Below, in pieces: positions 1 to 64,000 of a DNA stretch of 64,000 nt. The DNA comes from Aquimarina sp. BL5. GTDB taxonomy: Bacteria; Bacteroidota; Bacteroidia; Flavobacteriales; Flavobacteriaceae. The stretch covers positions 3,123,501-3,187,500 of the forward strand of contig NZ_CP031963.1 in assembly GCF_003443675.1 (NCBI RefSeq). The letters are read 5' to 3'. Position 1 is the first letter of the stretch. Each line of letters begins with the position of its first letter. The notes beneath the pieces are model-generated. The model had not been told where the DNA came from, did no database searches, and worked only from the letters and a program-made list of their open reading frames with translations. The position numbers and the translations under genes are program-made.

Positions 1-580
1 TCTTTTTGTCGACTAAAACGAAATTTTCTGTATGTATCATATCATAAGGCCCTCCATCACCATTTGTTTTTGCAACCAAATACGATTTTCTTGCTAAATC
101 ATAAATATGTTTTTTATCTCCTGTAACTAAATTCCATTTTGTATCATCCACTCCCTTTTCTAAAGCATATTTTTTTAGCTGAGGCACACTATCTGTTTCA
201 GGAATAACAGTATGTGATAATAAAAGTGTTTCCTGATCATTCTTTAATTCCTCTTGGATCTTTTTCATATTCCCTGTCATTATCGGACAAATCGTCTGAC
301 AGGTGGTAAAGAAAAAATCAGCTACATATATTTTATTGTGATAGTTTGCTTGGGTTACTTTCTCTCCATTTTGATTTAACAAGCTAAAATCCGTTATTTT
401 ATGATATTTTCGAACATGTTGTACCGTACTATCAACCAATTCTATACTCACCATATCCGGTTCATACACTCTAAGTACACGTTTTGGTTTTAGAATAGAA
501 TAAATAATAGAAATAATAATCGCGGATAGAATAAATAAAACTATGGCAAAGAATTTGTACTTAGAAAAAAATCGAAGCAT
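1..580 (-). CDS. SCO1/SenC family protein (3' end beyond window)
   Basis: The gene starts at 580 and runs off the left edge, so only about the first 193 residues are visible. An N-terminal membrane anchor (about residues 9-30) is followed by a thioredoxin-like domain. The copper-binding CxxxC motif of the family is present as CQTIC at residues 94-98 (FFTTCQTICPIM). SCO proteins are membrane-anchored and assist copper insertion into cytochrome c oxidase or act in thiol redox control. The segment SHTVIPETDS matches the conserved stretch after the beta hairpin. The C-terminal His copper ligand lies outside the window. It is divergent from the downstream rseP. Confidence 0.85.
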   Translation of the reverse strand, partial: MLRFFSKYKFFAIVLFILSAIIISIIYSILKPKRVLRVYEPDMVSIELVDSTVQHVRKYHKITDFSLLNQNGEKVTQANYHNKIYVADFFFTTCQTICPIMTGNMKKIQEELKNDQETLLLSHTVIPETDSVPQLKKYALEKGVDDTKWNLVTGDKKHIYDLARKSYLVAKTNGDGGPYDMIHTENFVLVDKK

Positions 581-736
581 ACTGATATTTTAGAGTTGCA
601 AAATTACGAGGATTATCTTTTACAGAATTATAGTTTTCCATAAAAAAATATTAAAACCACAATCTGTAGACTAGATTTCTTTCATAAACTACTCTAAAAG
701 GTTACTTTTGCGTGATTTAATTTTGAATAAGACCAT

Positions 737-2053
737 ATGAGTCCCATTATTGTAAAAGCATTACAGCTACTATTAAGTTTGTCTCTTCTAATCGTTCTTC
801 ACGAATTAGGGCACTTTATTCCGGCTAAATTATTTAAGACTAGAGTAGAGAAATTCTATTTGTTTTTTGATGTAAAATATTCACTATTCAAGAAAAAAAT
901 CGGAGAAACGGTTTATGGTATTGGATGGCTACCTCTTGGTGGTTATGTAAAAATTGCCGGGATGATCGATGAAAGCATGGACAAAGAGCAAATGGCTGGT
1001 CCACCTCAACCTTGGGAGTTTAGATCTAAGCCAGCGTGGCAGCGACTAATTATTATGCTTGGTGGTGTAACTGTAAATATTGTTCTTGGTTTTTTAATTT
1101 ATATGGCAATTATCTTCACCTGGGGAACTTCTTATGTATCTGTAGAAGATATTCCTGATGGTTATGAGGTTGCAGAGATTTTCGAAGGATTTGGATTTCA
1201 GGATGGAGATAGAATACTAAAAGTAAATGGAGAGGATTTCAAGGATGCTACTGATATTAATATGTATCTTTTTCTAAGAGATGTAAAAAACATTACCGTT
1301 TTATCCGCTGACGGAAATACAAAAACAATTGATATTCCAGAAAATATTGGTCAAACAATGTTTGAGGAAGGTGTTATGAAGCCATTTGGGATTAGAACCA
1401 AGACTGTATTGGATACAGTAGTGGTTGATAAACCTGCATATGCTGCTGGACTTAGAAATGGTGATAAAGTCACATCTATTAATGGAAAGAATATAACTTG
1501 GTGGCATGAATTTAAACAAGAAGTAAGTACTAACAAAGAAAAAGAAATTGATATTACCTACCTTAGAAACGGATCTGAGAATACTATTACTGTAAAAACT
1601 GATGAAGAAGGAACAATCGGAGTATTACCTGTTTTTTACAAAATAAACAGAGAAGAATACTCGTTTGGTCAAAGCATCAGCAAAGGGTTTGATTATAGTT
1701 ATTGGAAGCTTCATGACTATATCGCACAATTTAAGTATGTATTCACAAAAAAAGGAGCCACACAGATTGGTGGTTTTGCTGCTATAGGGAATCTTTTCCC
1801 ACCTGTATGGGATTGGGCTGCTTTCTGGAGTACAACGGCTTTTATATCGATTATTTTAGCTTTTATGAACATTCTACCTATACCTGCACTGGATGGTGGA
1901 CATGTGATGTTTTTATTGTACGAAATTATAGCTGGTAGAAAACCAAATGACAAGTTTATGGAGTATGCACAACTTGTTGGTTTTGTAATCTTGATTGCTT
2001 TATTACTTTTCGCAAATGGTAATGATATCTACCGCGCAATTTTCGGAAATTGA
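737..2053 (+). CDS. rseP: RseP-type site-2 membrane metalloprotease
   Basis: A 438-residue M50 family intramembrane zinc protease. The zinc motif HELGH is at residues 22-26 inside the first membrane helix, and the second active-site motif LDGGH is near residue 385. Between them lies a periplasmic region with two PDZ-like segments (around residues 130-300). The length fits RseP. In other bacteria this family cleaves anti-sigma factors or remnant signal peptides in the membrane. The ATG at 737 is chosen because the hydrophobic helix with HExxH follows at the expected distance. tRNA-Asn follows about 90 bases later with its own promoter. Confidence 0.93.
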   Translation: MSPIIVKALQLLLSLSLLIVLHELGHFIPAKLFKTRVEKFYLFFDVKYSLFKKKIGETVYGIGWLPLGGYVKIAGMIDESMDKEQMAGPPQPWEFRSKPAWQRLIIMLGGVTVNIVLGFLIYMAIIFTWGTSYVSVEDIPDGYEVAEIFEGFGFQDGDRILKVNGEDFKDATDINMYLFLRDVKNITVLSADGNTKTIDIPENIGQTMFEEGVMKPFGIRTKTVLDTVVVDKPAYAAGLRNGDKVTSINGKNITWWHEFKQEVSTNKEKEIDITYLRNGSENTITVKTDEEGTIGVLPVFYKINREEYSFGQSISKGFDYSYWKLHDYIAQFKYVFTKKGATQIGGFAAIGNLFPPVWDWAAFWSTTAFISIILAFMNILPIPALDGGHVMFLLYEIIAGRKPNDKFMEYAQLVGFVILIALLLFANGNDIYRAIFGN

Positions 2054-2071
2054 TAAAAAATTAAAAAAATC

Positions 2072-2102
2072 TTTTTGAGTATCAAAAATTAGTATATATT
2101 TG
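2072..2102 (+). promoter_or_regulatory. Promoter of tRNA-Asn
   Basis: A TTG at 2075-2077 and TATATTTG at 2095-2102 match the Bacteroidota sigma-A consensus (TTG, about 17-19 nt, TAnnTTTG). The element lies 44 nt before the tRNA. Confidence 0.7.
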
Positions 2103-2145
2103 CACTCGCAAAAGAGAAAAACACTTCTCTCTTGTTAACCGAAAT

Positions 2146-2219
2146 TCCTCCTTAGCTCAGTTGGTTAGAGCATTTGACTGTTAATCAAAGGGTCCTTGGT
2201 TCGAGCCCAAGAGGGGGAG
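2146..2219 (+). tRNA. tRNA-Asn (anticodon GTT)
   Basis: The cloverleaf can be folded by eye: acceptor TCCTCCT pairs with AGGGGGA, the anticodon loop is CTGTTAA with GTT, and the T-arm is CTTGG-TTCGAGC-CCAAG. The discriminator is G, and the 3' CCA is not encoded. Confidence 0.95.
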
Positions 2220-2226
2220 CAAAATT

Positions 2227-2262
2227 AAGCCTTAACTTATTCAAGTTAAGGCTTTTTTGTTT
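2227..2262 (+). terminator. Rho-independent terminator after tRNA-Asn
   Basis: A 12-bp stem AAGCCTTAACTT / AAGTTAAGGCTT (2227-2238 and 2243-2254) with a 4-nt loop is followed by a T run. Confidence 0.85.
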
Positions 2263-2360
2263 TATCGCTTTTTTTATCCAACCAGTTATCCAGTAACTCT
2301 GTTTTGCTTGTTTCTATTATGTATTTGAGATTATCAATTTTATATCTTTAATAATCAAAA

Positions 2361-2720
2361 TTAATGCAAGTTTGCTAATCTATGTAAGTATAGGTTTGAT
2401 ATTATTGTTACAACTATTAAAAATAGATTGACTAGTGTTATAATGAATGGATCCTTATGCGCTGTATGCGCTACAATAGCTGTTACAAAAAATAAAATAA
2501 CTCCTACGTAAGCCCATTCCTTTACTTGAATTGGAAACTGAGGTATTATTATCACAATTAATGCAATAACTTTTAAGACTGCAATCTGTATTCTAAAATG
2601 ATCAGGAAAACCTAATATTTTAACCCCTTGAATAGTTGGCTTATGGAACATGTATGTATAGGCACTCCATAAAAGAAATGCTGATAATAGAATCGTAGTT
2701 GACCAGTATATTGCTTTCAT
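2361..2720 (-). CDS. DoxX-like membrane protein
   Basis: A 119-residue protein with four predicted membrane helices, matching the small DoxX-like family. The helix starting MKAIYWSTTILLSAFLLW and the following HKPTIQG-type loop are typical. The biochemical role is not established for this subgroup. Its start lies 3 nt after the stop of the SDR gene, so it is very probably cotranscribed with the SDR and under the same TetR regulator. Confidence 0.75.
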   Translation of the reverse strand: MKAIYWSTTILLSAFLLWSAYTYMFHKPTIQGVKILGFPDHFRIQIAVLKVIALIVIIIPQFPIQVKEWAYVGVILFFVTAIVAHTAHKDPFIITLVNLFLIVVTIISNLYLHRLANLH

Positions 2721-2723
2721 ATT

Positions 2724-3584
2724 CTATAAAAAACTGTTCTTTATTTGCTGTACTAGTTTGTTTCCATCGGGGTCAGCCTGAGTTTTTAGTTTACAAAAGT
2801 CCTCTGCCCATTTAGAAGTACGCATACGTAAAGGTGGATTTTCACTTTGAGCCACTTTTAGTGCAACCATAGCAACTTCCAAGCCTGTTTGATAGACTTG
2901 TTCTTTGCTTTCATTTGCTCTTTGTTGATTCCCCGCTAAATATTTTTGAAATATCGGTAAATATTCGCCAGAAGCCAGATCGCCTTCTACCTTTGTTTTG
3001 TCAATTGCAGAAGTCATAAATTCTGTAACTATTCCTCCAGGTTCTAAACAAGTGATTTTGATATTAAAAGCATCACTAACATAGGTAGTTAATGCCTCCA
3101 TAAAACCTTCTACTGCAAATTTAGCTCCACAATATAGTTCATTAAAAGGTTGCCCGACTAAACCTCCAACAGATGTTATATTGATGATCTGACCAAACTT
3201 TTGCTTTCTCATAAAAGGCAATACCGCTTGAGTACAGAAAACAACACCGTGATAATTGACTTCTGTAACCCATCGAATTTCATCCTCTGTAGCATGTTCT
3301 GTAGTTTTAGCGAAACCTGCTCCCGCGTTATTAAATAAAATATCTATTTTTCCGTCATTTTCAATAATAGTATTTATAGCAGCACTGATAGTATCAACTT
3401 TTGTTACATCGAGTTGTAATAGTTCTATATTCAGATTTTCTTCTTTAATTCTCTTTCTAAGAATATCGGCCTTGGCAAGATTTCGCATTGTTGCGTACAC
3501 CTTGTAGTCGTTTTTCGCAAAAAGAATAGCACTTTCTAAACCAACACCTGATGAAGTCCCGGTAATTAATACATTTTTAATCAT
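2724..3584 (-). CDS. Short-chain dehydrogenase/reductase (SDR)
   Basis: A 286-residue classical SDR. It shows the nucleotide-binding glycine motif TGTSSGVG near residue 8, the NNAG motif (LFNNAGAGF), the catalytic Ser in ITSVGG, and YCGAK as the catalytic YxxxK. The substrate is not predictable from sequence. It sits between a TetR gene (upstream) and a DoxX-like gene (downstream) on the same strand, with a palindrome (3601-3620) just upstream of its start. This suggests an inducible TetR-controlled unit. Confidence 0.88.
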   Translation of the reverse strand: MIKNVLITGTSSGVGLESAILFAKNDYKVYATMRNLAKADILRKRIKEENLNIELLQLDVTKVDTISAAINTIIENDGKIDILFNNAGAGFAKTTEHATEDEIRWVTEVNYHGVVFCTQAVLPFMRKQKFGQIINITSVGGLVGQPFNELYCGAKFAVEGFMEALTTYVSDAFNIKITCLEPGGIVTEFMTSAIDKTKVEGDLASGEYLPIFQKYLAGNQQRANESKEQVYQTGLEVAMVALKVAQSENPPLRMRTSKWAEDFCKLKTQADPDGNKLVQQIKNSFL

Positions 3585-3600
3585 AATTGTGTGAATATTT

Positions 3601-3620
3601 TGGAATGAACATTCATTCCA
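3601..3620. promoter_or_regulatory. Palindromic TetR operator candidate (site 1)
   Basis: TGGAATGAACATTCATTCCA is a perfect inverted repeat with 9-bp arms, located 17 nt upstream of the SDR start. Its half-site GGAATGA also occurs in the palindrome upstream of the tetR gene (4200-4233), so both are probably bound by the same regulator. Confidence 0.6.
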
Positions 3621-3637
3621 ATGGTTAATTAAATTTT

Positions 3638-4189
3638 TTATTCCTTAATAGCATCCCAAGTCATTTGCATCTGACTTTTTAGAGATGTTTTCTTGGTTTT
3701 TGGTTTTATTGAATACCATCTTAAATAGGATAAAACAGCTCCACCAACAAACATTAATAATTCTTCAATTTCAATATTCTTAATAATATGTTCTTTTTTT
3801 CCTTGACTTAATAGTTGTAAAAAAGGTTCAACAGATTTAACACCTTCCTCTCTGCTTTCTTCAGTGATAATTGGAGAGGCATGAAGTTGTTCCATAAATT
3901 TAAAAAAGCTTGGATTCCCAATAAAAAATTCAACAACTGAAATAAAATAATTTTCAAATTGAGTTTTTATAGGTCGATCAGATTGAAACTCTAAAAAAAC
4001 GTCTTTTTCCTTCTCTTTAATATCAACATAGATCCAATTGATTAATACTTCTTTATTTGGAAAATAATTGTAGATAGTTCCCATTCCAGTTCCTGCATCC
4101 TTAGCGATGGCGGACATTGGAGTATTATGAACTCCTTGGGTTGTTAAGAGTTTTAAAGCGGATGATACTATTGCCTGCTTTTTATTCAC
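3638..4189 (-). CDS. TetR/AcrR family transcriptional regulator
   Basis: A 183-residue protein with a classical N-terminal TetR helix-turn-helix: AIVSSALKLL, then MSAIAKDAGTGMGTIYNYFPNKEVL (about residues 5-50). The C-terminal part is the variable ligand/dimer domain. Palindromes flank the gene on both sides, one before its own start (4200-4233) and one before the SDR gene (3601-3620). The likely mode is autoregulation plus repression of the SDR/DoxX genes. The inducer is unknown. Confidence 0.9.
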   Translation of the reverse strand: MNKKQAIVSSALKLLTTQGVHNTPMSAIAKDAGTGMGTIYNYFPNKEVLINWIYVDIKEKEKDVFLEFQSDRPIKTQFENYFISVVEFFIGNPSFFKFMEQLHASPIITEESREEGVKSVEPFLQLLSQGKKEHIIKNIEIEELLMFVGGAVLSYLRWYSIKPKTKKTSLKSQMQMTWDAIKE

Positions 4190-4199
4190 AGAACAAATG

Positions 4200-4233
4200 T
4201 ATTAATCTTGGAATGATTATTCCAAGATTAATA
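4200..4233. promoter_or_regulatory. Palindromic TetR operator candidate (site 2)
   Basis: A perfect inverted repeat with 15-bp arms: TATTAATCTTGGAAT (4200-4214) and ATTCCAAGATTAATA (4219-4233), with 4 nt between. It lies 10 nt upstream of the tetR start codon and shares the GGAAT core with site 1. Confidence 0.6.
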
Positions 4234-4540
4234 CATATATTTTCATTTTAGAGATGAATAGGTAATACTTATATCTAATCTATTATCACTGTCATTCTAA
4301 TAGGAGAAGAAGGTTACGTTTGTCAGTCTGAGCCTGTCGAAGGCTAGTTTATTGTTTTATAATTTTTCCGGAATAGCTTTTATCAGCTATTTTTAAAATA
4401 GATAAATGACATCATTTTGTAGATATTATGAGGCAAAATCCTATAACTGTAATTTTTATGATATTCTAATAAATTACTTGATATCGTATTATTATAATTA
4501 GTTAACTCTAATAAAAATTACAAGAAATGTACTTCTAAAA
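4234..4540. other. Intergenic region without a gene
   Basis: No coding frame is recognisable. The only notable element is the short GC-richer piece at 4321-4347, listed separately. Confidence 0.5.
4321..4347. repeat. Dispersed-repeat-like intergenic element
   Basis: The core GTCAGTCTGAGCCTGTCGAA, extending to GGCTAG, resembles the short TCTGAGC...GTCGAAG intergenic repeats known across many Flavobacteriia genomes. Only one copy is seen here, so the assignment rests on resemblance. Confidence 0.4.
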
Positions 4541-4573
4541 AAGAAAATAGCACTGAGAAATATCAGTGCTATT
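4541..4573 (-). terminator. Terminator of the symporter gene
   Basis: An 11-bp stem AATAGCACTGA / TCAGTGCTATT (4546-4556 and 4563-4573) is followed on the minus strand by TTCTTTTTT. It lies 34 nt after the stop of the symporter gene. Confidence 0.8.
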
Positions 4574-4606
4574 CATTACTAAATTTATAAAAAATCTATT
4601 CTATTA

Positions 4607-6415
4607 TTAAACAACAAGGTTCTTTCCAATCCTTTTCCACACTATGACTAACAGAACACCAGAAATGATGGTCCCTGATCCTAGAATCAATGATTCTTGT
4701 AGATTTCCATAAATAATATGCCCCGTAGTAAATAACACTCCGTATACTAGGAAACATCCTAGTAATAACGCTAAAATCCCTGATGGTACACTCCAACCTT
4801 CTATATTATTTATAAGTTCAATATTGTTTTGCTTTGCTTTGGCAATAACACCTTTCCAGCCAGGTCCTCCAGGTTGTATTTTTCTGTAGAAATTCTGCAA
4901 AACACTATCGCTTTCAGGTTTTGTTAAAAACGTTACACTTATCCACATAATGGTTGTTATGAGCACAATACAAGGAAGTTTTGCCCAACTTGGCATTATT
5001 GCATCATCACCAAATACATAATCACCAATTGATGAAGAAAATATTAACGAAACAATTCCCGAAATAATCATTGCAGAGATTTCACTCCAAGAATTTATTC
5101 GCCACCAAAACCATCTTAGAATAAAAATAAGTCCAGTTCCTGCACCAAACATTATAATGATATCAAAAAGTTGTTTTGCATTCTTAAGATATAATGCAAA
5201 CAAAGCACTCAATACCATTAAAACAACTGTTGATATTCTTCCAATCATTACCAACTCTTTCTCCGATGCGTCTTTCTTTATCTGTTGCTTATAAAAATCA
5301 TTTACAATGTAAGATGATCCCCAATTAAGATGTGTAGAAATGGTACTCATATATGCTGCTATAAGTGAAGCAAACACTAAACCTAATAATCCACTTGGCA
5401 ATTTTGCCAACATCGCTGAATATGCCAAATCATGTCCTAATTTATCTTCGGATACGTTTGGAAAAGCCTCTTGAATACTAGCGATATCAGGAAATACTAT
5501 AAGCGAAGCTAATGCAACTAATATCCAAGGCCAAGGTCTTAATGCATAATGCATTATATTAAAAAAGAACGTTGCTCCTATTGCATGATTTTCATTTTTA
5601 GCAGCAAGCATACGTTGCGCAATATAGCCTCCTCCTCCAGGTTCTGCTCCTGGAAACCAAGAACTCCACCATTGTACCGCTAATGGTATAATTAATAACG
5701 TGATGAGTGCTTCTTTATCATCAAAATCTGGTAATAAAGATAATTTATCAGACACATTAGGATGTTCCATCAAGCTTTTAAGCCCACCAACTTCTGGTAT
5801 GTTCACTAAATAATATGCTGCTCCTATTGCTCCTGCAATCGCTATAAAAAACAATAAAAAATCTGTGTACACGACACCTTTAAAACCTCCTAGAGCACTA
5901 AAAACTACAGTAATTATTCCTGCATATACAATAGTCTCCCACGGTTCTAAACCGAGCATAATACTACCTATTTTAATCGCAGCAAGAGTAACACCTGCCA
6001 TTGCAAAAACATTAAAAACAAGACCTAAATATAGAGCTCTAAATGATCTTAAAAAAACAGCAGGAGCACCACCATAACGTAACTCATAAAACTCAATATC
6101 TGTACTCACATTAGATCTCCGCCAAAGTTTAGCATAGATAAAAACAGTGAGCAGACCTGTAATTAAAAACGCCCACCACATCCAGTTTGAAGAAACACCA
6201 TCTTTTCTCACTATATCTGTTACAAAGTTCGGGGTATCGGTAGAAAATGTAGTTGCTACCATAGAGAAACCTAATAACCACCAAGGCATATTTCTTCCTG
6301 ATAAAAAGTATTCTGAAGTATTCTTTCCTGCCTTTTTTGATACTATTAAGCCTATCAAAAGTGTGGTAAGAAGAATAACTATTATAATTGAGTAATCAAG
6401 TGTACTTAGTTTCAT
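4607..6415 (-). CDS. Sodium:solute symporter (SSS family)
   Basis: A 602-residue polytopic membrane protein of the SSS/SLC5 family with about 13-14 hydrophobic helices. Family signatures include the start LDYSIIIVILLTTLLIGLIVSKKAGKN-type region, SEYFLSGRNMPWWLLGFSM, and the Na-site helix ASLIAAYMSTISTHLNWGSS. The family imports sugars, amino acids or other solutes with sodium; the substrate cannot be read from sequence. Upstream of its start lies a decayed zone with a SusC fragment, which might once have belonged to a glycan uptake locus. Confidence 0.9.
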   Translation of the reverse strand: MKLSTLDYSIIIVILLTTLLIGLIVSKKAGKNTSEYFLSGRNMPWWLLGFSMVATTFSTDTPNFVTDIVRKDGVSSNWMWWAFLITGLLTVFIYAKLWRRSNVSTDIEFYELRYGGAPAVFLRSFRALYLGLVFNVFAMAGVTLAAIKIGSIMLGLEPWETIVYAGIITVVFSALGGFKGVVYTDFLLFFIAIAGAIGAAYYLVNIPEVGGLKSLMEHPNVSDKLSLLPDFDDKEALITLLIIPLAVQWWSSWFPGAEPGGGGYIAQRMLAAKNENHAIGATFFFNIMHYALRPWPWILVALASLIVFPDIASIQEAFPNVSEDKLGHDLAYSAMLAKLPSGLLGLVFASLIAAYMSTISTHLNWGSSYIVNDFYKQQIKKDASEKELVMIGRISTVVLMVLSALFALYLKNAKQLFDIIIMFGAGTGLIFILRWFWWRINSWSEISAMIISGIVSLIFSSSIGDYVFGDDAIMPSWAKLPCIVLITTIMWISVTFLTKPESDSVLQNFYRKIQPGGPGWKGVIAKAKQNNIELINNIEGWSVPSGILALLLGCFLVYGVLFTTGHIIYGNLQESLILGSGTIISGVLLVIVWKRIGKNLVV

Positions 6416-6503
6416 GTGAATGTATTTGCTATATTTTTGGTTATGCCAATTGTACTAAAAAGGCTATTTTTTTATATTGTATAGAATTGGATTAAGATAT
6501 TAG
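6416..6503. other. Intergenic region upstream of the symporter
   Basis: AT-rich, with no gene seen. It presumably holds the symporter promoter, but no clear TAnnTTTG match with proper spacing was identified. Confidence 0.4.
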
Positions 6504-6641
6504 TTATTCATTAAATAGATTGCCTTTGTTTTTTAATATTTGTTTTTTAGCGTGAATTGAATAGTTTCGGCCTATGGGGATTCTTTTATCTCCAATCTCT
6601 ACAAGATTACCAATAATCATTAAAGTAACACCCTCATCTAA
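6504..6641 (-). pseudogene. Remnant of a LytTR response regulator C-terminus
   Basis: The minus-strand frame ending at TAA 6504-6506 reads LDEGVTLMIIGNLVEIGDKR and then IPIGRNYSIHAKKQILKNKG. This resembles the last about 40 residues of LytTR DNA-binding domains (the xxGNxVxIGDxxIPIGRNY type end). A stop codon precedes this stretch in frame and no start or receiver domain is present. It appears to be a decayed gene tail. Confidence 0.4.
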
Positions 6642-6920
6642 TTACATTAAAAAGAAAGTATATTATCCAAAAATAGAAATGGTACTTCTTCTTAATCACT
6701 CTTTTTGCCACAGAATGATCTTGATTTAGTTAAAAAATTGTGAAAAAGTATCATTAAATAACATAAAAAACAAAAAAAGTTTAGCCACAAAAACTTATGA
6801 CAACAGTTATCTGCAGTTATATGTCGTTCATTATCAAAATGCTGTTGTTGAGATAAAAAAAAAAAAGAAAACCTTCAAACTATTAATTTAGAACAACACA
6901 AATAATCAATAAAAGGAAAA

Positions 6921-7200
6921 CATGAGGCAAAAAAAATCACTTTATTTTTATTTTTAGTAGTTGGAGTTATCTCTCAAGAAAAAAAAGATGTCAGGGACAG
7001 TAACTGATATTGTTAACGAAACTCCCTTACCAGGAGTTAATGTGATCGTAAAAGGAACTTCTAATGGAGTACAAACTGATTTTGATGGAGCTTATTCAAT
7101 TAACGTTTCTCCCGGAGACGTTTTAGTATTTTCATACATTGGATTTACGACTATATAAAAATCTATTGGTTCGTCTAATACTATTAACCCATTGAGCATT
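6921..7200 (+). pseudogene. SusC/RagA-type TonB receptor, N-terminal remnant with frameshifts
   Basis: The start ATG at 6921 and a signal-peptide-like stretch are followed by a carboxypeptidase-like regulatory domain: SGTVTDIVNETPLPGVNVIV, then GTSNGVQTDFDGAYSINV, then LVFSYIGFTTI. This is the hallmark N-domain of SusC-like outer-membrane receptors. The reading frame is broken twice in poly-A runs: one base is missing after ATGAGGC, and one is extra before GATGTCAGGG. A stop (7156-7158) ends it after about 80 residues. The plug and barrel are absent. Confidence 0.75.
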
Positions 7201-7209
7201 TAGGGAATA

Positions 7210-7602
7210 TTAATTTTCAGGTAAGCTATAGTTTTGTTCTTTACATATTTTACTTCTGGATAACTTACAAACTTCCAAAGGCATACTGTCAATGATATAA
7301 CAGCGTTGCGATTGATTCAACTTCATTACCAATGCCTTGCGAAGCGATTCTCTAAAAGAAAACAACCTGCGCTTCTTTCTATTGTAAACACTCCGTTCTA
7401 TTTTGTGAGATAAATCAGAAGGCAAAATTCGAAAAAGTTGACATTCACTATCAATACGCATACATTCTGAAGTTAAATCAACAGCTATAAACTCTTTATC
7501 TCTCAGTTTAGGTTTACGTATTAGACATAAATAATCTATTTCAGAATCTAATTCTTTTAAAACCTTTAGTATTTTATTTTAACTTGCCTGAAAGTTGCGC
7601 AT
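7210..7602 (-). pseudogene. IS982 family transposase fragment
   Basis: From the ATG at 7602 the frame meets a TAA after seven codons, then continues as KILKVLKELDSEIDYLCLIR, KPKLRDKEFIAVDLTSE, CQLFRILPSDLSHKIERSVY, NRKKRRLF, and IIDSMPLEVCKLSRSKICKE. These are characteristic of the N-terminal half of IS982 transposases. The catalytic C-terminal half is missing. Inverted 9-mers TTGTTGTGT (7609-7617) and ACACAACAA (7668-7676) lie just outside but cannot be proven to be IS ends. Confidence 0.75.
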
Positions 7603-7950
7603 ACCTAATTGTTGTGTGGTAAATACAATTTATTATCTCTTAGCAGGTTGCACAACTTTTTCCAAATACACAACAAGTTAATTTTATTTTATTTTGTTAA
7701 ACAAAGACTTAATCCTTAGTTTTGCCAAAAAGTAGTAAACCAAATCATATTATCAAACATCCCCCCTCTAGATAATTATAATATTACTCTTGAAACCAAA
7801 AATAACGAGAACGTAAAATTTCTCCAGAATTACCCTCTTTTACATAATTGGTTTGTTACCTGTAATATTGTTATTTAAATAAATTGTATACAAAAGCAAG
7901 TGTAATTAGACTCTATATTTTATGGAGTGAATGGCTTTATTTGGAATAGA
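7603..7950. other. Intergenic region before the repeat adhesin
   Basis: AT-rich, no gene. It contains the small inverted repeat TTGTTGTGT/ACACAACAA (7609-7617, 7668-7676). It presumably holds the promoter of the large surface protein, which I could not locate confidently. Confidence 0.4.
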
Positions 7951-10900
7951 ATGATAAAAAATATAATATGTATTTATGTCCTCCTCATTTTAGGAAATCA
8001 ACTGCTATTTTCGCAAGCTGATTACATAAGTTGGGAGTTTAAGGGAGGAAATCTTCTAAGAAATCCTGACGGCACGTCTACCGGACCAGGATCTGAACCT
8101 GCTGGATTAGATGTAGCAACAATACCTAATACCTCTATAACAAGAGGTCGCTTACGTTCTGCAATACTTGGGGATCTAGATAATGATGGGGATCTAGATT
8201 TTATTTCTGGTAGTCAAGGAGGTACCATACATTATTTTAAAAACGAAGGAACAGCAACCGCTCCTAACTGGATAGCAGCATCAATACCGACTTTGGACAC
8301 TATTTGGATTGACAGAGATCTGACCGTAAGAAATCAAAATAGACCTCAACTCACAGATATTGATGATGACGGAGACCTAGACCTATTCATAGGCACCGAC
8401 TATGATTATGAACGAGATCGTAATAATGATGTTCTTTTTTATAGAAATATAGGAACCCCTGAAATCCCTGTTTTTGAATATATCCCAGATGGTTTACCAG
8501 GACTTAACGATCAGGAGATCGCTGAATTTCCAGGTTTAGGTTTTGTAGACCTCGACAATGACTCAGATCTAGATATGGTAGCATTAGGTAGTGATAAATT
8601 AACCTACTATAAAAATATTGGTACTATAAACACTCCCATCTTCGAACTTCAGTCTGAAACGGACAGTCCTTGGATTGATGAAAATGCTTTTAATAATATG
8701 GATGTTCCAATACCTGTATTTGAAGATTTTGACAAAGATGGAGATTATGACATGTTTTTTATGACTGATACTGGTTTCGTTAGATGGATAGAAAATATTG
8801 GTACAACAACAATTCCTAGTTTTGCTTCTACCCAAAACGTATTTAATGGTGAACTTACTAGTGGACAAATTGGTAGTTTTGCTACTATAGATTTTGGAGA
8901 TGTAGATGGAGATGGTTTAAAAGATGCTATATTAGGTAGCTTTAATACACCTCGATTTGCTTGGTTCAAACAGGTTCCTATTTGCATAAGCCCTATTATA
9001 ACAGAAGTAACTGGAACAACCGAATTGTGCGAAGGTGAAAGTTCTATCATTACCATATCTGGTAATTTAAATAGTGCATCGACTTGGTCTATTTATACGG
9101 ATTCTTGCGGAGAAAACTTATTAGGGACTACTACTACAAATATTTCAACTTTTGAAGTAACTCCCACTATACCAAGCACCACTTATTACATACGAGGTGA
9201 AGATGGTGATCTAGGATGTATAGATGAAACTATAGCCACCTGTACAACAATTACAATAATGGTTAATACTTTAGATGATCCATCTTTTAATTATAACCAG
9301 GCTCTCTATTGTGCAGATGCATCTAATCCTACTCCAACAGTTACTGGGTTGGCTAATGGTACATTTTCAAGCACTACAGGTTTGGTTCTAGATCCTGCTT
9401 TGGGAACTATTAATATCGCCGACAGCACACCTGGTGAATATACTGTGACCTATACAACTAACGGAACTTGTCCGAACACAAGTGATGTAACCGTAACTAT
9501 CACCGAACTTGACGATCCTAGCTTTAGTTATGATGCAGCACTTTATTGTACAGATGCGTCAAACCCTACCCCAACAATCACTGGGTTGGATGGTGGTACA
9601 TTTTCAAGCACTACAGGTTTGGTTATAGATCCTGCTTTCGGAACTATTAACATTGCGGACAGCACACCTGGTGAATATACTGTAACTTATACAACTAACG
9701 GAACTTGTCCGAATACAAGTGATGTAACTGTAACTATTACTGAACTTGACGATCCTAGCTTTAGTTATGATGCAGCACTTTACTGTACAGATGTATCAAA
9801 TCCTACTCCAACAGTTACCGGATTGGCTGGTGGTACATTTTCAAGCACTACAGGTTTGGTTATAGATCCTACTTTCGGAACTATTAACATTGCGGACAGC
9901 ACACCTGGAGAATATACTGTAACTTATACAACTAACGGAACTTGTCCAAATACAAGTGATGTAACCGTAACTATCACCGAACTTGACGATCCTAGCTTTA
10001 GTTATGATGCAGCACTTTATTGTAAAGATGCGTCAAATCCTACTCCAATAATCTCTGGATTAATGGGTGGTACATTTTCTAGTACTACAGGTTTGGTTAT
10101 AGATACTGCTTTGGGAACTATTAATATCATAGACAGCACACCTAGTGAATATACTGTAACTTATACAACTAACGGAACTTGTCCGAACACAAGTGATGTA
10201 ACTGTAACTATCACCGAACTTGACGATCCTAGCTTTAATTATGATGCAGCACTTTATTGTACAGATACATCAAATCCTACTCCAACAGTTGCTGGATTAA
10301 TGGGTGGTACTTTTTCAAGTACTACAGGTTTGATTCTAGATCCTTCTTCAGGAACTATTAATATCACAGACAGCACACCTGGAGAATATACTGTAACTTA
10401 TACAACTAACGGAACTTGTCCGAACACAAGTGATGTAACTGTAACTATTACTGAACTTGACGATCCTAGCTTTAGTTATGATGCAGCACTTTACTGTACA
10501 GATACATCAAATCCTACTCCAACAGTTGCTGGATTAATGGGTGGTACATTTTCAAGCACTACAGGTCTGGTTATAGATCCTGCTTTGGGAACTATTAATA
10601 TCATAGACAGCACACCTGGTGAATATACTGTAACTTATACAACTAACGGAACTTGTCCAAATACAAGTGATGTAACTGTAACTATCACCGAACTTGACGA
10701 TCCTAACTTTAGTTATGATGCAGCACTTTACTGTACAAATGCGTCAAACCCTACCCCAACAATCACTGGATTAATAGGTGGTACATTTTCAAGCACTACA
10801 GGTCTGGTTATAGATCCTGCTTTGGGAACTATTAACATTACAGACAGCACACCTGGAGAATATACTGTGACCTATACAACTAATGGAACTTGTCCGAATA

Positions 10901-12678
10901 CAAGTGATGTAACTGTAACTATCACCGAACTTGACGATCCTAGTTTTAGTTATGATGCAGCGCTTTATTGTACAGATGTATCAAATCCTACTCCAACAAT
11001 CACTGGATTGGCTAATGGTACATTTTCAAGCACTACAGGTCTGGTTCTAGATCCTGCTTTGGGAACTATTAATATCATAGACAGCACACCTGGTGAATAT
11101 ACTGTGACTTATACAACTAACGGAACTTGTCCAAATACAAGTGATGTAACTGTAATTATCGCCGAACTTGACGATCCTAGCTTTAATTATGATGCAGCAC
11201 TTTATTGTACAGATGTATCAAACCCTACTCCAACAATCACTGGATTAATAGGTGGTACATTTTCAAGCACTATAGGTTTGGTTTTAGATCCTTCTTCGGG
11301 AACTATTAATATCGCAGACAGCACACCCGGAGAATATACTGTGACCTATACAACTAATGGAACTTGTCCGAACACAAGTGATGTAACTATAACTATCACC
11401 GAACTTGATGACCCTAGCTTTATTTATGATGCAGCACTTTATTGTACAGATGCATCAAATCCTACTCCAACAGTTGCTGGATTAATGGGTGGTACATTTT
11501 CAAGCACTACAGGTCTGGTTATGGATCCTGCTTTGGGAACTATTAACATTGCGGACAGCACTCCTGGAGAATATACTGTGACCTATACAACTAACGGAAC
11601 CTGTCCGAACACAAGTGATGTAACTGTAACTATCACCGAACTTGACGACCCTAGCTTTAGTTATGATGCAGCACTTTATTGTACAGATGCGTCAAATCTT
11701 ACTCCAACAATCACTGGATTAATAGGTGGTACATTTTCAAGCACTACAGGTTTGGTTATAGATCCTGCTTTGGGAACTATTAACATTGCGGACAGTGCGC
11801 CTGGAGAATATACTGTGACCTATACAACTAACGGAATTTGTAGTAATTCGTCCACTTTTGATATTAGCATCAATGCTTTAGATGATGCATCGTTTTCATA
11901 TACAGAGACTTCTTATTCAACTACTGGCTCAGATCCAACTCCAACTGTAACAGGAATAATGGGCGGTGATTTCATATCTACACCAGCAGGATTAGTAATT
12001 AATAGTAGTACAGGAGAAATCGACGTATCTACTTCAATACCTAATGCCTACATAATTACATATATAACAGCAGGAACTTGTACTAACTCATCTAGTGTAA
12101 ATATAACCATCACTGATATAACGCCGCCAACGGTAAGCATAACATCTACAGAACCTAATCCAACCAGTAATGACTCATTTGAAATCACTATTAATTTTAG
12201 TGAAGATATAACTGGTTTCGATTTAAACGATATCATTGTAGAAAATGGAATAGCTTCTAATCTTTCTGGAGGAGATCTATCCTATACTGCTACAATTACG
12301 GCAATTACATCCGCAACCATCACTATAAATATTAATACAAATAGTCTAACTGACCTATACGGAAATGGAAATATTGCTGCAACTCAATTTAGTATTAATT
12401 TTGACAACACTTTAGGAATTGATGATGAAAACCTCGCAAACGGTATTACTATTTATCCAATACCATCCAATACTACTATCAATATATCGAGTGAAATCAA
12501 TTTATCGTTAAAACGTGTTGAGTTTTTTGATTTTCAGGGTAAATTAGTTCTTTCGAAGCGTCTAGATACTGGCACAATTACCAATAGTATTGACATCTCT
12601 TCATTTCATTCTGGTTTATATCTAATGATGATATATTCTGAAACAGGCTCTACCACTAAAAAGATACTCAAAGAATAA
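7951..12678 (+). CDS. Large T9SS-secreted surface protein with FG-GAP and eleven 79-residue repeats
   Basis: About 1575 residues from the ATG at 7951, chosen because a signal peptide (MIKNIICIYVLLILGNQLLF) follows directly; a GTG at 7927 is possible. The N-terminal third has FG-GAP/VCBS calcium-type motifs (GDLDNDGDLDFISG, DIDDDGDLDLFIG, DLDNDSDLDMV, DVDGDGLKDAILG), as in beta propellers. Residues 441-1309 are eleven repeats of exactly 79 residues (237 bp each, 9271-11877) starting LDDPSFSYDAALYCTD and ending SDVTVTITE, each with two Cys. A twelfth degenerate copy follows, then an Ig-like domain (FEITINFSEDITGFDLNDI) and a T9SS type A sorting domain (ITIYPIPSNTT ... GLYLMMIYSETG). It is probably an exported, cell-surface adhesin or matrix protein; the ligand is unknown. 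Confidence 0.85.
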   Translation: MIKNIICIYVLLILGNQLLFSQADYISWEFKGGNLLRNPDGTSTGPGSEPAGLDVATIPNTSITRGRLRSAILGDLDNDGDLDFISGSQGGTIHYFKNEGTATAPNWIAASIPTLDTIWIDRDLTVRNQNRPQLTDIDDDGDLDLFIGTDYDYERDRNNDVLFYRNIGTPEIPVFEYIPDGLPGLNDQEIAEFPGLGFVDLDNDSDLDMVALGSDKLTYYKNIGTINTPIFELQSETDSPWIDENAFNNMDVPIPVFEDFDKDGDYDMFFMTDTGFVRWIENIGTTTIPSFASTQNVFNGELTSGQIGSFATIDFGDVDGDGLKDAILGSFNTPRFAWFKQVPICISPIITEVTGTTELCEGESSIITISGNLNSASTWSIYTDSCGENLLGTTTTNISTFEVTPTIPSTTYYIRGEDGDLGCIDETIATCTTITIMVNTLDDPSFNYNQALYCADASNPTPTVTGLANGTFSSTTGLVLDPALGTINIADSTPGEYTVTYTTNGTCPNTSDVTVTITELDDPSFSYDAALYCTDASNPTPTITGLDGGTFSSTTGLVIDPAFGTINIADSTPGEYTVTYTTNGTCPNTSDVTVTITELDDPSFSYDAALYCTDVSNPTPTVTGLAGGTFSSTTGLVIDPTFGTINIADSTPGEYTVTYTTNGTCPNTSDVTVTITELDDPSFSYDAALYCKDASNPTPIISGLMGGTFSSTTGLVIDTALGTINIIDSTPSEYTVTYTTNGTCPNTSDVTVTITELDDPSFNYDAALYCTDTSNPTPTVAGLMGGTFSSTTGLILDPSSGTINITDSTPGEYTVTYTTNGTCPNTSDVTVTITELDDPSFSYDAALYCTDTSNPTPTVAGLMGGTFSSTTGLVIDPALGTINIIDSTPGEYTVTYTTNGTCPNTSDVTVTITELDDPNFSYDAALYCTNASNPTPTITGLIGGTFSSTTGLVIDPALGTINITDSTPGEYTVTYTTNGTCPNTSDVTVTITELDDPSFSYDAALYCTDVSNPTPTITGLANGTFSSTTGLVLDPALGTINIIDSTPGEYTVTYTTNGTCPNTSDVTVIIAELDDPSFNYDAALYCTDVSNPTPTITGLIGGTFSSTIGLVLDPSSGTINIADSTPGEYTVTYTTNGTCPNTSDVTITITELDDPSFIYDAALYCTDASNPTPTVAGLMGGTFSSTTGLVMDPALGTINIADSTPGEYTVTYTTNGTCPNTSDVTVTITELDDPSFSYDAALYCTDASNLTPTITGLIGGTFSSTTGLVIDPALGTINIADSAPGEYTVTYTTNGICSNSSTFDISINALDDASFSYTETSYSTTGSDPTPTVTGIMGGDFISTPAGLVINSSTGEIDVSTSIPNAYIITYITAGTCTNSSSVNITITDITPPTVSITSTEPNPTSNDSFEITINFSEDITGFDLNDIIVENGIASNLSGGDLSYTATITAITSATITININTNSLTDLYGNGNIAATQFSINFDNTLGIDDENLANGITIYPIPSNTTINISSEINLSLKRVEFFDFQGKLVLSKRLDTGTITNSIDISSFHSGLYLMMIYSETGSTTKKILKE
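9271..11877 (+). repeat. Eleven tandem 237-bp coding repeats
   Basis: The unit begins at each LDDPxF codon block (GACGATCCTAGCTTTAG recurs every 237 bases, e.g. 9511 and 9748). All eleven copies have the same length with no indels. Differences cluster in the middle of the unit (positions about 17-45 of the 79 residues) while the ends are nearly identical in DNA. This suggests recent expansion or gene conversion. Confidence 0.9.
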
Positions 12679-12912
12679 CATTCTATAAAATTGAAACGTA
12701 AGCTCGTAATCGTAATTCAGCAATACAAATATCTACCAAAAGGTGGTTTATGGTAAATTTTCCTTTGGTTAATTTGATTCTTTTTTTTTCGTGAGCGATT
12801 GCAATAGAAATCCCACAGCCTGACTGAAAGGAAGTGGGAGGAATTGGAATGTAAAGCGCGGCCCTTGTGGTCACGCCCAAATCCAGAAAAAACAAATTAT
12901 GCCTTACACTTG
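12679..12912. other. Intergenic region with a GC-rich island
   Basis: Between the adhesin and the lanthipeptide operon tail. Bases 12810-12885 are clearly richer in G and C than the surroundings (e.g. AAAGCGCGGCCCTTGTGGTC). The minus strand is open for about 70 codons but has no protein-like pattern. It may be a copy of a dispersed intergenic repeat. Confidence 0.35.
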
Positions 12913-13806
12913 TTAAGTGGATTCTGTTTTATTCTTAAACTTTCTAATTCCCCACGCTACTTTATAGGTTCTATAAAGTAAATCATATATTACCATTTCG
13001 TGTAAACGGTTTTTAGATCTAAATAACCTATTCATAAGCATATGAATATAACTACCCATCATATCATCTAATTCAGGCTTACTTACAACGGATAGAATCT
13101 TTCTAACCAAAGGCTCACTATTTTTACTCTTTTCTTCCAAAACATCAATAATAGGAGCATAATCAGCATCTGTTTCTCTTTCGAAATTCAAAAAACTCTT
13201 AATTTTATCATGCTCATTCCTGAATTTCTTATCCATCTGTTTTTTGAGACCTTTATTCATTCCAAATTCGGCTCCAAAACCTAGCTTTAATCGTTCCATT
13301 AAAACCATTTTTTCATCTTCATTGTAACCAAAATCTTGGAGTTTTTGATCTATCGCTCTTGCTCCAAATAACCATCTTAGCTCTTCTCCTTCATCTCCAT
13401 CAATCATATCCAAAAAATCTACGACCATCTTACTATCCAGAAAAAATAATTCTTCAGACTCACTCATGGTCTTTACTCCATAGCGTTCTATTTCTCTTTG
13501 ATACGTATCCAGTTGTATCTTCCAGATCAGATCTTCATCAGAAAACTCTTTAAGTGAACTATATAAAGCATTAATAACTCCAGCCACGTTCTCAGGATTT
13601 TCATAATGGAATCTAACTCTAATATGATGCTTTGGGTCGTTATACCGAATGAAAAACCACTTATCAATGATATTATTTTCTAATAAATACATTGCAGTAG
13701 GCTTAATAATATCCGTTAGAACCAAATCCGAGGTTTTTGGTCCGGTATATATTTTATAATACAACCATTCACTACCTACTATAAAAGATCTTTGTACATC
13801 CATCAT
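12913..13806 (-). CDS. Split LanB, C-terminal elimination domain (thiopeptide-type bacteriocin biosynthesis protein)
   Basis: A 297-residue stand-alone SpaB_C/LanB elimination domain. Motifs of the family are visible: WFFIRYNDPKHHIRVRF near residue 50, TYQREIERYG near residue 105, and SYIHMLMNRLF near residue 255. In class I lanthipeptide pathways this domain removes glutamate from glutamylated Ser/Thr to give dehydroalanine and dehydrobutyrine. Its start overlaps the stop of the glutamylation gene by one base (TAATGATG), so the two are translationally coupled. A split LanB of this kind is known from the Chitinophaga pinensin cluster. It is the last gene of the lanC-lanB-lanB operon. Confidence 0.9.
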   Translation of the reverse strand: MMDVQRSFIVGSEWLYYKIYTGPKTSDLVLTDIIKPTAMYLLENNIIDKWFFIRYNDPKHHIRVRFHYENPENVAGVINALYSSLKEFSDEDLIWKIQLDTYQREIERYGVKTMSESEELFFLDSKMVVDFLDMIDGDEGEELRWLFGARAIDQKLQDFGYNEDEKMVLMERLKLGFGAEFGMNKGLKKQMDKKFRNEHDKIKSFLNFERETDADYAPIIDVLEEKSKNSEPLVRKILSVVSKPELDDMMGSYIHMLMNRLFRSKNRLHEMVIYDLLYRTYKVAWGIRKFKNKTEST

Positions 13807-16040
13807 TAATTCTGCAAGTTTTTTAATTTCTTTTCATTATAAAATGACATAACAATTTGATTTGTAAATACGTTTCCTCTTTCTTTTATCAAACTCCCAT
13901 TAACATGCAAAAATTCTTTGAGCTTAAATCTACTCCTCTTTTTTACTGTATTCAATAACATTTTTACAGATGTAATATTTTTAGTATTGATTAGCAATTC
14001 ATTGTCTCCATCTACCAGAAGAACAAACTGAGGTAAACTTTTACTATCCACAAAGTTTTCCAATTCTTTGGAAAACTTATTTTCATCATTCAGATTCTTT
14101 AATAAAGGTTGAATTTCTGATGATGTAATATTCCAAATAGCATTAGAAAGTATAATATCTTTATATTCTACTCTTGGTAAAAAATCATACTCTTCGGCAA
14201 ATGGACCCCAATCAAAAGCGATGCCTCCTCTCTGATTTTGAGTTTGCATATTGGCTAAAAACTGATAAATAGGTAGTGCGTTACTAGAAAAATTATGTGC
14301 ATTGGTTAAGTGTGGAACTACTTCTTTATTGAATTTTTTGGACCTCAACGTTACCTTTCCGTTCGGACTGGCAGAAATCATTAAGTCATCCAACAAAAGT
14401 TGTTGTTCATCATTCAGAATGGACTTTGCTAAATATGGTATTTCATACTTTCTAAAGCTAGGTCTCATCAAAATATTTCCTACTCGAGACTCTGGTAAAT
14501 GCACAATTTCTGCAAGAATTTTATCGGGATTTAACTTTGTTTCTAGATCAATTATTTCTTTCGTATAGGTGTCCAAATCTTCATCTCCATGACAAAAGCG
14601 TCCTAAAAGGTTTGCTGCGCTTGAGCCTCCACAACTAGACATAATAATTTTTTCGACACCGTCTACCTCAACCAACTCTATCATAGAAGAAATAGTATCA
14701 GGTAAATCATCCCAATTTTCCTCAAAATCACTAAAGTCTTTGTCTGTTAATACCAAAGTACGCTGCTGCTCCTTAATGCATTCTAATAGTCTTTTATTTA
14801 ATACTGCATGTATGGGTGACCATCTAACATCCCTTGCGACTGTTTTTTCCTGCTTGAATGGTAGTACAAGATCATCAATTATTTGACTCACATCTCCCGA
14901 GTCTTTATCCTGCAAAAAACCAATTCCAAGTTCTACATCAAGTGCTTTTGATAAAGAAAGTTCTCTACTCTCATATCGCTCATAAAATGCTGCTTTAAAT
15001 CTGGAATTAAGCGTTTCTTTTGGTGGTAATGTAAGTTTATTAAGTAATGATAATCCTTTCTTGATCTTCCTTAAGGTTTCGTGACTAATCGTATTTGTTT
15101 CTAAAGAAAGGTTCATGTCTGTCTGAAACATATACTTCAATTCGAAACCGGTACCTAATTTCTTTAAAGATTCACTAAGATCAATGTATTCCTTCGTTGG
15201 GTTTCCTATATTTTTATCTATTCGCTTCAGTGTTAGCTGTACAGTTTCTAGCTCAGAAATGATTTGTTCGGTGCCTGATATTTTTTTAAGAACTGGTATG
15301 ATTTGATCCAAAAATTCAGGCCCAGAAACAGATGGTTCTAACTCACTAATCAACAATTGACTTTCTACTAATTGATCTATAAATCCAGACGCTTCTTCTT
15401 TACTAATTTCATCATCTACCAATAATTCTGCTAAATCACAAAGCTGAGATCCTTTTCTCGCTTCAGAAAGTACTTTTTGTAAATATTCAGAATCTTCTAC
15501 TGCTACGATATGATGAACTCTTCTACTTTCTACATAGGTGTATTCTACATATCTCAGTTGTTTACCTGCCTTATAAACACTGGTATTCGGATAAAACAGA
15601 AGTTGATCTCTAATGACTTTATCTTTAACAATATCCTGAGATAACGCCACCAGATAATTCATATCCAATCGGGTATGACGATTGTTTTTTGATTTATCCA
15701 AAAGTTCAATATTGGTAGTATCTGAAAAATTTCCAACTGCTGTTCCTGCAAAAAGCCCAAATGGTGTACATCGCGAGGACATTCTACTAATGTATTTTAA
15801 CACAGAATACATCATGCGCTCTGAAGCTGCTTTTTCTTTGATATCTCCTTTCAACCATTTTTCAAACTCCTGATATAAAGAAGGCGATGCCAAAAAAATA
15901 GCTTCTTTAATAATTTCATTAGAGCAAACTTGTTTTAGCTCGTTTTCTTGTAATGTGCTATTACTAGTTAGTTCTTTATAAAATGAAAAGGAAAATAGTG
16001 GAGTACGTAATACGTATTTTGGGAAATTTTTATAGCTCAT
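13806..16040 (-). CDS. Split LanB, N-terminal glutamylation domain (lantibiotic dehydratase)
   Basis: A 744-residue lantibiotic dehydratase N-terminal protein. The start YKNFPKYVLRTPLFSFSFYK and the motif MSSRCTPFGLFAGTAVG near residue 90 are typical of the family. DMNYLVALSQDIV and the late segment QNQRGGIAFDWGPFAEEYDF also fit. This domain transfers glutamate from Glu-tRNA to Ser/Thr of the precursor core. A full-length LanB is about 1000 residues; here the elimination part is the next gene. It starts 22 nt after the lanC stop. Confidence 0.92.
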   Translation of the reverse strand: MSYKNFPKYVLRTPLFSFSFYKELTSNSTLQENELKQVCSNEIIKEAIFLASPSLYQEFEKWLKGDIKEKAASERMMYSVLKYISRMSSRCTPFGLFAGTAVGNFSDTTNIELLDKSKNNRHTRLDMNYLVALSQDIVKDKVIRDQLLFYPNTSVYKAGKQLRYVEYTYVESRRVHHIVAVEDSEYLQKVLSEARKGSQLCDLAELLVDDEISKEEASGFIDQLVESQLLISELEPSVSGPEFLDQIIPVLKKISGTEQIISELETVQLTLKRIDKNIGNPTKEYIDLSESLKKLGTGFELKYMFQTDMNLSLETNTISHETLRKIKKGLSLLNKLTLPPKETLNSRFKAAFYERYESRELSLSKALDVELGIGFLQDKDSGDVSQIIDDLVLPFKQEKTVARDVRWSPIHAVLNKRLLECIKEQQRTLVLTDKDFSDFEENWDDLPDTISSMIELVEVDGVEKIIMSSCGGSSAANLLGRFCHGDEDLDTYTKEIIDLETKLNPDKILAEIVHLPESRVGNILMRPSFRKYEIPYLAKSILNDEQQLLLDDLMISASPNGKVTLRSKKFNKEVVPHLTNAHNFSSNALPIYQFLANMQTQNQRGGIAFDWGPFAEEYDFLPRVEYKDIILSNAIWNITSSEIQPLLKNLNDENKFSKELENFVDSKSLPQFVLLVDGDNELLINTKNITSVKMLLNTVKKRSRFKLKEFLHVNGSLIKERGNVFTNQIVMSFYNEKKLKNLQN

Positions 16041-16062
16041 AGTTTTTCTTCGCTATTTCGGA

Positions 16063-17277
16063 TTAGCTAATCATTAAACATTCGTTCCATTGATTTTCTG
16101 ATGGCGTCAAATAGGAAATTATTGACAAGCCAATTCCGGCAATGCCTTCTAATAAATTAGATTCGTTTTTCCATTGTTCCAGATCACCTCTCCATTGTTT
16201 ATAACCTGCATAACCGTCTTTATATGTATCCATCTTTAGCGCTTCTCCCATCCAAAAATCTGCTGTTTCTTTAAATATTTCTTCTTTAGTTTCTATATAC
16301 ATGTGATTGAATATAGTAATGATTCCAAACATGCCATGACATAATCCTGTATCATGTATTCTTGCTTCTTCTGCGTCTCTCCTTTTGGCAGCATATTTCA
16401 AAATATGTATCGCTAATTCTTGATATTTATCATTATCTAATGCTTTACCTACTCTCCAAAGCGAAATGCCTATTCCTAAATCACCGTAGCACCAAGCTAA
16501 TCTACTATTGGTATATTCATCCATTTCCGGATACACCCAACTCGGAAATAGGGAACTGTTGCTTTCATCAGGATACTTATAACTAATCATAAAATCCGCT
16601 GCGCCAATTAGCAAATCCTTTATGGACTCTTGGAACTCTTCATACGTATACAATCTACTTAAAAAATTAATGACACTCGCCATTCCGTGTGATAAACTTA
16701 AATTAGCTCCGTGAAGCTTATCCTTTTTATGCAATTCATACATCCAGAAAACACCTCTCTGATCTGTACGAGCACTCTCTTTAAGAGCTTCAATAAGCAA
16801 ATGAAGATAGGCTGCGTACTTTTGTTTTAATGAATCCGACGCTGTGTTTTGATATCTTTTGAAAAAATAATACCCGTACCCTATTGCTCCGTGTAAAAAA
16901 TCAAAATATTCATTTTTGATATCTGATTTCATGGATTCTAAAAGATAGGTGTCCAGATCTGATAAAAGTTCATCATTATCAATGTCAATAAATTCTTCCT
17001 CATTTAATAACTCTAACACCCATCCAGCTCCTGCTATACCTGTACAAAAGGAAGGAAAAGAATACCCATCGTTCATACGTTGTATAGTTTCTGATATGAC
17101 GGCTACTCCTATGTCTGCAATTTGTTCATCCTCTATAAATCGAGCATAATAAAACTGAAAAAGTGAGATGCCAGAAATACCAGACAAAACACCTAGATGT
17201 TCTTTGTTCGTATAATTTTCTTTTAAAATATGGTGTATTTCTTTTAATTTTTCCTTTAAAACTTTGGTAGTGTTCAT
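16063..17277 (-). CDS. LanC-like lanthionine cyclase
   Basis: A 404-residue LanC family protein. The alpha-toroid GxxG-type repeats are visible (LGVLSGISGISLF, SFCTGIAGAGWVL, FLHGAIGYGYYF, LSHGMASVINF, LLEGIAGIGLSII). The zinc ligands are Cys in LAWCYGDLG (about 262) and Cys-His in DTGLCHGMFG (about 312-313). The enzyme closes thioether rings between Cys and dehydrated residues. It is the first gene of the lanC-lanB-N-lanB-C operon. A promoter-like TACATTAG lies at 17310-17317 and a TTGTCCAA site at 17357-17364 upstream. Confidence 0.92.
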   Translation of the reverse strand: MNTTKVLKEKLKEIHHILKENYTNKEHLGVLSGISGISLFQFYYARFIEDEQIADIGVAVISETIQRMNDGYSFPSFCTGIAGAGWVLELLNEEEFIDIDNDELLSDLDTYLLESMKSDIKNEYFDFLHGAIGYGYYFFKRYQNTASDSLKQKYAAYLHLLIEALKESARTDQRGVFWMYELHKKDKLHGANLSLSHGMASVINFLSRLYTYEEFQESIKDLLIGAADFMISYKYPDESNSSLFPSWVYPEMDEYTNSRLAWCYGDLGIGISLWRVGKALDNDKYQELAIHILKYAAKRRDAEEARIHDTGLCHGMFGIITIFNHMYIETKEEIFKETADFWMGEALKMDTYKDGYAGYKQWRGDLEQWKNESNLLEGIAGIGLSIISYLTPSENQWNECLMIS

Positions 17278-17583
17278 TGAAGATCAATTCGTGTTATTGC
17301 ATTGGTGGTCTAATGTAGCACCTAATTAGAGAAATGAAAAATTATATGACCCTATATTGGACAAAATGAGGAGAAAGCTCTTTAAAAAAGAAGTATATTA
17401 TGATTATCAGATATCTTTTGTTTGCATAAAAACGTTTATCGAAAACTATATCCAGAAAATTCTATATAGTGATAAACAGCATACAATAACGAATAGATGA
17501 CTAAGCAAGGAATTTTTCCAAAAAATCATTTTTAATCAGATATTCCAAGATGTTATTATCATTTTCAGGTTATTGGTTTTAAA
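17278..17583. promoter_or_regulatory. Upstream region of the lanC-lanB operon
   Basis: A gene-free stretch between the precursor terminator and lanC. On the minus strand it holds TACATTAG (17310-17317, one mismatch to TAnnTTTG) and the 18-mer ACCCTATATTGGACAAAA (17349-17366, plus-strand reading), which recurs with one mismatch at 21082-21099. No other gene is seen. Confidence 0.45.
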
Positions 17584-17612
17584 ATTTCCCTACGAATAGA
17601 TCGTAGGGAAAT
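17584..17612 (-). terminator. Terminator after precursor B1
   Basis: A perfect 12-bp stem ATTTCCCTACGA / TCGTAGGGAAAT with a 5-nt loop is followed by TTTT on the minus strand, 38 nt after the precursor stop. Confidence 0.75.
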
Positions 17613-17650
17613 AGAAATTATTTTGATTATAATATTACGGTAACTATTTC

Positions 17651-17836
17651 TTATTTAGCCACACATCCTATTCCTCCTTCCCAAATAGGCACTGAATTAC
17701 ATAATGCATTTGTAGCATTCGGTCCTCCGCAACCAAAGGACATAGTACCTGTTACACTTCCTCCTTTAATATTCTTAAGGTTCAGATTACTAATCGTTTG
17801 TTTGTTAAGCTCTAAATTTTTTAATGATTTTTTCAT
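17651..17836 (-). CDS. Class I lanthipeptide precursor, type B (copy 1)
   Basis: A 61-residue precursor. The leader MKKSLKNLELNKQTISNLNL continues KNIKGG; this LxLxKxTISxL...GG form is the typical Bacteroidota class I leader. The 35-residue core after GG has six Ser/Thr (core positions 1, 3, 5, 7, 16, 22) and three Cys (10, 20, 32). This allows rings such as Ser7-Cys10 and Thr16-Cys20. It has its own terminator and lies directly upstream of lanC. The 42-nt element (17854-17895) precedes it. Its paralogue is at 20457-20615. Confidence 0.9.
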   Translation of the reverse strand: MKKSLKNLELNKQTISNLNLKNIKGGSVTGTMSFGCGGPNATNALCNSVPIWEGGIGCVAK

Positions 17837-17853
17837 GATATGAAATTTAAAAT

Positions 17854-17895
17854 GTACCTACTCTATACTAAGGTTTTCGGCTTCCCCTTATCAAA
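17854..17895 (-). promoter_or_regulatory. Conserved precursor upstream element, copy 1
   Basis: Read on the minus strand it contains GGGGAAGCCGAAAACCTTAG then ATAGAGTAGGTAC. It is 39/42 identical to 20631-20672 and related to 20402-20443. It starts just after a promoter-like ATTTG box, so it may be the 5' end of the transcript. TAAGG and CCTTA could pair as a 5-bp stem. Confidence 0.6.
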
Positions 17896-17940
17896 TCCTG
17901 ATAGGACTAAAGTAGACGACAACTTAGAAGCTTAAAAACT

Positions 17941-17970
17941 AAAACTCCGCAGTTTGTTCAAACTGCGGAG
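17941..17970 (-). terminator. Terminator after precursor A1
   Basis: A 12-bp stem CTCCGCAGTTTG / CAAACTGCGGAG (17945-17956, 17959-17970) is followed on the minus strand by TTTTAGTTTTT. Confidence 0.8.
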
Positions 17971-18025
17971 CTAATTTTGAGTTACTAAAATTTGTGTGCT
18001 TTTTTAGAAAACTACTTCCTAATAA

Positions 18026-18184
18026 TTAAAAAGTATCACTGTCATTACATTGAATATGGGTATCATAAAACTCATCTGTAGTAGGAGAACTACTACCACC
18101 TTTAACTTGATTCATTTCTGTCATTGTAATTCTAGCTATGGTAAGCTTTTTCAGTGTAATTGTATTTATTTTTTCGTTTTTCAT
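18026..18184 (-). CDS. Class I lanthipeptide precursor, type A (copy 1)
   Basis: A 52-residue peptide. The leader contains ITLKKLTIARITMTEMNQVK followed by GG. The 22-residue core begins SSSPTTDEF and has one Cys (core position 16, in THIQCND) and eight Ser/Thr; Thr12-Cys16 has ring-forming spacing. The LKKLTIARI leader box and the GGSSxPT junction are shared with the paralogue at 20822-20968. It lies between the regulator gene (18337) and precursor B1 and ends at its own terminator. A TTGTCCAA site lies about 116 nt upstream. Confidence 0.85.
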   Translation of the reverse strand: MKNEKINTITLKKLTIARITMTEMNQVKGGSSSPTTDEFYDTHIQCNDSDTF

Positions 18185-18299
18185 GAGTTAAAAGTTTTCA
18201 TATTTATTATATAATTAAGTCATATAGAAACGTATACAACTATTCATTAAACGAAATATACTTCTTATGTTTTTCTATTCATAACTAACAAACCTCAAA

Positions 18300-18307
18300 T
18301 TGTCCAA
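18300..18307. promoter_or_regulatory. TTGTCCAA site upstream of precursor A1
   Basis: TTGTCCAA within AAATTGTCCAATTT, which is itself nearly palindromic, about 116-123 nt before the precursor start. Related sites are at 17357-17364 and 21090-21097. Confidence 0.4.
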
Positions 18308-18336
18308 TTTGCGTTTCTTATACTGCTCATAATAAA

Positions 18337-20070
18337 TTAGGTATACTCGGTTGCTAGTTTTTCTAATTTCTTGATATAATAGGATGGATTGATTCCAGTT
18401 TTGGCTCTAAAATGTTTCGTAAATGAATTGTCACTCTTATAACCAATCTCCATAGCAATCGATTTAATAGAGAAAGATCTAAACTTTTTATCTTCCTTTA
18501 ATCGCTTAAGTACATACTCTATTCTTAAGTCATTGATATACTCATTAAAGTTTTTCATTTTATATGTACTAATAATCTTAGATAAATAGGTTGCATTACT
18601 TTTTACCTTTTTTGCCATTCCTCTTAGGTTACAGTCTGATTTTAAGAAATATTCTTGCGCCTCCAATTTTTCCAATTTCTGGAGTATCGTACTAACTTTT
18701 TGATCATCAATACTTAATTCCTTTGTAGACACCTTGCTACTTTTTATCATTTTTTTAGCTTCTAACTGATCTATTTTTTCAACTAACTGAACAAATTTAT
18801 TTTTACTCTTTTGTTGCTTTCTAAAATACACGCCTGTCATACTTACAAGTAATAAACAAATAGTAATCAAAATACCATTGGTTATATATTTAGTTCTACT
18901 ATCTGCTATCATTTCACTTTGCAAAATGTCTATTTGCGACTCTAGTTGTCGAGTTTCTTTCTTGTAAATTTTATGTACTGTTTTATCTTTATTTATTTGA
19001 TAGTACTTGTTAAGTCTTACATATTCGTCATTCCAGAATAGCGCTTGTTCATACTCTTTTTTTGCTCTATAACAATTGGCTACCAATAGATGCAATTGAA
19101 TAACAGGTTCTTTGTTTTTATCACTCTCTTTTAAGACATCAATACTTTTATGCGCATAGGTAATTGCTTGGTTATATTTTTGTTGTTGATAATAACAACT
19201 AGCCATAAAATAGTTGATATTAACTCTTGGAAAAAACTTGTTTTCTATATTTTCTGTCGATAAAATCTTCTCGGACTTGATTAGATAATCTAGCGATTTA
19301 GTATAATCTTTTTGATGATAAAAAACCATTCCCTTTTTTATATATAAATCAAGAAGTCCTACTTTAAAATCGATAGATTTACTAATCTCAATTCCCTTAT
19401 CAGCGTAATACAATACTTTATCATACATCTCTCTCGCTATGTATACATCATTAATCGTTGTATATATACGAACATGATTTTTACTATTTACAAACGAAGT
19501 ACGATGGATATTCTGTATCATATGCTCTGATATTTCATGTGCTTTGTCTAGCTGATTCATTCGGGTAAGCACTATGATAAGACCAGATTTGGTTATCATT
19601 TCACGATCAATATCACCTGTTGTAATCGCAATATCTATTGCTGCATAATATGCATCCAATGCTTGTTGATCTTGACCTTCTCGCAAATACACATGCCCTT
19701 TTAAACTATACGCTTTGCCTAACCGTTGTAATTCTTTTTTAGTTTTAGTTATTACTATGGTTTGATCCAAAAACTTTAAACTTTTTGCGTATGCTTCTTT
19801 ATCATAGAAAAATCGTCCAATACTATAATATTTTTCTGCTATAGCAACATCTGAATATCGCTTATCTAATAGTGTTTTTTCATATATACCAGTTTCTTCC
19901 GGGTATATTTTTTTTATTAATTCTACTAGTTCTTCGGCGGTTTTGTATCGTAAACTATCGGGAATTATTGTTGATTGTTCTTGCCCGTATGTTTTTGTTA
20001 TTGAAAAAACGGATGCAAATACATAAAGAAGTACATATTTAGGTATGCATCTTTTAACAAAAGAAATCAT
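18337..20070 (-). CDS. Membrane-bound TPR/AraC-type transcriptional regulator (copy 1)
   Basis: About 577 residues from the ATG at 20070, preferred over a TTG 27 nt earlier because the hydrophobic signal/anchor (YVLLYVFASVFSI) then sits at the N-terminus. Next comes a TPR array (about residues 50-380, e.g. AYSLKGHVYLREGQDQQALD, NYFMASCYYQQQKYNQAITY). A membrane helix (ITNGILITICLLLVSMTGVY, about 390-410) precedes a C-terminal AraC-type HTH (IKSIAMEIGYKSDNSFTKHF, RAKTGINPSYYIKKL). The sensor part is therefore probably periplasmic and the DNA-binding part cytoplasmic. It is paralogous to the gene at 21113 and probably controls the peptide genes. Confidence 0.85.
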   Translation of the reverse strand: MISFVKRCIPKYVLLYVFASVFSITKTYGQEQSTIIPDSLRYKTAEELVELIKKIYPEETGIYEKTLLDKRYSDVAIAEKYYSIGRFFYDKEAYAKSLKFLDQTIVITKTKKELQRLGKAYSLKGHVYLREGQDQQALDAYYAAIDIAITTGDIDREMITKSGLIIVLTRMNQLDKAHEISEHMIQNIHRTSFVNSKNHVRIYTTINDVYIAREMYDKVLYYADKGIEISKSIDFKVGLLDLYIKKGMVFYHQKDYTKSLDYLIKSEKILSTENIENKFFPRVNINYFMASCYYQQQKYNQAITYAHKSIDVLKESDKNKEPVIQLHLLVANCYRAKKEYEQALFWNDEYVRLNKYYQINKDKTVHKIYKKETRQLESQIDILQSEMIADSRTKYITNGILITICLLLVSMTGVYFRKQQKSKNKFVQLVEKIDQLEAKKMIKSSKVSTKELSIDDQKVSTILQKLEKLEAQEYFLKSDCNLRGMAKKVKSNATYLSKIISTYKMKNFNEYINDLRIEYVLKRLKEDKKFRSFSIKSIAMEIGYKSDNSFTKHFRAKTGINPSYYIKKLEKLATEYT

Positions 20071-20102
20071 TTGGATCAATATTGTGTGATGATCCAAATG
20101 TA
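20069..20102 (-). promoter_or_regulatory. Promoter and overlapping inverted repeat of regulator copy 1
   Basis: The minus strand reads TACATTTG (plus 20095-20102), a perfect TAnnTTTG, 25 nt before the start codon. The inverted repeat ATTTGGATCA / TGATCCAAAT (20069-20078 and 20090-20099) overlaps the -7 box and the untranslated leader, an autoregulatory operator candidate. Regulator copy 2 has the same spacing. Confidence 0.6.
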
Positions 20103-20188
20103 ATAATTACTTTCTTAAAATAAGTTTATTGGATCAATTACAATAATTTCCATATTGTAATCAAGACCTAACGAGATAATCACTTAAA

Positions 20189-20222
20189 GAAAAGACTCTC
20201 CACTTATTGAAGAATCTTTTCT
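20189..20222 (-). terminator. Weak terminator-like hairpin after precursor C
   Basis: On the minus strand GAAAAGA...TCTTTTC forms an imperfect stem with a T-rich tail, 26 nt after the precursor stop. Confidence 0.4.
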
Positions 20223-20247
20223 AAAAAACGCAAAATGTATTATGGGA

Positions 20248-20385
20248 TTAATGCATATGTATAGGTTGGCAATCAGGACCACCCAACCAAATACAGTGTG
20301 GATAATTGTTTCCTCCTTTTACAGATTGTTGTTGGTTCTTTTCTATGATTGAGACATTTTTCATCTCTAAAATTTTATCTAACAT
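20248..20385 (-). CDS. Atypical GG-leader peptide, type C (core lacks Ser/Thr)
   Basis: A 45-residue peptide. The leader MLDKILEMKNVSIIEKNQQQ ends SVKGG. The 20-residue core NNYPHCIWLGGPDCQPIHMH has two Cys but no Ser or Thr, so it cannot be dehydrated or form lanthionine. It is preceded by the conserved 42-nt element (20402-20443) and lies 71 nt after precursor B2, probably in the same transcript. It may form a disulfide, carry another modification, or be a signal or immunity partner; these are inferences. Confidence 0.7.
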   Translation of the reverse strand: MLDKILEMKNVSIIEKNQQQSVKGGNNYPHCIWLGGPDCQPIHMH

Positions 20386-20401
20386 ATCTACGTGTTTTTA
20401 T

Positions 20402-20443
20402 GTACCTACTCTGTTATAAGGTTTTCGGTTTGCCCTTTTTTAT
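20402..20443 (-). promoter_or_regulatory. Conserved precursor upstream element, copy 2
   Basis: The minus strand has GGGCAAACCGAAAACCTTAT then ACAGAGTAGGTAC, clearly homologous to copies at 17854 and 20631 but with several differences. Here the element sits between two precursor genes rather than after a terminator. Confidence 0.55.
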
Positions 20444-20456
20444 ATAATTCATTATA

Positions 20457-20615
20457 TTAATGTTCCATACAAACTGGAACTCCATTTGTTCCTGTTCTGG
20501 CAGTATTCCCACATAAATAATATGTTTGTAAGCCCACACCTCCTTTTACTTTATCAAGTTCTAAACTACTAATCGTTTGTTTTTTTAATTCTAAATTTTT
20601 TAATGATTTTTTCAT
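20457..20615 (-). CDS. Class I lanthipeptide precursor, type B (copy 2)
   Basis: A 52-residue precursor whose leader MKKSLKNLELKKQTISSLEL continues DKVKGG and is nearly identical to the leader at 17651-17836. The 26-residue core differs strongly: four Thr (core positions 5, 12, 15, 17) and two Cys (9, 23) in a context TYYLCGNTARTG and PVCMEH. Thr5-Cys9 has ring-forming spacing. Conserved leader with divergent core is the usual pattern of precursor paralogues served by one enzyme set. Confidence 0.88.
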   Translation of the reverse strand: MKKSLKNLELKKQTISSLELDKVKGGVGLQTYYLCGNTARTGTNGVPVCMEH

Positions 20616-20630
20616 GATATTGTGTTTTAA

Positions 20631-20672
20631 GTACCTACTCTATCTTAAGGTTTTCGGTTTCCCCTTATCAAA
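20631..20672 (-). promoter_or_regulatory. Conserved precursor upstream element, copy 3
   Basis: The minus strand has GGGGAAACCGAAAACCTTAA then ATAGAGTAGGTAC, 39/42 identical to 17854-17895. A promoter-like TGATTTTG lies immediately before it. The element ends 15 nt before the ATG of precursor B2. Confidence 0.6.
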
Positions 20673-20743
20673 ATCAATTGTCGACATCGCTTTGATTGTG
20701 AGACTAAGCTAGATTGAAAAAAAGAGGATAAAAAACAAAACAA

Positions 20744-20766
20744 CCCTGTTTTGGATAAAACAGGGT
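20744..20766 (-). terminator. Second terminator after precursor A2
   Basis: A 9-bp stem CCCTGTTTT / AAAACAGGG with loop GGAT is followed by TTGTTTTGTTTTTT on the minus strand. Confidence 0.7.
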
Positions 20767-20769
20767 AAT

Positions 20770-20796
20770 AAAAAAACCCTGCATAATACACAGGGT
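20770..20796 (-). terminator. First terminator after precursor A2
   Basis: ACCCTG / CAGGGT stem (20776-20781, 20791-20796) is followed by TTTTTTT on the minus strand, 26 nt after the precursor stop. It is in tandem with the next hairpin. Confidence 0.7.
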
Positions 20797-20821
20797 CTTC
20801 CAATAATTTTATTAGTATTAA

Positions 20822-20968
20822 TCAATGCTCCAAAATACAATAAAAATAATCTGGATCACCACTTGTAGGGACACTACTACCTCCATTAACATTACGCATT
20901 GAATCTAAGTTAATCCTTGCAATCGTTAACTTTTTTAGATCGATTTTGTTTTTTTGTTGTTGCTTCAT
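20822..20968 (-). CDS. Class I lanthipeptide precursor, type A (copy 2)
   Basis: A 48-residue peptide. The leader contains IDLKKLTIARINLDSMRNVN followed by GG. The 18-residue core SSVPTSGDPDYFYCILEH has four Ser/Thr and one Cys (position 14). It shares the LKKLTIARI box and the GGSSxPT junction with 18026-18184. It lies between regulator copy 2 and precursor B2, the same order as in the downstream module, and ends at tandem terminators. Confidence 0.85.
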   Translation of the reverse strand: MKQQQKNKIDLKKLTIARINLDSMRNVNGGSSVPTSGDPDYFYCILEH

Positions 20969-20992
20969 AAACAAGATAATTTAGGTGTTGCT

Positions 20993-21023
20993 CTTACTCT
21001 TTTTTGGATTTTCAGAATCCCCC
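20993..21023 (-). promoter_or_regulatory. Degenerate version of the precursor upstream element
   Basis: On the plus strand CTTACTCTTTTTTGGATTTT then CAGAATCCCCC aligns with CCTACTCTATCTTAAGGTTTTC...CCCC of the other copies. On the minus strand GGATT / AATCC can form a 5-bp hairpin at the place where the other copies have TAAGG / CCTTA. Confidence 0.35.
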
Positions 21024-21081
21024 ATAATTTATATTCATTACTGAAATATATTTTTTAAAGAGGACTAATCACAATAGATCT

Positions 21082-21099
21082 ACCCTATATTAGACAAAA
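21082..21099. promoter_or_regulatory. Shared 18-mer upstream of precursor A2
   Basis: ACCCTATATTAGACAAAA is 17/18 identical to 17349-17366 upstream of lanC. Its core TTAGACAA is TTGTCTAA on the minus strand, about 122 nt before the precursor A2 start, close to the distance at precursor A1 (18300-18307). Confidence 0.45.
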
Positions 21100-21112
21100 A
21101 CGGGTTATTTTT

Positions 21113-22837
21113 TTATACACTTTCCGCAATGTTATTATCTTGTTGCAGCTTTTCTATATTCTTAATATAATAGGATGGATTTAAACCTGTTTTTGCTCTA
21201 AAACGTTTCGCAAAAGCATCATCACTTTTATAGCCTACTTCTGCAGCAATTGATTTAACAGAAAAGGCTCTGAATTTTTTATCATTTTTTAATCGTTTTA
21301 ATGCATACTCAATTCTTAAATCCGTGATATACTCATTAAAATTCTTACCTTTATGTGCATGAATAATCTTGGTAAGATAAGTGGTATTGGTCTTTACTTT
21401 TTTAGCCATTAACCCTAAACCACATTCAGATTTTAAAAAATACTCCTCATCTTCCAGCTTTTCCAATCCTTTTAGTACTGCTGTAACTTTTTTATCATCA
21501 ATTACAATGGTTGCACTACTATCTTTGGAGGTTTTTTTACTCTTTTCTCCCTCTAAATGTTTGATTTTTTCAACTAATTCTGAAAACACCAGTTTGTTTG
21601 ATTGTTGCTTTTTATAATATGTAAACCCTATAAACAATAATATCAGAGACATTGTAATAGAACCAATCAACAGATACTTTGAGATGTTTTCTTTGTTTTT
21701 TAACTGTGTTATTTCTTTCTCGTGTTTTTCAATCTCTTTTTCATAAATTGTGTTTACTGTTTTATCCTTTTCTTCCTGATAGTTCTTATTCAATTTTACA
21801 TAGATATTTTCCCAATAATGTGCTTGTTTGTAATCTTTCTTCTTAAAATAACAATTGGCTAATAACAGGTGTGATTGGATTACAGGTAGCCTACTTCTAT
21901 CTTTTTCCTCAATAAAATCCATGGTATTGTATAAATAAGAAATTGCCTTATCATAGTTTCGTTGTTCATAATAGCAAGCTGCCATATAGTAGTTAACCTT
22001 TACCGTCGGGAAAAACTTGTTCCCTATCTTGTAAAGATCTAAAAGATCTTTTGCACTCTTTAAATTATCAAAAGCCTGATCAAACTCTTTTTTATAATAA
22101 TAGACAATCCCTTTTTTAATATACAAATCCACGAGGCCTTCTTTATAGTTCAACGATTTACTCATGTTAATACCTTTATCCGCATAGTATAATACAGAGT
22201 CGTACTCTTCTTTACCTAAGAACACTTCGTTGATATTAGTAAATATGGCTACATGATTCTTTCCATTTTTAAAAGAAGTTTTATTAATAGCTTGTAACAT
22301 TTCTTTAGAAATTTCTAAAGCTTTGTCCAATTTGTTCATTTTTTGCAATACTAATATTCGTCCAGAATTTGCGATAATTATGTTTCTAAGATTCTCTTGT
22401 TGGTTTGCGATTTGTAGTGCTTTATAATAGTAATCATACGATTTCTGATATTTTCCTTGACGTAAAAAACTTGACCCTATTATCCTGTATGCTGAAAATA
22501 TTAGTTTATCATTCGTAATTATCTGTTTCTTATTAAGAAGTTTATTCGCGTATGTAACACTTCTTTTAAAATCTTCTTTCATGTAAAAAAACTGTCCTAA
22601 TTCGATATATATCTTCCCAATAACCGTATCATTTTTATGAAAACTCTCTAATACTTCTTCATAGACTTCTATATGATCAGCATCAGAAGAGGTAATCAAG
22701 TCTACCAACGCTTCTGGAGTTTTAGTTTTTAGACTATCAGGAATGATGAATTTGGTATCCTGCGCTTTCGTAAAAATGGGTATTATAATAAATAGTAATA
22801 AGAAAAGGAAAAGTATTTGTGTTTTAAAAAAAGCCAT
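21113..22837 (-). CDS. Membrane-bound TPR/AraC-type transcriptional regulator (copy 2)
   Basis: About 574 residues from the ATG at 22837; a TTG 27 nt upstream is disfavoured because the signal peptide (TQILFLFLLLFIIIPIFTKAQ) would be displaced. The architecture equals that of the gene at 18337: TPR repeats (e.g. AYRIIGSSFLRQGKYQKSYD, NYYMAACYYEQRNYDKAISY), a membrane helix (YLLIGSITMSLILLFIGFTY, near 390), and a C-terminal AraC HTH (VKSIAAEVGYKSDDAFAKRF, RAKTGLNPSYYIKNI). The HTH regions of the two are very similar, so they may bind related sites. It is the first gene of the upstream duplicated module. Confidence 0.85.
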   Translation of the reverse strand: MAFFKTQILFLFLLLFIIIPIFTKAQDTKFIIPDSLKTKTPEALVDLITSSDADHIEVYEEVLESFHKNDTVIGKIYIELGQFFYMKEDFKRSVTYANKLLNKKQIITNDKLIFSAYRIIGSSFLRQGKYQKSYDYYYKALQIANQQENLRNIIIANSGRILVLQKMNKLDKALEISKEMLQAINKTSFKNGKNHVAIFTNINEVFLGKEEYDSVLYYADKGINMSKSLNYKEGLVDLYIKKGIVYYYKKEFDQAFDNLKSAKDLLDLYKIGNKFFPTVKVNYYMAACYYEQRNYDKAISYLYNTMDFIEEKDRSRLPVIQSHLLLANCYFKKKDYKQAHYWENIYVKLNKNYQEEKDKTVNTIYEKEIEKHEKEITQLKNKENISKYLLIGSITMSLILLFIGFTYYKKQQSNKLVFSELVEKIKHLEGEKSKKTSKDSSATIVIDDKKVTAVLKGLEKLEDEEYFLKSECGLGLMAKKVKTNTTYLTKIIHAHKGKNFNEYITDLRIEYALKRLKNDKKFRAFSVKSIAAEVGYKSDDAFAKRFRAKTGLNPSYYIKNIEKLQQDNNIAESV

Positions 22838-22845
22838 TACAATAA

Positions 22846-22869
22846 TTGAGAAGTGTGCTCTCAAATGTA
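22846..22869 (-). promoter_or_regulatory. Promoter and overlapping inverted repeat of regulator copy 2
   Basis: The minus strand reads TACATTTG (plus 22862-22869), 25 nt before the start codon, exactly as for copy 1. TTGAGA / TCTCAA (22846-22851, 22859-22864) is an inverted repeat overlapping the promoter; its sequence differs from that of copy 1. Confidence 0.55.
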
Positions 22870-22923
22870 ATCATTCTTTTTAATTTGGTTTTTGAAGTAA
22901 TTAGTCTTAAAATAAAGAGAAAC

Positions 22924-23310
22924 TTATTTAAAATTAATAGTGCAACTCTGTGATTGACCAAACCATTTCACTCGATTACGCGAGGCTAATCTATAGATCC
23001 CATCCCGAAGCATTCTCGGAACAAATGCTAACAAAGCTGCTACACGTTTCCATTTTGGAATTTTAGATACTATCCTTAAGAAACCATCCGAATGGGTATG
23101 TGATCCATTTTCATCAATAAGAATTACAGTATCTAATCGCTGCGTAGGATATCCATGTTCTTTTAGTAGTTTCTGACCTTGAGGAGATTGAAAAGGAATA
23201 AAATGAAAAAGATCTTCTGGAGCAAACTGCATTAACCAACCTACAACACCATTACATAGATTACACTCACCATCGAATATAATAATACTTTTGTTTAAAG
23301 AAGTTTCCAT
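22924..23310 (-). CDS. DCC family thiol-disulfide oxidoreductase-like protein
   Basis: A 128-residue DCC/DUF393 protein. The family motif DGxCxLC is present as FDGECNLCNGVVGWLM near residue 12-25, and the later segments FIPFQSPQGQKLL and SDGFLRI...LPR-type ending fit. Members are predicted thiol-disulfide oxidoreductases, but the activity is poorly characterised. The gene starts 27 nt after the ABC ATPase gene, so it is likely cotranscribed with the transporter. Confidence 0.85.
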   Translation of the reverse strand: METSLNKSIIIFDGECNLCNGVVGWLMQFAPEDLFHFIPFQSPQGQKLLKEHGYPTQRLDTVILIDENGSHTHSDGFLRIVSKIPKWKRVAALLAFVPRMLRDGIYRLASRNRVKWFGQSQSCTINFK

Positions 23311-23337
23311 TTTATTGATTTTTAAGTTTTTACACGC

Positions 23338-24006
23338 TTATAGTCGTATAGAACCATCAATCATTTCAATACTACGGTGAGAATTATGATAAATTTTAGG
23401 ATTATGTGTTGCGATGACCACCGCTTTATTTCTAGATGTGGTTATTTCTTTAAGTAATTCAAAAATTAACTCAGAGTTTTTTTGATCCAGATTTCCGGTT
23501 GGTTCATCGGCTATAATTAAGGCTGGGTCATTAATAAGAGCTCTGGCAATAGCCACTCGCTGTTGTTGACCACCAGAAAGCTGATATGAAGGCCGTTTCG
23601 CAAAAGCTTTCATGCCTACTTCATCTAATAAACCCAAGGCATTTTCTTTAATCTCTTCTTTGCTTTTTTGAGATAATTTCATTGCTGGAAGCATTACATT
23701 CTGTAGTACACTAAACTCAGGAAGCAAATAATGAAATTGATATACAAATCCAATATGTTTATTTCTAAAATCGGTGAGAGCCGAAGATGCCAAATTTTTA
23801 ATATCCTGATCATATATATTCAAATTTCCTTCGAAATCGGTATCTAAGGTTGATAGAATATATAATAAGGTTGATTTTCCACTTCCGGATTCTCCAAATA
23901 CTGAAACCAGTTCCCCCTCAGAAATTGACAAAGAAACATCTCTTAATACCTGATGCTTTTCTGGTTCAAGAAAATACTTATCTATATGTTGTGTTTCTAA
24001 AATCAT
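23338..24006 (-). CDS. ABC transporter ATP-binding protein (LolD/MacB type)
   Basis: A 222-residue ATPase. Walker A GESGSGKST (about residues 35-43), Q-loop VYQFHYLLPEFSVLQNV, signature LSGGQQQRVAIARAL, Walker B LIIADEP, and the switch His in ATHNP are all intact. The length and the FtsX-type partner place it in the LolD/MacB/FtsE group, which acts on lipoprotein release, peptide or antibiotic efflux, or membrane stress. Its start overlaps the stop of the permease gene by 4 nt. Confidence 0.9.
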   Translation of the reverse strand: MILETQHIDKYFLEPEKHQVLRDVSLSISEGELVSVFGESGSGKSTLLYILSTLDTDFEGNLNIYDQDIKNLASSALTDFRNKHIGFVYQFHYLLPEFSVLQNVMLPAMKLSQKSKEEIKENALGLLDEVGMKAFAKRPSYQLSGGQQQRVAIARALINDPALIIADEPTGNLDQKNSELIFELLKEITTSRNKAVVIATHNPKIYHNSHRSIEMIDGSIRL

Positions 24007-25217
24007 ATTCCTCTTATAATAGTCACAGGATCCACTTTACTTGCTTTTTTGGAAGGAAAATACCCTGCAAAAATAGTTGTCAATATTCCAAAGAAAAATC
24101 CTAGCATATAATATGACATCTTAAAATTAATGGGATAGGTATCCACAATTATAAAATCTGATGTATCCAATGGTGTGGTAGAAATTAAATAACTAATTAG
24201 GTATCCAAAAAAAACTCCGAAAAACGCACCTAATACTCCAATAATAAGTGATTGTATAAGAAAAATAAACACAATATCATTACTAGAATACCCAATGGTT
24301 TTTAGCACCGCAATGTCTTTTCTCTTCTGGATCACTGTAATATTAAGAATATTATAAATTCCAAATCCTGCTACTAAAAGTAGTGCAAAAGAAACAGACC
24401 AGGTAAGAATATCGCGAACCTTATTCCCTATCACTATCGTCTTATTACTATCCTTCCAGTCTTCTGTCGCGATTCCATCAATATTATCAGTTAAATCGCT
24501 TTTTAGACGAACATCATCTCTATCTTTTAGTTTTACATGAATGTTTGTAATACTATTTTTTTGGTCTAATAAATTCTGTAACGTGCTTGCAGAAACATAG
24601 GTTCTTACATTATCAATAGTGGTTATTCCGAAACTAAATATCCCGGAAACTCTTAGCTCTTGATTCTTACCATTAGGGAGTATCATTTTTATCTGATCTC
24701 CTACAGAAACTTGTAATCGTTTGGCCAGACTAACTCCTAACAGTATAGAATTTTCTTTTAACAAACTCTGAAAACCTTCTCCTTCTATTAATCGTCTTTC
24801 TAAGTTTACCATATTACTTTCCTGAGCAGGAAAAACCCCATTGATACTGCCAGGGAACTGCTTAGATGTGCTAATCAAAATTGCTGGCGAAATGATTTGG
24901 TGTGCAAAGGATTGAACATTATCATCGACTTTCAGAACATCATCAATCTTGTTACTGTTTTCTATATAATTGGATAATAAATTAGAAGTTGTGGTAGATT
25001 GTTTTTTAGACTTTGCACTAACTATTATATCAGGACTTCCATTAAAGACTGCATCATCCAGAAAGTCATTAACTCCCGTCATAAAATTGATCATAACAAT
25101 AAAAGTTGTTACACCTAATAAAACTCCTATCGCTGCTAAAAAGCTTTGCTTCTTTCTTGCAAATAAATATTGTAATGCTATAAATACGTTCGTTTTATTA
25201 AAAACTTGCTTAGACAT
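24003..25217 (-). CDS. FtsX/MacB-type ABC transporter permease
   Basis: A 404-residue permease with one N-terminal membrane helix (QSFLAAIGVLLGVTTFIVMI), a large periplasmic MacB-PCD-like domain (about residues 45-255) and three C-terminal helices of the FtsX core (GFGIYNILNITVIQKRKDIAVLKTIGYS region onward). This is the LolC/MacB topology. It forms an operon with the ATPase and the DCC protein. It is the closest transporter to the lanthipeptide genes and could contribute to export or self-protection, but nothing in the sequence proves a link. Confidence 0.88.
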   Translation of the reverse strand: MSKQVFNKTNVFIALQYLFARKKQSFLAAIGVLLGVTTFIVMINFMTGVNDFLDDAVFNGSPDIIVSAKSKKQSTTTSNLLSNYIENSNKIDDVLKVDDNVQSFAHQIISPAILISTSKQFPGSINGVFPAQESNMVNLERRLIEGEGFQSLLKENSILLGVSLAKRLQVSVGDQIKMILPNGKNQELRVSGIFSFGITTIDNVRTYVSASTLQNLLDQKNSITNIHVKLKDRDDVRLKSDLTDNIDGIATEDWKDSNKTIVIGNKVRDILTWSVSFALLLVAGFGIYNILNITVIQKRKDIAVLKTIGYSSNDIVFIFLIQSLIIGVLGAFFGVFFGYLISYLISTTPLDTSDFIIVDTYPINFKMSYYMLGFFFGILTTIFAGYFPSKKASKVDPVTIIRGI

Positions 25218-25309
25218 ATCCCATAGGTCGAGAAAGCAAGGATAGGATTACAGAAGTATGTTAAAAGAAATAAGTATCCTAATTGAAAAGCCGTTATCGG
25301 TTTGAAAAA

Positions 25310-25672
25310 TTATTTTTTCTTTTTACTCTTTTTTGCCAAAGGATTGAAATCCAAACATAATTGTATCCAATATTCCAGATCTTCATCCAGATCAAACCCA
25401 TCTGCGGTTACAAAAACATATCCTTTCATTGGTCTGCCCGTAAAATCCATAGGAAGGCAACCTTCTCTTTTTATCGCTTCTGTATATGCTTCTTCTCCTA
25501 TACGAGCCATTAAAAGATCTGTCTCCTTCTTTTTATCATAATGGATTCCGCAGCACATCTTATCATCTACCATAAAACAGAGACCTCCCATCATTTTCTT
25601 TGTATAGAAATTTGCTCTTTTTTCCTGGAAAACCCGATGAATCCGATCGGCTATATATTCGCTGTATGCCAT
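25310..25672 (-). CDS. TfoX N-terminal domain protein
   Basis: A 120-residue protein matching the TfoX_N domain: KKMMGGLCFMVDDKMCCGIHYD and GRPMKGYVFV are family patterns. It lacks the C-terminal TfoX domain. Stand-alone TfoX_N proteins are common in Bacteroidota and of unknown role. The C-terminus is a basic tail (KKSKKKK). The start abuts the stop of the DUF2461 gene (one-base overlap), so they form an operon. Confidence 0.85.
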   Translation of the reverse strand: MAYSEYIADRIHRVFQEKRANFYTKKMMGGLCFMVDDKMCCGIHYDKKKETDLLMARIGEEAYTEAIKREGCLPMDFTGRPMKGYVFVTADGFDLDEDLEYWIQLCLDFNPLAKKSKKKK

Positions 25673-26337
25673 TATAGAATTGCTTTGGTTAAATACTCAT
25701 TTACAGGATGCATCACTTTCCAATAATCCATAAGCTCATCAACAAGAGATTCACTAGTAATAAGAGATGGAGCTTCTTCTCCTACAAAATAAAACTGTTT
25801 GTTGGCAATCAAAGGTTCCTTTTTATATGCTTCTTTCCATTCTTTAGGAATTCGCTTCAAAGCTCTCCCTTTGATCTCCCCAAATTTTTGAACAAAATCA
25901 CTAACTTCTATCAGTTTTCTAAATGCCGAGGGATCTTGATTGATTTTAGTTCTTATATTCTGTAATTGCTCCTTCGAAATACCAAAACATCCTCCCATAA
26001 CCCCTACCATCTCCGGAGAAAAACGCAAAAACATCCCTGGAATACTCTTGTCTTTACGACCACCTCTGGATACAAATGCAGTATAGTGTAGATTATATGG
26101 TGATTTATCCTTAGAAAAACGAATATCATTGTTAATACGAAGTATACAATCCTTAGGTTCGATCTTTAACTTAGGGTCATATTTTTGTATTTCCTGAACC
26201 ATTTTGCTTATAAAAACCTCAAAAGGTTTCTTGACGCTTGCTTCATATCTCTTTTTATGTGTATGAAACCATTCTTTATGATTATTCTTTGATAGTTCTT
26301 CAAAAAAGCCGGTGAAATCTTCGGTGAAATATTGCAT
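25672..26337 (-). CDS. DUF2461 (TIGR02453) family protein
   Basis: A 221-residue protein of the DUF2461 family. The start FTGFFEELSKNNHKEWFHTH, FRFSKDKSPYNLHYTAFV-type segment (DIRFSKDKSPYNLHYTAFVS) and GCFGISKEQLQNIR are the conserved blocks. The function is not known. It is followed by a TfoX_N gene with overlapping stop/start. Confidence 0.88.
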   Translation of the reverse strand: MQYFTEDFTGFFEELSKNNHKEWFHTHKKRYEASVKKPFEVFISKMVQEIQKYDPKLKIEPKDCILRINNDIRFSKDKSPYNLHYTAFVSRGGRKDKSIPGMFLRFSPEMVGVMGGCFGISKEQLQNIRTKINQDPSAFRKLIEVSDFVQKFGEIKGRALKRIPKEWKEAYKKEPLIANKQFYFVGEEAPSLITSESLVDELMDYWKVMHPVNEYLTKAIL

Positions 26338-26371
26338 AAACCAAATTATTAAAATTTAAATATAATCACAC

Positions 26372-26425
26372 TGTTATTTAGAGTGAAATCAAAACTTGCG
26401 TGTTATGACTTCACTCTAAATAACA
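26372..26425. repeat. 16-bp perfect inverted repeat
   Basis: TGTTATTTAGAGTGAA (26372-26387) and TTCACTCTAAATAACA (26410-26425) are separated by 22 nt, between the VOC gene stop and the DUF2461 start. Without an adjoining T run it is not a classical terminator; it may be a 3' UTR hairpin or a small repeat element. Confidence 0.6.
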
Positions 26426-26437
26426 ACTAAAAAAACG

Positions 26438-26800
26438 TTAAGTCATGGAGTGAAACGCTACTCGATTTCCTTCCGTATCTAGAAAAATTGCCATAAAACC
26501 ATTTTCTCCAATAGACGTTTTTGGCATTAAAATTTTTCCTCCCGCCTTCTCTACACGAGCTAATGGAACAGATAAATCATCTCCTCCATTAAGATAAGCA
26601 AATGTTCCTTCTTGAGAAGGTGTGTTTCCATTTCCATTTGTTACACAACCTCCTACACCTCCATCTTTGTATGGAAAAAATGCCATTTTAAACTCCATAT
26701 CCATAGGCTGAAGCTCTGTCTCTAAAAGTTCACTGTAAAACTTTACTGCTCTTTCAAAATTGGTACTTGGTATTTCAAACCAGCTAATTGCATTTGACAT
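26438..26800 (-). CDS. VOC (glyoxalase/bleomycin resistance) family protein
   Basis: A 120-residue single VOC unit pair: SWFEIPSTNFERAVKFYSEL at the start, then GTFAYLNGGDDL and FMAIFLDTEGNRVAFHSM at the end. The family covers isomerases, dioxygenases and binding proteins; the substrate is unknown. The fold is complete. Confidence 0.88.
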   Translation of the reverse strand: MSNAISWFEIPSTNFERAVKFYSELLETELQPMDMEFKMAFFPYKDGGVGGCVTNGNGNTPSQEGTFAYLNGGDDLSVPLARVEKAGGKILMPKTSIGENGFMAIFLDTEGNRVAFHSMT

Positions 26801-26893
26801 AATAATATATTGTATTGATTAAGAATATCTCAAAGGTATACGATAGAAGTCAGCAAGAAAAACATTATTTTTGAAAAAACATAGGTTTCTAAA

Positions 26894-28285
26894 ATGAAAA
26901 AAAACGAAGAATTATTTTTTCTGATAAAGTCATTAACCAAGAGCGAAAAGCGTTATTTTAAAGTTAATATAAAAGGAAATGAAACGTCAGAATACGTAAC
27001 ATTATTTAATGCAATTGATGCGCAAAAAAAATATAACGAAGCCGAAATTAAAGAGTTATTTAAAAACAAAGCCTTTACAAATCAATTAACCACAATAAAA
27101 AATTACTTAAAGCAACGTATTTTACAATCTTTAAGAAATTATCATGCCCGAATTTCTATACAAGCAGAATTAACAGACATTCTACGTAATATAGAAATTT
27201 TGTTTCATAAAGGCTTATATACCGTTTGCGAAAGCGAACTAAATCGAGCAGAGAAAAAAGCGATACATTTCCAACAAGATTTATTATTATTTCAACTTCG
27301 GGATTGGAAAAGAAAAGTACACCAGGCTCTATATCCGCAGGATTTCGAAACTTTAAAAAACATTGTCTCAAAACAAAAAACTTCACTTAACTCAACTGTA
27401 GAGTATATCAATCTTTTATTAGCAAATATTGATCCCATAAATTTCTCTTTATCTCATAAAAAAACACATCGAATTCAGAACAAAACATTAAAAACCCTTC
27501 ATATATACCGAAAACAGCTTGCAGCAAAAAACTATGAAAAAGCAAAACATACTATAGAAAAACTCATAAAAGAATGGGAACAGAATCCAAAATTACTAAA
27601 AGAGTATTTCACAACCTACTTCTCGGTCTACAACAACTATCTTGGGTATCTGGTATTTAAAAACTTACACAAAGAAGCTTTTGTTAGAATTTTACTATTA
27701 AAACAAAAAGCAAAAGAAATTACAACATCTTCTGCTTCTTTAATAAAAGAAACCTTACGACTTTATAACATTGAATTAGAAATCCACAGAAACCTTAAAG
27801 ATCTTCACAATACGCAAGAGGTGATTGAGAATATTCAGGAATTCATTAGCAATAACAAAACGATGATCCCTGCAGATTACTGGCTTTCTTTCCGCTTTCA
27901 ATTTGCCAACATATACTTTCAGAAAAAAGATTATAAAAAGGCATTACATTGGATCAATGATATTCTTAATTGTCAAACCAAAAAAGATCGAAAAGATCTA
28001 ATCACTTATACATATTGGCTTAATCTCTTAGTGCATTATGAACTCCAAAATGAGTTTACTTTAAGATACCTAATTGATGCTATAAAAAAACATTTAAAAA
28101 AGCAAAAAAACATAGAATCCTATGAGAAATTATTATTAAAGTTTTTATCAAAAACTGTTGAATATCCTGAAAAAGAAAAGAAAAAAGCATTTGATCAACT
28201 TTCTGAACAATTAAAGGAAGACCCAGTTCCTCAGTATATTATCGGATATATAGATTTTAACGACTGGATTAATCATTATTACTAA
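26894..28285 (+). CDS. Alpha-helical repeat protein of unknown function
   Basis: A 463-residue basic, Lys-rich soluble protein with no signal peptide. The start KKNEELFFLIKSLTKSEKRYFK is a pattern I have seen in uncharacterised Flavobacteriia proteins. The middle and C-terminal parts look like TPR-like helical hairpins (LFHKGLYTVCESELNRAEKK; ANIYFQKKDYKKALHWINDI). No catalytic motif is recognised. Its 3' end runs directly into the truncated Crp/Fnr reading frame. Confidence 0.7.
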   Translation: MKKNEELFFLIKSLTKSEKRYFKVNIKGNETSEYVTLFNAIDAQKKYNEAEIKELFKNKAFTNQLTTIKNYLKQRILQSLRNYHARISIQAELTDILRNIEILFHKGLYTVCESELNRAEKKAIHFQQDLLLFQLRDWKRKVHQALYPQDFETLKNIVSKQKTSLNSTVEYINLLLANIDPINFSLSHKKTHRIQNKTLKTLHIYRKQLAAKNYEKAKHTIEKLIKEWEQNPKLLKEYFTTYFSVYNNYLGYLVFKNLHKEAFVRILLLKQKAKEITTSSASLIKETLRLYNIELEIHRNLKDLHNTQEVIENIQEFISNNKTMIPADYWLSFRFQFANIYFQKKDYKKALHWINDILNCQTKKDRKDLITYTYWLNLLVHYELQNEFTLRYLIDAIKKHLKKQKNIESYEKLLLKFLSKTVEYPEKEKKKAFDQLSEQLKEDPVPQYIIGYIDFNDWINHYY

Positions 28286-28661
28286 AGAAGTTTATAGTTC
28301 TTTTTTTCTATCTTCAGATTTTGCAAGTGAAATTACAAGTCTTGCTTCTCAAAAAACCTCTATAAAAAGTATGATTGCTATTACGGATGTAGAAGGGTTT
28401 TATATCAAAAGAAGCGATCTTTTACAACTATATGATAAGTCAGCCTCTTTCGAACGGTTAGGAAGAAAGTTATTAGAACATCTGTTAAGTGAACAACATA
28501 AATTTACTTCTATGCTAACCTCCCTAAAACCAGAAGATCGTTATAAATACATATTAAAAAACAATCCCGAACTAATTAAGCGAATTCCACTTCAACATTT
28601 AGCCTCTTATATGGGCGTCACAAGAGAAACTCTAAGTAGAATCAGAAAAAGATCCTTATAA
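28266..28661 (+). pseudogene. 5'-truncated Crp/Fnr family regulator
   Basis: The open frame begins after a stop at about 28263 and has no start codon until the ATG at 28371 (96 residues). The frame upstream of that ATG still encodes Crp-like sequence (GLIITKEVYSSFFLSSDFAS, then EITSLASQKTSIKS), continuing into DVEGFYIKRSDLLQLY and the HTH IPLQHLASYMGVTRETLSRIRK. The first part of the cyclic-nucleotide-like beta barrel is absent, and its place is taken by the 3' end of the preceding gene. It is probably a remnant; a shortened DNA-binding protein from 28371 is also possible. Confidence 0.65.
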
Positions 28662-28670
28662 GTTTTATTT

Positions 28671-28686
28671 TGTGACGATAGTCACA
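28671..28686. promoter_or_regulatory. Crp-type palindrome
   Basis: TGTGACGATAGTCACA is a perfect inverted repeat and matches TGTGA-N6-TCACA, the classical Crp/Fnr superfamily site. It lies 10 nt after the truncated Crp gene and 57 nt before the NTF2-like lipoprotein gene. Confidence 0.6.
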
Positions 28687-28743
28687 TTATTCCTTTACTC
28701 ATATTTCTAGTTTCATATCGTATAAAACTTTAAAATTAAAACG

Positions 28744-29190
28744 ATGAAAAGCATGATAATTCTTATGGTGTGCACTTTTTGTTTAAGTACAACCAATTGT
28801 AAGTCTCAAAACTCAGAAAAGGATATGAAAAAAGAAATCACAGAAGTAATAGAAACATTTATAATTGCTGGAGAAAAAAGAGATATACCGGCCTTTGATA
28901 CAATATTACATCCAGATTTTAGGGTTATAGTTAATCAATATCCTACTCCAGAAAAAACTTCGATCATTCCGGGAGCTGGATACATTGCATTAATGACACA
29001 GGAGAAAATTGGTGGTAAAAAATATGATACAGAATTTCTGAACATTAATGTCGCTAAACATTCTGCAACAGCAATTGTTCTTTTAAAAAATAAAGAAAGT
29101 AGTATGCAAGTCACGTTTCTTCTTATTAAAAACAATGAAGATCAGTGGCAAATTATATCCGACTTGGCGATACAGAATCCAGGTTCTTGA
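28744..29190 (+). CDS. NTF2-like lipoprotein (lumazine-binding-like fold)
   Basis: A 148-residue protein with a lipoprotein-type signal (MKSMIILMVCTFCLSTTNC, lipobox Cys 19). The rest is an NTF2/SnoaL-like cone domain (ITEVIETFIIAGEKRDIPAF, FRVIVNQYP, ATAIVLLKNKESSMQVTFLL, WQIISDLAIQNPG). The role is unknown. A perfect Crp-type palindrome lies 57 nt upstream, which suggests control by a Crp/Fnr protein. Confidence 0.75.
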   Translation: MKSMIILMVCTFCLSTTNCKSQNSEKDMKKEITEVIETFIIAGEKRDIPAFDTILHPDFRVIVNQYPTPEKTSIIPGAGYIALMTQEKIGGKKYDTEFLNINVAKHSATAIVLLKNKESSMQVTFLLIKNNEDQWQIISDLAIQNPGS

Positions 29191-29471
29191 TACATAGAAA
29201 AGCTCGTAGTCTTGAACTACTAGCTACTAACTTAAATATAAATGGATTTTATTTATCGAATCATAAGGTGTAAAATTCCCCCAATTAAATGTAATACAAA
29301 AACATTCAATAGTATTGAAGGAAGGATAAAAGCGTCTATTTCAAAATACTTTTAAACTCAGTTTAACATTTTAACCGTTTTTTTTAATCAAAAGTTAATT
29401 TGTTACAAAAAAGTAATATTTGATAATCATTTGGGTTTAACATATTATTAATAATTTAAACACAAACTCAA
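29191..29471. other. Intergenic region before the astacin-like gene
   Basis: AT-rich, no gene. GTAATATTTG near 29420 resembles the -7 box of Bacteroidota promoters with one mismatch. Confidence 0.4.
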
Positions 29472-30506
29472 ATGAAAATCAACAAATCAATCTTATTGTT
29501 GGGTACAGCCATGGCCGTACTCTCATGTTCAGAAAATGAACCAATTTCTGAATTAGAAAACCTGAACCCGGATACTCAAGTCTTTGATGGGGCTGAAAGA
29601 GCTAGTTTCAATAAAATTGGAACAACCGAAGAAGGTTTTTACGCAGGATTACCAATCAGCTATGAACTAGTAGATGGAAAAAGAATTTTTGAAGGTGACA
29701 TTATCCTTCCTAAGGACGAGGTATACACAGAAAATTCTAATTTTGTATTAGAAGATGGACAAGACGCTTCTTTAAGCAGAAGTGTTGGACGTACCTCTGG
29801 TAGATGGCCTGATAATACAGTTTACTACACCATAGCAAGTGACCTTCCTAATAAAGCTAGAGTTACTAACGCAATTGCTAGCTGGGAGAACAATACCAAT
29901 CTTACTTTTATCGAAAGAACTAATGAATCCAACTATATCTATTTTAGACCTGGTAGCGGATGTTCATCAAGTGTAGGAATGGTAGGTGGAAGACAAAATA
30001 TCAATTTGGCAAGTGGCTGTAGTACAGGAAACACTATTCACGAAATTGGTCATGCCGTTGGACTATGGCATGAACAAAGTAGAGCCGATAGAGATCAATA
30101 TGTTACCATTAACTTTCAAAACATACAATCCGGTAGAGATTTCAACTTCAAAACTTATGTAGAACAAGGATATGACGGAGACGAATATACTGGTACATTA
30201 GATTTCGGATCTATCATGATGTATGGTGCGTATTCATTCTCTAGAAACGGTCAACCAACGATTACCAAAAAAGATGGAAGCACATATTCTGTTCAGAGAA
30301 ATGCATTATCTACAGCAGATTTAGAAGGAATTGATAAAATGTACCCTGATGGTGGTAACGGCGGTGGTGAACCAACCTACGAAAATGGACAATACTACAC
30401 AGTTTATGGACTAAGAGTATACCGATATAACAATAAATGGTACTACTACAGTTCTACAGGATGGAGAGAAGTAGTTTATGTTAATGGCGCTTGGTATTAT
30501 GCATAA
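29472..30506 (+). CDS. Astacin-like (M12A) zinc metalloprotease lipoprotein
   Basis: A 344-residue protein with a lipoprotein signal (SILLLGTAMAVLSCSENE). The catalytic domain spans about residues 115-295. The extended zinc motif HEIGHAVGLWHEQSRADRD near residue 190 and the Met-turn SIMMYGAYSFS are intact, matching the HExxHxxGxxHE...SxMHY astacin pattern (with MMYG here). The preceding pro-region is short. The C-terminal 50 residues are Tyr/Trp-rich (YYTVYGLRVYRYNNKWYYYS) and may bind a surface or carbohydrate. It is followed by a strong terminator and is a single-gene unit. Confidence 0.88.
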   Translation: MKINKSILLLGTAMAVLSCSENEPISELENLNPDTQVFDGAERASFNKIGTTEEGFYAGLPISYELVDGKRIFEGDIILPKDEVYTENSNFVLEDGQDASLSRSVGRTSGRWPDNTVYYTIASDLPNKARVTNAIASWENNTNLTFIERTNESNYIYFRPGSGCSSSVGMVGGRQNINLASGCSTGNTIHEIGHAVGLWHEQSRADRDQYVTINFQNIQSGRDFNFKTYVEQGYDGDEYTGTLDFGSIMMYGAYSFSRNGQPTITKKDGSTYSVQRNALSTADLEGIDKMYPDGGNGGGEPTYENGQYYTVYGLRVYRYNNKWYYYSSTGWREVVYVNGAWYYA

Positions 30507-30536
30507 TCAATAATATTATATTTGATAAATTGTTTT

Positions 30537-30573
30537 AAGCCTTAGGTTCATAATACCTAAGGCTTTTAATTTT
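30537..30573 (+). terminator. Terminator after the astacin-like gene
   Basis: An 11-bp stem AAGCCTTAGGT / ACCTAAGGCTT with a 7-nt loop, then TTAATTTTT. Confidence 0.85.
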
Positions 30574-30619
30574 TAGTTGCAACGATATTTCCTATTTTTG
30601 GTCTGTTATAGAAAATCTT

Positions 30620-31204
30620 ATGATGAGATCATTATTATCCTTATTATTAATACTTACTATCATCTGTTTTGGGTGTAAAAATGAGAACACCATTAACACT
30701 ACAGAGAAAACTGAAATTGTTCTACTTGACAGTTTATCTAAAGAAAAAGCTGATATAGACGTATTAAAACTTTCTACACAAACAGCTAAAGATTTAGAAA
30801 GCTTTGAAGATTTCCAGAATCTTAAGAATTTAATACTATCCTTGAACAAATCAAATCCTTTTCATATCAAGAAATATGCAGATAGCGCCGATTTATTAGT
30901 GCAAAATTTCAAAGAAAATTTATCTGAGGATTTAAAAGTGAATCCTATAAGCTCTAGAATTTCAGTTTTAGCTACAGAGTCCGGATTATTATTGCAGCTA
31001 ACCCAAAAACAAAATCAAGATGCTCAGAAACTAATGGATGCCAATATCAGGTTACTTACAGCCTATAATAGTTTAATTATTCAGTTAAATGAATTGTCAT
31101 TAGCAATACCAGAAGATATTGAAAAAGAACTACTGAGAGAGCGAGATATTTTAAGGGACTCCATTCTAAATCCGGAAGAAAAGAATATAGAAATTGAAGA
31201 GTAA
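30620..31204 (+). CDS. Hypothetical lipoprotein, helical
   Basis: A 194-residue protein with a lipoprotein signal (MRSLLSLLLILTIICFGCKN; Cys about 19). The mature part is helical and charged (LSLNKSNPFHIKKYADSADL, then LLRERDILRDSILN), possibly coiled coil. I do not recognise the family. It is followed after 6 nt by the SnoaL-like gene, so the two form an operon. Confidence 0.7.
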   Translation: MMRSLLSLLLILTIICFGCKNENTINTTEKTEIVLLDSLSKEKADIDVLKLSTQTAKDLESFEDFQNLKNLILSLNKSNPFHIKKYADSADLLVQNFKENLSEDLKVNPISSRISVLATESGLLLQLTQKQNQDAQKLMDANIRLLTAYNSLIIQLNELSLAIPEDIEKELLRERDILRDSILNPEEKNIEIEE

Positions 31205-31210
31205 ATTATT

Positions 31211-31729
31211 ATGAAAAATATCATTGTTTTTATTTGTCTAGTGATTGTCATTAACTCCACAGCTCAGACAAAAGACACTAAAATCACAGATCCAAAAGAA
31301 GAAATCAACCAGGTTTTAGAGCAATGGCATAAAGCTGCTGCTGATGCTTCGTATGATTCATATTTTGGGTTAATGACAGAGGATGCAATATTTATTGGAA
31401 CTGATGCTACAGAAAATTGGGATTTAACCTCTTTTAAAGCATTTTCCAAACCTTATTTTGACAAAGGAAAAGCATGGAGTTTTAGCACTTTGGAAAGAAA
31501 TATATTTGCACAACCTACAGCAAATCTAGCTTGGTTTGATGAGCTATTAGATACGCAAATGGGTATCTGCCGCGGTAGTGGCGTATTAGAAAAAGTGGAA
31601 GATGGCTGGAAAGTAAAACATTATGTACTTTCTATTGCTATACCTAATGAAAATGTAAAAGAAATTACTGCCCTAAAAAAAACCTTTGATAATGATTTAA
31701 TAAAGAAACTAAGGAGTAAGCGGAACTAA
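31211..31729 (+). CDS. Secreted NTF2/SnoaL-like protein
   Basis: A 172-residue protein with a signal peptide (MKNIIVFICLVIVINSTAQT) and an NTF2-like domain (EINQVLEQWHKAAADASYDS, YFGLMTEDAIFIGTDATENW, GWKVKHYVLSIAIPNE). Such proteins bind or convert small molecules, but no specific role can be deduced. The stop overlaps the stop of the convergent HAD gene by 3 nt. Confidence 0.8.
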   Translation: MKNIIVFICLVIVINSTAQTKDTKITDPKEEINQVLEQWHKAAADASYDSYFGLMTEDAIFIGTDATENWDLTSFKAFSKPYFDKGKAWSFSTLERNIFAQPTANLAWFDELLDTQMGICRGSGVLEKVEDGWKVKHYVLSIAIPNENVKEITALKKTFDNDLIKKLRSKRN

Positions 31730-32379
31730 AACAAAGTTTTTTTAAACTCTTCCATATCGTCATAACACTTAGTTGCTCCGTTTTCTAATAGTTTTTTCTT
31801 GTTCCTGTTTCCTATTCCAACAAAATCCAAGGATAGATTCTGAGCTGTTTTTAGATCCCAAAGTCCATCACCTACAGAAACGATATTTCTAAAAACAGGC
31901 TTATCATAAAAAGCTTTTGCTTTTTCTACCGCATCAAGAACAAACCCTTCTCTTGGCTCGTGTGTCATAGAAGTAGCTAATAACGATTTATCATACCAAA
32001 TATCACATTGTTCTAGTTTTAGCATTGCTGGTTCGGGTAACGCGCCGGTTGCAAAACAAAACGGTATAGAATTATCCCTAAAAAATTGCACTAAAGATTT
32101 AGCTCCTTTAATCTCTTTTACCGGATCAAATTCAAGCATTTGTTTTACCAAATCATTCTCGAAATCCTTTAATAAATCCTTCGAAAAAGTATCTTTAAAA
32201 TTACGCTCATAATTATAACGTAATGCATAACTATCTGTATGATGTTTATAATTATTATAATCAGTATCTACATCCTTAATTCCTAAACTCATCATAGCTT
32301 TAGTTACAGAAATAAGATACATTGCTACACTATCGGTTAAAGTACCATCAATGTCGAATATATAAAGTGTATCTTTCAG
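31726..32379 (-). CDS. HAD family hydrolase, non-AUG start
   Basis: The first in-frame ATG (32322) lies after the catalytic motif I; the frame upstream reads LYIFDIDGTLTDSVAMYLIS, where FDIDGTL holds the essential nucleophile Asp. Motif II/III features (FCFATGALPEPAM) and motif IV (VSVGDGLWDLKTA) follow. Between the stop of the TonB receptor (32395-32397, same frame) and motif I there is no ATG, GTG or TTG; CTG at 32379 is my best guess for the start. A phosphatase-type HAD is likely, substrate unknown. It is the last gene of the porZ-recO-receptor operon. Confidence 0.75.
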   Translation of the reverse strand: MKDTLYIFDIDGTLTDSVAMYLISVTKAMMSLGIKDVDTDYNNYKHHTDSYALRYNYERNFKDTFSKDLLKDFENDLVKQMLEFDPVKEIKGAKSLVQFFRDNSIPFCFATGALPEPAMLKLEQCDIWYDKSLLATSMTHEPREGFVLDAVEKAKAFYDKPVFRNIVSVGDGLWDLKTAQNLSLDFVGIGNRNKKKLLENGATKCYDDMEEFKKTLF

Positions 32380-32394
32380 AAGAAATAATTTTAG

Positions 32395-34815
32395 TTACAA
32401 AGAGTATTTAAGTGATAGAATGAAATTTCTCCCAGCACCTGCTATACCAGAAGAATAAGGCCGATAACGTTGATCTGTAATATTCTCCATAGTCAATGTA
32501 GCTTGCCAACTTTTAGTAAACTGGTATCTTGATCGTATATTAAGTGTATACCAAGAGGGAGAATATGGATTCCCATTTTCATCAAGCGCATATAAAAAGT
32601 CGTTATTTTGCTGTGATGGCGCTAATTCTTCGAAATCAAATTGACCATTATATATTGCCGAGAAATCAATCATCAATTTATCTTTAGTATAGGTAAGATT
32701 CGAACTTCCGAATTGCGGAGCCACATGCCTGGATGGCGCAATGGAACCATCATCTAACTCTTCTTCTCCATCAGTAAATGTATATTTTGAAGAGAGATTA
32801 AAGTTTTTTATAAAATCATAACTAATACCAGCTTCGAAACCATAAACTTGTGCATTTGCTGCATTCTGAATTGCCTGAACACCCAACTCTTCTTCATGTG
32901 CTCCTTCACCCACTGTAACAGTAGGACTCCCATTAAATAAAAAATCTCTTCGAACTAGTGCATTATCCAATTGCGTATAATACGTAGCTAGATCTACTTT
33001 AAAATTTTCACCTAGATTTACAGTTAGACCAATTTCACCATTATATGCATATTCTGGTTCTAAATCTGGATTAGGCACCACTATAGAACCTTCTTCGGAA
33101 TCAAAAATTTTACCAACATCATCTATATTAGGTGCTCTAAATGCCGTTGAAAAATTAAATTTCCATTGTAGAATATCATTTGGCAACCAACTAATTCCAG
33201 CAGTTCCTGTAAAAGCTTCTGTATCTAAATTAGCTTCTGTAAATGGAAAGTCAAAAAATGCATCATCAAATTCTGAATATAAAATAATTCTATTATAACG
33301 AATACCTCCTTGAAATCTTAATTTCTCACTCAATTTGCTTTTTAAACTAGCATATGCCGCTATAGACTGCCAAGTAGATCCATTAGGATACCTAGATTGT
33401 GCTGCAGTGACATCATTAGTAACAATATTTAAAGCTGAACCTTCAGAATACACTTGATTTATAATATATTCTAACCCATAATAAACAGATGTCTTATCAT
33501 CAAACTTCTTTTCAAAATCAATATTAGCAGAATACGCATCTACATCTTCTTTAGTTCTAGACAATATATCACTTCCAAAATCACGATCGTTTCTACTTTC
33601 TTGAAAATTTTGATAAGCTGCTGTGAATTTTGCCTTATCATACAATCGATTTTTCCATTTATTGGTTAACTGAAGATTTCCCATTAACCATTTTTGAGGT
33701 CCATAATACCATTCTGCAGATCTCAAATTTCCATCTCTACGACGAATCAAACGATCATATCTAGGATAATCTGATGTTTTTGTATAGATAAAACCAGCAT
33801 TGATGTCCCATCTTTCATTAGGTATAAAATGTACTTTTTGTAAAAAATTTATTTGATCATATCCAGTGAATTTTTGAGTTTCTGGATCATCATTTTCTAC
33901 AACAGTGTCTACGCCATCTATAGTCTCTACATATTCATTTCGCAAATAATCATCTGGACCATGACTCCCCATTTTTAGATCATCAAAATCCGTATAACTC
34001 ACACTTGTTAAAAACGCCCATTTTTCTAAGCCGATATTAAAATCAATATGCCCCGTTTTCTCATTGCTTGCACTGGCATATCTCATTATTGCATTTCCAC
34101 TCAATTTGTTTTTACCACGTATCGCAATCTTTGGTTGTGCTGTATAAAAATTCATTACACCACCAACAGCATCACTTCCATATACTACCGATCCAGGACC
34201 TAATATCACTTCTGTTCTGTCTATAGTAAAGGGATCCACAGATATTACGTTTTGTACGTTTCCTCCTCTAAAAATTGCATTATTCATGCGCACTCCATCC
34301 ACAGTAAGCAATAATCTATTGGTAGAAAATCCACGAATTATTGGACTTCCTCCTCCTAATTGACTTTTTTGTATAAATACTTGACCACTACTTTGTAAAA
34401 GATCTGCAGAAGTCTGCGGTGTAGAAAAGGCAATCTCATCAGAGGTTATGCTAACAATCTTTTGGGTTACATCTTTTTTATCCTGTTCCCATTTTGATAC
34501 AGAAATAACAACCTCGGATAATTGATTTTCATCTACTTCAAGATATACAATATTAGAAGATGCTATAATTTGAGATTTAGTAGATGTAGCAGTAATATGA
34601 GAAATATGAACAAAATATAGCGTTTCAGTTTCAGAAAAAACCGAAATATCGGCGATTCCATCAAAATCCGTTAGCGCCGTTTTCGATTTTGCTTTATTAT
34701 GAATTGTAACACTAGGAATCGGCTGATTATTTGATCTACTTAGCACCGTGATACTTTGAGCAGCATTATCTGTGATAAAAAATAAAGTGAATACAACAAT
34801 TAAAAATAAGCGCAT
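32395..34815 (-). CDS. TonB-dependent outer membrane receptor
   Basis: An 806-residue receptor: signal peptide (LFLIVVFTLFFITDNAAQ), carboxypeptidase-like N-domain (about 20-100), plug (about 115-225; SPIIRGFSTNRLLLTVDGVR, LGPGSVVYGSDAVGGVMNF), then the 22-strand barrel ending in a terminal aromatic-type strand (NFILSLKYSL). The closest look is to heme/siderophore-type receptors, but the substrate is not fixed. It starts 3 nt after recO and is cotranscribed with it. Confidence 0.9.
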   Translation of the reverse strand: MRLFLIVVFTLFFITDNAAQSITVLSRSNNQPIPSVTIHNKAKSKTALTDFDGIADISVFSETETLYFVHISHITATSTKSQIIASSNIVYLEVDENQLSEVVISVSKWEQDKKDVTQKIVSITSDEIAFSTPQTSADLLQSSGQVFIQKSQLGGGSPIIRGFSTNRLLLTVDGVRMNNAIFRGGNVQNVISVDPFTIDRTEVILGPGSVVYGSDAVGGVMNFYTAQPKIAIRGKNKLSGNAIMRYASASNEKTGHIDFNIGLEKWAFLTSVSYTDFDDLKMGSHGPDDYLRNEYVETIDGVDTVVENDDPETQKFTGYDQINFLQKVHFIPNERWDINAGFIYTKTSDYPRYDRLIRRRDGNLRSAEWYYGPQKWLMGNLQLTNKWKNRLYDKAKFTAAYQNFQESRNDRDFGSDILSRTKEDVDAYSANIDFEKKFDDKTSVYYGLEYIINQVYSEGSALNIVTNDVTAAQSRYPNGSTWQSIAAYASLKSKLSEKLRFQGGIRYNRIILYSEFDDAFFDFPFTEANLDTEAFTGTAGISWLPNDILQWKFNFSTAFRAPNIDDVGKIFDSEEGSIVVPNPDLEPEYAYNGEIGLTVNLGENFKVDLATYYTQLDNALVRRDFLFNGSPTVTVGEGAHEEELGVQAIQNAANAQVYGFEAGISYDFIKNFNLSSKYTFTDGEEELDDGSIAPSRHVAPQFGSSNLTYTKDKLMIDFSAIYNGQFDFEELAPSQQNNDFLYALDENGNPYSPSWYTLNIRSRYQFTKSWQATLTMENITDQRYRPYSSGIAGAGRNFILSLKYSL

Positions 34816-34818
34816 TAC

Positions 34819-35538
34819 TTAACTAAAAATTTCATTCAAAATAGAAAGCGACTTCGGTTTTTTAAAACCGTGCAAATGTAGCTCAAAATATACTAATAAC
34901 ATGCTAAGAATTTCATTTCTTGCCATTCTAGACATTTTAATACTCATACTTTCTTCAAATGTCGTGCCTAAAAACTCTTTGAACATTAAAACACTACTTC
35001 CTTCTATACAATATACATTTGAACTATCATACTGAAAACAACCATCCTGCATATTAAAGACAGGCAAAGAGATATCTGACACATCAGGATAAAAACCTAA
35101 ATACTGCGTGAGTTTTATCAAAAACGAAATATGAAAATTCCCTATATTAACATGAGAATCTAACCACAGAAATGTGGTTTCCAGATAATGAAAAAGTTCT
35201 TCGTTTACTTCTTCTTCCTGAATTGTATTTTTTAATATTTCCGAAAGAAAAAATACTAATGAGCTTTTAACAAAATCTGTATGTAGCGATTGATACGGAA
35301 TTAGAATTTTAGCTTCCTTAATCCTTTCTAAAGTACCTTTATCTTTATGATTAGCTTCTATCTCTAATAACGTCAAAGGTTGAAACAAGGATGATCTTAT
35401 TTTCCCTCGTTTTGATTTTAATATACCTTTTAATAGATAAGAACGTAATCCACTAGTTTTTGTTAACAAAGAAACTATTAAATCACTTTCTCCATAACGC
35501 AAAGAGTGAATTACTATAGCTGAAGTTTGCACAATCAT
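34819..35538 (-). CDS. recO: DNA repair protein RecO
   Basis: A 239-residue RecO. The N-terminal OB fold (TSAIVIHSLRYGESDLIVSL, TKTSGLRSYLLKGI) and the helical C-domain are typical. RecO loads RecA onto SSB-coated single-stranded DNA in the RecFOR pathway. The zinc cysteines of some RecO proteins are not evident. It overlaps the stop/start with porZ by one base, an arrangement common in Flavobacteriia. Confidence 0.92.
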   Translation of the reverse strand: MIVQTSAIVIHSLRYGESDLIVSLLTKTSGLRSYLLKGILKSKRGKIRSSLFQPLTLLEIEANHKDKGTLERIKEAKILIPYQSLHTDFVKSSLVFFLSEILKNTIQEEEVNEELFHYLETTFLWLDSHVNIGNFHISFLIKLTQYLGFYPDVSDISLPVFNMQDGCFQYDSSNVYCIEGSSVLMFKEFLGTTFEESMSIKMSRMARNEILSMLLVYFELHLHGFKKPKSLSILNEIFS

Positions 35539-37805
35539 TACCTAACAATCAAAAGCTTAGAAACAGTTGTTTCTGCCTGATCTTCTCCTGTAACTAAAAT
35601 AAGATATACTCCTGAAGCTACTTTATGCCTTCCAAAAGCAGTAGTATCCCACTGAATGCTACCTCCTTCACTAATCTCTTCATACACTAGATTACCTTCA
35701 ATATCTGTAATTTTCACATTCGCCCTACTTGTTAGTCCTTTTATGGTAACTGGTCCATTAAACCCAGGTCGTACTGGATTAGGGAATGCGGCTACATTAT
35801 CCAGATTACTTTCGGGTCCTGTCGCTGTTCCTTTAAATTCAAGCAACCCTAGTCCAGTCGCAAAATAAACGGATCCTGTGGAATCATCTACAGAAATATC
35901 TCTAATATTATTCGTAGGTAAGGGAGAATTATCTTTAGTGAAATGAGCTAATGTCTCTTGACCATCTGAAGAAAAATAAAACACACCTGATGATGCCGTT
36001 GCCACCCACTTATTATTAGATCCATCCGCTTCTATATCTGTGATTGTTTGATCAAACAAAAGTTCTTGAGGAACACCTTCTTCATCCAAGATAATAATCT
36101 GACTAGCTTGCGGATTATTTTGTTGGAACGCTCCCGAAGTATTAAATAACACTCTGATCCCTCTAAAGGTACCTATCCATAATTGATTATTTCGATCTAC
36201 TTCTAAAGCTAAAACATAATCACTAGGTAAGTTAGAACCTTCTCCTTCTCCTGATAACTGGATTAGGTTTCCTGTAGTAGCATTATAACCAATTACTCCT
36301 GAATTCCAACCTCCCAAAAACAAATTTCCTTCTCTATCAATTACCGTATCAGAAAAACCAAGATTACCTCCAGGATTTGGTATAAATTCACTTAAGTTTA
36401 CATTTAAAATTTGTGATGAGCTTGGTGAAAATCTTCTTAAACCATTATCAATTCTGGAATTATTAATCCACAAATTTCCTTCATTGTCAAATACCGAACC
36501 ATTCAACCTTAGAGCATCACCAAAATCACTATTAGTCTCATTGTACAATTCAGTAGCAACGTTGTTATTTACCTCTAATAAACCATCCTCATAACTACTA
36601 ATAAAAACCTGATCTTCATTATTAGGATTTATGGATATATGAGATAACGATGTTACTCCAAGGACTTCATCTTTAGGAATATTAAACCATCCACTCGCTG
36701 TAAGTTTACTAATACCGCACTGCTTAAGTGGTCCAAACCCAAATGGATTAAAATTCACGTCATACTGACCAAAAACCACCCATAAATTATCGTTTAAAGC
36801 CTCTAAACCAAAGGCTGAATTAAGCAATGGCCCCTGAGGAGTAACTGAGGTTTTAGAATTTAGGTTATTTAAACCAATCTCTAACAATCCTTTAGTCCGA
36901 GTTCCAATATATATATTATCATCAAAGGTTAATGCAGAATTAAGTAAAAAAGTGTCTTCTGGAGTACTGACTACAGATGCTATCTCCTGAAAGTTAGAAT
37001 CCACTATCAAAGCTGTATTAGATGTAACTACAGTTAAACCTTCTGAACTAACAGATGCATCTATAATATTTGCAGGACCTGTAACAACAGTAGTTAATAC
37101 TGTACCTTCTAATCTACGAACAAGGTTACTATTTTCCCAAACCAAAATTTGATCGTTAAACAATGTAATCCCATTATACCCTCCAGGAATCAATGTAGTC
37201 CATTGACTAAAATCGACTAAGTTTGGATTAGTAACATCTGCTATTAATATACCGTTACTAGCAGTAGTTGCGTATATAGAATTGTCTAATACGGTTGTTC
37301 CTGTAATATTTATTTGTGATCCTGCCGGGCCAACAAAAAACGTATCTCCAAATTCAATTCTTTCTAAATTAAACTCTACAATTCCAAACTCTGTAGAAAT
37401 AAATAATTTATCCTGATTTTCGAAAAAGTGATTAATTCTCTTTTGTACTGGAGGAATTGTCGGTTTTTCTAATATATCCACAAACGTTCTAACTTCATCA
37501 TCTATAACCAACTCTAATAATCCATTTTCATAACCAATAACCGTAATATCATATGTGTCACTGTGATAAATTGCCGAAATAACTTCTCCCGATAGCCCGT
37601 TTATCGTTGAGAAAGTTTCTGAAGTTCTAGTATCAGTATCATAAATAAAAATAGCATTTTCAGAAGCCACATACACTTTATTATCAATTGCATATGTATC
37701 TCTAATCTGAAAATACGAAAAATGTCCGGTCCACTGATTACTAAAATCTTGAGCAAAAAGACATACTGGAAAGATTAGGAATATTAATTGTCTGAAATAT
37801 TGCAT
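35538..37805 (-). CDS. porZ: PorZ-like T9SS beta-propeller protein
   Basis: A 755-residue protein: signal peptide (QLIFLIFPVCLFAQ), two beta-propeller blocks with two-component-regulator-like blades (e.g. DNKVYVASENAIFIYDTDT, NQLWIGTFRGIRVLF, NKWVATASSGVFYFS), and a C-terminal T9SS sorting domain (AAFPNPVRPGFNGPV ... GVYLILVTGEDQ). This is the architecture of PorZ, a surface component of the T9SS attachment complex. Adjacency to recO supports it. Confidence 0.88.
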   Translation of the reverse strand: MQYFRQLIFLIFPVCLFAQDFSNQWTGHFSYFQIRDTYAIDNKVYVASENAIFIYDTDTRTSETFSTINGLSGEVISAIYHSDTYDITVIGYENGLLELVIDDEVRTFVDILEKPTIPPVQKRINHFFENQDKLFISTEFGIVEFNLERIEFGDTFFVGPAGSQINITGTTVLDNSIYATTASNGILIADVTNPNLVDFSQWTTLIPGGYNGITLFNDQILVWENSNLVRRLEGTVLTTVVTGPANIIDASVSSEGLTVVTSNTALIVDSNFQEIASVVSTPEDTFLLNSALTFDDNIYIGTRTKGLLEIGLNNLNSKTSVTPQGPLLNSAFGLEALNDNLWVVFGQYDVNFNPFGFGPLKQCGISKLTASGWFNIPKDEVLGVTSLSHISINPNNEDQVFISSYEDGLLEVNNNVATELYNETNSDFGDALRLNGSVFDNEGNLWINNSRIDNGLRRFSPSSSQILNVNLSEFIPNPGGNLGFSDTVIDREGNLFLGGWNSGVIGYNATTGNLIQLSGEGEGSNLPSDYVLALEVDRNNQLWIGTFRGIRVLFNTSGAFQQNNPQASQIIILDEEGVPQELLFDQTITDIEADGSNNKWVATASSGVFYFSSDGQETLAHFTKDNSPLPTNNIRDISVDDSTGSVYFATGLGLLEFKGTATGPESNLDNVAAFPNPVRPGFNGPVTIKGLTSRANVKITDIEGNLVYEEISEGGSIQWDTTAFGRHKVASGVYLILVTGEDQAETTVSKLLIVR

Positions 37806-37870
37806 AATTTATGAGTGATATTAACCTGCCTTTGATAACACGCTAAAATACTAAATATTGCTTTTAAATA

Positions 37871-37906
37871 ATGAAAAAAGCCGTTCTAATATACTAGAAC
37901 GGCTTT
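37871..37906 (-). terminator. Terminator of gdhA
   Basis: A 12-bp stem AAAGCCGTTCTA / TAGAACGGCTTT (37877-37888, 37895-37906) is followed by TTTTTT-type tail on the minus strand, 23 nt after the gdhA stop. Confidence 0.85.
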
Positions 37907-37928
37907 CGTTATAAATACCTATGATTAT

Positions 37929-39275
<1,347 letters not shown>

Positions 39276-39375
39276 TTAATAGGATTAAAAGATTCTTCTT
39301 TAAAGGTTAATTTAACGTGTCAAATATATGTTATTCTCAAAAAAATACATCTATTTTTTTGAATTTAATAATACT

Positions 39376-40515
39376 TTATCTAATTGCTTGTTCTAAATCT
39401 GCAATTAAGTCATCTACATCCTCTATCCCGACGCTTAATCTGATCAAAGCGTCGACTACTCCTGTTTTTTCACGGTCTTCTTTTGGAATTGACGCATGTG
39501 TCATACTGGCTGGGTGTCCAGCTAAACTTTCTACGCCCCCAAGTGATTCTGCTAAAGTGAAAATCTTTAAATTTTCTACTATTTTTATCGCTTCATCAAA
39601 ATTACTGCCTTTAGGAATAAAGGATATCATACCTCCATACCCATCCATTTGTTCTTTAGCAATATTGTGATTCGGATGATCTTCAAATCCTGGCCAATAT
39701 ACTTTTTCAATCTTAGGGTGGCTTTTAAGATATTTCGCAATCGCTTCTCCATTCTCGCAATGACGTTGCATACGAACGTGCAATGTTTTAATTCCTCTAA
39801 GCGCTAAAAAACTATCTTGAGGCCCGCAAACAGCTCCGCTTGCATTCTGAATAAAGAACAAACGCTTCGCAACCTCATCATCTTTAACAATTAAAGCTCC
39901 CATGACCAAATCACTATGTCCTCCTATATATTTTGTAGCACTATGCATTACAATATCAGCACCAAGATCTAAAGGTCTTTGCAGGTATGGTGTTGCAAAT
40001 GTATTGTCAACAGCCAACAAAACATTATGCTTTTGTGACACCTTAGCAATTGCTTTGATATCGATAATATTCATCATTGGATTGGTAGGTGTCTCCACCC
40101 AGATCAATTTGGTGTTTTCATTTACATACGATTCAACCTTATCTGAATTGTCCATTCCAATGAAGTGAAATTTGATACCGAAATCTTCAAATATTTTAGT
40201 AAACAACCGATAAGTTCCTCCATAAAGATCATTAGTCGAAATAACTTCATCTCCAGGCTTTAGTAATTTAAGCACTGCATCAATGGCCGCCAATCCAGAT
40301 CCAAACGCCAATCCATATTTTCCATTTTCTATACTTGCAAAAGAATCTTCTAACGCTTTTCTAGTCGGATTATGTGTTCTACTATATTCAAATCCCTTAT
40401 GCCCTCCTGGTGTGGTCTGGGCATATGTAGAAGTTTGATATATAGGAGGCATTACGGCTCCATAAGCAGGATCAGGTTCTTGTCCTCCGTGTATTGTTTT
40501 AGTATTAAATTTCAA
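39376..40515 (-). CDS. Cystathionine gamma-synthase/lyase family PLP enzyme
   Basis: A 379-residue Cys/Met metabolism PLP enzyme. The start FNTKTIHGGQEPDPAYGAVM, the motif EYSRTHNPTR, the PLP lysine in DIVMHSATKYIGGHSD (Lys about 197) and VESLAGHPASMTHAS are hallmarks. Sequence alone does not separate gamma-synthase from gamma-lyase; annotation as gamma-synthase is usual for this type. It acts in transsulfuration or methionine biosynthesis. No cotranscribed partner. Confidence 0.9.
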   Translation of the reverse strand: MKFNTKTIHGGQEPDPAYGAVMPPIYQTSTYAQTTPGGHKGFEYSRTHNPTRKALEDSFASIENGKYGLAFGSGLAAIDAVLKLLKPGDEVISTNDLYGGTYRLFTKIFEDFGIKFHFIGMDNSDKVESYVNENTKLIWVETPTNPMMNIIDIKAIAKVSQKHNVLLAVDNTFATPYLQRPLDLGADIVMHSATKYIGGHSDLVMGALIVKDDEVAKRLFFIQNASGAVCGPQDSFLALRGIKTLHVRMQRHCENGEAIAKYLKSHPKIEKVYWPGFEDHPNHNIAKEQMDGYGGMISFIPKGSNFDEAIKIVENLKIFTLAESLGGVESLAGHPASMTHASIPKEDREKTGVVDALIRLSVGIEDVDDLIADLEQAIR

Positions 40516-40677
40516 TACCTTAATTTTTTATAATAATTCTTAATTTTTTGACGTTCCTTTAGTCAATATTTAAATTTTCGAACAGAAAAAATTAACTTGT
40601 TCCTTTTTATGTTAAAAAACTGAACAAATGTATGATTTAATTCGTTCTAATCATATCTCAACGAATACCTTTAGTAG

Positions 40678-41457
40678 ATGATTAACACAAAACCTAACAC
40701 TATGTTGAGGATCGCTTTTTTTCTAGTGATTCTAGTATGTTTTAACAGCTGTGAGACTAGCGAATCTTTTACTTTTCAGAAGCGAACGATAGCAATTAAT
40801 GACTTTTTTGACTGCCAGACGACGGATTGTGCCATAACAGAAATCTTTCTATTAGAATCCGTAAGCGAAAGTGAAGTTTCAAAAAGCATCAATGCAGAAA
40901 TCGAAAAAGCTGCATGTGCTCTCCTAAATATGGAAGATAATACCTCATTAAACTCCATAGAAAAAGCCATCAAAAGCTTCAATATTTCTTATCAAGAGAT
41001 GAAAAAAGAGTTCCCCCAAGAAACAATTCCATATGAAGCCAGTATAAATTGCGATATGAGTTTCCAAAACACTGATATACTCTCTGTACTTGTGGATTCT
41101 TATATTTTTACGGGAGGTGCTCACGGAAGTGGTAATTCTACATACCTAAACATGAATCTGAAAACTGGCAAAGTCATAGCAAACAAAAAACTAATAAAAG
41201 ATACTATTCTCTTTTCAAGTTTTGTAGAAAAAACTTTTAGAAAAATTCACAACATCCCTGAAAATCAATCTATAAATAGTACCGGATTCTTTTTTGAAAA
41301 TGACACATTTGCTCTTCCTACTAACATTGGCTTGACTGACACTCATCTCATTTTATTGTACAATCAATATGAAATAAGTTCATATGCAGAAGGGCCTATT
41401 GAATTAAAATTCAATAAGGAAGAGGTTGCAAAATACTTCTCCGTAAATATATTATAG
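40678..41457 (+). CDS. DUF3298-type lipoprotein
   Basis: A 259-residue lipoprotein (signal MLRIAFFLVILVCFNSC; ATG at 40678, or internal ATG at 40702). The later part has the DUF3298/RsiV-like pattern (IFTGGAHGSGNSTYLNMNLK, then LYNQYEISSYAEGPIELKF). The GGAHGN-type segment is characteristic. Related domains occur in anti-sigma factor RsiV, but here there is no membrane helix or N-terminal sigma-binding part. Function unknown. It overlaps the convergent DinB-like gene by 6 nt. Confidence 0.8.
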   Translation: MINTKPNTMLRIAFFLVILVCFNSCETSESFTFQKRTIAINDFFDCQTTDCAITEIFLLESVSESEVSKSINAEIEKAACALLNMEDNTSLNSIEKAIKSFNISYQEMKKEFPQETIPYEASINCDMSFQNTDILSVLVDSYIFTGGAHGSGNSTYLNMNLKTGKVIANKKLIKDTILFSSFVEKTFRKIHNIPENQSINSTGFFFENDTFALPTNIGLTDTHLILLYNQYEISSYAEGPIELKFNKEEVAKYFSVNIL

Positions 41458-41907
41458 TGATTTTTTAAGTGCTAAAATATAACCAAGGTGAATTCCCTCG
41501 TGAAAATTATTAAAGTTTATAGCGTCTTTTACAGATTTTAATACAAAACCCGTACTCGTTGGGTATTCTTGATACTCCTTAAAAATCCCTGAATTAATAT
41601 CTTCTTCTGTTTTGTCAAGAGTAGAGAATAGCAATTCCTTGATTGTATCCACTTCTTCTTGTGACACCACTCTTTCTGTTTTGGTCCCTTTCTTATAAAG
41701 ATCTATCATTTCATCATCAATGATCAAAGGTAACCCGCTCAATTTATAAACAAGTAACTGCTGCGTAACTACTACATGTGCAATATTCCAGATCAGATTA
41801 TTGGAAAATCCTTCGGGAACTTTATTTAGATCTTCTAATGAATACTTATCCATTATTTTGGTTAGTAATCTTCTATTCGTTTTAGTGATTTCTAATTGAT
41901 CTTTCAT
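41452..41907 (-). CDS. DinB-like four-helix-bundle protein
   Basis: A 151-residue protein of the DinB/YfiT superfamily. NLIWNIAHVVVTQQLLVYKL and INFNNFHEGIHLGYILAL carry the conserved His positions that in this family bind a metal (third His not certain). Members are thiol-dependent or uncharacterised metal enzymes. Probably a small cytoplasmic enzyme of unknown substrate. Confidence 0.82.
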   Translation of the reverse strand: MKDQLEITKTNRRLLTKIMDKYSLEDLNKVPEGFSNNLIWNIAHVVVTQQLLVYKLSGLPLIIDDEMIDLYKKGTKTERVVSQEEVDTIKELLFSTLDKTEEDINSGIFKEYQEYPTSTGFVLKSVKDAINFNNFHEGIHLGYILALKKSL

Positions 41908-42006
41908 ATTTACTTAGTAAAGGTTCTTAATTTTTAGCCAAAAATATGAGTTTTCATTGTGAAATGAATTTCCTTTGTGTTGATTTTGACATTTAAATAA
42001 TCATCT

Positions 42007-42360
42007 GTGAAAAAAATATACCATCTATCCACTTGTGATACCTGCAAACGGATTTTAAACGAACTAAATCCTACTTCCGATTTTGTTTTACAAGACATTA
42101 AAATAGAATCCATTACAACTGAGCAACTAGAAGAAATTAAATCCCTTTCGGGTACATATGAATCTCTTTTTAGCAAAAGAGCAAGACTTTATAAAGAACG
42201 GGATTTAAAAAATCAACATCTTACAGAAGACGACTATAAAAATTTAATACTCGAACACTATACGTTCTTAAAACGTCCTGTAATTCTGTATAACAACCAA
42301 ATATTTGCTGGAAATAGTAAAAAAGTAGTAGAAGCTGCAAACACAGCTATTAATGGATAA
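42007..42360 (+). CDS. ArsC/Spx-family protein, GTG start
   Basis: A 117-residue protein of the ArsC-like thioredoxin fold. The N-terminal CDTCKRI (about residues 10-14) is a CxxC motif as in Spx/YffB relatives, and LKRPVILYNNQIFAGN is the conserved cis-Pro region. It could be an arsenate reductase or a Spx-like redox regulator; YffB-type annotations are common. The GTG at 42007 is the only plausible start. The next gene overlaps by 8 nt. Confidence 0.82.
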   Translation: MKKIYHLSTCDTCKRILNELNPTSDFVLQDIKIESITTEQLEEIKSLSGTYESLFSKRARLYKERDLKNQHLTEDDYKNLILEHYTFLKRPVILYNNQIFAGNSKKVVEAANTAING

Positions 42361-43246
42361 AAGAACAGTAGCATTACTTGCAGCATTTGGTGCCAGTTTG
42401 ATTTATGCAGTTAATCACACCTTAGCAAAAGGAGTAATGCCTACATACATCAAACCTTTTGGCTTTATCCTTCTTAGGGTCATTGGTGCTGCAGCACTTT
42501 TTTGGCTAGCTTCTATCTGGGCTCCAAAACAAAAAGTTGAACGTAGCGACTGGCTCAGGATATTTGGATGCGCAATTTTTGGAATGGTAATTAATATGTT
42601 GATGTTCTTTAAAGGACTTGAACTATCAACCCCAATAAATAGTTCTGTAATGATTACCATCTCCCCTATTTTGGTATTCATATTATCTGCCATTTTTCTA
42701 AGCGAAAAAATTACATTATTGAGATCCGTAGGTATTTTACTTGGTTTTTCTGGAGCATTAGGACTCATTCTTTTTGGAGCAGAAACTAGACAAGATGCTC
42801 CTAATATCCCTTTGGGAAATATATTATTTATCATTAATGCAGCTTGTTACGCTATTTATCTTGTATTAGTAAAACCATTAACGGCAAAATATCATCCTTT
42901 TACCTTGATGAAGTGGTTTTTCCTAATTGGTGTTATTATCAATTTCCCAATTACAATTTCAGAATTTAGTGAAGTGCAATGGACCACTCTTCCTTATGAT
43001 GTAATATGGAAAATGGTTTTTGTAGTAATAGGAACTACCTTCTTCACCTATTTATTAAACGTATTTGCGTTAAAGACATTAAAAGCCTCAACTATAGGTG
43101 CATTTATTTATCTTCAACCACTATTGGCTATTAGTTTTGCCATGGCGATGGGTGCAGATTCATTAAACTTGGTTAAAATTATATCTGCTCTACTAGTTTT
43201 TTTAGGTGTATATCTGGTTACCAAAAAACCAAAAAAACTAGCTTAA
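42353..43246 (+). CDS. EamA/DMT-family transporter
   Basis: A 297-residue membrane protein with ten hydrophobic helices in two EamA repeats (LAAFGASLIYAVNHTLAKGV at the start and VFALKTLKASTIGAFIYLQP in the second). It is a drug/metabolite transporter of unknown substrate. It is translationally coupled to the ArsC-like gene (8-nt overlap). Confidence 0.9.
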   Translation: MDKRTVALLAAFGASLIYAVNHTLAKGVMPTYIKPFGFILLRVIGAAALFWLASIWAPKQKVERSDWLRIFGCAIFGMVINMLMFFKGLELSTPINSSVMITISPILVFILSAIFLSEKITLLRSVGILLGFSGALGLILFGAETRQDAPNIPLGNILFIINAACYAIYLVLVKPLTAKYHPFTLMKWFFLIGVIINFPITISEFSEVQWTTLPYDVIWKMVFVVIGTTFFTYLLNVFALKTLKASTIGAFIYLQPLLAISFAMAMGADSLNLVKIISALLVFLGVYLVTKKPKKLA

Positions 43247-43720
43247 ATCAACAGGTGTTTTCGCAAATTTTCTAGTATCCTCTTTGGTAAGAATCTTAAA
43301 ATTATCAGGACGCTCTACTTTATCCATAAATTGAAGCATTTCTTCAGGAAGGGGTATTAACTTTCGAGTTTTTAGATCTAACCATGCTCCCATCATCTCG
43401 CAACGTGCAAAATTCCTCCCTTTATGGTCGTAAAAATTATGTACGAATTCAAAAAACTTTCCATCTTCACTCATTCCCGCTAATTCTAAAGAAACTTTGA
43501 CAGGTTTGCCATAAAAAACTTCTTTAAAATAATAGATATGCTCATAAAATGTAATAGGCCCAATATTAAACTTACCCAAAAGTCTTTGATCAAAACCCAT
43601 ATCGAATAAAAATGACATGCGGGTATGAGCAGCATATTCTATATATGTTTTGTTTCCTAAATGACGGTTGGCATCAATATCATTCCATCTAATCTCAAAT
43701 TCCTTTAAATACATATTCAT
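43238..43720 (-). CDS. Hot-dog fold acyl-CoA thioesterase
   Basis: About 160 residues from ATG 43720 (a TTG 24 nt upstream would fall inside the promoter). The fold motif FEIRWNDIDANRHLGNKTYI with the catalytic Asp and the later GAWLDLKTRKLIPLPEEM are typical of 4HBT/FAT-like thioesterases. It hydrolyses acyl-CoA; the chain length is unknown. A good -7 box TATTTTTG lies at 43734-43741 on the minus strand. The 3' end overlaps the convergent DMT gene by 9 nt. Confidence 0.87.
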   Translation of the reverse strand: MNMYLKEFEIRWNDIDANRHLGNKTYIEYAAHTRMSFLFDMGFDQRLLGKFNIGPITFYEHIYYFKEVFYGKPVKVSLELAGMSEDGKFFEFVHNFYDHKGRNFARCEMMGAWLDLKTRKLIPLPEEMLQFMDKVERPDNFKILTKEDTRKFAKTPVDLS

Positions 43721-43733
43721 TAATTTTAGGCTG

Positions 43734-43741
43734 CAAAAATA
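43734..43741 (-). promoter_or_regulatory. -7 promoter box of the thioesterase gene
   Basis: Minus strand TATTTTTG matches TAnnTTTG, 14 nt before the ATG at 43720. No TTG at the standard distance was found. Confidence 0.45.
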
Positions 43742-43773
43742 CAAAACACTTATTATGCCTGCGTAACAAACTC

Positions 43774-44712
43774 ATGTTAAAAATCGTATCTTTATTCCGA
43801 TACATGAAACCATCTTCTCACATAAAAGCCTACGATAAACTTTCTGATCTTTATAACGATGAGAATGTGGGCAAAAGTATACTTCAGGATTCGGATTTTA
43901 CTATACACAGAATGGAAAAGGTTCATCCAAGACCTACAGAATCACCGGTGTTTAGAGCCAACTACTTTTCATTTATTTTAGTTAAAAAAGGAAAAAGTAT
44001 TTACACAATAGATGATCATAAATTTTACACAAAACCAAATACATTATATTTTACAAATCCTGGTCATTTAAAATCCTTCGCAATAGAAGAGATTGTACAC
44101 GGTTTTATTATCACGTCATCAGAAGAATATCTAAAGGAACATATTCACGCAGATGTTTTTGATGAGCTCTCCTTTTTATTGACAGAAATGGTACCTCCCT
44201 GTTTTTTGGATCAAGATCGTTTTCATGAATTACTCCATTTGTCGGAGCAGATTCTGAATGAACAAAGCAAAAAATCTATATTAAGGCATAAAATCATAAG
44301 TTCACTTTTTATGGTGTTTCTTTTAAAAGTAAAAGAATTTTTACTACAAGATGATTCCTTTAAAATAGCATATGATCGAGACAGTGAAATCGTGAATCAA
44401 TTCAAAAAAGATCTAGAAAGCGTATTTAGATCAAAAAATCTAAAAAACACAGATTTACAGGTAGCTGCATTTGCAGATAATCAACAATTGCATCCTGCCT
44501 ATTTCTCTACTGTTATTAAGACCAAAACTGGTCAATCTGCTAATAAGTGGATACAAGATAAAACTATTATTGAAGCGCAAGCTTTACTTTCTAAATCTAA
44601 TACTCCAATAAAAGAAATTGCTTATCGACTTGGTTTTAATGAACCTACTCATTTTTCTAAATTCTTTAAAAAACAAACCAATTTCACCCCAAATCAATAC
44701 AGAAATAAATGA
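43774..44712 (+). CDS. AraC family transcriptional regulator
   Basis: A 312-residue regulator. The N-terminal part is a cupin-like ligand domain (FRANYFSFILVKKGKSIYTI, FYTKPNTLYFTNPGHLKSFA). The C-terminal two HTH motifs are VAAFADNQQLHPAYFSTVIK and IKEIAYRLGFNEPTHFSKFF. The neighbouring thioesterase is divergent and a small membrane protein is convergent; the targets are unknown. The ATG at 43804 is an alternative start. Confidence 0.9.
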   Translation: MLKIVSLFRYMKPSSHIKAYDKLSDLYNDENVGKSILQDSDFTIHRMEKVHPRPTESPVFRANYFSFILVKKGKSIYTIDDHKFYTKPNTLYFTNPGHLKSFAIEEIVHGFIITSSEEYLKEHIHADVFDELSFLLTEMVPPCFLDQDRFHELLHLSEQILNEQSKKSILRHKIISSLFMVFLLKVKEFLLQDDSFKIAYDRDSEIVNQFKKDLESVFRSKNLKNTDLQVAAFADNQQLHPAYFSTVIKTKTGQSANKWIQDKTIIEAQALLSKSNTPIKEIAYRLGFNEPTHFSKFFKKQTNFTPNQYRNK

Positions 44713-44714
44713 TT

Positions 44715-45134
44715 TCATCCCAAAATTTCTTTCCAAGGGATTATAAAAGGCAATACAACACACCAAATTAGGAAAAACAAAGTCATACCTTCTGGGTATG
44801 GTCTCTTTTGTACTATTGCAGGCAGAGCAACAAAGGCTAACCAAGAACTTTTATATAAAAGTTGAAACACTAATACTAATGCCATTCTTTTAGGATAGAA
44901 CACTCCTAATATTGATAAAACAAAAATTGCTCCCCACAAAGCTCCAACCAATCTAATAATTTCGGAATAAGAGTATGCATTAGAAAAAACCGATAGCGCA
45001 GCTTTTTTCGGAAAAAATAAGCTAGTAATACTAATCCATCCTGCAACCAGAATATTTGCTATATAAACTGCTTTTAATCCAATCATACCATCAACTATTT
45101 TCTCTAAAAATACCAAATCTAAAAAATATACCAT
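44715..45134 (-). CDS. Small membrane protein
   Basis: A 139-residue protein with four predicted membrane helices (e.g. AVYIANILVAGWISITSLFF, IRLVGALWGAIFVLSILGVF). It is compact and not related to a family I recognise with certainty; DoxX-like or DUF4345-like small membrane proteins are possibilities. It is divergent from the following SDR gene. Confidence 0.65.
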   Translation of the reverse strand: MVYFLDLVFLEKIVDGMIGLKAVYIANILVAGWISITSLFFPKKAALSVFSNAYSYSEIIRLVGALWGAIFVLSILGVFYPKRMALVLVFQLLYKSSWLAFVALPAIVQKRPYPEGMTLFFLIWCVVLPFIIPWKEILG

Positions 45135-45223
45135 GCTTCCTAAAAAATATGCCTTTATGCACTTCCATTTCTAGATCATATTTGCAGTGTAATTATTTAA
45201 TAATCTTTTAAAAGACAAATATT

Positions 45224-45991
45224 ATGAGAACTTTAGAAAACAAAATTGCATTGATCACCGGAAGCAGTAGAGGATTAGGAAAAGAAATGGCTATTAGATT
45301 AGCACAACAAGGAGCGGATATTTTGGTTACCTATAATTCCAATAGAACCCTGGCAGACGAAACCGTTAAAGAAATAAGAGCATTAGGTCAAAAAGCATTA
45401 GCTTTTCAGTTAAATGTAGGCGATATTACCCTATTTGATGCTTTTTTTACTGAAATCAAGAATTCACTTTCACAATATTGGAACACTTCAAAATTTGATA
45501 TTCTCGTTAATAATGCTGGTATTATTGCTAACGAAATGGTGGCCGAAACCTCTGAAACAACTTTTGACAATCTTGTGAATATCCAGCTAAAAGGACCATT
45601 TTTTATTACCCAAAAAGCGCTTCCTTTACTCAATGATGGCGGAAGAATAATAAATATCTCTACTGGATTAGCACGTTTTAGTCTACCAGGATATGGGGCT
45701 TATTCGTCTATGAAAGCCGGTATTGAAGCATTAACAAGGTATTTAGCAAAAGAATTAGGTTCCCGTCAGATCACTGCGAATGTCGTAGCTCCGGGAGCTA
45801 TAAATACCGACATGAACAAAGACGCTTTAGAGAACAATCCAGAACTGGAAAAAATACTATCCTCGGTAACGGCACTAGGTCGTGTTGGTGTAGCTAAAGA
45901 TATAGGTGGTATAGTAGCGTTTTTAGCAAGTGAAGATGCTAGATGGATTAATGGTCAACGCATAGAAGCTTCTGGAGGAATGTTTCTATAA
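45224..45991 (+). CDS. Short-chain dehydrogenase/reductase (SDR)
   Basis: A 255-residue classical SDR with an intact TGSSRGLG cofactor motif, NNAG, catalytic Ser in IINISTGLARFSLPG and YGAYSSMKAG as YxxxK. The end WINGQRIEASGGMF is typical of FabG-like enzymes. The AraC regulator and membrane protein lie upstream. It is followed by a terminator. Confidence 0.9.
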   Translation: MRTLENKIALITGSSRGLGKEMAIRLAQQGADILVTYNSNRTLADETVKEIRALGQKALAFQLNVGDITLFDAFFTEIKNSLSQYWNTSKFDILVNNAGIIANEMVAETSETTFDNLVNIQLKGPFFITQKALPLLNDGGRIINISTGLARFSLPGYGAYSSMKAGIEALTRYLAKELGSRQITANVVAPGAINTDMNKDALENNPELEKILSSVTALGRVGVAKDIGGIVAFLASEDARWINGQRIEASGGMFL

Positions 45992-46011
45992 TATTGAGTT
46001 TCAAAGAAAAT

Positions 46012-46050
46012 AAGGCCTCACGAGTTTTGAAAACCTTTGAGGTCTTCTTA
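46012..46050 (+). terminator. Terminator-like hairpin after the SDR gene
   Basis: AAGGCCTCA / TGAGGTCTT (9-bp stem with a G-T pair) closes an inner part with GTTTTGAAAAC and is followed by TTATTTT. Confidence 0.55.
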
Positions 46051-46071
46051 TTTTAGAACAAAAATTAGTAG

Positions 46072-47073
46072 ATGTATATTAAACGTAATATTGGCTGGGG
46101 ACTTATCCTTCGCTTCGCTTGGAAAAACTTACTCTTCTTCTCCTTTTATACCGCCAGTATTTTTTCGCTGTATTATTTTTTAGATTTAAGATTTATAGAC
46201 ATCCCATTTCAACCACTATCGCTGATTGGTATAGCTGTTGCCTTTTATATTGGTTTTAAAAATAGTCAGAGTTATGACCGTTTCTGGGAAGGGCGGAAAA
46301 TTTGGGGTGGTATTGTTAACTATAGTAGAACGTGGGCAAATCAAGTTTTAACACTTGTTAATGATGATCAGGAAACCAAAAGAATTTTGATTTATCGTCA
46401 TATCGCTTGGATTAATGCATTACGCATACAATTAAGACAACCCACTTCTTTTTCTATTAAAGAAAATGGAGCTGTAGAACGTCTCTTTAACAAACATGCA
46501 GAGCGTAATCCTGCCTGTGATGCTACTAAGAGTTTTGTTTCAAACGAAGAGTATAATGATTTACTTGAAAGAAAAAATGCGGCCACTCACTTAGTAAAAA
46601 ACCAAGGATTACACATTAAAGAATTATTAAATTCAGGCAAAATAACCGAATTCGATAAACAGCTTTTTCACGGAGTATTAGAAGAATTATACAATCTTCA
46701 AGGAAAATGCGAACGTATAAAAAACACTCCTTTTCCTCGGCAATATGCTTATTTCAGTACTGTTTTTACCTGGATTTTTGTTTTGTTATTACCTTTTGGG
46801 TTATTAAATGTTTTTGAAAATGAACTTAATGATATGTCTCAACATCTGCAACCATGGTTTATCTTTTTAATGATTCCATTATCCGTTTTGGTCTCTTGGA
46901 TATTTACTACTATGGAAAAAATTGGCAGTAATAGTGAAGATCCTTTTGAAGGCAGAATTAATGATGTTCCAATGACAGCTTTATGCAGAACTATTGAGAT
47001 TGATCTTAGAGATATGTTAGATGAGAAAGAACTTCCTGAAAAGGAAAAACCAAAAGATAATATCCTTTATTAA
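46072..47073 (+). CDS. Bestrophin-like chloride channel family protein
   Basis: A 333-residue bestrophin/UPF0187 membrane protein. The N-terminal helices and LIGIAVAFYIGFKNSQSYDR, FWEGRKIWGGIVNYSRTWAN are the family signature. The late stretch EKIGSNSEDPFEGRINDVPM contains the conserved Asp-Pro-Phe. Bacterial homologues are pentameric ion channels. Its stop overlaps the start of the YheT gene (TAATG), so they form an operon. Confidence 0.9.
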   Translation: MYIKRNIGWGLILRFAWKNLLFFSFYTASIFSLYYFLDLRFIDIPFQPLSLIGIAVAFYIGFKNSQSYDRFWEGRKIWGGIVNYSRTWANQVLTLVNDDQETKRILIYRHIAWINALRIQLRQPTSFSIKENGAVERLFNKHAERNPACDATKSFVSNEEYNDLLERKNAATHLVKNQGLHIKELLNSGKITEFDKQLFHGVLEELYNLQGKCERIKNTPFPRQYAYFSTVFTWIFVLLLPFGLLNVFENELNDMSQHLQPWFIFLMIPLSVLVSWIFTTMEKIGSNSEDPFEGRINDVPMTALCRTIEIDLRDMLDEKELPEKEKPKDNILY

Positions 47074-48032
47074 TGCCAATAGTAGAATCACAATACACGC
47101 CCCCTTATTTTTTTAGAAATGGTCATTTTTCAACCATATTCCCAAATTTACTTAGAACAGTTAAAGGAATTAATCAACAACGTGAACGTGTAGAGTTAGA
47201 CGATGGTGATTTTATAGATATAGATTGGAGTTATCCAGCCAATTCGGAATCTACAAGAAAGGTTGCTGTACTAATTCATGGATTGGAAGGCAATGCCCAA
47301 CGACAATATATTATGGGGCTTGCCAAACACTTAAATAATAATCATTGGGATGTTGCAGCAGTAAATCTTCGTAATTGTAGCGGAGAAGTTAATCGACTAT
47401 ATAGATCCTATAATGCAGGTGTGAGTGATGATTTAAGTTCCATTATCACCCACATTGTCAAAAAAGATTATAGCAATATTTCCATTTGTGGATTCAGCCT
47501 CGGAGGAAATATCACATTAAAATATTTAGGAGAAAGAGCGACTCCTTCTCAGGTAAAATCAGCCGTAGTAGTATCGGTTCCTTGTGATCTTTATGATTCT
47601 TTAAAAGAAATCAATAAGCCTAAAAATTTTATATACGAACAACGTTTTATTAGAAGTCTAAAGGAAAAATTAAGTGAAAGACAAGAGGTTTTTCCAGACA
47701 GAATTAGTAAATCAGACATTAGTTCGTGTAAATCTCTAATGGATATTGATGACCTATATACAAGCAAAGCACACGGATATATTGATGCAATCGATTATTA
47801 TACAAAATGCAGTAGCAAGCAGTTTTTGAAGGGTATTGACATTCCTACACTTATCATTAATGCTAAAAATGATACTTTTCTTGGAAACGCATGTTATCCA
47901 ATCAAAGAAGCTAAAGAAAACTCCAATTTATTTTTAGAAATACCCAATTTTGGTGGACACGTTGGTTTTTATCTTCACGGAGAAACTTATTACAACGAAC
48001 AGAAAACCATAGCGTTTTTACAGAAATGGTAA
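47073..48032 (+). CDS. YheT-like alpha/beta hydrolase
   Basis: A 319-residue hydrolase. The nucleophile elbow CGFSLGGNI (Ser about 142), HGLEGNAQRQYIMGL near residue 70 and a late NFGGHVGFY with the His fit the YheT/ABHD1 family. The catalytic Asp is likely in LIINAKNDTFLG. The substrate is probably an acyl ester and is not known. It is cotranscribed with the bestrophin gene. Confidence 0.88.
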   Translation: MPIVESQYTPPYFFRNGHFSTIFPNLLRTVKGINQQRERVELDDGDFIDIDWSYPANSESTRKVAVLIHGLEGNAQRQYIMGLAKHLNNNHWDVAAVNLRNCSGEVNRLYRSYNAGVSDDLSSIITHIVKKDYSNISICGFSLGGNITLKYLGERATPSQVKSAVVVSVPCDLYDSLKEINKPKNFIYEQRFIRSLKEKLSERQEVFPDRISKSDISSCKSLMDIDDLYTSKAHGYIDAIDYYTKCSSKQFLKGIDIPTLIINAKNDTFLGNACYPIKEAKENSNLFLEIPNFGGHVGFYLHGETYYNEQKTIAFLQKW

Positions 48033-48244
48033 GAAAACTTAACGTTTTTACCATATTTTGTAATATTATTCTCACATTTTATAACACGTGAAACAAATGT
48101 TAAGTCAATGTTAAGGTTTTGTATGGTAATTTTCTGCTCTTTGTCGAAAATCTTTTTTTAATTAGGAATATTTTAAGAGTTTTGGCTGTTTCCTTATTGA
48201 ATTATCAAGGAAACTAAATTATCGCTAACTCAAACTCAATAAAA

Positions 48245-51200
48245 ATGAAAAAAAGTTACAAAAACCTTACTGGGGTATTTGGCTTTATGCCAAAAAGGTT
48301 TGGAAAACTACACACGCTAGTTTTTTCTTCTATGTTTCTACTATCTACTGGAGTATTTGCACAAACTCCAGAGCAAAAAAACCAAATTAGACAAAACAGT
48401 AATGTAACTGTACTTAACCAACTACAAGTACAAAATGCAAAAAAAGCAGCACTTCAGAAAAAAGAAGCTGTAGAAGCTGCTAAGAAAAATGGATGGCCTA
48501 TAACAACTACGCTTAAGGACGGAACTTTTTATGAATTACAAAAACTAACTGCAGAGGGAAAACCGATTTACTATAAAACCTTTAATGTAGCTGCTGCAAG
48601 ATCTACAAGAACAGATCACTTGAATAATGGAGGATCTCTTGGACTCAATCTAGATGGTCAAAATATGACTGCTCACGTATGGGATGGTGGTCACGCAAGA
48701 GCATCTCACCAAGAATATGACGGTCCTGGGGGGAATAATAGAGTTACTATTCAAGATATAACAGCAGAAGGTGGTGTTCGACTTAATTTTCACGCAGGTC
48801 ATGTAACTGGAACGATTATGGCTTCTGGTGTACAAGCAAATGCTAAAGGAATGGCCTCTCAAGCAAAAGTAAATGGATATATGTGGAATGATGATGTAGC
48901 GGAAGCTACTGCGGCAGCTGCCAACGGGATGCTGGTATCAAATCATTCGTATGGATTTGGCGCACGTGACGCACAAGGAAATCCACAATTGCCAACTTAC
49001 TTTTTTGGAGGATATATTGATGTTTCCAGAGATTGGGATGAAGTAATGTTTAATGCTCCTTATTACCTTATGGTGGTTGCAGCAGGAAACGACGGAAACG
49101 ATAACTCTGCTAATGGAGCTCCTCTTAACGGAAACTCATCTTACGATAAACTTTCAGGGCACGCTACTTCTAAAAATAATATGGTTGTTGCCAATGCTCA
49201 GGATGCTAATATTAATGCAGATGGATCTTTAAGTAGCGTTTCTATTAATAGTTCTAGTAGTGAAGGACCTACTGACGATTTAAGAATCAAACCAGATATT
49301 ACTGGTAATGGTACAGGTGTATATTCAACATACGCAAGTAGTGATACCGCATACAACAGCATTACTGGAACATCTATGGCCTCTCCAAATGTAACAGGAT
49401 CTTTATTATTATTACAGCAACATTACGATAACTTAAACGGAAGCTTTATGAAAGCTGCTACTCTAAAAGGGTTAGCGCTTCATACCGCTGATGATGCAGG
49501 ACCTTCTGGACCTGATGCTGTTTATGGATGGGGATTAATGAATGCAAAAGCTGCCGCAGAAGCAATTTCTACTAATGGAAATGAGGCTAAAATAGAAGAG
49601 CTTACATTAACCAGTGGTCAAACATATTCAATCACTGTAGATTCTGATGGAGTAAATCCTTTATTAGCTTCTATTTCCTGGACTGATCGTGCCGGAACTG
49701 CAACCACAGTTGCTAATTCTAGTACCGCTGTTTTAGTAAACGATTTAGATATTAGAGTTACTAAAAACTCTACAACCTATAATCCCTACAGATTAACAGG
49801 TATAACGACAAATGGAACTGGAGATAATACAGTAGATCCATATGAAAGAATTGACGTAGCAAATGCTTCCGGTTCTTATACCATTACTGTTACTAACAAA
49901 GGATCCTTAGTTGGAGGAAGCCAAGACTTCTCTCTTATTGTTACCGGATTAACAGGAACACCGGTAGTGTGTAACGCTACAGTTCCTGCAGGAGTTGGAT
50001 CTTCTAATATAGGTTCAGACACTGCTACTATCAACTGGACAGCTGTTCCCGGAGCATCTTTCGATGTAAGATATCGTCAAACAGGAACTTCTACTTGGAC
50101 AACTCAGTCTGCTAGTGGAACTTCTTATGTAATTTCTGGATTAACTGCTACTACATCGTATGAAGCACAGGTAAGAAGTAATTGTTCTGATGGATCAACT
50201 TCTTCTTATAGCACATCAACTACTTTTACTACTACCGAAGTTCAATTAAACTATTGTGCATCTAATGGTGATAGTACAGCTGACGAATATATTAGTAATG
50301 TTGAATTAGGAACAATCAACAATGCTTCTGGTGCAGGAAGTGGAGGTTATTCAGATTTTACTGCTACTTCCACATCAATTTCTAAAGGAAGTGACTATAC
50401 AATAACGATAACACCAACCTGGAGCGGCACAACTTATAGTGAAGGATATAGTGTATGGATCGATTACAATCAAAATGGAGTATTTACAGATTCTGGAGAA
50501 CAGGTATGGACTCAAGCTGCTACACAAACCACGCCGGTTAGCGGAAGCTTTACTGTGCCATCAAGTGCTGTAAATGGAAATACAAGAATGCGTGTTTCTA
50601 TGAAATACAATGGAGTACCTACTTCTTGTGAATCATTCCAGTATGGAGAAGTAGAAGATTATACGGTAATAATTGGAGCTTCAGCTGGTGATACACAAGC
50701 ACCAACAGCACCAACTGGTTTGGTTGCGTCTAATATTGAAGAAACTACGTTAACACTATCTTGGACTGCTGCTACTGATAATGTAGGTGTGACAGCTTAT
50801 GATGTATATCAAGGAAGTGCTATTTTAGGGGAAGTTACTAATACAACGGCAAATATTACTGGATTAACTGCAGATACCGCATACCAGTTCAGCGTAAAAG
50901 CAAAAGATGCTGCAGGAAACGAATCTACATCAAGTAATACTGTTAATGTAACTACAGCTGGCGGATCTACAGGAAGTGGATGTACATCCGGTATTTCTTC
51001 TTTCCCTTATAATGAAGGATTTGAAAATACTCTTGGCGCGTGGACTCAGTCTACTGCTGACGATATTAATTGGACTGTAGACGCTAATGGAACACCTTCT
51101 GGCAGTACAGGACCATCTAGTGCAACACAAGGTTCATACTATATTTTTGTTGAAGCTTCTACTAACGGAACTGGATATCCTAATAAACAAGCGATCTTAA

Positions 51201-51901
51201 ATTCTCCTTGTTTCGACCTATCTAGTCTTTCAGAAGCGAGTTTCACATTTAGTTACCATATGTATGGTGCCACAGATATGGGAAGTATCGCAGTAGACGC
51301 TAGTACTGATAATGGAGTAACTTGGACAAACCTATGGAGCCAAACGGGTAATCAAGGAAACTCTTGGTTAGATGCTAGTATCGATCTTGCCGCTTATGTA
51401 GGTGGAGGAGTTCAATTACGATTTAACCGAATTACTGGATCTACTTGGCAAGCAGATATCGCGATAGATAATGTATCATTAACTAGCACTTCAGGTGGTG
51501 GTGGATCAACTGATATCTGTGATGGAGTTTCAGAATGGAGTAGTACTCAATCGTACCAAACCGGTGATAGAGTTACATATCAAGGAAGCTTATATGAAAG
51601 AACTGCAACAGGATGGACTAATCTAGGAGCATGTGGAACTACTACATCATTTACTACAAATTCTGATGATCTTTTAGGACCACCAACTGCAATATTCTCA
51701 GTGTACCCTAATCCTTTAAAAGGAGCAATTCTTAATGTACAAACCGGAAATTCTGGAACATTAAATTATTCAATTTATAATATGTTAGGTCAAACGGTTC
51801 TTAAGGGAACATTTTCTAACACTATAAATGTTGAAGCATTAGAAGCTGGAGCATATATATTAAAAGTCAATACAGATACAGTTAGTTTTATAAAAAAATA
51901 A
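48245..51901 (+). CDS. Secreted subtilisin-like protease with FN3, GEVED, MAM-like, CBM and T9SS domains
   Basis: 1218 residues. After a signal peptide (LHTLVFSSMFLLSTGVFAQ) and a short pro-region comes an S8 catalytic domain (about 130-450). The catalytic triad is Asp in AHVWDGGHARASHQEY (about 146), His in NFHAGHVTGTIMA (about 186) and Ser in GTSMASPN (about 376). Then follow FN3 (about 580), a GEVED-type domain (DYNQNGVFTDSGEQVW ... YGEVEDYTV), a second FN3 (APTGLVASNIEETTLTLSWT), a MAM-like domain (FPYNEGFENTLGAWTQST), a chitin/cellulose-binding-like module (SEWSSTQSYQTGDRVTYQGS), and a T9SS type A sorting domain (FSVYPNPLKGAILNVQ). It is an extracellular protease of flavobacterial style. 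Confidence 0.9.
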   Translation: MKKSYKNLTGVFGFMPKRFGKLHTLVFSSMFLLSTGVFAQTPEQKNQIRQNSNVTVLNQLQVQNAKKAALQKKEAVEAAKKNGWPITTTLKDGTFYELQKLTAEGKPIYYKTFNVAAARSTRTDHLNNGGSLGLNLDGQNMTAHVWDGGHARASHQEYDGPGGNNRVTIQDITAEGGVRLNFHAGHVTGTIMASGVQANAKGMASQAKVNGYMWNDDVAEATAAAANGMLVSNHSYGFGARDAQGNPQLPTYFFGGYIDVSRDWDEVMFNAPYYLMVVAAGNDGNDNSANGAPLNGNSSYDKLSGHATSKNNMVVANAQDANINADGSLSSVSINSSSSEGPTDDLRIKPDITGNGTGVYSTYASSDTAYNSITGTSMASPNVTGSLLLLQQHYDNLNGSFMKAATLKGLALHTADDAGPSGPDAVYGWGLMNAKAAAEAISTNGNEAKIEELTLTSGQTYSITVDSDGVNPLLASISWTDRAGTATTVANSSTAVLVNDLDIRVTKNSTTYNPYRLTGITTNGTGDNTVDPYERIDVANASGSYTITVTNKGSLVGGSQDFSLIVTGLTGTPVVCNATVPAGVGSSNIGSDTATINWTAVPGASFDVRYRQTGTSTWTTQSASGTSYVISGLTATTSYEAQVRSNCSDGSTSSYSTSTTFTTTEVQLNYCASNGDSTADEYISNVELGTINNASGAGSGGYSDFTATSTSISKGSDYTITITPTWSGTTYSEGYSVWIDYNQNGVFTDSGEQVWTQAATQTTPVSGSFTVPSSAVNGNTRMRVSMKYNGVPTSCESFQYGEVEDYTVIIGASAGDTQAPTAPTGLVASNIEETTLTLSWTAATDNVGVTAYDVYQGSAILGEVTNTTANITGLTADTAYQFSVKAKDAAGNESTSSNTVNVTTAGGSTGSGCTSGISSFPYNEGFENTLGAWTQSTADDINWTVDANGTPSGSTGPSSATQGSYYIFVEASTNGTGYPNKQAILNSPCFDLSSLSEASFTFSYHMYGATDMGSIAVDASTDNGVTWTNLWSQTGNQGNSWLDASIDLAAYVGGGVQLRFNRITGSTWQADIAIDNVSLTSTSGGGGSTDICDGVSEWSSTQSYQTGDRVTYQGSLYERTATGWTNLGACGTTTSFTTNSDDLLGPPTAIFSVYPNPLKGAILNVQTGNSGTLNYSIYNMLGQTVLKGTFSNTINVEALEAGAYILKVNTDTVSFIKK

Positions 51902-51934
51902 AAATTAAAGATAGATAACCTTAATTTTTAATAA

Positions 51935-51967
51935 GGCCCTGAAGCAAAAATGTTTCAGGGCTTTTTG
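51935..51967 (+). terminator. Terminator after the subtilisin gene
   Basis: GCCCTGAA / TTCAGGGC stem (51936-51943, 51954-51961) with a 10-nt loop, then TTTTT. Confidence 0.85.
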
Positions 51968-52007
51968 TATACTTATTATTTATAACTTAGCTTATTCTAT
52001 ATCCACA

Positions 52008-52523
52008 ATGAAACATTTCGAAACAGACAGGCTCCTATTAAATCCCTCAACCATCGATGATGCAGCTTTTTATCTAATGCTGCTTAACTGTCCCAAATGG
52101 TTACAAAACATAGGAGACCGAAACGTGAAATCTATCGAAGATGCAGAACGCTATATCACAGAAAGAATGATCCCTCAACTAGAACGATTAGGATACTCTA
52201 ATTATACTGTAATTCGCAAATCAGACAACGTAAAATTAGGTTGTTGTGGGTTATATGATAGAGATGGAATTGAAGGTGTAGATATCGGTTTTGCCTTTTT
52301 ACCAGAGTATGAAGGAAAAGGGTATGCCTACGAAAGTGCTCTAAAAATAAAGGAAGTTGGGATTGCAGAATTTGGTATCCAAAAGATAAGTGCTATTACG
52401 ATACAAGAAAATAAATCCTCACAAAAACTATTAGAGAAGTTAGGCTTTTCCTTTATCAAAATCATCAATATTCCGAATGATGACGAAGATCTTATGCTGT
52501 ATGAATATCAAACAAACGTTTAG
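52008..52523 (+). CDS. GNAT family N-acetyltransferase
   Basis: A 171-residue RimJ/RimL-like GNAT. FETDRLLLNPSTIDDAAFYL at the start, GFAFLPEYEGKGYAYESALK as the acetyl-CoA pocket (motif A) and ENKSSQKLLEKLGFSFI as motif B are clear. The acceptor is unknown. Confidence 0.92.
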   Translation: MKHFETDRLLLNPSTIDDAAFYLMLLNCPKWLQNIGDRNVKSIEDAERYITERMIPQLERLGYSNYTVIRKSDNVKLGCCGLYDRDGIEGVDIGFAFLPEYEGKGYAYESALKIKEVGIAEFGIQKISAITIQENKSSQKLLEKLGFSFIKIINIPNDDEDLMLYEYQTNV

Positions 52524-52568
52524 AATTAGGTACTTTGTACCAACTTAAGATAATGACACTTTATTCAT

Positions 52569-53300
52569 ATGAAAAACATTGTAACCGTATTATTCTTAGC
52601 ATTATGTCTTATAATTATAAGTTTTACCAATCTTAAAAGATCAAATATTGAAAATACGTTCATAAGCTATGAAATTGATCTAAAGCATCAGAATATTAGA
52701 TTCTATTGGAAAAATAATGTTAATGAAAATTATAGAAACTTCCAGAATCTTAAGTCAGAATTGCAAAAGAATAATAAGGACTTAATTTTTGCTATGAATG
52801 GTGGCATGTATAATAAAGATTTATCGCCTCAAGGATTGTATATAGAAAACTGTATAATTAAATCTAGAATAGATACTCTTAAAAACGGATATGGAAACTT
52901 CTATCTACAACCTAATGGGATATTTTCTATTACAAAGGATAATATACCTGCTATTCGCACTACAACTAGTTTTAAGAATGAAGGAAACATCAAATACGCT
53001 ACTCAATCTGGTCCTATGCTATTAATCAATGGACAAATCCATCCTAAATTCAATTTAGGATCTCCAAATATCCATATAAGAAATGGGGTTGGAATACTTC
53101 CCAATGGAAATTTACTTTTCGCTATGTCTAAAGAAAAGATAAATTTCTACGATTTTGCAAGCTATTTTAAGGACAAAGGTTGTAAAAACGCATTATATCT
53201 TGACGGATTTGTATCTCGAACATATTTACCATCCGCCAATTGGGAACAAATGGAAGGAAACTTTGGTGTAATAATAGCCGAAACAAAACCAAAAAAATAG
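52569..53300 (+). CDS. Phosphodiester glycosidase family protein (NAGPA-like)
   Basis: A 243-residue protein with a signal or anchor (VTVLFLALCLIIISFTNL). The NAGPA/DUF2233 motifs FAMNGGMYNKDLSPQGLYI, KYATQSGPMLLINGQIHPKF, NGVGILPNGNLLFAMS and ALYLDGFVSRTYLP are intact. Family members cleave N-acetylglucosamine phosphodiester links; the substrate here is presumed extracytoplasmic. Confidence 0.88.
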   Translation: MKNIVTVLFLALCLIIISFTNLKRSNIENTFISYEIDLKHQNIRFYWKNNVNENYRNFQNLKSELQKNNKDLIFAMNGGMYNKDLSPQGLYIENCIIKSRIDTLKNGYGNFYLQPNGIFSITKDNIPAIRTTTSFKNEGNIKYATQSGPMLLINGQIHPKFNLGSPNIHIRNGVGILPNGNLLFAMSKEKINFYDFASYFKDKGCKNALYLDGFVSRTYLPSANWEQMEGNFGVIIAETKPKK

Positions 53301-53356
53301 ATGTATTCGATTTTTTAAAACAACAATAGATTACACAACTACAAGTAAGTATTGCA

Positions 53357-53393
53357 TAAAAAAAACCTGTTAAGCTCAATAGACTAACAGGTT
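53357..53393 (-). terminator. Strong minus-strand terminator
   Basis: A 9-bp stem AACCTGTTA / TAACAGGTT with a 12-nt loop, then a run of eight T on the minus strand. No annotated gene ends here. Confidence 0.8.
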
Positions 53394-53470
53394 CATTCAT
53401 CGCGACTTGGGGAGGTTGCGATTAATTAACAACAAAAAATCACATAACAAAAATTATCTTTTTTATTAAA
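53357..53470 (-). ncRNA. Candidate small RNA with C-rich loop and terminator
   Basis: No protein-coding frame is present. On the minus strand a -7 box TATTTTTG (plus 53472-53479) is followed about 65 nt later by a hairpin ATCGCAAC / GTCGCGAT with loop CTCCCCAA (53399-53422). Then comes a strong terminator, AACCTGTTA / TAACAGGTT (53364-53372, 53385-53393), followed by TTTTTTTT on the minus strand. A C-rich loop able to pair with a Shine-Dalgarno is common in regulatory RNAs. It could also be the 3' end of the scoB transcript. Confidence 0.4.
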
Positions 53471-53479
53471 ACAAAAATA

Positions 53480-53915
53480 CTTTTTTTGCTAAATACATAC
53501 AGTTAGAAATCAACTCGATTGTAGGCTTAACTGATTTCTGTAGACGATTTATACGTTTTTTCATAATAGGGCAATGTGTGAGGGTTAAAACTTAATTAAT
53601 ATTTTAAAAAGAGCACAATTAAAAAACTGGACTTCTTTATAGGGACTGCTAATATGCAAAATATTTCTGGAAACAACGTTTAAATACCATTAAAATCGAC
53701 AAAATACTCAAAATTTTAACATTTAAAGATGTTTTTGTAGTGTTTGTAGGTTAAAGTAAAAGTTTAAGTAAGTAAAACCGGTGGATAAAAAGTAGTCTTT
53801 TTCTTACTTTAAGAGAGATTATTATACCTTTTTATGGATAACGTTTTCTTTTCTGATTTATTATTCGTTGTACTATATTTAATAATCGTTTGTCTTGATA
53901 TAGAATTTGATTAAA
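53480..53915. other. Intergenic region downstream of scoB
   Basis: AT-rich, no plausible coding frame. It would be the 3' UTR of scoB or the upstream region of the candidate small RNA. Confidence 0.45.
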
Positions 53916-54572
53916 TCAATCCAAAATCATTTCAGGCACATTTCCATCAATAATAAGCCTTCCTTCCGTGGCATTTTTAATGTCATCGATACTTACTCCA
54001 GGAGCTCTTTCTAATAACTTAAACCCATCATCCGTAATTTCTAAAACTGCCATATTAGTAATTACTTTCTTAACACATGCTACACCAGTTAATGGCAAAG
54101 AACATCTTTTGAGTAGTTTAGATGCTCCTGCCCTATTTGTATGCATCATTGCCACAATAATATTCTCTGCACTCGCAACCAGATCCATAGCACCCCCCAT
54201 TCCTTTCACCATTTTTCCAGGGATTTTCCAATTTGCAATATCTCCGTTCTCCGAAACTTCCATAGCACCTAGAATGGTTAAATCCACATGTTGGCCGCGT
54301 ATCATATTAAAACTTGTAGCAGAATCAAAGAAAGAAGCTCCCGGCATAGTAGTAATGGTTTGCTTACCAGCATTAATGATATCGGCGTCCTCCTCTCCTT
54401 CAAAAGGAAATGGCCCCATACCCAACACACCATTCTCACTCTGAAACTCCACTTCTATTCCTTGAGGGATATAATTTGCCACCAATGTAGGGATACCAAT
54501 CCCCAGGTTCACAAAATACCCATCCTCGAGCTCTTTCGCTATTCGTTTTGCTATTCCGTTTTTATCAAGCAT
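53916..54572 (-). CDS. scoB: 3-oxoacid CoA-transferase subunit B
   Basis: A 218-residue CoA-transferase subunit B. The start RIAKELEDGYFVNLGIGIPT and the catalytic Glu block VEFQSENGVLGMGPFPFEGE are intact, as is VDLTILGAMEVSENGDIANW. With subunit A it transfers CoA from succinyl-CoA to acetoacetate-type acids. It lies in one direction with the peroxiredoxin and scoA, which surrounds the peroxiredoxin gene. Confidence 0.93.
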   Translation of the reverse strand: MLDKNGIAKRIAKELEDGYFVNLGIGIPTLVANYIPQGIEVEFQSENGVLGMGPFPFEGEEDADIINAGKQTITTMPGASFFDSATSFNMIRGQHVDLTILGAMEVSENGDIANWKIPGKMVKGMGGAMDLVASAENIIVAMMHTNRAGASKLLKRCSLPLTGVACVKKVITNMAVLEITDDGFKLLERAPGVSIDDIKNATEGRLIIDGNVPEMILD

Positions 54573-54599
54573 AATTTTTTATTCTAATTTTAAAAAGAA

Positions 54600-55241
54600 T
54601 TAATTCCCATTAGGTTGTGGAGTCATTCTTAAATAAGGTTTGATCTCTGTATGTCCCTTAGGAAATAATGCAGGTATTTCTTCATTACTTACCGAAGGAG
54701 ATATTACACAATCCTCTCCTTGATTCCAGTTCGCAGGAGTAGCGACTTTATGATATGCTGTCAATTGTAATGAATCTATAACTCTTAATAACTCATCGAA
54801 ATTACGTCCAGTAGAAGCAGGATAAGTAATTGTAAGTTTTATTGTCTTATCAGGTCCTATTATAAAAACAGAACGAACTGTCAGCTGGCTGTCAGCTTTA
54901 GGGTGAATCATGTCATACAGCTCAGATACCTTTCTATCTTCATCTGCGATAATCGGAAAATTGACATTTGTATCTTGAGTTTCATTAATATCTTTAATCC
55001 ATCCACGATGCGATTCCAATCCATCGACACTCAGTGCAGCCACCTTTACATTTCGCTTATTAAATTCATCAGTATACTTAGCCACAGTTCCAAGTTCTGT
55101 TGTACATACTGGTGTATAATCTGCGGGATGCGAAAATAAAATCCCCCAGCTATCTCCTAACCAATTATGAAAATCAATTTCTCCTTCTGTTGTTTGCGCC
55201 GCGAAGTTTGGTGCTTTATCTCCTAATCGTAATACCGCCAT
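54600..55241 (-). CDS. 1-Cys (Prx6-type) peroxiredoxin
   Basis: A 213-residue peroxiredoxin. The peroxidatic Cys is at about 46 in SHPADYTPVCTTELG, and the C-terminal extension PALFPKGHTEIKPYLRMTPQ is typical of Prx6/AhpC-like 1-Cys forms. A second Cys near 173 (GEDCVISPS) is not at the classical resolving position. It reduces peroxides in the cytoplasm. It is inserted between scoA and scoB, 27 nt from scoB and 42 nt from scoA. Confidence 0.92.
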   Translation of the reverse strand: MAVLRLGDKAPNFAAQTTEGEIDFHNWLGDSWGILFSHPADYTPVCTTELGTVAKYTDEFNKRNVKVAALSVDGLESHRGWIKDINETQDTNVNFPIIADEDRKVSELYDMIHPKADSQLTVRSVFIIGPDKTIKLTITYPASTGRNFDELLRVIDSLQLTAYHKVATPANWNQGEDCVISPSVSNEEIPALFPKGHTEIKPYLRMTPQPNGN

Positions 55242-55283
55242 GATTTGTGTGTTTTAAGTTTTAAAAGCTTTTTTTACTTATTG

Positions 55284-55994
55284 TTATTCTTTCTTTCGAA
55301 CAGTTCGTTGTTCTATTCTTTTCTCATATTTTTCTCCTTGGAAAATCCTTTGCACAAAAATCCCCGGAATATGCACTTGATCCGGATCCAAGGTTCCTGC
55401 AGGAACTAACTCTTCTACTTCTGCAACAGTAATTTTTGCAGCTCCACACATACATGGATTAAAATTTCTGGCTGTGCCCTTAAAAATTAGATTTCCTGCT
55501 TCATCTCCTTTCCAAGCCTTTACAAAAGCAAAATCCGCTTTAAAAGCTTCTTCTAGTATATACATTTTGCCATTAAACTCTCTGGTCTCTTTTCCTTCAG
55601 CTACTTCAGTTCCATAACCTGCCGGTGTATAAAATGCAGGAAAGCCGCCTTGAGCCGCCTTACATCGTTCCGCTAATGTACCTTGAGGAATGAGTTCTAC
55701 ATCCAATTCTCCGCTTAACATCTGACGCTCGAATTCATCATTTTCTCCAACATAAGAAGAAACCATTTTTTTGATTTGTTTTTGTTGAAGTAATAGTCCT
55801 AATCCGAAATCATCAACACCAGCATTATTAGAAATACAGGTCAATCCTTTTATATTTTTCTTTACTAATTCTGCAATAGAATTTTCCGGTATTCCGCAAA
55901 GTCCAAAACCTCCAAGCATAAAAGTCATGTTGTCTTTTACACCCTCTGTAGCTTCAACAACTCCACCCACTGTTTTACGAATCATAGTGTTCAA
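55284..55994 (-). CDS. scoA: 3-oxoacid CoA-transferase subunit A
   Basis: A 236-residue subunit A of the CoA-transferase. [40 protein letters not shown] and [20 protein letters not shown] are the family blocks. It forms a complex with scoB (53916) in ketone-body or short-chain acid metabolism. It is the first gene of the scoA-prx-scoB run. Confidence 0.93.
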
Positions 55995-56084
55995 TTTTAG
56001 CAGATTAAAAGTACTAAAAAAATAGTACTAAAACGTTTGAACATTCATAGTTTTAGAAATATTTAATGTTATTTATATAAGAGA

Positions 56085-58409
56085 CTAAAAACCAAGTTCA
56101 TCATCTACCTTATTCCTCTTTTCATAGAGCTCACAATCCAATTCAATGGAAAGATTTTCAGGTTTTTTAAACTCAGATTTTGAAATGTTTAAATTATCAT
56201 CTCCGTAACATTTTTTCATGTAGAGCGCCCAAATCGGAAGTGCCATAGTCGATCCTGCTCCATATGCTGTAGATTTAAAATGTGTTGCTCTATTATCCGC
56301 TCCAACCCAAACTCCTGTGCACAAATTAGGAACAATACCCATAAACCATCCATCACTCTGATTTTGGGTAGTTCCTGTTTTTCCCGCAATCGGATTGGTA
56401 AATACATATGGGTGACCAGTAACTACTTTCTTATAAAGATATTGATTAGAAGCTTCTGTTCTAAGTCTTTTACCCGAGCCAGTTTGCGTAACTCCTTCCA
56501 TCAAATTAAGAGTTACATATGCAGATTCTTTACTAATGACATCTCTTCTTTCAGGAAAATTATCATATAATAATATCCCGTTTTTATCTGTAATATGAGA
56601 AATCATGAAAGGTTTGATATATATCCCTTCATTGGCAAAAGTACTATATGCTCCTACCATCTCAGATAACTTAAGGTTTTCAGTTCCCAAAGATATCGAT
56701 GCGACCGTATCTATATCTGATCGTATTCCTAACTTTTTAGCCAAATTGATAACTGGTTCTGGTCCTATTCTATCAATCAATCGTGCTGAAACAGTATTAA
56801 CCGATTCTGCTAATGCATCTTTTAGACTTACAGATCCTATATAGTTTCCATCAGTATTAGTTGGAGTCCAATCTTTACCTGATACTCCATGCTTTCCGAC
56901 AGGTATCGTGACCTTCGCTCGTGGTATTTTATAACAAGGGGAATACTTTAATTGATCAATAGCAGTGGCATACACAAACGGTTTAAATGTAGAACCCACT
57001 TGTCGTGTTCCCTGATTCACATGATCGTATTTAAAATATTTGTGATTAACACCTCCAACCCAAGCTTTTACTTCTCCAGTTTGAGGGTTCATAGACATCA
57101 ATCCAGTATGTAAAAACTTTTTGTAATACAAAATAGAATCTCGTGGAGTCATTACAGTATCTCTAACTCCATTCCAGGAAAACACTTTCATCTCTACTTT
57201 CTTATCAAAAGAATCTTGAATTTCTTGTTCACTTTTACCTAAATCAAGCATTTTTTTTCTCCTCGATGAAGTTCTAATAGCTTTCTTTACTATATTATCG
57301 ATTTGCTGATCCGAAATACCTCTAAATGGTGAAGTACTATTATTTTGTTCTTGCTTGTCAAACTCTTTCTGAAGATTACTCATATGTTCCGTAACTGCCT
57401 CTTCTGCATATTTCTGCATACGCGAATCGATAGTCACGTGAATTTTTAAGCCATCTCCGTAAATATCATGGTATTCTAATTGATCTTCTTTGTTTTTCCC
57501 CTTAGGGTTTGACCTAATCCATTCTTCCACCCATTTTTTTACTTGTCTTCTAAAATAAGTAGCACTACCTTCAGAATAACCTTCTGATCTATAATTAAGT
57601 ATTAAGGGTGTTTTCTGTAAACTATCTTTTTCTTGAACTGTAAGATATCCGTATTTAGCCATCTGGCTTATTACTGTATTTCTTCTATCAACCGCATTTT
57701 TCAATCTGGTTTTAGGATTGTATATAGTTGAACTTTTCAACATTCCTATAAGCACTGCTGCTTCTTGTATATTTAGATCCTTTGGCTTTTTATTAAAGTA
57801 AATTCTTGATGCAGATCCTATACCAATAGCCTGTCTTGTGAAGTCATATTTATTTAAATACATGACTATAATTTCGTTCTTAGTATATTGCCTTTCTAAA
57901 CGAGCAGCAATTACCCACTCCCTGATCTTCTGAGTATATTTATCCCAATTTTTCGATCTAAGACCTATAAAAAGTAATCTTGCCAATTGCTGTGTGATCG
58001 TACTTGCCCCTCCCCTTCTTCCAAAAGATGTAAAAGCTCTAAGAGTTCCTCTTGCATCAACTCCAGAATGTTTATAAAAACGAACATCTTCTGTAGCAAT
58101 TAAAGCTTCAATTAAATGCGACGGTAATTCATTATATGTTATTGGCGTTCTATTCTCATTGGGTTTGAAGATAGTTCCTAATTGTTCGCCATCAGAGGAT
58201 ATAATCTGAGCGGCCAAATCATTCTTAGGATTTTCTAATTGTTCGAAGGTTGGCATTTCGCCTAAAGCTCCCCAGCTAGCCAAAAGAAATAAAAAGACTA
58301 CAATGGTCAAAAAGGAGATAAAACCAATCCAGAAATACCTAACATATTTACGTCCATCGAAATTGACAGGTTGTCTATTGTTTTTTGTTTTAAAAACCGA
58401 TTGCCCCAT
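56085..58409 (-). CDS. Class A penicillin-binding protein (PBP1A-like), copy 1
   Basis: A 774-residue bifunctional PBP. One N-terminal membrane helix (FWIGFISFLTIVVFLFLLAS) precedes the glycosyltransferase domain with the catalytic Glu in ATEDVRFYKHSGVDARGTLR. The transpeptidase has the SxxK Ser in RQVGSTFKPFVYAT, SVN in AESVNTVSARL and KTGTT in AGKTGTTQNQSDGWF. It builds and crosslinks peptidoglycan in the periplasm. It follows the paralogue at 58430 by 20 nt, in an operon with gldH. Confidence 0.93.
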   Translation of the reverse strand: MGQSVFKTKNNRQPVNFDGRKYVRYFWIGFISFLTIVVFLFLLASWGALGEMPTFEQLENPKNDLAAQIISSDGEQLGTIFKPNENRTPITYNELPSHLIEALIATEDVRFYKHSGVDARGTLRAFTSFGRRGGASTITQQLARLLFIGLRSKNWDKYTQKIREWVIAARLERQYTKNEIIVMYLNKYDFTRQAIGIGSASRIYFNKKPKDLNIQEAAVLIGMLKSSTIYNPKTRLKNAVDRRNTVISQMAKYGYLTVQEKDSLQKTPLILNYRSEGYSEGSATYFRRQVKKWVEEWIRSNPKGKNKEDQLEYHDIYGDGLKIHVTIDSRMQKYAEEAVTEHMSNLQKEFDKQEQNNSTSPFRGISDQQIDNIVKKAIRTSSRRKKMLDLGKSEQEIQDSFDKKVEMKVFSWNGVRDTVMTPRDSILYYKKFLHTGLMSMNPQTGEVKAWVGGVNHKYFKYDHVNQGTRQVGSTFKPFVYATAIDQLKYSPCYKIPRAKVTIPVGKHGVSGKDWTPTNTDGNYIGSVSLKDALAESVNTVSARLIDRIGPEPVINLAKKLGIRSDIDTVASISLGTENLKLSEMVGAYSTFANEGIYIKPFMISHITDKNGILLYDNFPERRDVISKESAYVTLNLMEGVTQTGSGKRLRTEASNQYLYKKVVTGHPYVFTNPIAGKTGTTQNQSDGWFMGIVPNLCTGVWVGADNRATHFKSTAYGAGSTMALPIWALYMKKCYGDDNLNISKSEFKKPENLSIELDCELYEKRNKVDDELGF

Positions 58410-58429
58410 TCTAGTTTAATGATTATAAT

Positions 58430-60760
58430 CTAAAGACCAAATTCATCTTCTATAGGATCTTCTATTTTTATATTCTTCTTAAACTCTTTACAATCCACTT
58501 CTATAGTAAGATTCTCAGGTTTTTTAAATCCACCCTTTGATACTTTTAGCGTTTTATCGGCATAACACTTTCTCATATATAGTGCCCATATTGGCAATGC
58601 CATTGTAGCTCCTTGCCCATATTTCACAGAACTAAAGTGAGTTGCACGGTCATCTCCTCCAACCCAAACACCGGTACAAAGATTAGGAACTATCCCCATA
58701 AACCAACCATCACTTTGATTCTGAGTTGTTCCTGTTTTACCAGCAATTGGATTTGTAAACTGATAAGGATATCCTGTTACTACATTCTTATAGTCATATC
58801 TATTTGAAGGTCCAGATCGTAAACGCGCTCCAGATCCTGACTGCGTAACTCCTTCTAAAAGGTTTAGCGTTACATAAGCCGCTTCTTTACTTATGACATC
58901 ACGTGTTTCTGGTTCAAACTGATACAATGTTGTACCATTTTTATCCTCAACACTAGTAATCATTACTGGTTTATTATAAATCCCTTCATTGGCAAAAGTA
59001 CCATATGCACCTACCATCTCGGATAACTTCAGGTCTACAGATCCTAATGCTATCGATGCCACTTCTATAACTTCCGATGCCACCCCAGATTTCTTTGCTA
59101 ATCTTACAATAGGTTCAGGTCCTATTCTATCCATTAAACGTGCTGAAATCGTATTCACAGATTTTGCAAGCGCTTCTTTAAGACTTAAGTATCCCGTATA
59201 CTTAGCATCACTGTTCTTTGGAGTCCAATCTTCCATTACACCATGTGATCCAGCAGGAATTGTGATCTGGGACATTGGTAACGTATCGCAGGGAGATAAT
59301 TTAAGTTGATCTATTGCTGTAGCATATACAAAAGGTTTAAACGTAGAACCTACCTGACGTGCTCCTTGATATACGTGATCATACTGAAAATGCTTTATAT
59401 CTACACCACCAACCCAAGCTTTAACTTGGCCTGTCTGAGGCTCCATAGACATCATACCTGATCTCAAAAATCTTTTATAATATAAAATAGAATCCCTAGG
59501 AGTCATAATAGTATCGATATATCCTTTCCAGGAAAATATTTTCATCTCTGCCTTAACATCAAAAGATTTTAAAATATCTTCTTCACTTTTATTCTGAGAT
59601 AACATTTTCTTTCTTCGGGCAGAACTTCTAATCGCTCTTTTTACAATACCTTCAACTTCACTTTTAGTCAAATCCCTAAAAGGCGCTGTTTTATTTTTTT
59701 GTTCCTGTTTATCAAACTCTTTTTGTAAGTTAGACATATGCTCTTGAACAGCTTCTTCAGCATATTTCTGCATTCTTGAATCAATTGTAACATTAATTCT
59801 TAAGCCATCTCTATAGATGTTATAATACTCAGGGTTTCCGTCTTCATCTTCTCCTTTTGGGTTTTTTTTCACCCAATTCCCCATCCAACTTCTTACATAT
59901 TCCCTAAAATAGGTCGCTATTCCATCAGAATGACCTTCTGGTGCATAATCTAGGTTTAATGGTAATTGTTGTAAACTATCTTTTTCTTGAGTAGTAATAA
60001 AATCATACTTTGCCATCTGAGATAGAACCACATCGCGTCTGTTTTTTACTAATTCTGGCCTTCTTAAAGGATTAAAAAGCGAAGAATTCTTTAACATCCC
60101 AACTAGTACTGCTGCTTCTTCTTTCTTAAGTTCTTTAGGCGTTTTATTAAAATAAATTCTTGAGGCAGAACTTATACCTATTGCCTGATTAAGGAAATCA
60201 TATTTATTGAGATACATTGCCATGATCTCATCCTTGGTATACTGTCTTTCTAATCGAGTAGCGATTACCCACTCTTTAATTTTTTGGGTATATCGTTGCC
60301 ATCCTTTTGATCTTGTTCCAGTAAAAAGAAGCTTTGCCAGCTGTTGTGTAATGGTACTTGCTCCTCCTTTTTTTCCTAAAAAGGCAAAAGCACGAATCGT
60401 TCCTCTTGCATCTATACCTGAATGTTCATAATAGCGTGCATCTTCCGTAGAAACTAAAGCATTAACCAAGTCAGGAGCCAAATCTTCAAAATTAACAGGT
60501 GTTCTGTTTTCTTTAAAAAAAGTTCCTATTTGCTTCCCATCAGAGGAAATAATCTGAGTTGCTAAATCATTTTGAGGGTTTTCTAATTCATCAAAACCTG
60601 GCATTTCTCCAAAATATCCCCAACTAGCAAAAAGGAATATTAGTATTACCAAAAATATCCCCGACGCAAAAGTGATCCAAAACCACTTTATATATTTAAT
60701 TACATCTAATTGGGGGGCTTTTGATGTTTTTCTTGTTGATTTTGGTGTTGCTTTAGCCAT
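58430..60760 (-). CDS. Class A penicillin-binding protein (PBP1A-like), copy 2
   Basis: About 776 residues from ATG 60760 (a TTG 21 nt earlier is unlikely because it lies in the end of gldH). The same domain order and motifs as its neighbour occur: STEDARYYEHSGIDARGTIR, RQVGSTFKPFVYAT, AKSVNTISARL, AGKTGTTQNQSDGWF. The N-terminal tail is basic (MAKATPKSTRKTSKAPQ). Both copies are complete, so they probably have overlapping or specialised roles. The start lies 1 nt after the gldH stop. Confidence 0.93.
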   Translation of the reverse strand: MAKATPKSTRKTSKAPQLDVIKYIKWFWITFASGIFLVILIFLFASWGYFGEMPGFDELENPQNDLATQIISSDGKQIGTFFKENRTPVNFEDLAPDLVNALVSTEDARYYEHSGIDARGTIRAFAFLGKKGGASTITQQLAKLLFTGTRSKGWQRYTQKIKEWVIATRLERQYTKDEIMAMYLNKYDFLNQAIGISSASRIYFNKTPKELKKEEAAVLVGMLKNSSLFNPLRRPELVKNRRDVVLSQMAKYDFITTQEKDSLQQLPLNLDYAPEGHSDGIATYFREYVRSWMGNWVKKNPKGEDEDGNPEYYNIYRDGLRINVTIDSRMQKYAEEAVQEHMSNLQKEFDKQEQKNKTAPFRDLTKSEVEGIVKRAIRSSARRKKMLSQNKSEEDILKSFDVKAEMKIFSWKGYIDTIMTPRDSILYYKRFLRSGMMSMEPQTGQVKAWVGGVDIKHFQYDHVYQGARQVGSTFKPFVYATAIDQLKLSPCDTLPMSQITIPAGSHGVMEDWTPKNSDAKYTGYLSLKEALAKSVNTISARLMDRIGPEPIVRLAKKSGVASEVIEVASIALGSVDLKLSEMVGAYGTFANEGIYNKPVMITSVEDKNGTTLYQFEPETRDVISKEAAYVTLNLLEGVTQSGSGARLRSGPSNRYDYKNVVTGYPYQFTNPIAGKTGTTQNQSDGWFMGIVPNLCTGVWVGGDDRATHFSSVKYGQGATMALPIWALYMRKCYADKTLKVSKGGFKKPENLTIEVDCKEFKKNIKIEDPIEDEFGL

Positions 60761-60761
60761 A

Positions 60762-61256
60762 TTATTTAGGGTTTTCTGCAAATTCTATTCTAAAACCTAT
60801 ATCAGTAATTCCTTCCAAAGAATTTATTCCGAGCGTCTCTCCATTTTTTCTCATTGCATGTTGAAGCACTACTTTGTATACTCCTTTTTCTGCAAAATTT
60901 ACATTTTCTTTATACCAAAGTTTACTTTCTTTTAGATCCGTAAAACCAACACCTAACCATTCTCCATTTGGTTTTGCCATTTCATATTCTAAAGTATCTG
61001 TAACTATTTTGCCATTGGGAAACTCCATCTCACTAATCAAAAACAAATTACTAAACTTATAATCGTTCGTGTTTCTTACATTAATGAATAGGTTATATCC
61101 TTGTAATGAATCAAGTTCTGGTAAGGCGAAACTTATCTTTTCATCTTTTTCCCAAGAATCTGATACTGTTTTATATTCATCAAAAACTCTTGTGTCATCA
61201 CAAGAAACAATACTTATTAACAGAAAAAGTAATGTTAAAAACCTAAGATTTATCAT
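60762..61256 (-). CDS. gldH: Gliding motility lipoprotein GldH
   Basis: A 164-residue lipoprotein (signal MINLRFLTLLFLLISIVSC, Cys 19). VFDEYKTVSDSWEKDEKISF, LFINVRNTNDYKFSNLFLIS and GITDIGFRIEFAENPK match GldH. GldH is required for flavobacterial gliding together with the T9SS. It is followed 1 nt later by the PBP gene, and its start overlaps the ricT 3' end by 14 nt, the usual gldH neighbourhood. Confidence 0.9.
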   Translation of the reverse strand: MINLRFLTLLFLLISIVSCDDTRVFDEYKTVSDSWEKDEKISFALPELDSLQGYNLFINVRNTNDYKFSNLFLISEMEFPNGKIVTDTLEYEMAKPNGEWLGVGFTDLKESKLWYKENVNFAEKGVYKVVLQHAMRKNGETLGINSLEGITDIGFRIEFAENPK

Positions 61257-62526
61257 TATTCTTGCGCTGCTGTGGTTTACGTTTTTTATTACGTTGGTTG
61301 TTTTTTTTCCTATTTGAGTTTTTGCTCTCAGTATTTCCTTCTTTTGGTTTTTGAGAAGTTGGTTTTTGCTTTTCTACAGAAACTTTCTTTTTATTTCTGT
61401 TTCTATTTTTATTCCTTCTTCTATTGCTTCTTTTTGGTTGATCAAAACGCGTTAGACTATCCTGTCCTACAACGTTCTCAAAATCAACTTTAGTATCTTC
61501 AATAAGTTCTGAAGCAAAATCTTCAAGGCTAGCTACCGGTTCTTTCTTTTTGTTTGATTCAATAATTTCATTTGCATGATCAGCAGAAATCTTATGCCAA
61601 TTCATCCATTCCCCTTCATAAGCATACCATAAATACCCTTTGAATATATCAATTTTCTGACAAACAGCCGTACCTTTTTCTGTATATAGTTTAACCTCAG
61701 TCTTAGGGAATTCTTTTAAAGCATCAATGTAAGCATCTAGCTCATAATTAAGGCAACATTTTAGTTTTCCACATTGACCTGCTAATTTCTGAGGATTTAA
61801 TGATAATTGCTGGTATCTCGCAGCGCTGGTATTCACGGATCTAAAATCGGTAAGCCAAGTCGAACAGCATAATTCCCTTCCGCAAGAACCTATACCACCT
61901 AAACGAGCAGCTTCCTGACGGAAACCTATTTGGCGCATTTCTATTCTAGTACCAAATTCTTGCGCAAATTCCTTAATCAATTGTCTAAAATCGACCCTAT
62001 CTTCTGCCGTATAATAAAAAGTACATTTAGAACCATCTCCTTGAAACTCTATATCAGAGATTTTCATCTGTAGTTTTAGGCGAATTGCTATTTCTCTAGA
62101 ACGAACCTGTATTGCTTGCTCACGGTCTCTAGCTTTTTGCCAAATGTCGATATCTTTTTGTGATGCTTTTCGGTATACTTTTTTAACATCTTCACTATCT
62201 ACATCTACTTTCTTCTTTTTCATTTGGATACGCACCAACTCTCCCGTAAGTGTTACAATACCAACATCGTGTCCTGGTGAAGCCTCAGTGGCAACAATAT
62301 CTCCTATGCTTAATGAAAGATTTTCTGTATTCTTAAAAAAGCTTTTTCGTCCATTTTTAAAACGAATTTCTACACAATGAAAAGGTGCTACGCCGCTGGG
62401 AAGCGACATATTAGATAACCAATCAAAAACAGTTAATTTATTACAACCATCTGTACCACATGTACCATTATTCTTACATCCTTTTGGTTGTCCGTCTTTC
62501 CCGGAGGAACAACTACTACACCCCAT
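61243..62526 (-). CDS. ricT: PSP1-domain protein, RicT-like
   Basis: A 427-residue PSP1 C-terminal domain protein. The N-terminus is Cys-rich (MGCSSCSSG, CKNNGTCGTDGC). The core shows FHCVEIRFKNGRKSFFKNTE, RIEMRQIGFRQEAARLGGIG, SCGRELCCSTWLTDFRSVNT and GKLKCCLNYELDAYIDAL, with conserved Cys. RicT homologues form an iron-sulfur complex affecting RNA maturation in Bacillus. The last 80 residues are a Lys/Arg/Asn-rich basic tail. It overlaps gldH by 14 nt. Confidence 0.9.
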   Translation of the reverse strand: MGCSSCSSGKDGQPKGCKNNGTCGTDGCNKLTVFDWLSNMSLPSGVAPFHCVEIRFKNGRKSFFKNTENLSLSIGDIVATEASPGHDVGIVTLTGELVRIQMKKKKVDVDSEDVKKVYRKASQKDIDIWQKARDREQAIQVRSREIAIRLKLQMKISDIEFQGDGSKCTFYYTAEDRVDFRQLIKEFAQEFGTRIEMRQIGFRQEAARLGGIGSCGRELCCSTWLTDFRSVNTSAARYQQLSLNPQKLAGQCGKLKCCLNYELDAYIDALKEFPKTEVKLYTEKGTAVCQKIDIFKGYLWYAYEGEWMNWHKISADHANEIIESNKKKEPVASLEDFASELIEDTKVDFENVVGQDSLTRFDQPKRSNRRRNKNRNRNKKKVSVEKQKPTSQKPKEGNTESKNSNRKKNNQRNKKRKPQQRKNNDKS

Positions 62527-62672
62527 ATTCTCTTGCTATATTGAAATTTGCTTGCGTTAAAACACAGCAAATATGATTCTTACTTGGGTCAGGTGTTTTA
62601 CACATCCGACATCTTAATCGATAAAGATACTATGATTTCTTTTAAAACCATAGTATCTAAATCATTTTAGTA

Positions 62673-63704
62673 TTACTGCTTATATTTTAAGACCTCAGAA
62701 CGACCTTTCTTAAATATTTTATTACTATTCCCTTTACCTTTTCTCAGTGCTTTTTGTTCTTCATAAGGTAAGCTATTAATCTCTTTACATTCTATAGAGC
62801 AACAACTATCCATTGCTTTTGCACATTCCTCACACTGAATGAATAGCAAATGACATGCTTCATTTTCGCAATTAACGTGGGTATCACATGGTTTTCCACA
62901 TTGATGACAGTTAGAAATTATATCTTCAGAGATTCGTTCTGATCTTCTGTGATCAAAAACAAAATTCTTTCCTAAATATTTATTCTCTAATCCTTTTTCT
63001 TCTACCTGTCTGGCATATTCTATAATTCCACCTTCTAACTGAAATACGTTTTTAAAACCTTTATGTTTATAATATGCACTTGCTTTCTCACATCGAATCC
63101 CACCGGTACAATACATTACCAGTTTTTTATCTTCCTTATGATCTTTTAGATCTTCTTCAATAATATCCAAAGAATCCCTGAAAGTATCTACATCAGGAGT
63201 TACTGCTCCCTTAAAATGACCTATCTCACTTTCATAATGGTTGCGCATATCTACCAATACCGTATCCGGATCTTCAATCAATTGATTAAACTTCTCCGCG
63301 TCTACATGAACTCCTTTATTGGTCACATCAAAAGTCTCATCGTTTAAACCATCGGCAACAATCTTCTTACGAATCTTTACTTTTAATTTCAGGAAAGATT
63401 TGATATCCTGCTCTCTGGCAATATTCAATCGTACATTTTCCAGAAAAGAAATGCTATCCAAATGTTTTTTGAATACTTCAAAGTTTGGTGCCGGAACCGA
63501 TAATTGGCCATTAATACCTTCGTGAGCCACATAGATTCTACCTAGTACCTCTAGTTCGTCCCAATGTATAAAAAGATGATTTCTGAAAATTTCGGTATTA
63601 CCGATATGTGCATATTTATAAAAAGAGAGTGTAAGACGTTCCGTACCTGCCTCATCAATAAGGGCAGCTCTCTCCTTTGCACTTAATTTATTGTACAGTT
63701 GCAT
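62673..63704 (-). CDS. trhO: tRNA uridine(34) hydroxylase TrhO (rhodanese domain)
   Basis: A 343-residue TrhO/YceA protein. The N-terminal acylphosphatase-like part has RIYVAHEGINGQLSVPAPNF. The rhodanese domain carries the active Cys in VMYCTGGIRCEKASAYYKHK (about residues 197-217). A Cys-rich zinc-like end follows (NCHQCGKPCDTHVNCENEAC). The family hydroxylates U34 of tRNA with O2. It is a single-gene unit. Confidence 0.92.
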   Translation of the reverse strand: MQLYNKLSAKERAALIDEAGTERLTLSFYKYAHIGNTEIFRNHLFIHWDELEVLGRIYVAHEGINGQLSVPAPNFEVFKKHLDSISFLENVRLNIAREQDIKSFLKLKVKIRKKIVADGLNDETFDVTNKGVHVDAEKFNQLIEDPDTVLVDMRNHYESEIGHFKGAVTPDVDTFRDSLDIIEEDLKDHKEDKKLVMYCTGGIRCEKASAYYKHKGFKNVFQLEGGIIEYARQVEEKGLENKYLGKNFVFDHRRSERISEDIISNCHQCGKPCDTHVNCENEACHLLFIQCEECAKAMDSCCSIECKEINSLPYEEQKALRKGKGNSNKIFKKGRSEVLKYKQ

Positions 63705-63800
63705 GCTATACTAATTTTTAAGTTAAAAGAAATTATTTAATGGATGCAAAAGTACGAATCAAAGTGTAATATGCAAGAACAGTCTGGTTTTGAATAAAAA

Positions 63801-63834
63801 AAATGCCTTGAAAACCACTTCAAGGCATTTTTTG
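63801..63834 (-). terminator. Bidirectional terminator candidate upstream of trhO
   Basis: A 12-bp stem AAATGCCTTGAA / TTCAAGGCATTT with a 6-nt loop, flanked by A7 on the left and T6 on the right. On the minus strand it would end the short ORF transcript at 63895. Confidence 0.8.
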
Positions 63835-63894
63835 GGCTAATTCGTTATTTAATTAATTTACTTAATCTTAACGACTAAAAATTAAACAACGAAG

Positions 63895-63981
63895 CTAACC
63901 ACCCTCAACTATACAATTACTAATACTAGTAACTGTACAGCCATCAAGTTTGTGTCTTACGACTCTTTTAAGAAATTTCAT
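63895..63981 (-). CDS. Short ORF of unknown nature with strong Shine-Dalgarno
   Basis: A 28-residue frame starting MKFLKRVVRHKLDGC and ending SNCIVEGG, with two Cys and several Ser/Thr. A strong AGGAAGGAGG (63987-63996, minus strand) is 5 nt before the ATG, unusual in Bacteroidota. A terminator follows at 63801-63834. It is unclear whether it is a real gene. Confidence 0.35.
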   Translation of the reverse strand: MKFLKRVVRHKLDGCTVTSISNCIVEGG

Positions 63982-64000
63982 CTACATCCTCCTTCCTCAC

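Follow-up and report, generated by a model that had tools for sequence, protein, structure and literature searches.

How does a single set of lanthipeptide enzymes come to be served by two regulators and several precursor peptides, and does each regulator answer to a peptide of its own? These questions are raised by a locus of Aquimarina sp. BL5 within a 64-kb window (the whole stretch of DNA analysed, 64,000 nt), which the initial annotation had read as a clean tandem duplication giving one enzyme set a second product, with a dedicated sensor retained for each. Signalling by peptides that have their own receptors is familiar from the Firmicutes, and little is known of it in the Bacteroidota.

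Gene content and the regulator-A peptide pair

Two modules, each consisting of a TPR-membrane-AraC regulator, an A peptide and a B peptide, lie together with a further peptide, C, upstream of the class I lanthipeptide enzymes LanC and a split LanB. The genes run on the minus strand in the order regulator 2 (21113..22837), A2 (20822..20968), B2 (20457..20615), C (20248..20385), regulator 1 (18337..20070), A1 (18026..18184), B1 (17651..17836), LanC (16063..17277), the glutamylation part of LanB (13806..16040) and its elimination part (12913..13806); all of the genes listed by the initial annotation were found, in its order and with the enzymes after B1. The ATG starts of both regulators and of A2 were picked by eye within listed TTG frames. 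The two parts of the LanB dehydratase are encoded on adjacent genes (PF04738, E 2.6e-146; PF14028, E 2.6e-72), which marks the locus as class I, and the LanC cyclase (PF05147, E 1.4e-48) has its zinc ligands, with WCYG and CHG motifs read by eye. Regulator 2 comprises a signal-like N-terminal helix, a TPR sensor, one membrane segment and an AraC-type HTH (Pfam TPR_12 and HTH_18), an architecture common to regulator 1. The TPR receptor fold was recognised by Pfam, in an AlphaFold2 model (pLDDT 86.9 for regulator 1) and by VIA-align, whilst the signal-like helix and the hydrophobic segment between TPR and HTH were located by eye and are helices in the model.

Pairwise alignment bore out the paralogy, in the same order, of the regulators (50% identity over 550 aa, E 5e-177), the A peptides (56% over 43 aa, E 1e-13) and the B peptides (53% over 51 aa, E 1e-13); the cores have diverged, as had been noted, the similarity of the A and B peptides lying mostly in the leader. 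A1 and A2, the probable signals, reach the cut-off of 22 bits for the class I lanthipeptide leader NF038153 (26.8 and 22.0 bits), B1 and B2 fall under it (15.9 and 11.7 bits), and C has no match to this family; the published LxLxKx5L motif fits B1 and B2 by eye. A protein identical to B1 is encoded by strain G017. Cys plus Ser/Thr are present in the cores of A1, A2, B1 and B2. The core of C has two Cys and neither Ser nor Thr, so that a lanthionine is impossible in C, which has no recognisable relationship to B1 or B2 (E 0.015 and 0.026, single comparisons) and has the GG leader end and an upstream RNA element in common with them. The proposal of a second product from one enzyme set also glosses over C. 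Walker et al. (2020, PMC7268733) describe Bacteroidetes class I lanthipeptides of the pinensin type with an LxLxKx5L leader ending in GG and a split LanB. The locus resembles such clusters in both respects, with LanC present, but differs in having several precursors of at least two types, separate regulators, and enzyme-free modules elsewhere in the genome.

In 56 of 57 cases the regulator is paired with an adjacent A peptide that has a GG leader. This peptide goes with the regulator while the product genes vary, as judged with a product-gene filter that passes over peptides lacking Lys or Arg close to the start, and its leader suggests that it is exported. Such a pair is described in no title or abstract among the literature matches listed. 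Cores with Cys plus Ser/Thr extend across modules to 54/54 A peptides and 29/29 MK-type products, and these cores, the GG leaders of both peptides and the frequent encoding of A and B together speak for a reading in which A and B are halves of a two-component lantibiotic and the regulator senses cell-envelope stress or a competitor's product. We regard this as unlikely, however, as A goes with the regulator while the products vary; as the first product precursor begins with ML, MI or MF rather than MKK in 27 of the 48 modules whose product gene was scored, and A is retained in these modules also; and as an A-like peptide without Cys stands beside the more distant regulators L251 and L252. At L247 the choice of the longest frame picked a wrong one.

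Local duplication or exchange between strains

From 76 regulator rows, 61 were kept for the tree after removal of 11 identical copies, of L060_0 and L163_1 (one and the same copy) and L069_0, in which the extended frame overran the stop, and of L147_0; six of the 61 score below 300 bits, and so are not counted as modules. In the wider family search at most six candidates were scored per genome, so that its tallies are lower bounds. Regulators 1 and 2 stand at the head of two different clades, both represented in several strains, and these clades belong to an unresolved fork in which modules from other loci are found as well. Forcing the two whole clades together was not rejected by the AU test (p 0.15); it was rejected when L160_3 was left out (p 0.00095), as expected since L160_3 groups with regulator 1. 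The initial annotation had looked to phylogeny to judge whether the regulators are closest relatives, and their sisterhood is compatible with the tree, neither shown nor rejected. Regulators of other modules are as near to regulator 1 as is regulator 2 with its 50% identity (L164 and L177_1 53%, L067_0 52%, by tblastn over shorter stretches).

The module type recurs across Aquimarina, often distant from the enzymes, and in the same genome similar modules at positions 1708600 and 3031769 have neither LanB nor LanC within 4 kb. Two strains have the regulator 2-type module and LanB (91 and 95%) in common with the present locus, but their LanC-side slot is occupied by a regulator of a third type beside a different LanC (57%), which indicates replacement and not duplication. 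At DNA level the B1, C and B2 genes are 98.6-99.4% identical to copies in other strains, whereas the loci that hold those copies are 81-91% identical along their main collinear blocks; this excess points to exchange, and the product genes accordingly look to have passed between strains.

A simple tandem duplication of one module in place, with later divergence of the copies, would agree with the like order and orientation of the two modules and with the joint monophyly that the AU test did not reject. It is nevertheless improbable, given the fork shared with modules of other loci, the module of a third type that fills the LanC-side slot in strains with the same LanB, and the exchange of product genes. 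What stands of the tandem duplication is thus the pair of paralogous modules, alike in order and each with its own regulator; a clean local event is not supported by the tree, the dispersed modules or the replaced slot. Instead, cassettes appear to be exchanged and accumulated among related strains around one common set of modifying enzymes, and we infer that the modules spread largely through exchange and recombination between strains.

Module-specific palindromes and a proposed signal circuit

The consensus of Bacteroidetes promoters is TTTG / TAnnTTTG. At most A and product genes a 24-nt palindrome stands exactly 31 nt before a promoter-like TAnnTT element; its outer letters are the same within a module and different between modules, and its inner TTT..AAA is conserved. 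The predicted operators, all on the minus strand, are ACCCGTTTTTGTCTAATATAGGGT for A2 (21082..21105; 31 nt before the -7-like TATATTTC at 21043-21050), ACCCTGTTTTATCCAAAACAGGGT for B2 (20743..20766; 31 nt before TAGCTTAG at 20704-20711; dyad 10/12), AACGCAAATTGGACAATTTGAGGT for A1 (18292..18315; 31 nt before TATATTTC at 18253-18260; dyad 9/12) and TCCGCAGTTTGAACAAACTGCGGA for B1 (17946..17969; 31 nt before TACTTTAG at 17907-17914; dyad 11/12). The dyad of the A2 operator lies below the threshold of 8/12, hence it was unscored in the scan, and its orthologues in G013, G056 and L077 score at least 8. An operator-like site of the same layout but weaker, TCCTCATTTTGTCCAATATAGGGT (17349..17372, minus strand; dyad 7/12), precedes lanC, 31 nt before TACATTAG at 17310-17317, and is near-identical at lanC of G017 and G056; by a lenient score without a control, lanC sites reach 11/12 in 4 of 23 rows (G000, G017, G056 and L159) and 6-10 elsewhere. 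The L159 site attains its 11/12 with other letters.

When palindromes were sought at any position, the best inverted repeat matched at 9 or 10 of 10 positions in 26 of 55 regions, compared with about 9% of shuffled sequences, many of the top matches being repeats other than the operator, which the anchored test with fixed spacing separated. After A there are 40 operator matches, of which that of L149_0 looks like chance. Most of the palindromes sit after the stop codon of the regulator or A as near-perfect inverted repeats, some with a T-rich stretch behind them, and could be taken for intrinsic terminators of the preceding gene. This we consider very unlikely, since the distance to the TAnnTT element is fixed at 31 nt, the inner TTT..AAA is conserved, the A and product sites of one module have letters in common, and a related site precedes lanC some 280 nt behind B1. 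Read as operators, their module-specific outer letters are the best evidence for a private regulator in each module, and the dedicated sensor claimed by the initial annotation gains support from these half-sites. Such an operator code makes 'one sensor per product' directly testable.

We think it probable that each module is a self-contained cassette for peptide signalling and production, in which A, once exported, acts as a signal that induces its own production and is read by the TPR sensor; this role for A is inferred from sequence. The regulator would be anchored in the inner membrane, the TPR domain facing the periplasm; A would be modified by the common LanB and LanC, exported, and cleaved at GG by a C39 transporter whose gene lies elsewhere, no C39 protease being found within the 64-kb window. 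Mature A may then bind to its cognate regulator at the TPR domain, and this regulator would activate the A gene, as a positive feedback, and the product gene of B or C type; in this strain lanC-lanB may perhaps also be activated through the mixed operator. Private circuits of this kind would thus let one enzyme set make two products, each triggered separately.

A test of whether co-divergence identifies A as the ligand was not discriminating, product cores tracking the TPR domain equally. Among 90 close regulator pairs the A cores diverge more than the product cores (0.47 vs 0.25), which fits fast-changing signals and proves nothing.

The proposed self-induction of the operon through a sensor of the peptide made recalls the quorum sensing of nisin-type lantibiotics; here, however, a single transmembrane regulator is present, neither a histidine kinase nor a response regulator lies among the described genes, and the putative signal is a peptide separate from the product. 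RRNPP receptors (Rap, NprR, PlcR, Rgg), in outline, are alike in their TPR fold and adjacent gene for a small propeptide, here with a GG leader. In the present case, however, the signal-like helix and hydrophobic segment suggest a TPR domain outside the cytoplasm and so speak against a cytoplasmic receptor with a re-imported peptide, the AraC-type HTH is at the C-terminal end, and the host belongs to the Bacteroidota and not the Firmicutes; the regulators are thus not filed as RRNPP members. A study of Bacteroidales (PMC10352776) places TPR genes near RiPP clusters and raises the possibility that TPR proteins bind pheromones. More tentatively, the modules could represent a class of peptide quorum sensing not described before, operating in Gram-negative Bacteroidota and reaching other genera of Flavobacteriaceae, in which ribosomal peptides with lanthipeptide-type leaders address, as pheromones, membrane-bound AraC regulators with periplasmic TPR domains, each pair has its own operator code, and receptor-pheromone-payload cassettes are gathered, swapped and plugged onto common enzymes. 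If so, one genome would hold several receptor-signal pairs with operators legible from sequence, and lanthipeptide clusters that are silent in marine Flavobacteriaceae might be induced by their own A peptides.

DUF805b RNA elements before the product genes

Three minus-strand sites located before the start codons of B2 (20632..20667; 43.8 bits), C (20403..20438; 45.4 bits) and B1 (17855..17890; 44.6 bits) exceed the Rfam gathering score of 35.6 bits for the DUF805b RNA (RF02914), a family that reportedly goes back to Weinberg et al. 2017; a weak element of this type before A2 (20991..21025, minus strand; 31.9 bits) lies under it. The genome has 17 such sites, 10 before precursors with a GG leader and 5 before genes for lipoproteins or secreted proteins. 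A 42-nt repeat before B1, B2 and C had been considered as a regulator-binding site; this was rejected because the repeat is the DUF805b element, which is more widely spread than the regulator (34/37 against 17/37 genomes of the genus) and also precedes lipoprotein genes. The strict box occurs in 17 of the 37 genomes, 15 of these with the regulator. In the literature searched no function for DUF805b was found, the name itself being absent and the papers with 'DUF805' seeming unrelated by title; the association seen here offers candidate target genes for this orphan RNA class, and before B and C the element may add a post-transcriptional step to the proposed circuit. Of 21 elements compared, 17 have a stem of four pairs and four a stem of three (G-U allowed, best-fit register, without a control).

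Gene content of the two modules

The putative unit of receptor, peptide and operator is, in our view, the more interesting content of this locus than the history of its modules. The genome that carries it is 6.0 Mb in a single contig, and on the minus strand the genes run regulator 2, A2, B2, C, regulator 1, A1, B1, LanC (PF05147) and a LanB encoded by two genes, the glutamylation part (PF04738) and the elimination part (PF14028), with LanC and both LanB parts adjacent; 16 of 19 related LanB loci bear the name Aquimarina. Bacteroidetes class I lanthipeptides are described in PMC7268733 as having GG leaders with an LxLxKx5L motif and a split LanB, the latter in pinensin too. Of the four A and B leaders, those of A1 and A2 score high enough for the NCBIfam class I leader family, and those of B1 and B2 fall short of its cut-off. 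The precursor C has neither Ser nor Thr behind its GG and thus cannot by itself be a lanthipeptide.

Predicted operators and proposed signalling

Upstream of A lies a 24-nt palindrome followed, after 31 nt, by TAnnTT. An anchored test found this layout in 42 of 55 A-upstream regions, compared with 0-8 at other spacings from 20 to 44. Across the module loci (1.2 Mb, both strands counted), spacing 31 with dyad 9 gave 76 matches and 18 other spacings gave 10-26, so part of the 76 must be chance. The layout recurs between A and the product gene in 40 of 56 modules at a dyad of at least 8, and at a dyad of at least 9 in 28 modules at spacing 31 and in at most four at any other. Within a module, the outer half-site letters of the A and product operators agree at a mean of 3.94 of 5, versus 2.65 when shuffled (n=30), a mean matched by none of 5000 shuffles, and where a locus had two scored modules (five loci), own pairs reached 3.0-5.0 and cross pairs 1.5-3.5; the sequences share common descent, hence these comparisons are not independent trials. 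These predicted operators support the suggestion in the initial annotation that each product has its own sensor. They lie at 18292-18315 (A1), 17946-17969 (B1), 20743-20766 (B2) and 21082-21105 (A2, where the layout is present with a dyad below threshold, and which is hence outside the counts). A weaker operator-like site precedes lanC (17349-17372), nearly letter-identical in G000 (this genome), G017 and G056, all with both module types. The right arm nearly matches that of the A2 site and the left arm belongs to a different type (scored without a control); given these mixed arms, more than one regulator may read it.

Pairing, domain order, operators, shared half-sites and exchange are the steps of our model that the sequence itself shows. 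For topology and the later steps we infer that A would be matured in trans by LanB/LanC and exported through a C39 transporter, for example the one encoded in another locus at 5437312, downstream of a peptide gene that is led by DUF805b; mature A would bind the regulator, which would sense it outside the cytoplasm and switch on A together with the product gene, and perhaps lanC as well, with feedback following. LanC occurs in 16 of 16 genus genomes with a regulator versus 8 of 17 without (G000-G032, kinship uncorrected), which fits an enzyme dependence of the regulator modules. The sensor co-varies just as well with the product cores as with the A cores, an argument against a ligand role that belongs to A alone.

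Distribution and history of the modules

At E <= 1e-80, 46 regulators were found in 17 of 37 genus genomes. An A-type peptide stands behind 56 of 57 regulators examined, 102-202 nt from the regulator stop (leaving out one row with a misplaced stop), and regulator, A and B also occur together in two other genera (L248, L249). Two further modules of this genome (1708600 and 3031769) have C-type Cys-rich peptides, with no LanB/LanC within 4 kb. Its more distant regulators L014-L016 (25-28% identity) still have such a peptide behind each; L013 (31%) has none. L015 (1058013) and L016 (3821939), both TPR-AraC regulators, precede three and two tandem LxLxKx5L...GG peptides respectively, and are possible multi-signal modules. 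In other genera, L251 and L252 have operator-like palindromes and Cys-free A-like peptides behind the regulator, which cannot be lanthipeptides as they lack Cys. Three Aquimarina contigs (L066, L068, L073) and L159 of G014 have two tandem lanC genes before one LanB, one of the two being split in L066 and L159.

The initial annotation had proposed a tandem duplication of the module. The paralogy is real, gene by gene in pairwise comparison and in the order described, but the history is less clean than a duplication, with a regulator fork, slot replacement and exchange. We placed 61 TPR-AraC regulators of several genomes in one tree. There, regulator 1 neighbours those from G056, G017, L077 and G015, and regulator 2 neighbours other regulators from G056, L077, G028, G013 and L064; both clades fall within one fork without resolution, which also holds modules of other loci, and a constraint that joins the two clades lowers the likelihood by 2.4 log units without being rejected by the AU test (p 0.15). 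The two regulators are thus old paralogues occurring in several strains, which may or may not be mutually closest relatives. G013 and G028 have the regulator 2-type module as here and LanB 91 and 95% identical to that of the window; their LanC-side slot holds a third regulator type, a different product peptide and a LanC just 57% identical. B1 shares 184 of 186 bases with its G017 copy, C 136 of 138 with that of G013 and B2 158 of 159 with that of G028, in strains with just 81-91% identity over their main collinear blocks, a pattern we read as cassette exchange.

The DUF805b element and other genes

A 42-nt repeat upstream of B1, B2 and C is the Rfam element DUF805b (43.8-45.4 bits, cut-off 35.6), ending 16-18 nt short of the start codon, a position that fits a post-transcriptional role; its stems vary among sites with pairing mostly kept. 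We count 17 matches across the genome at E <= 0.001, 12 of them above the cut-off, lying by eye at 10 GG-leader peptides (including a weak A2 site), five lipoprotein or other secreted-protein genes and two others. Elsewhere on the contig (G000:C1), DUF805b precedes GG-leader peptide genes at 5440889, 410677, 2758844 and 1687563 (L241, L244, L242, L238); behind one of them come genes that look glycosyltransferase-like to us, together with C39 peptidase genes, and behind another lies a gene whose CxxxCxxC motif looks, by eye, radical-SAM-like. The window also holds an adjacent paralogous tandem pair (56085-60781; 774 and 783 aa), penicillin-binding-protein-like on reading, and a 1583-aa protein (7927-12678) that contains roughly a dozen near-identical repeats and, judged by eye, resembles a cell-surface protein.
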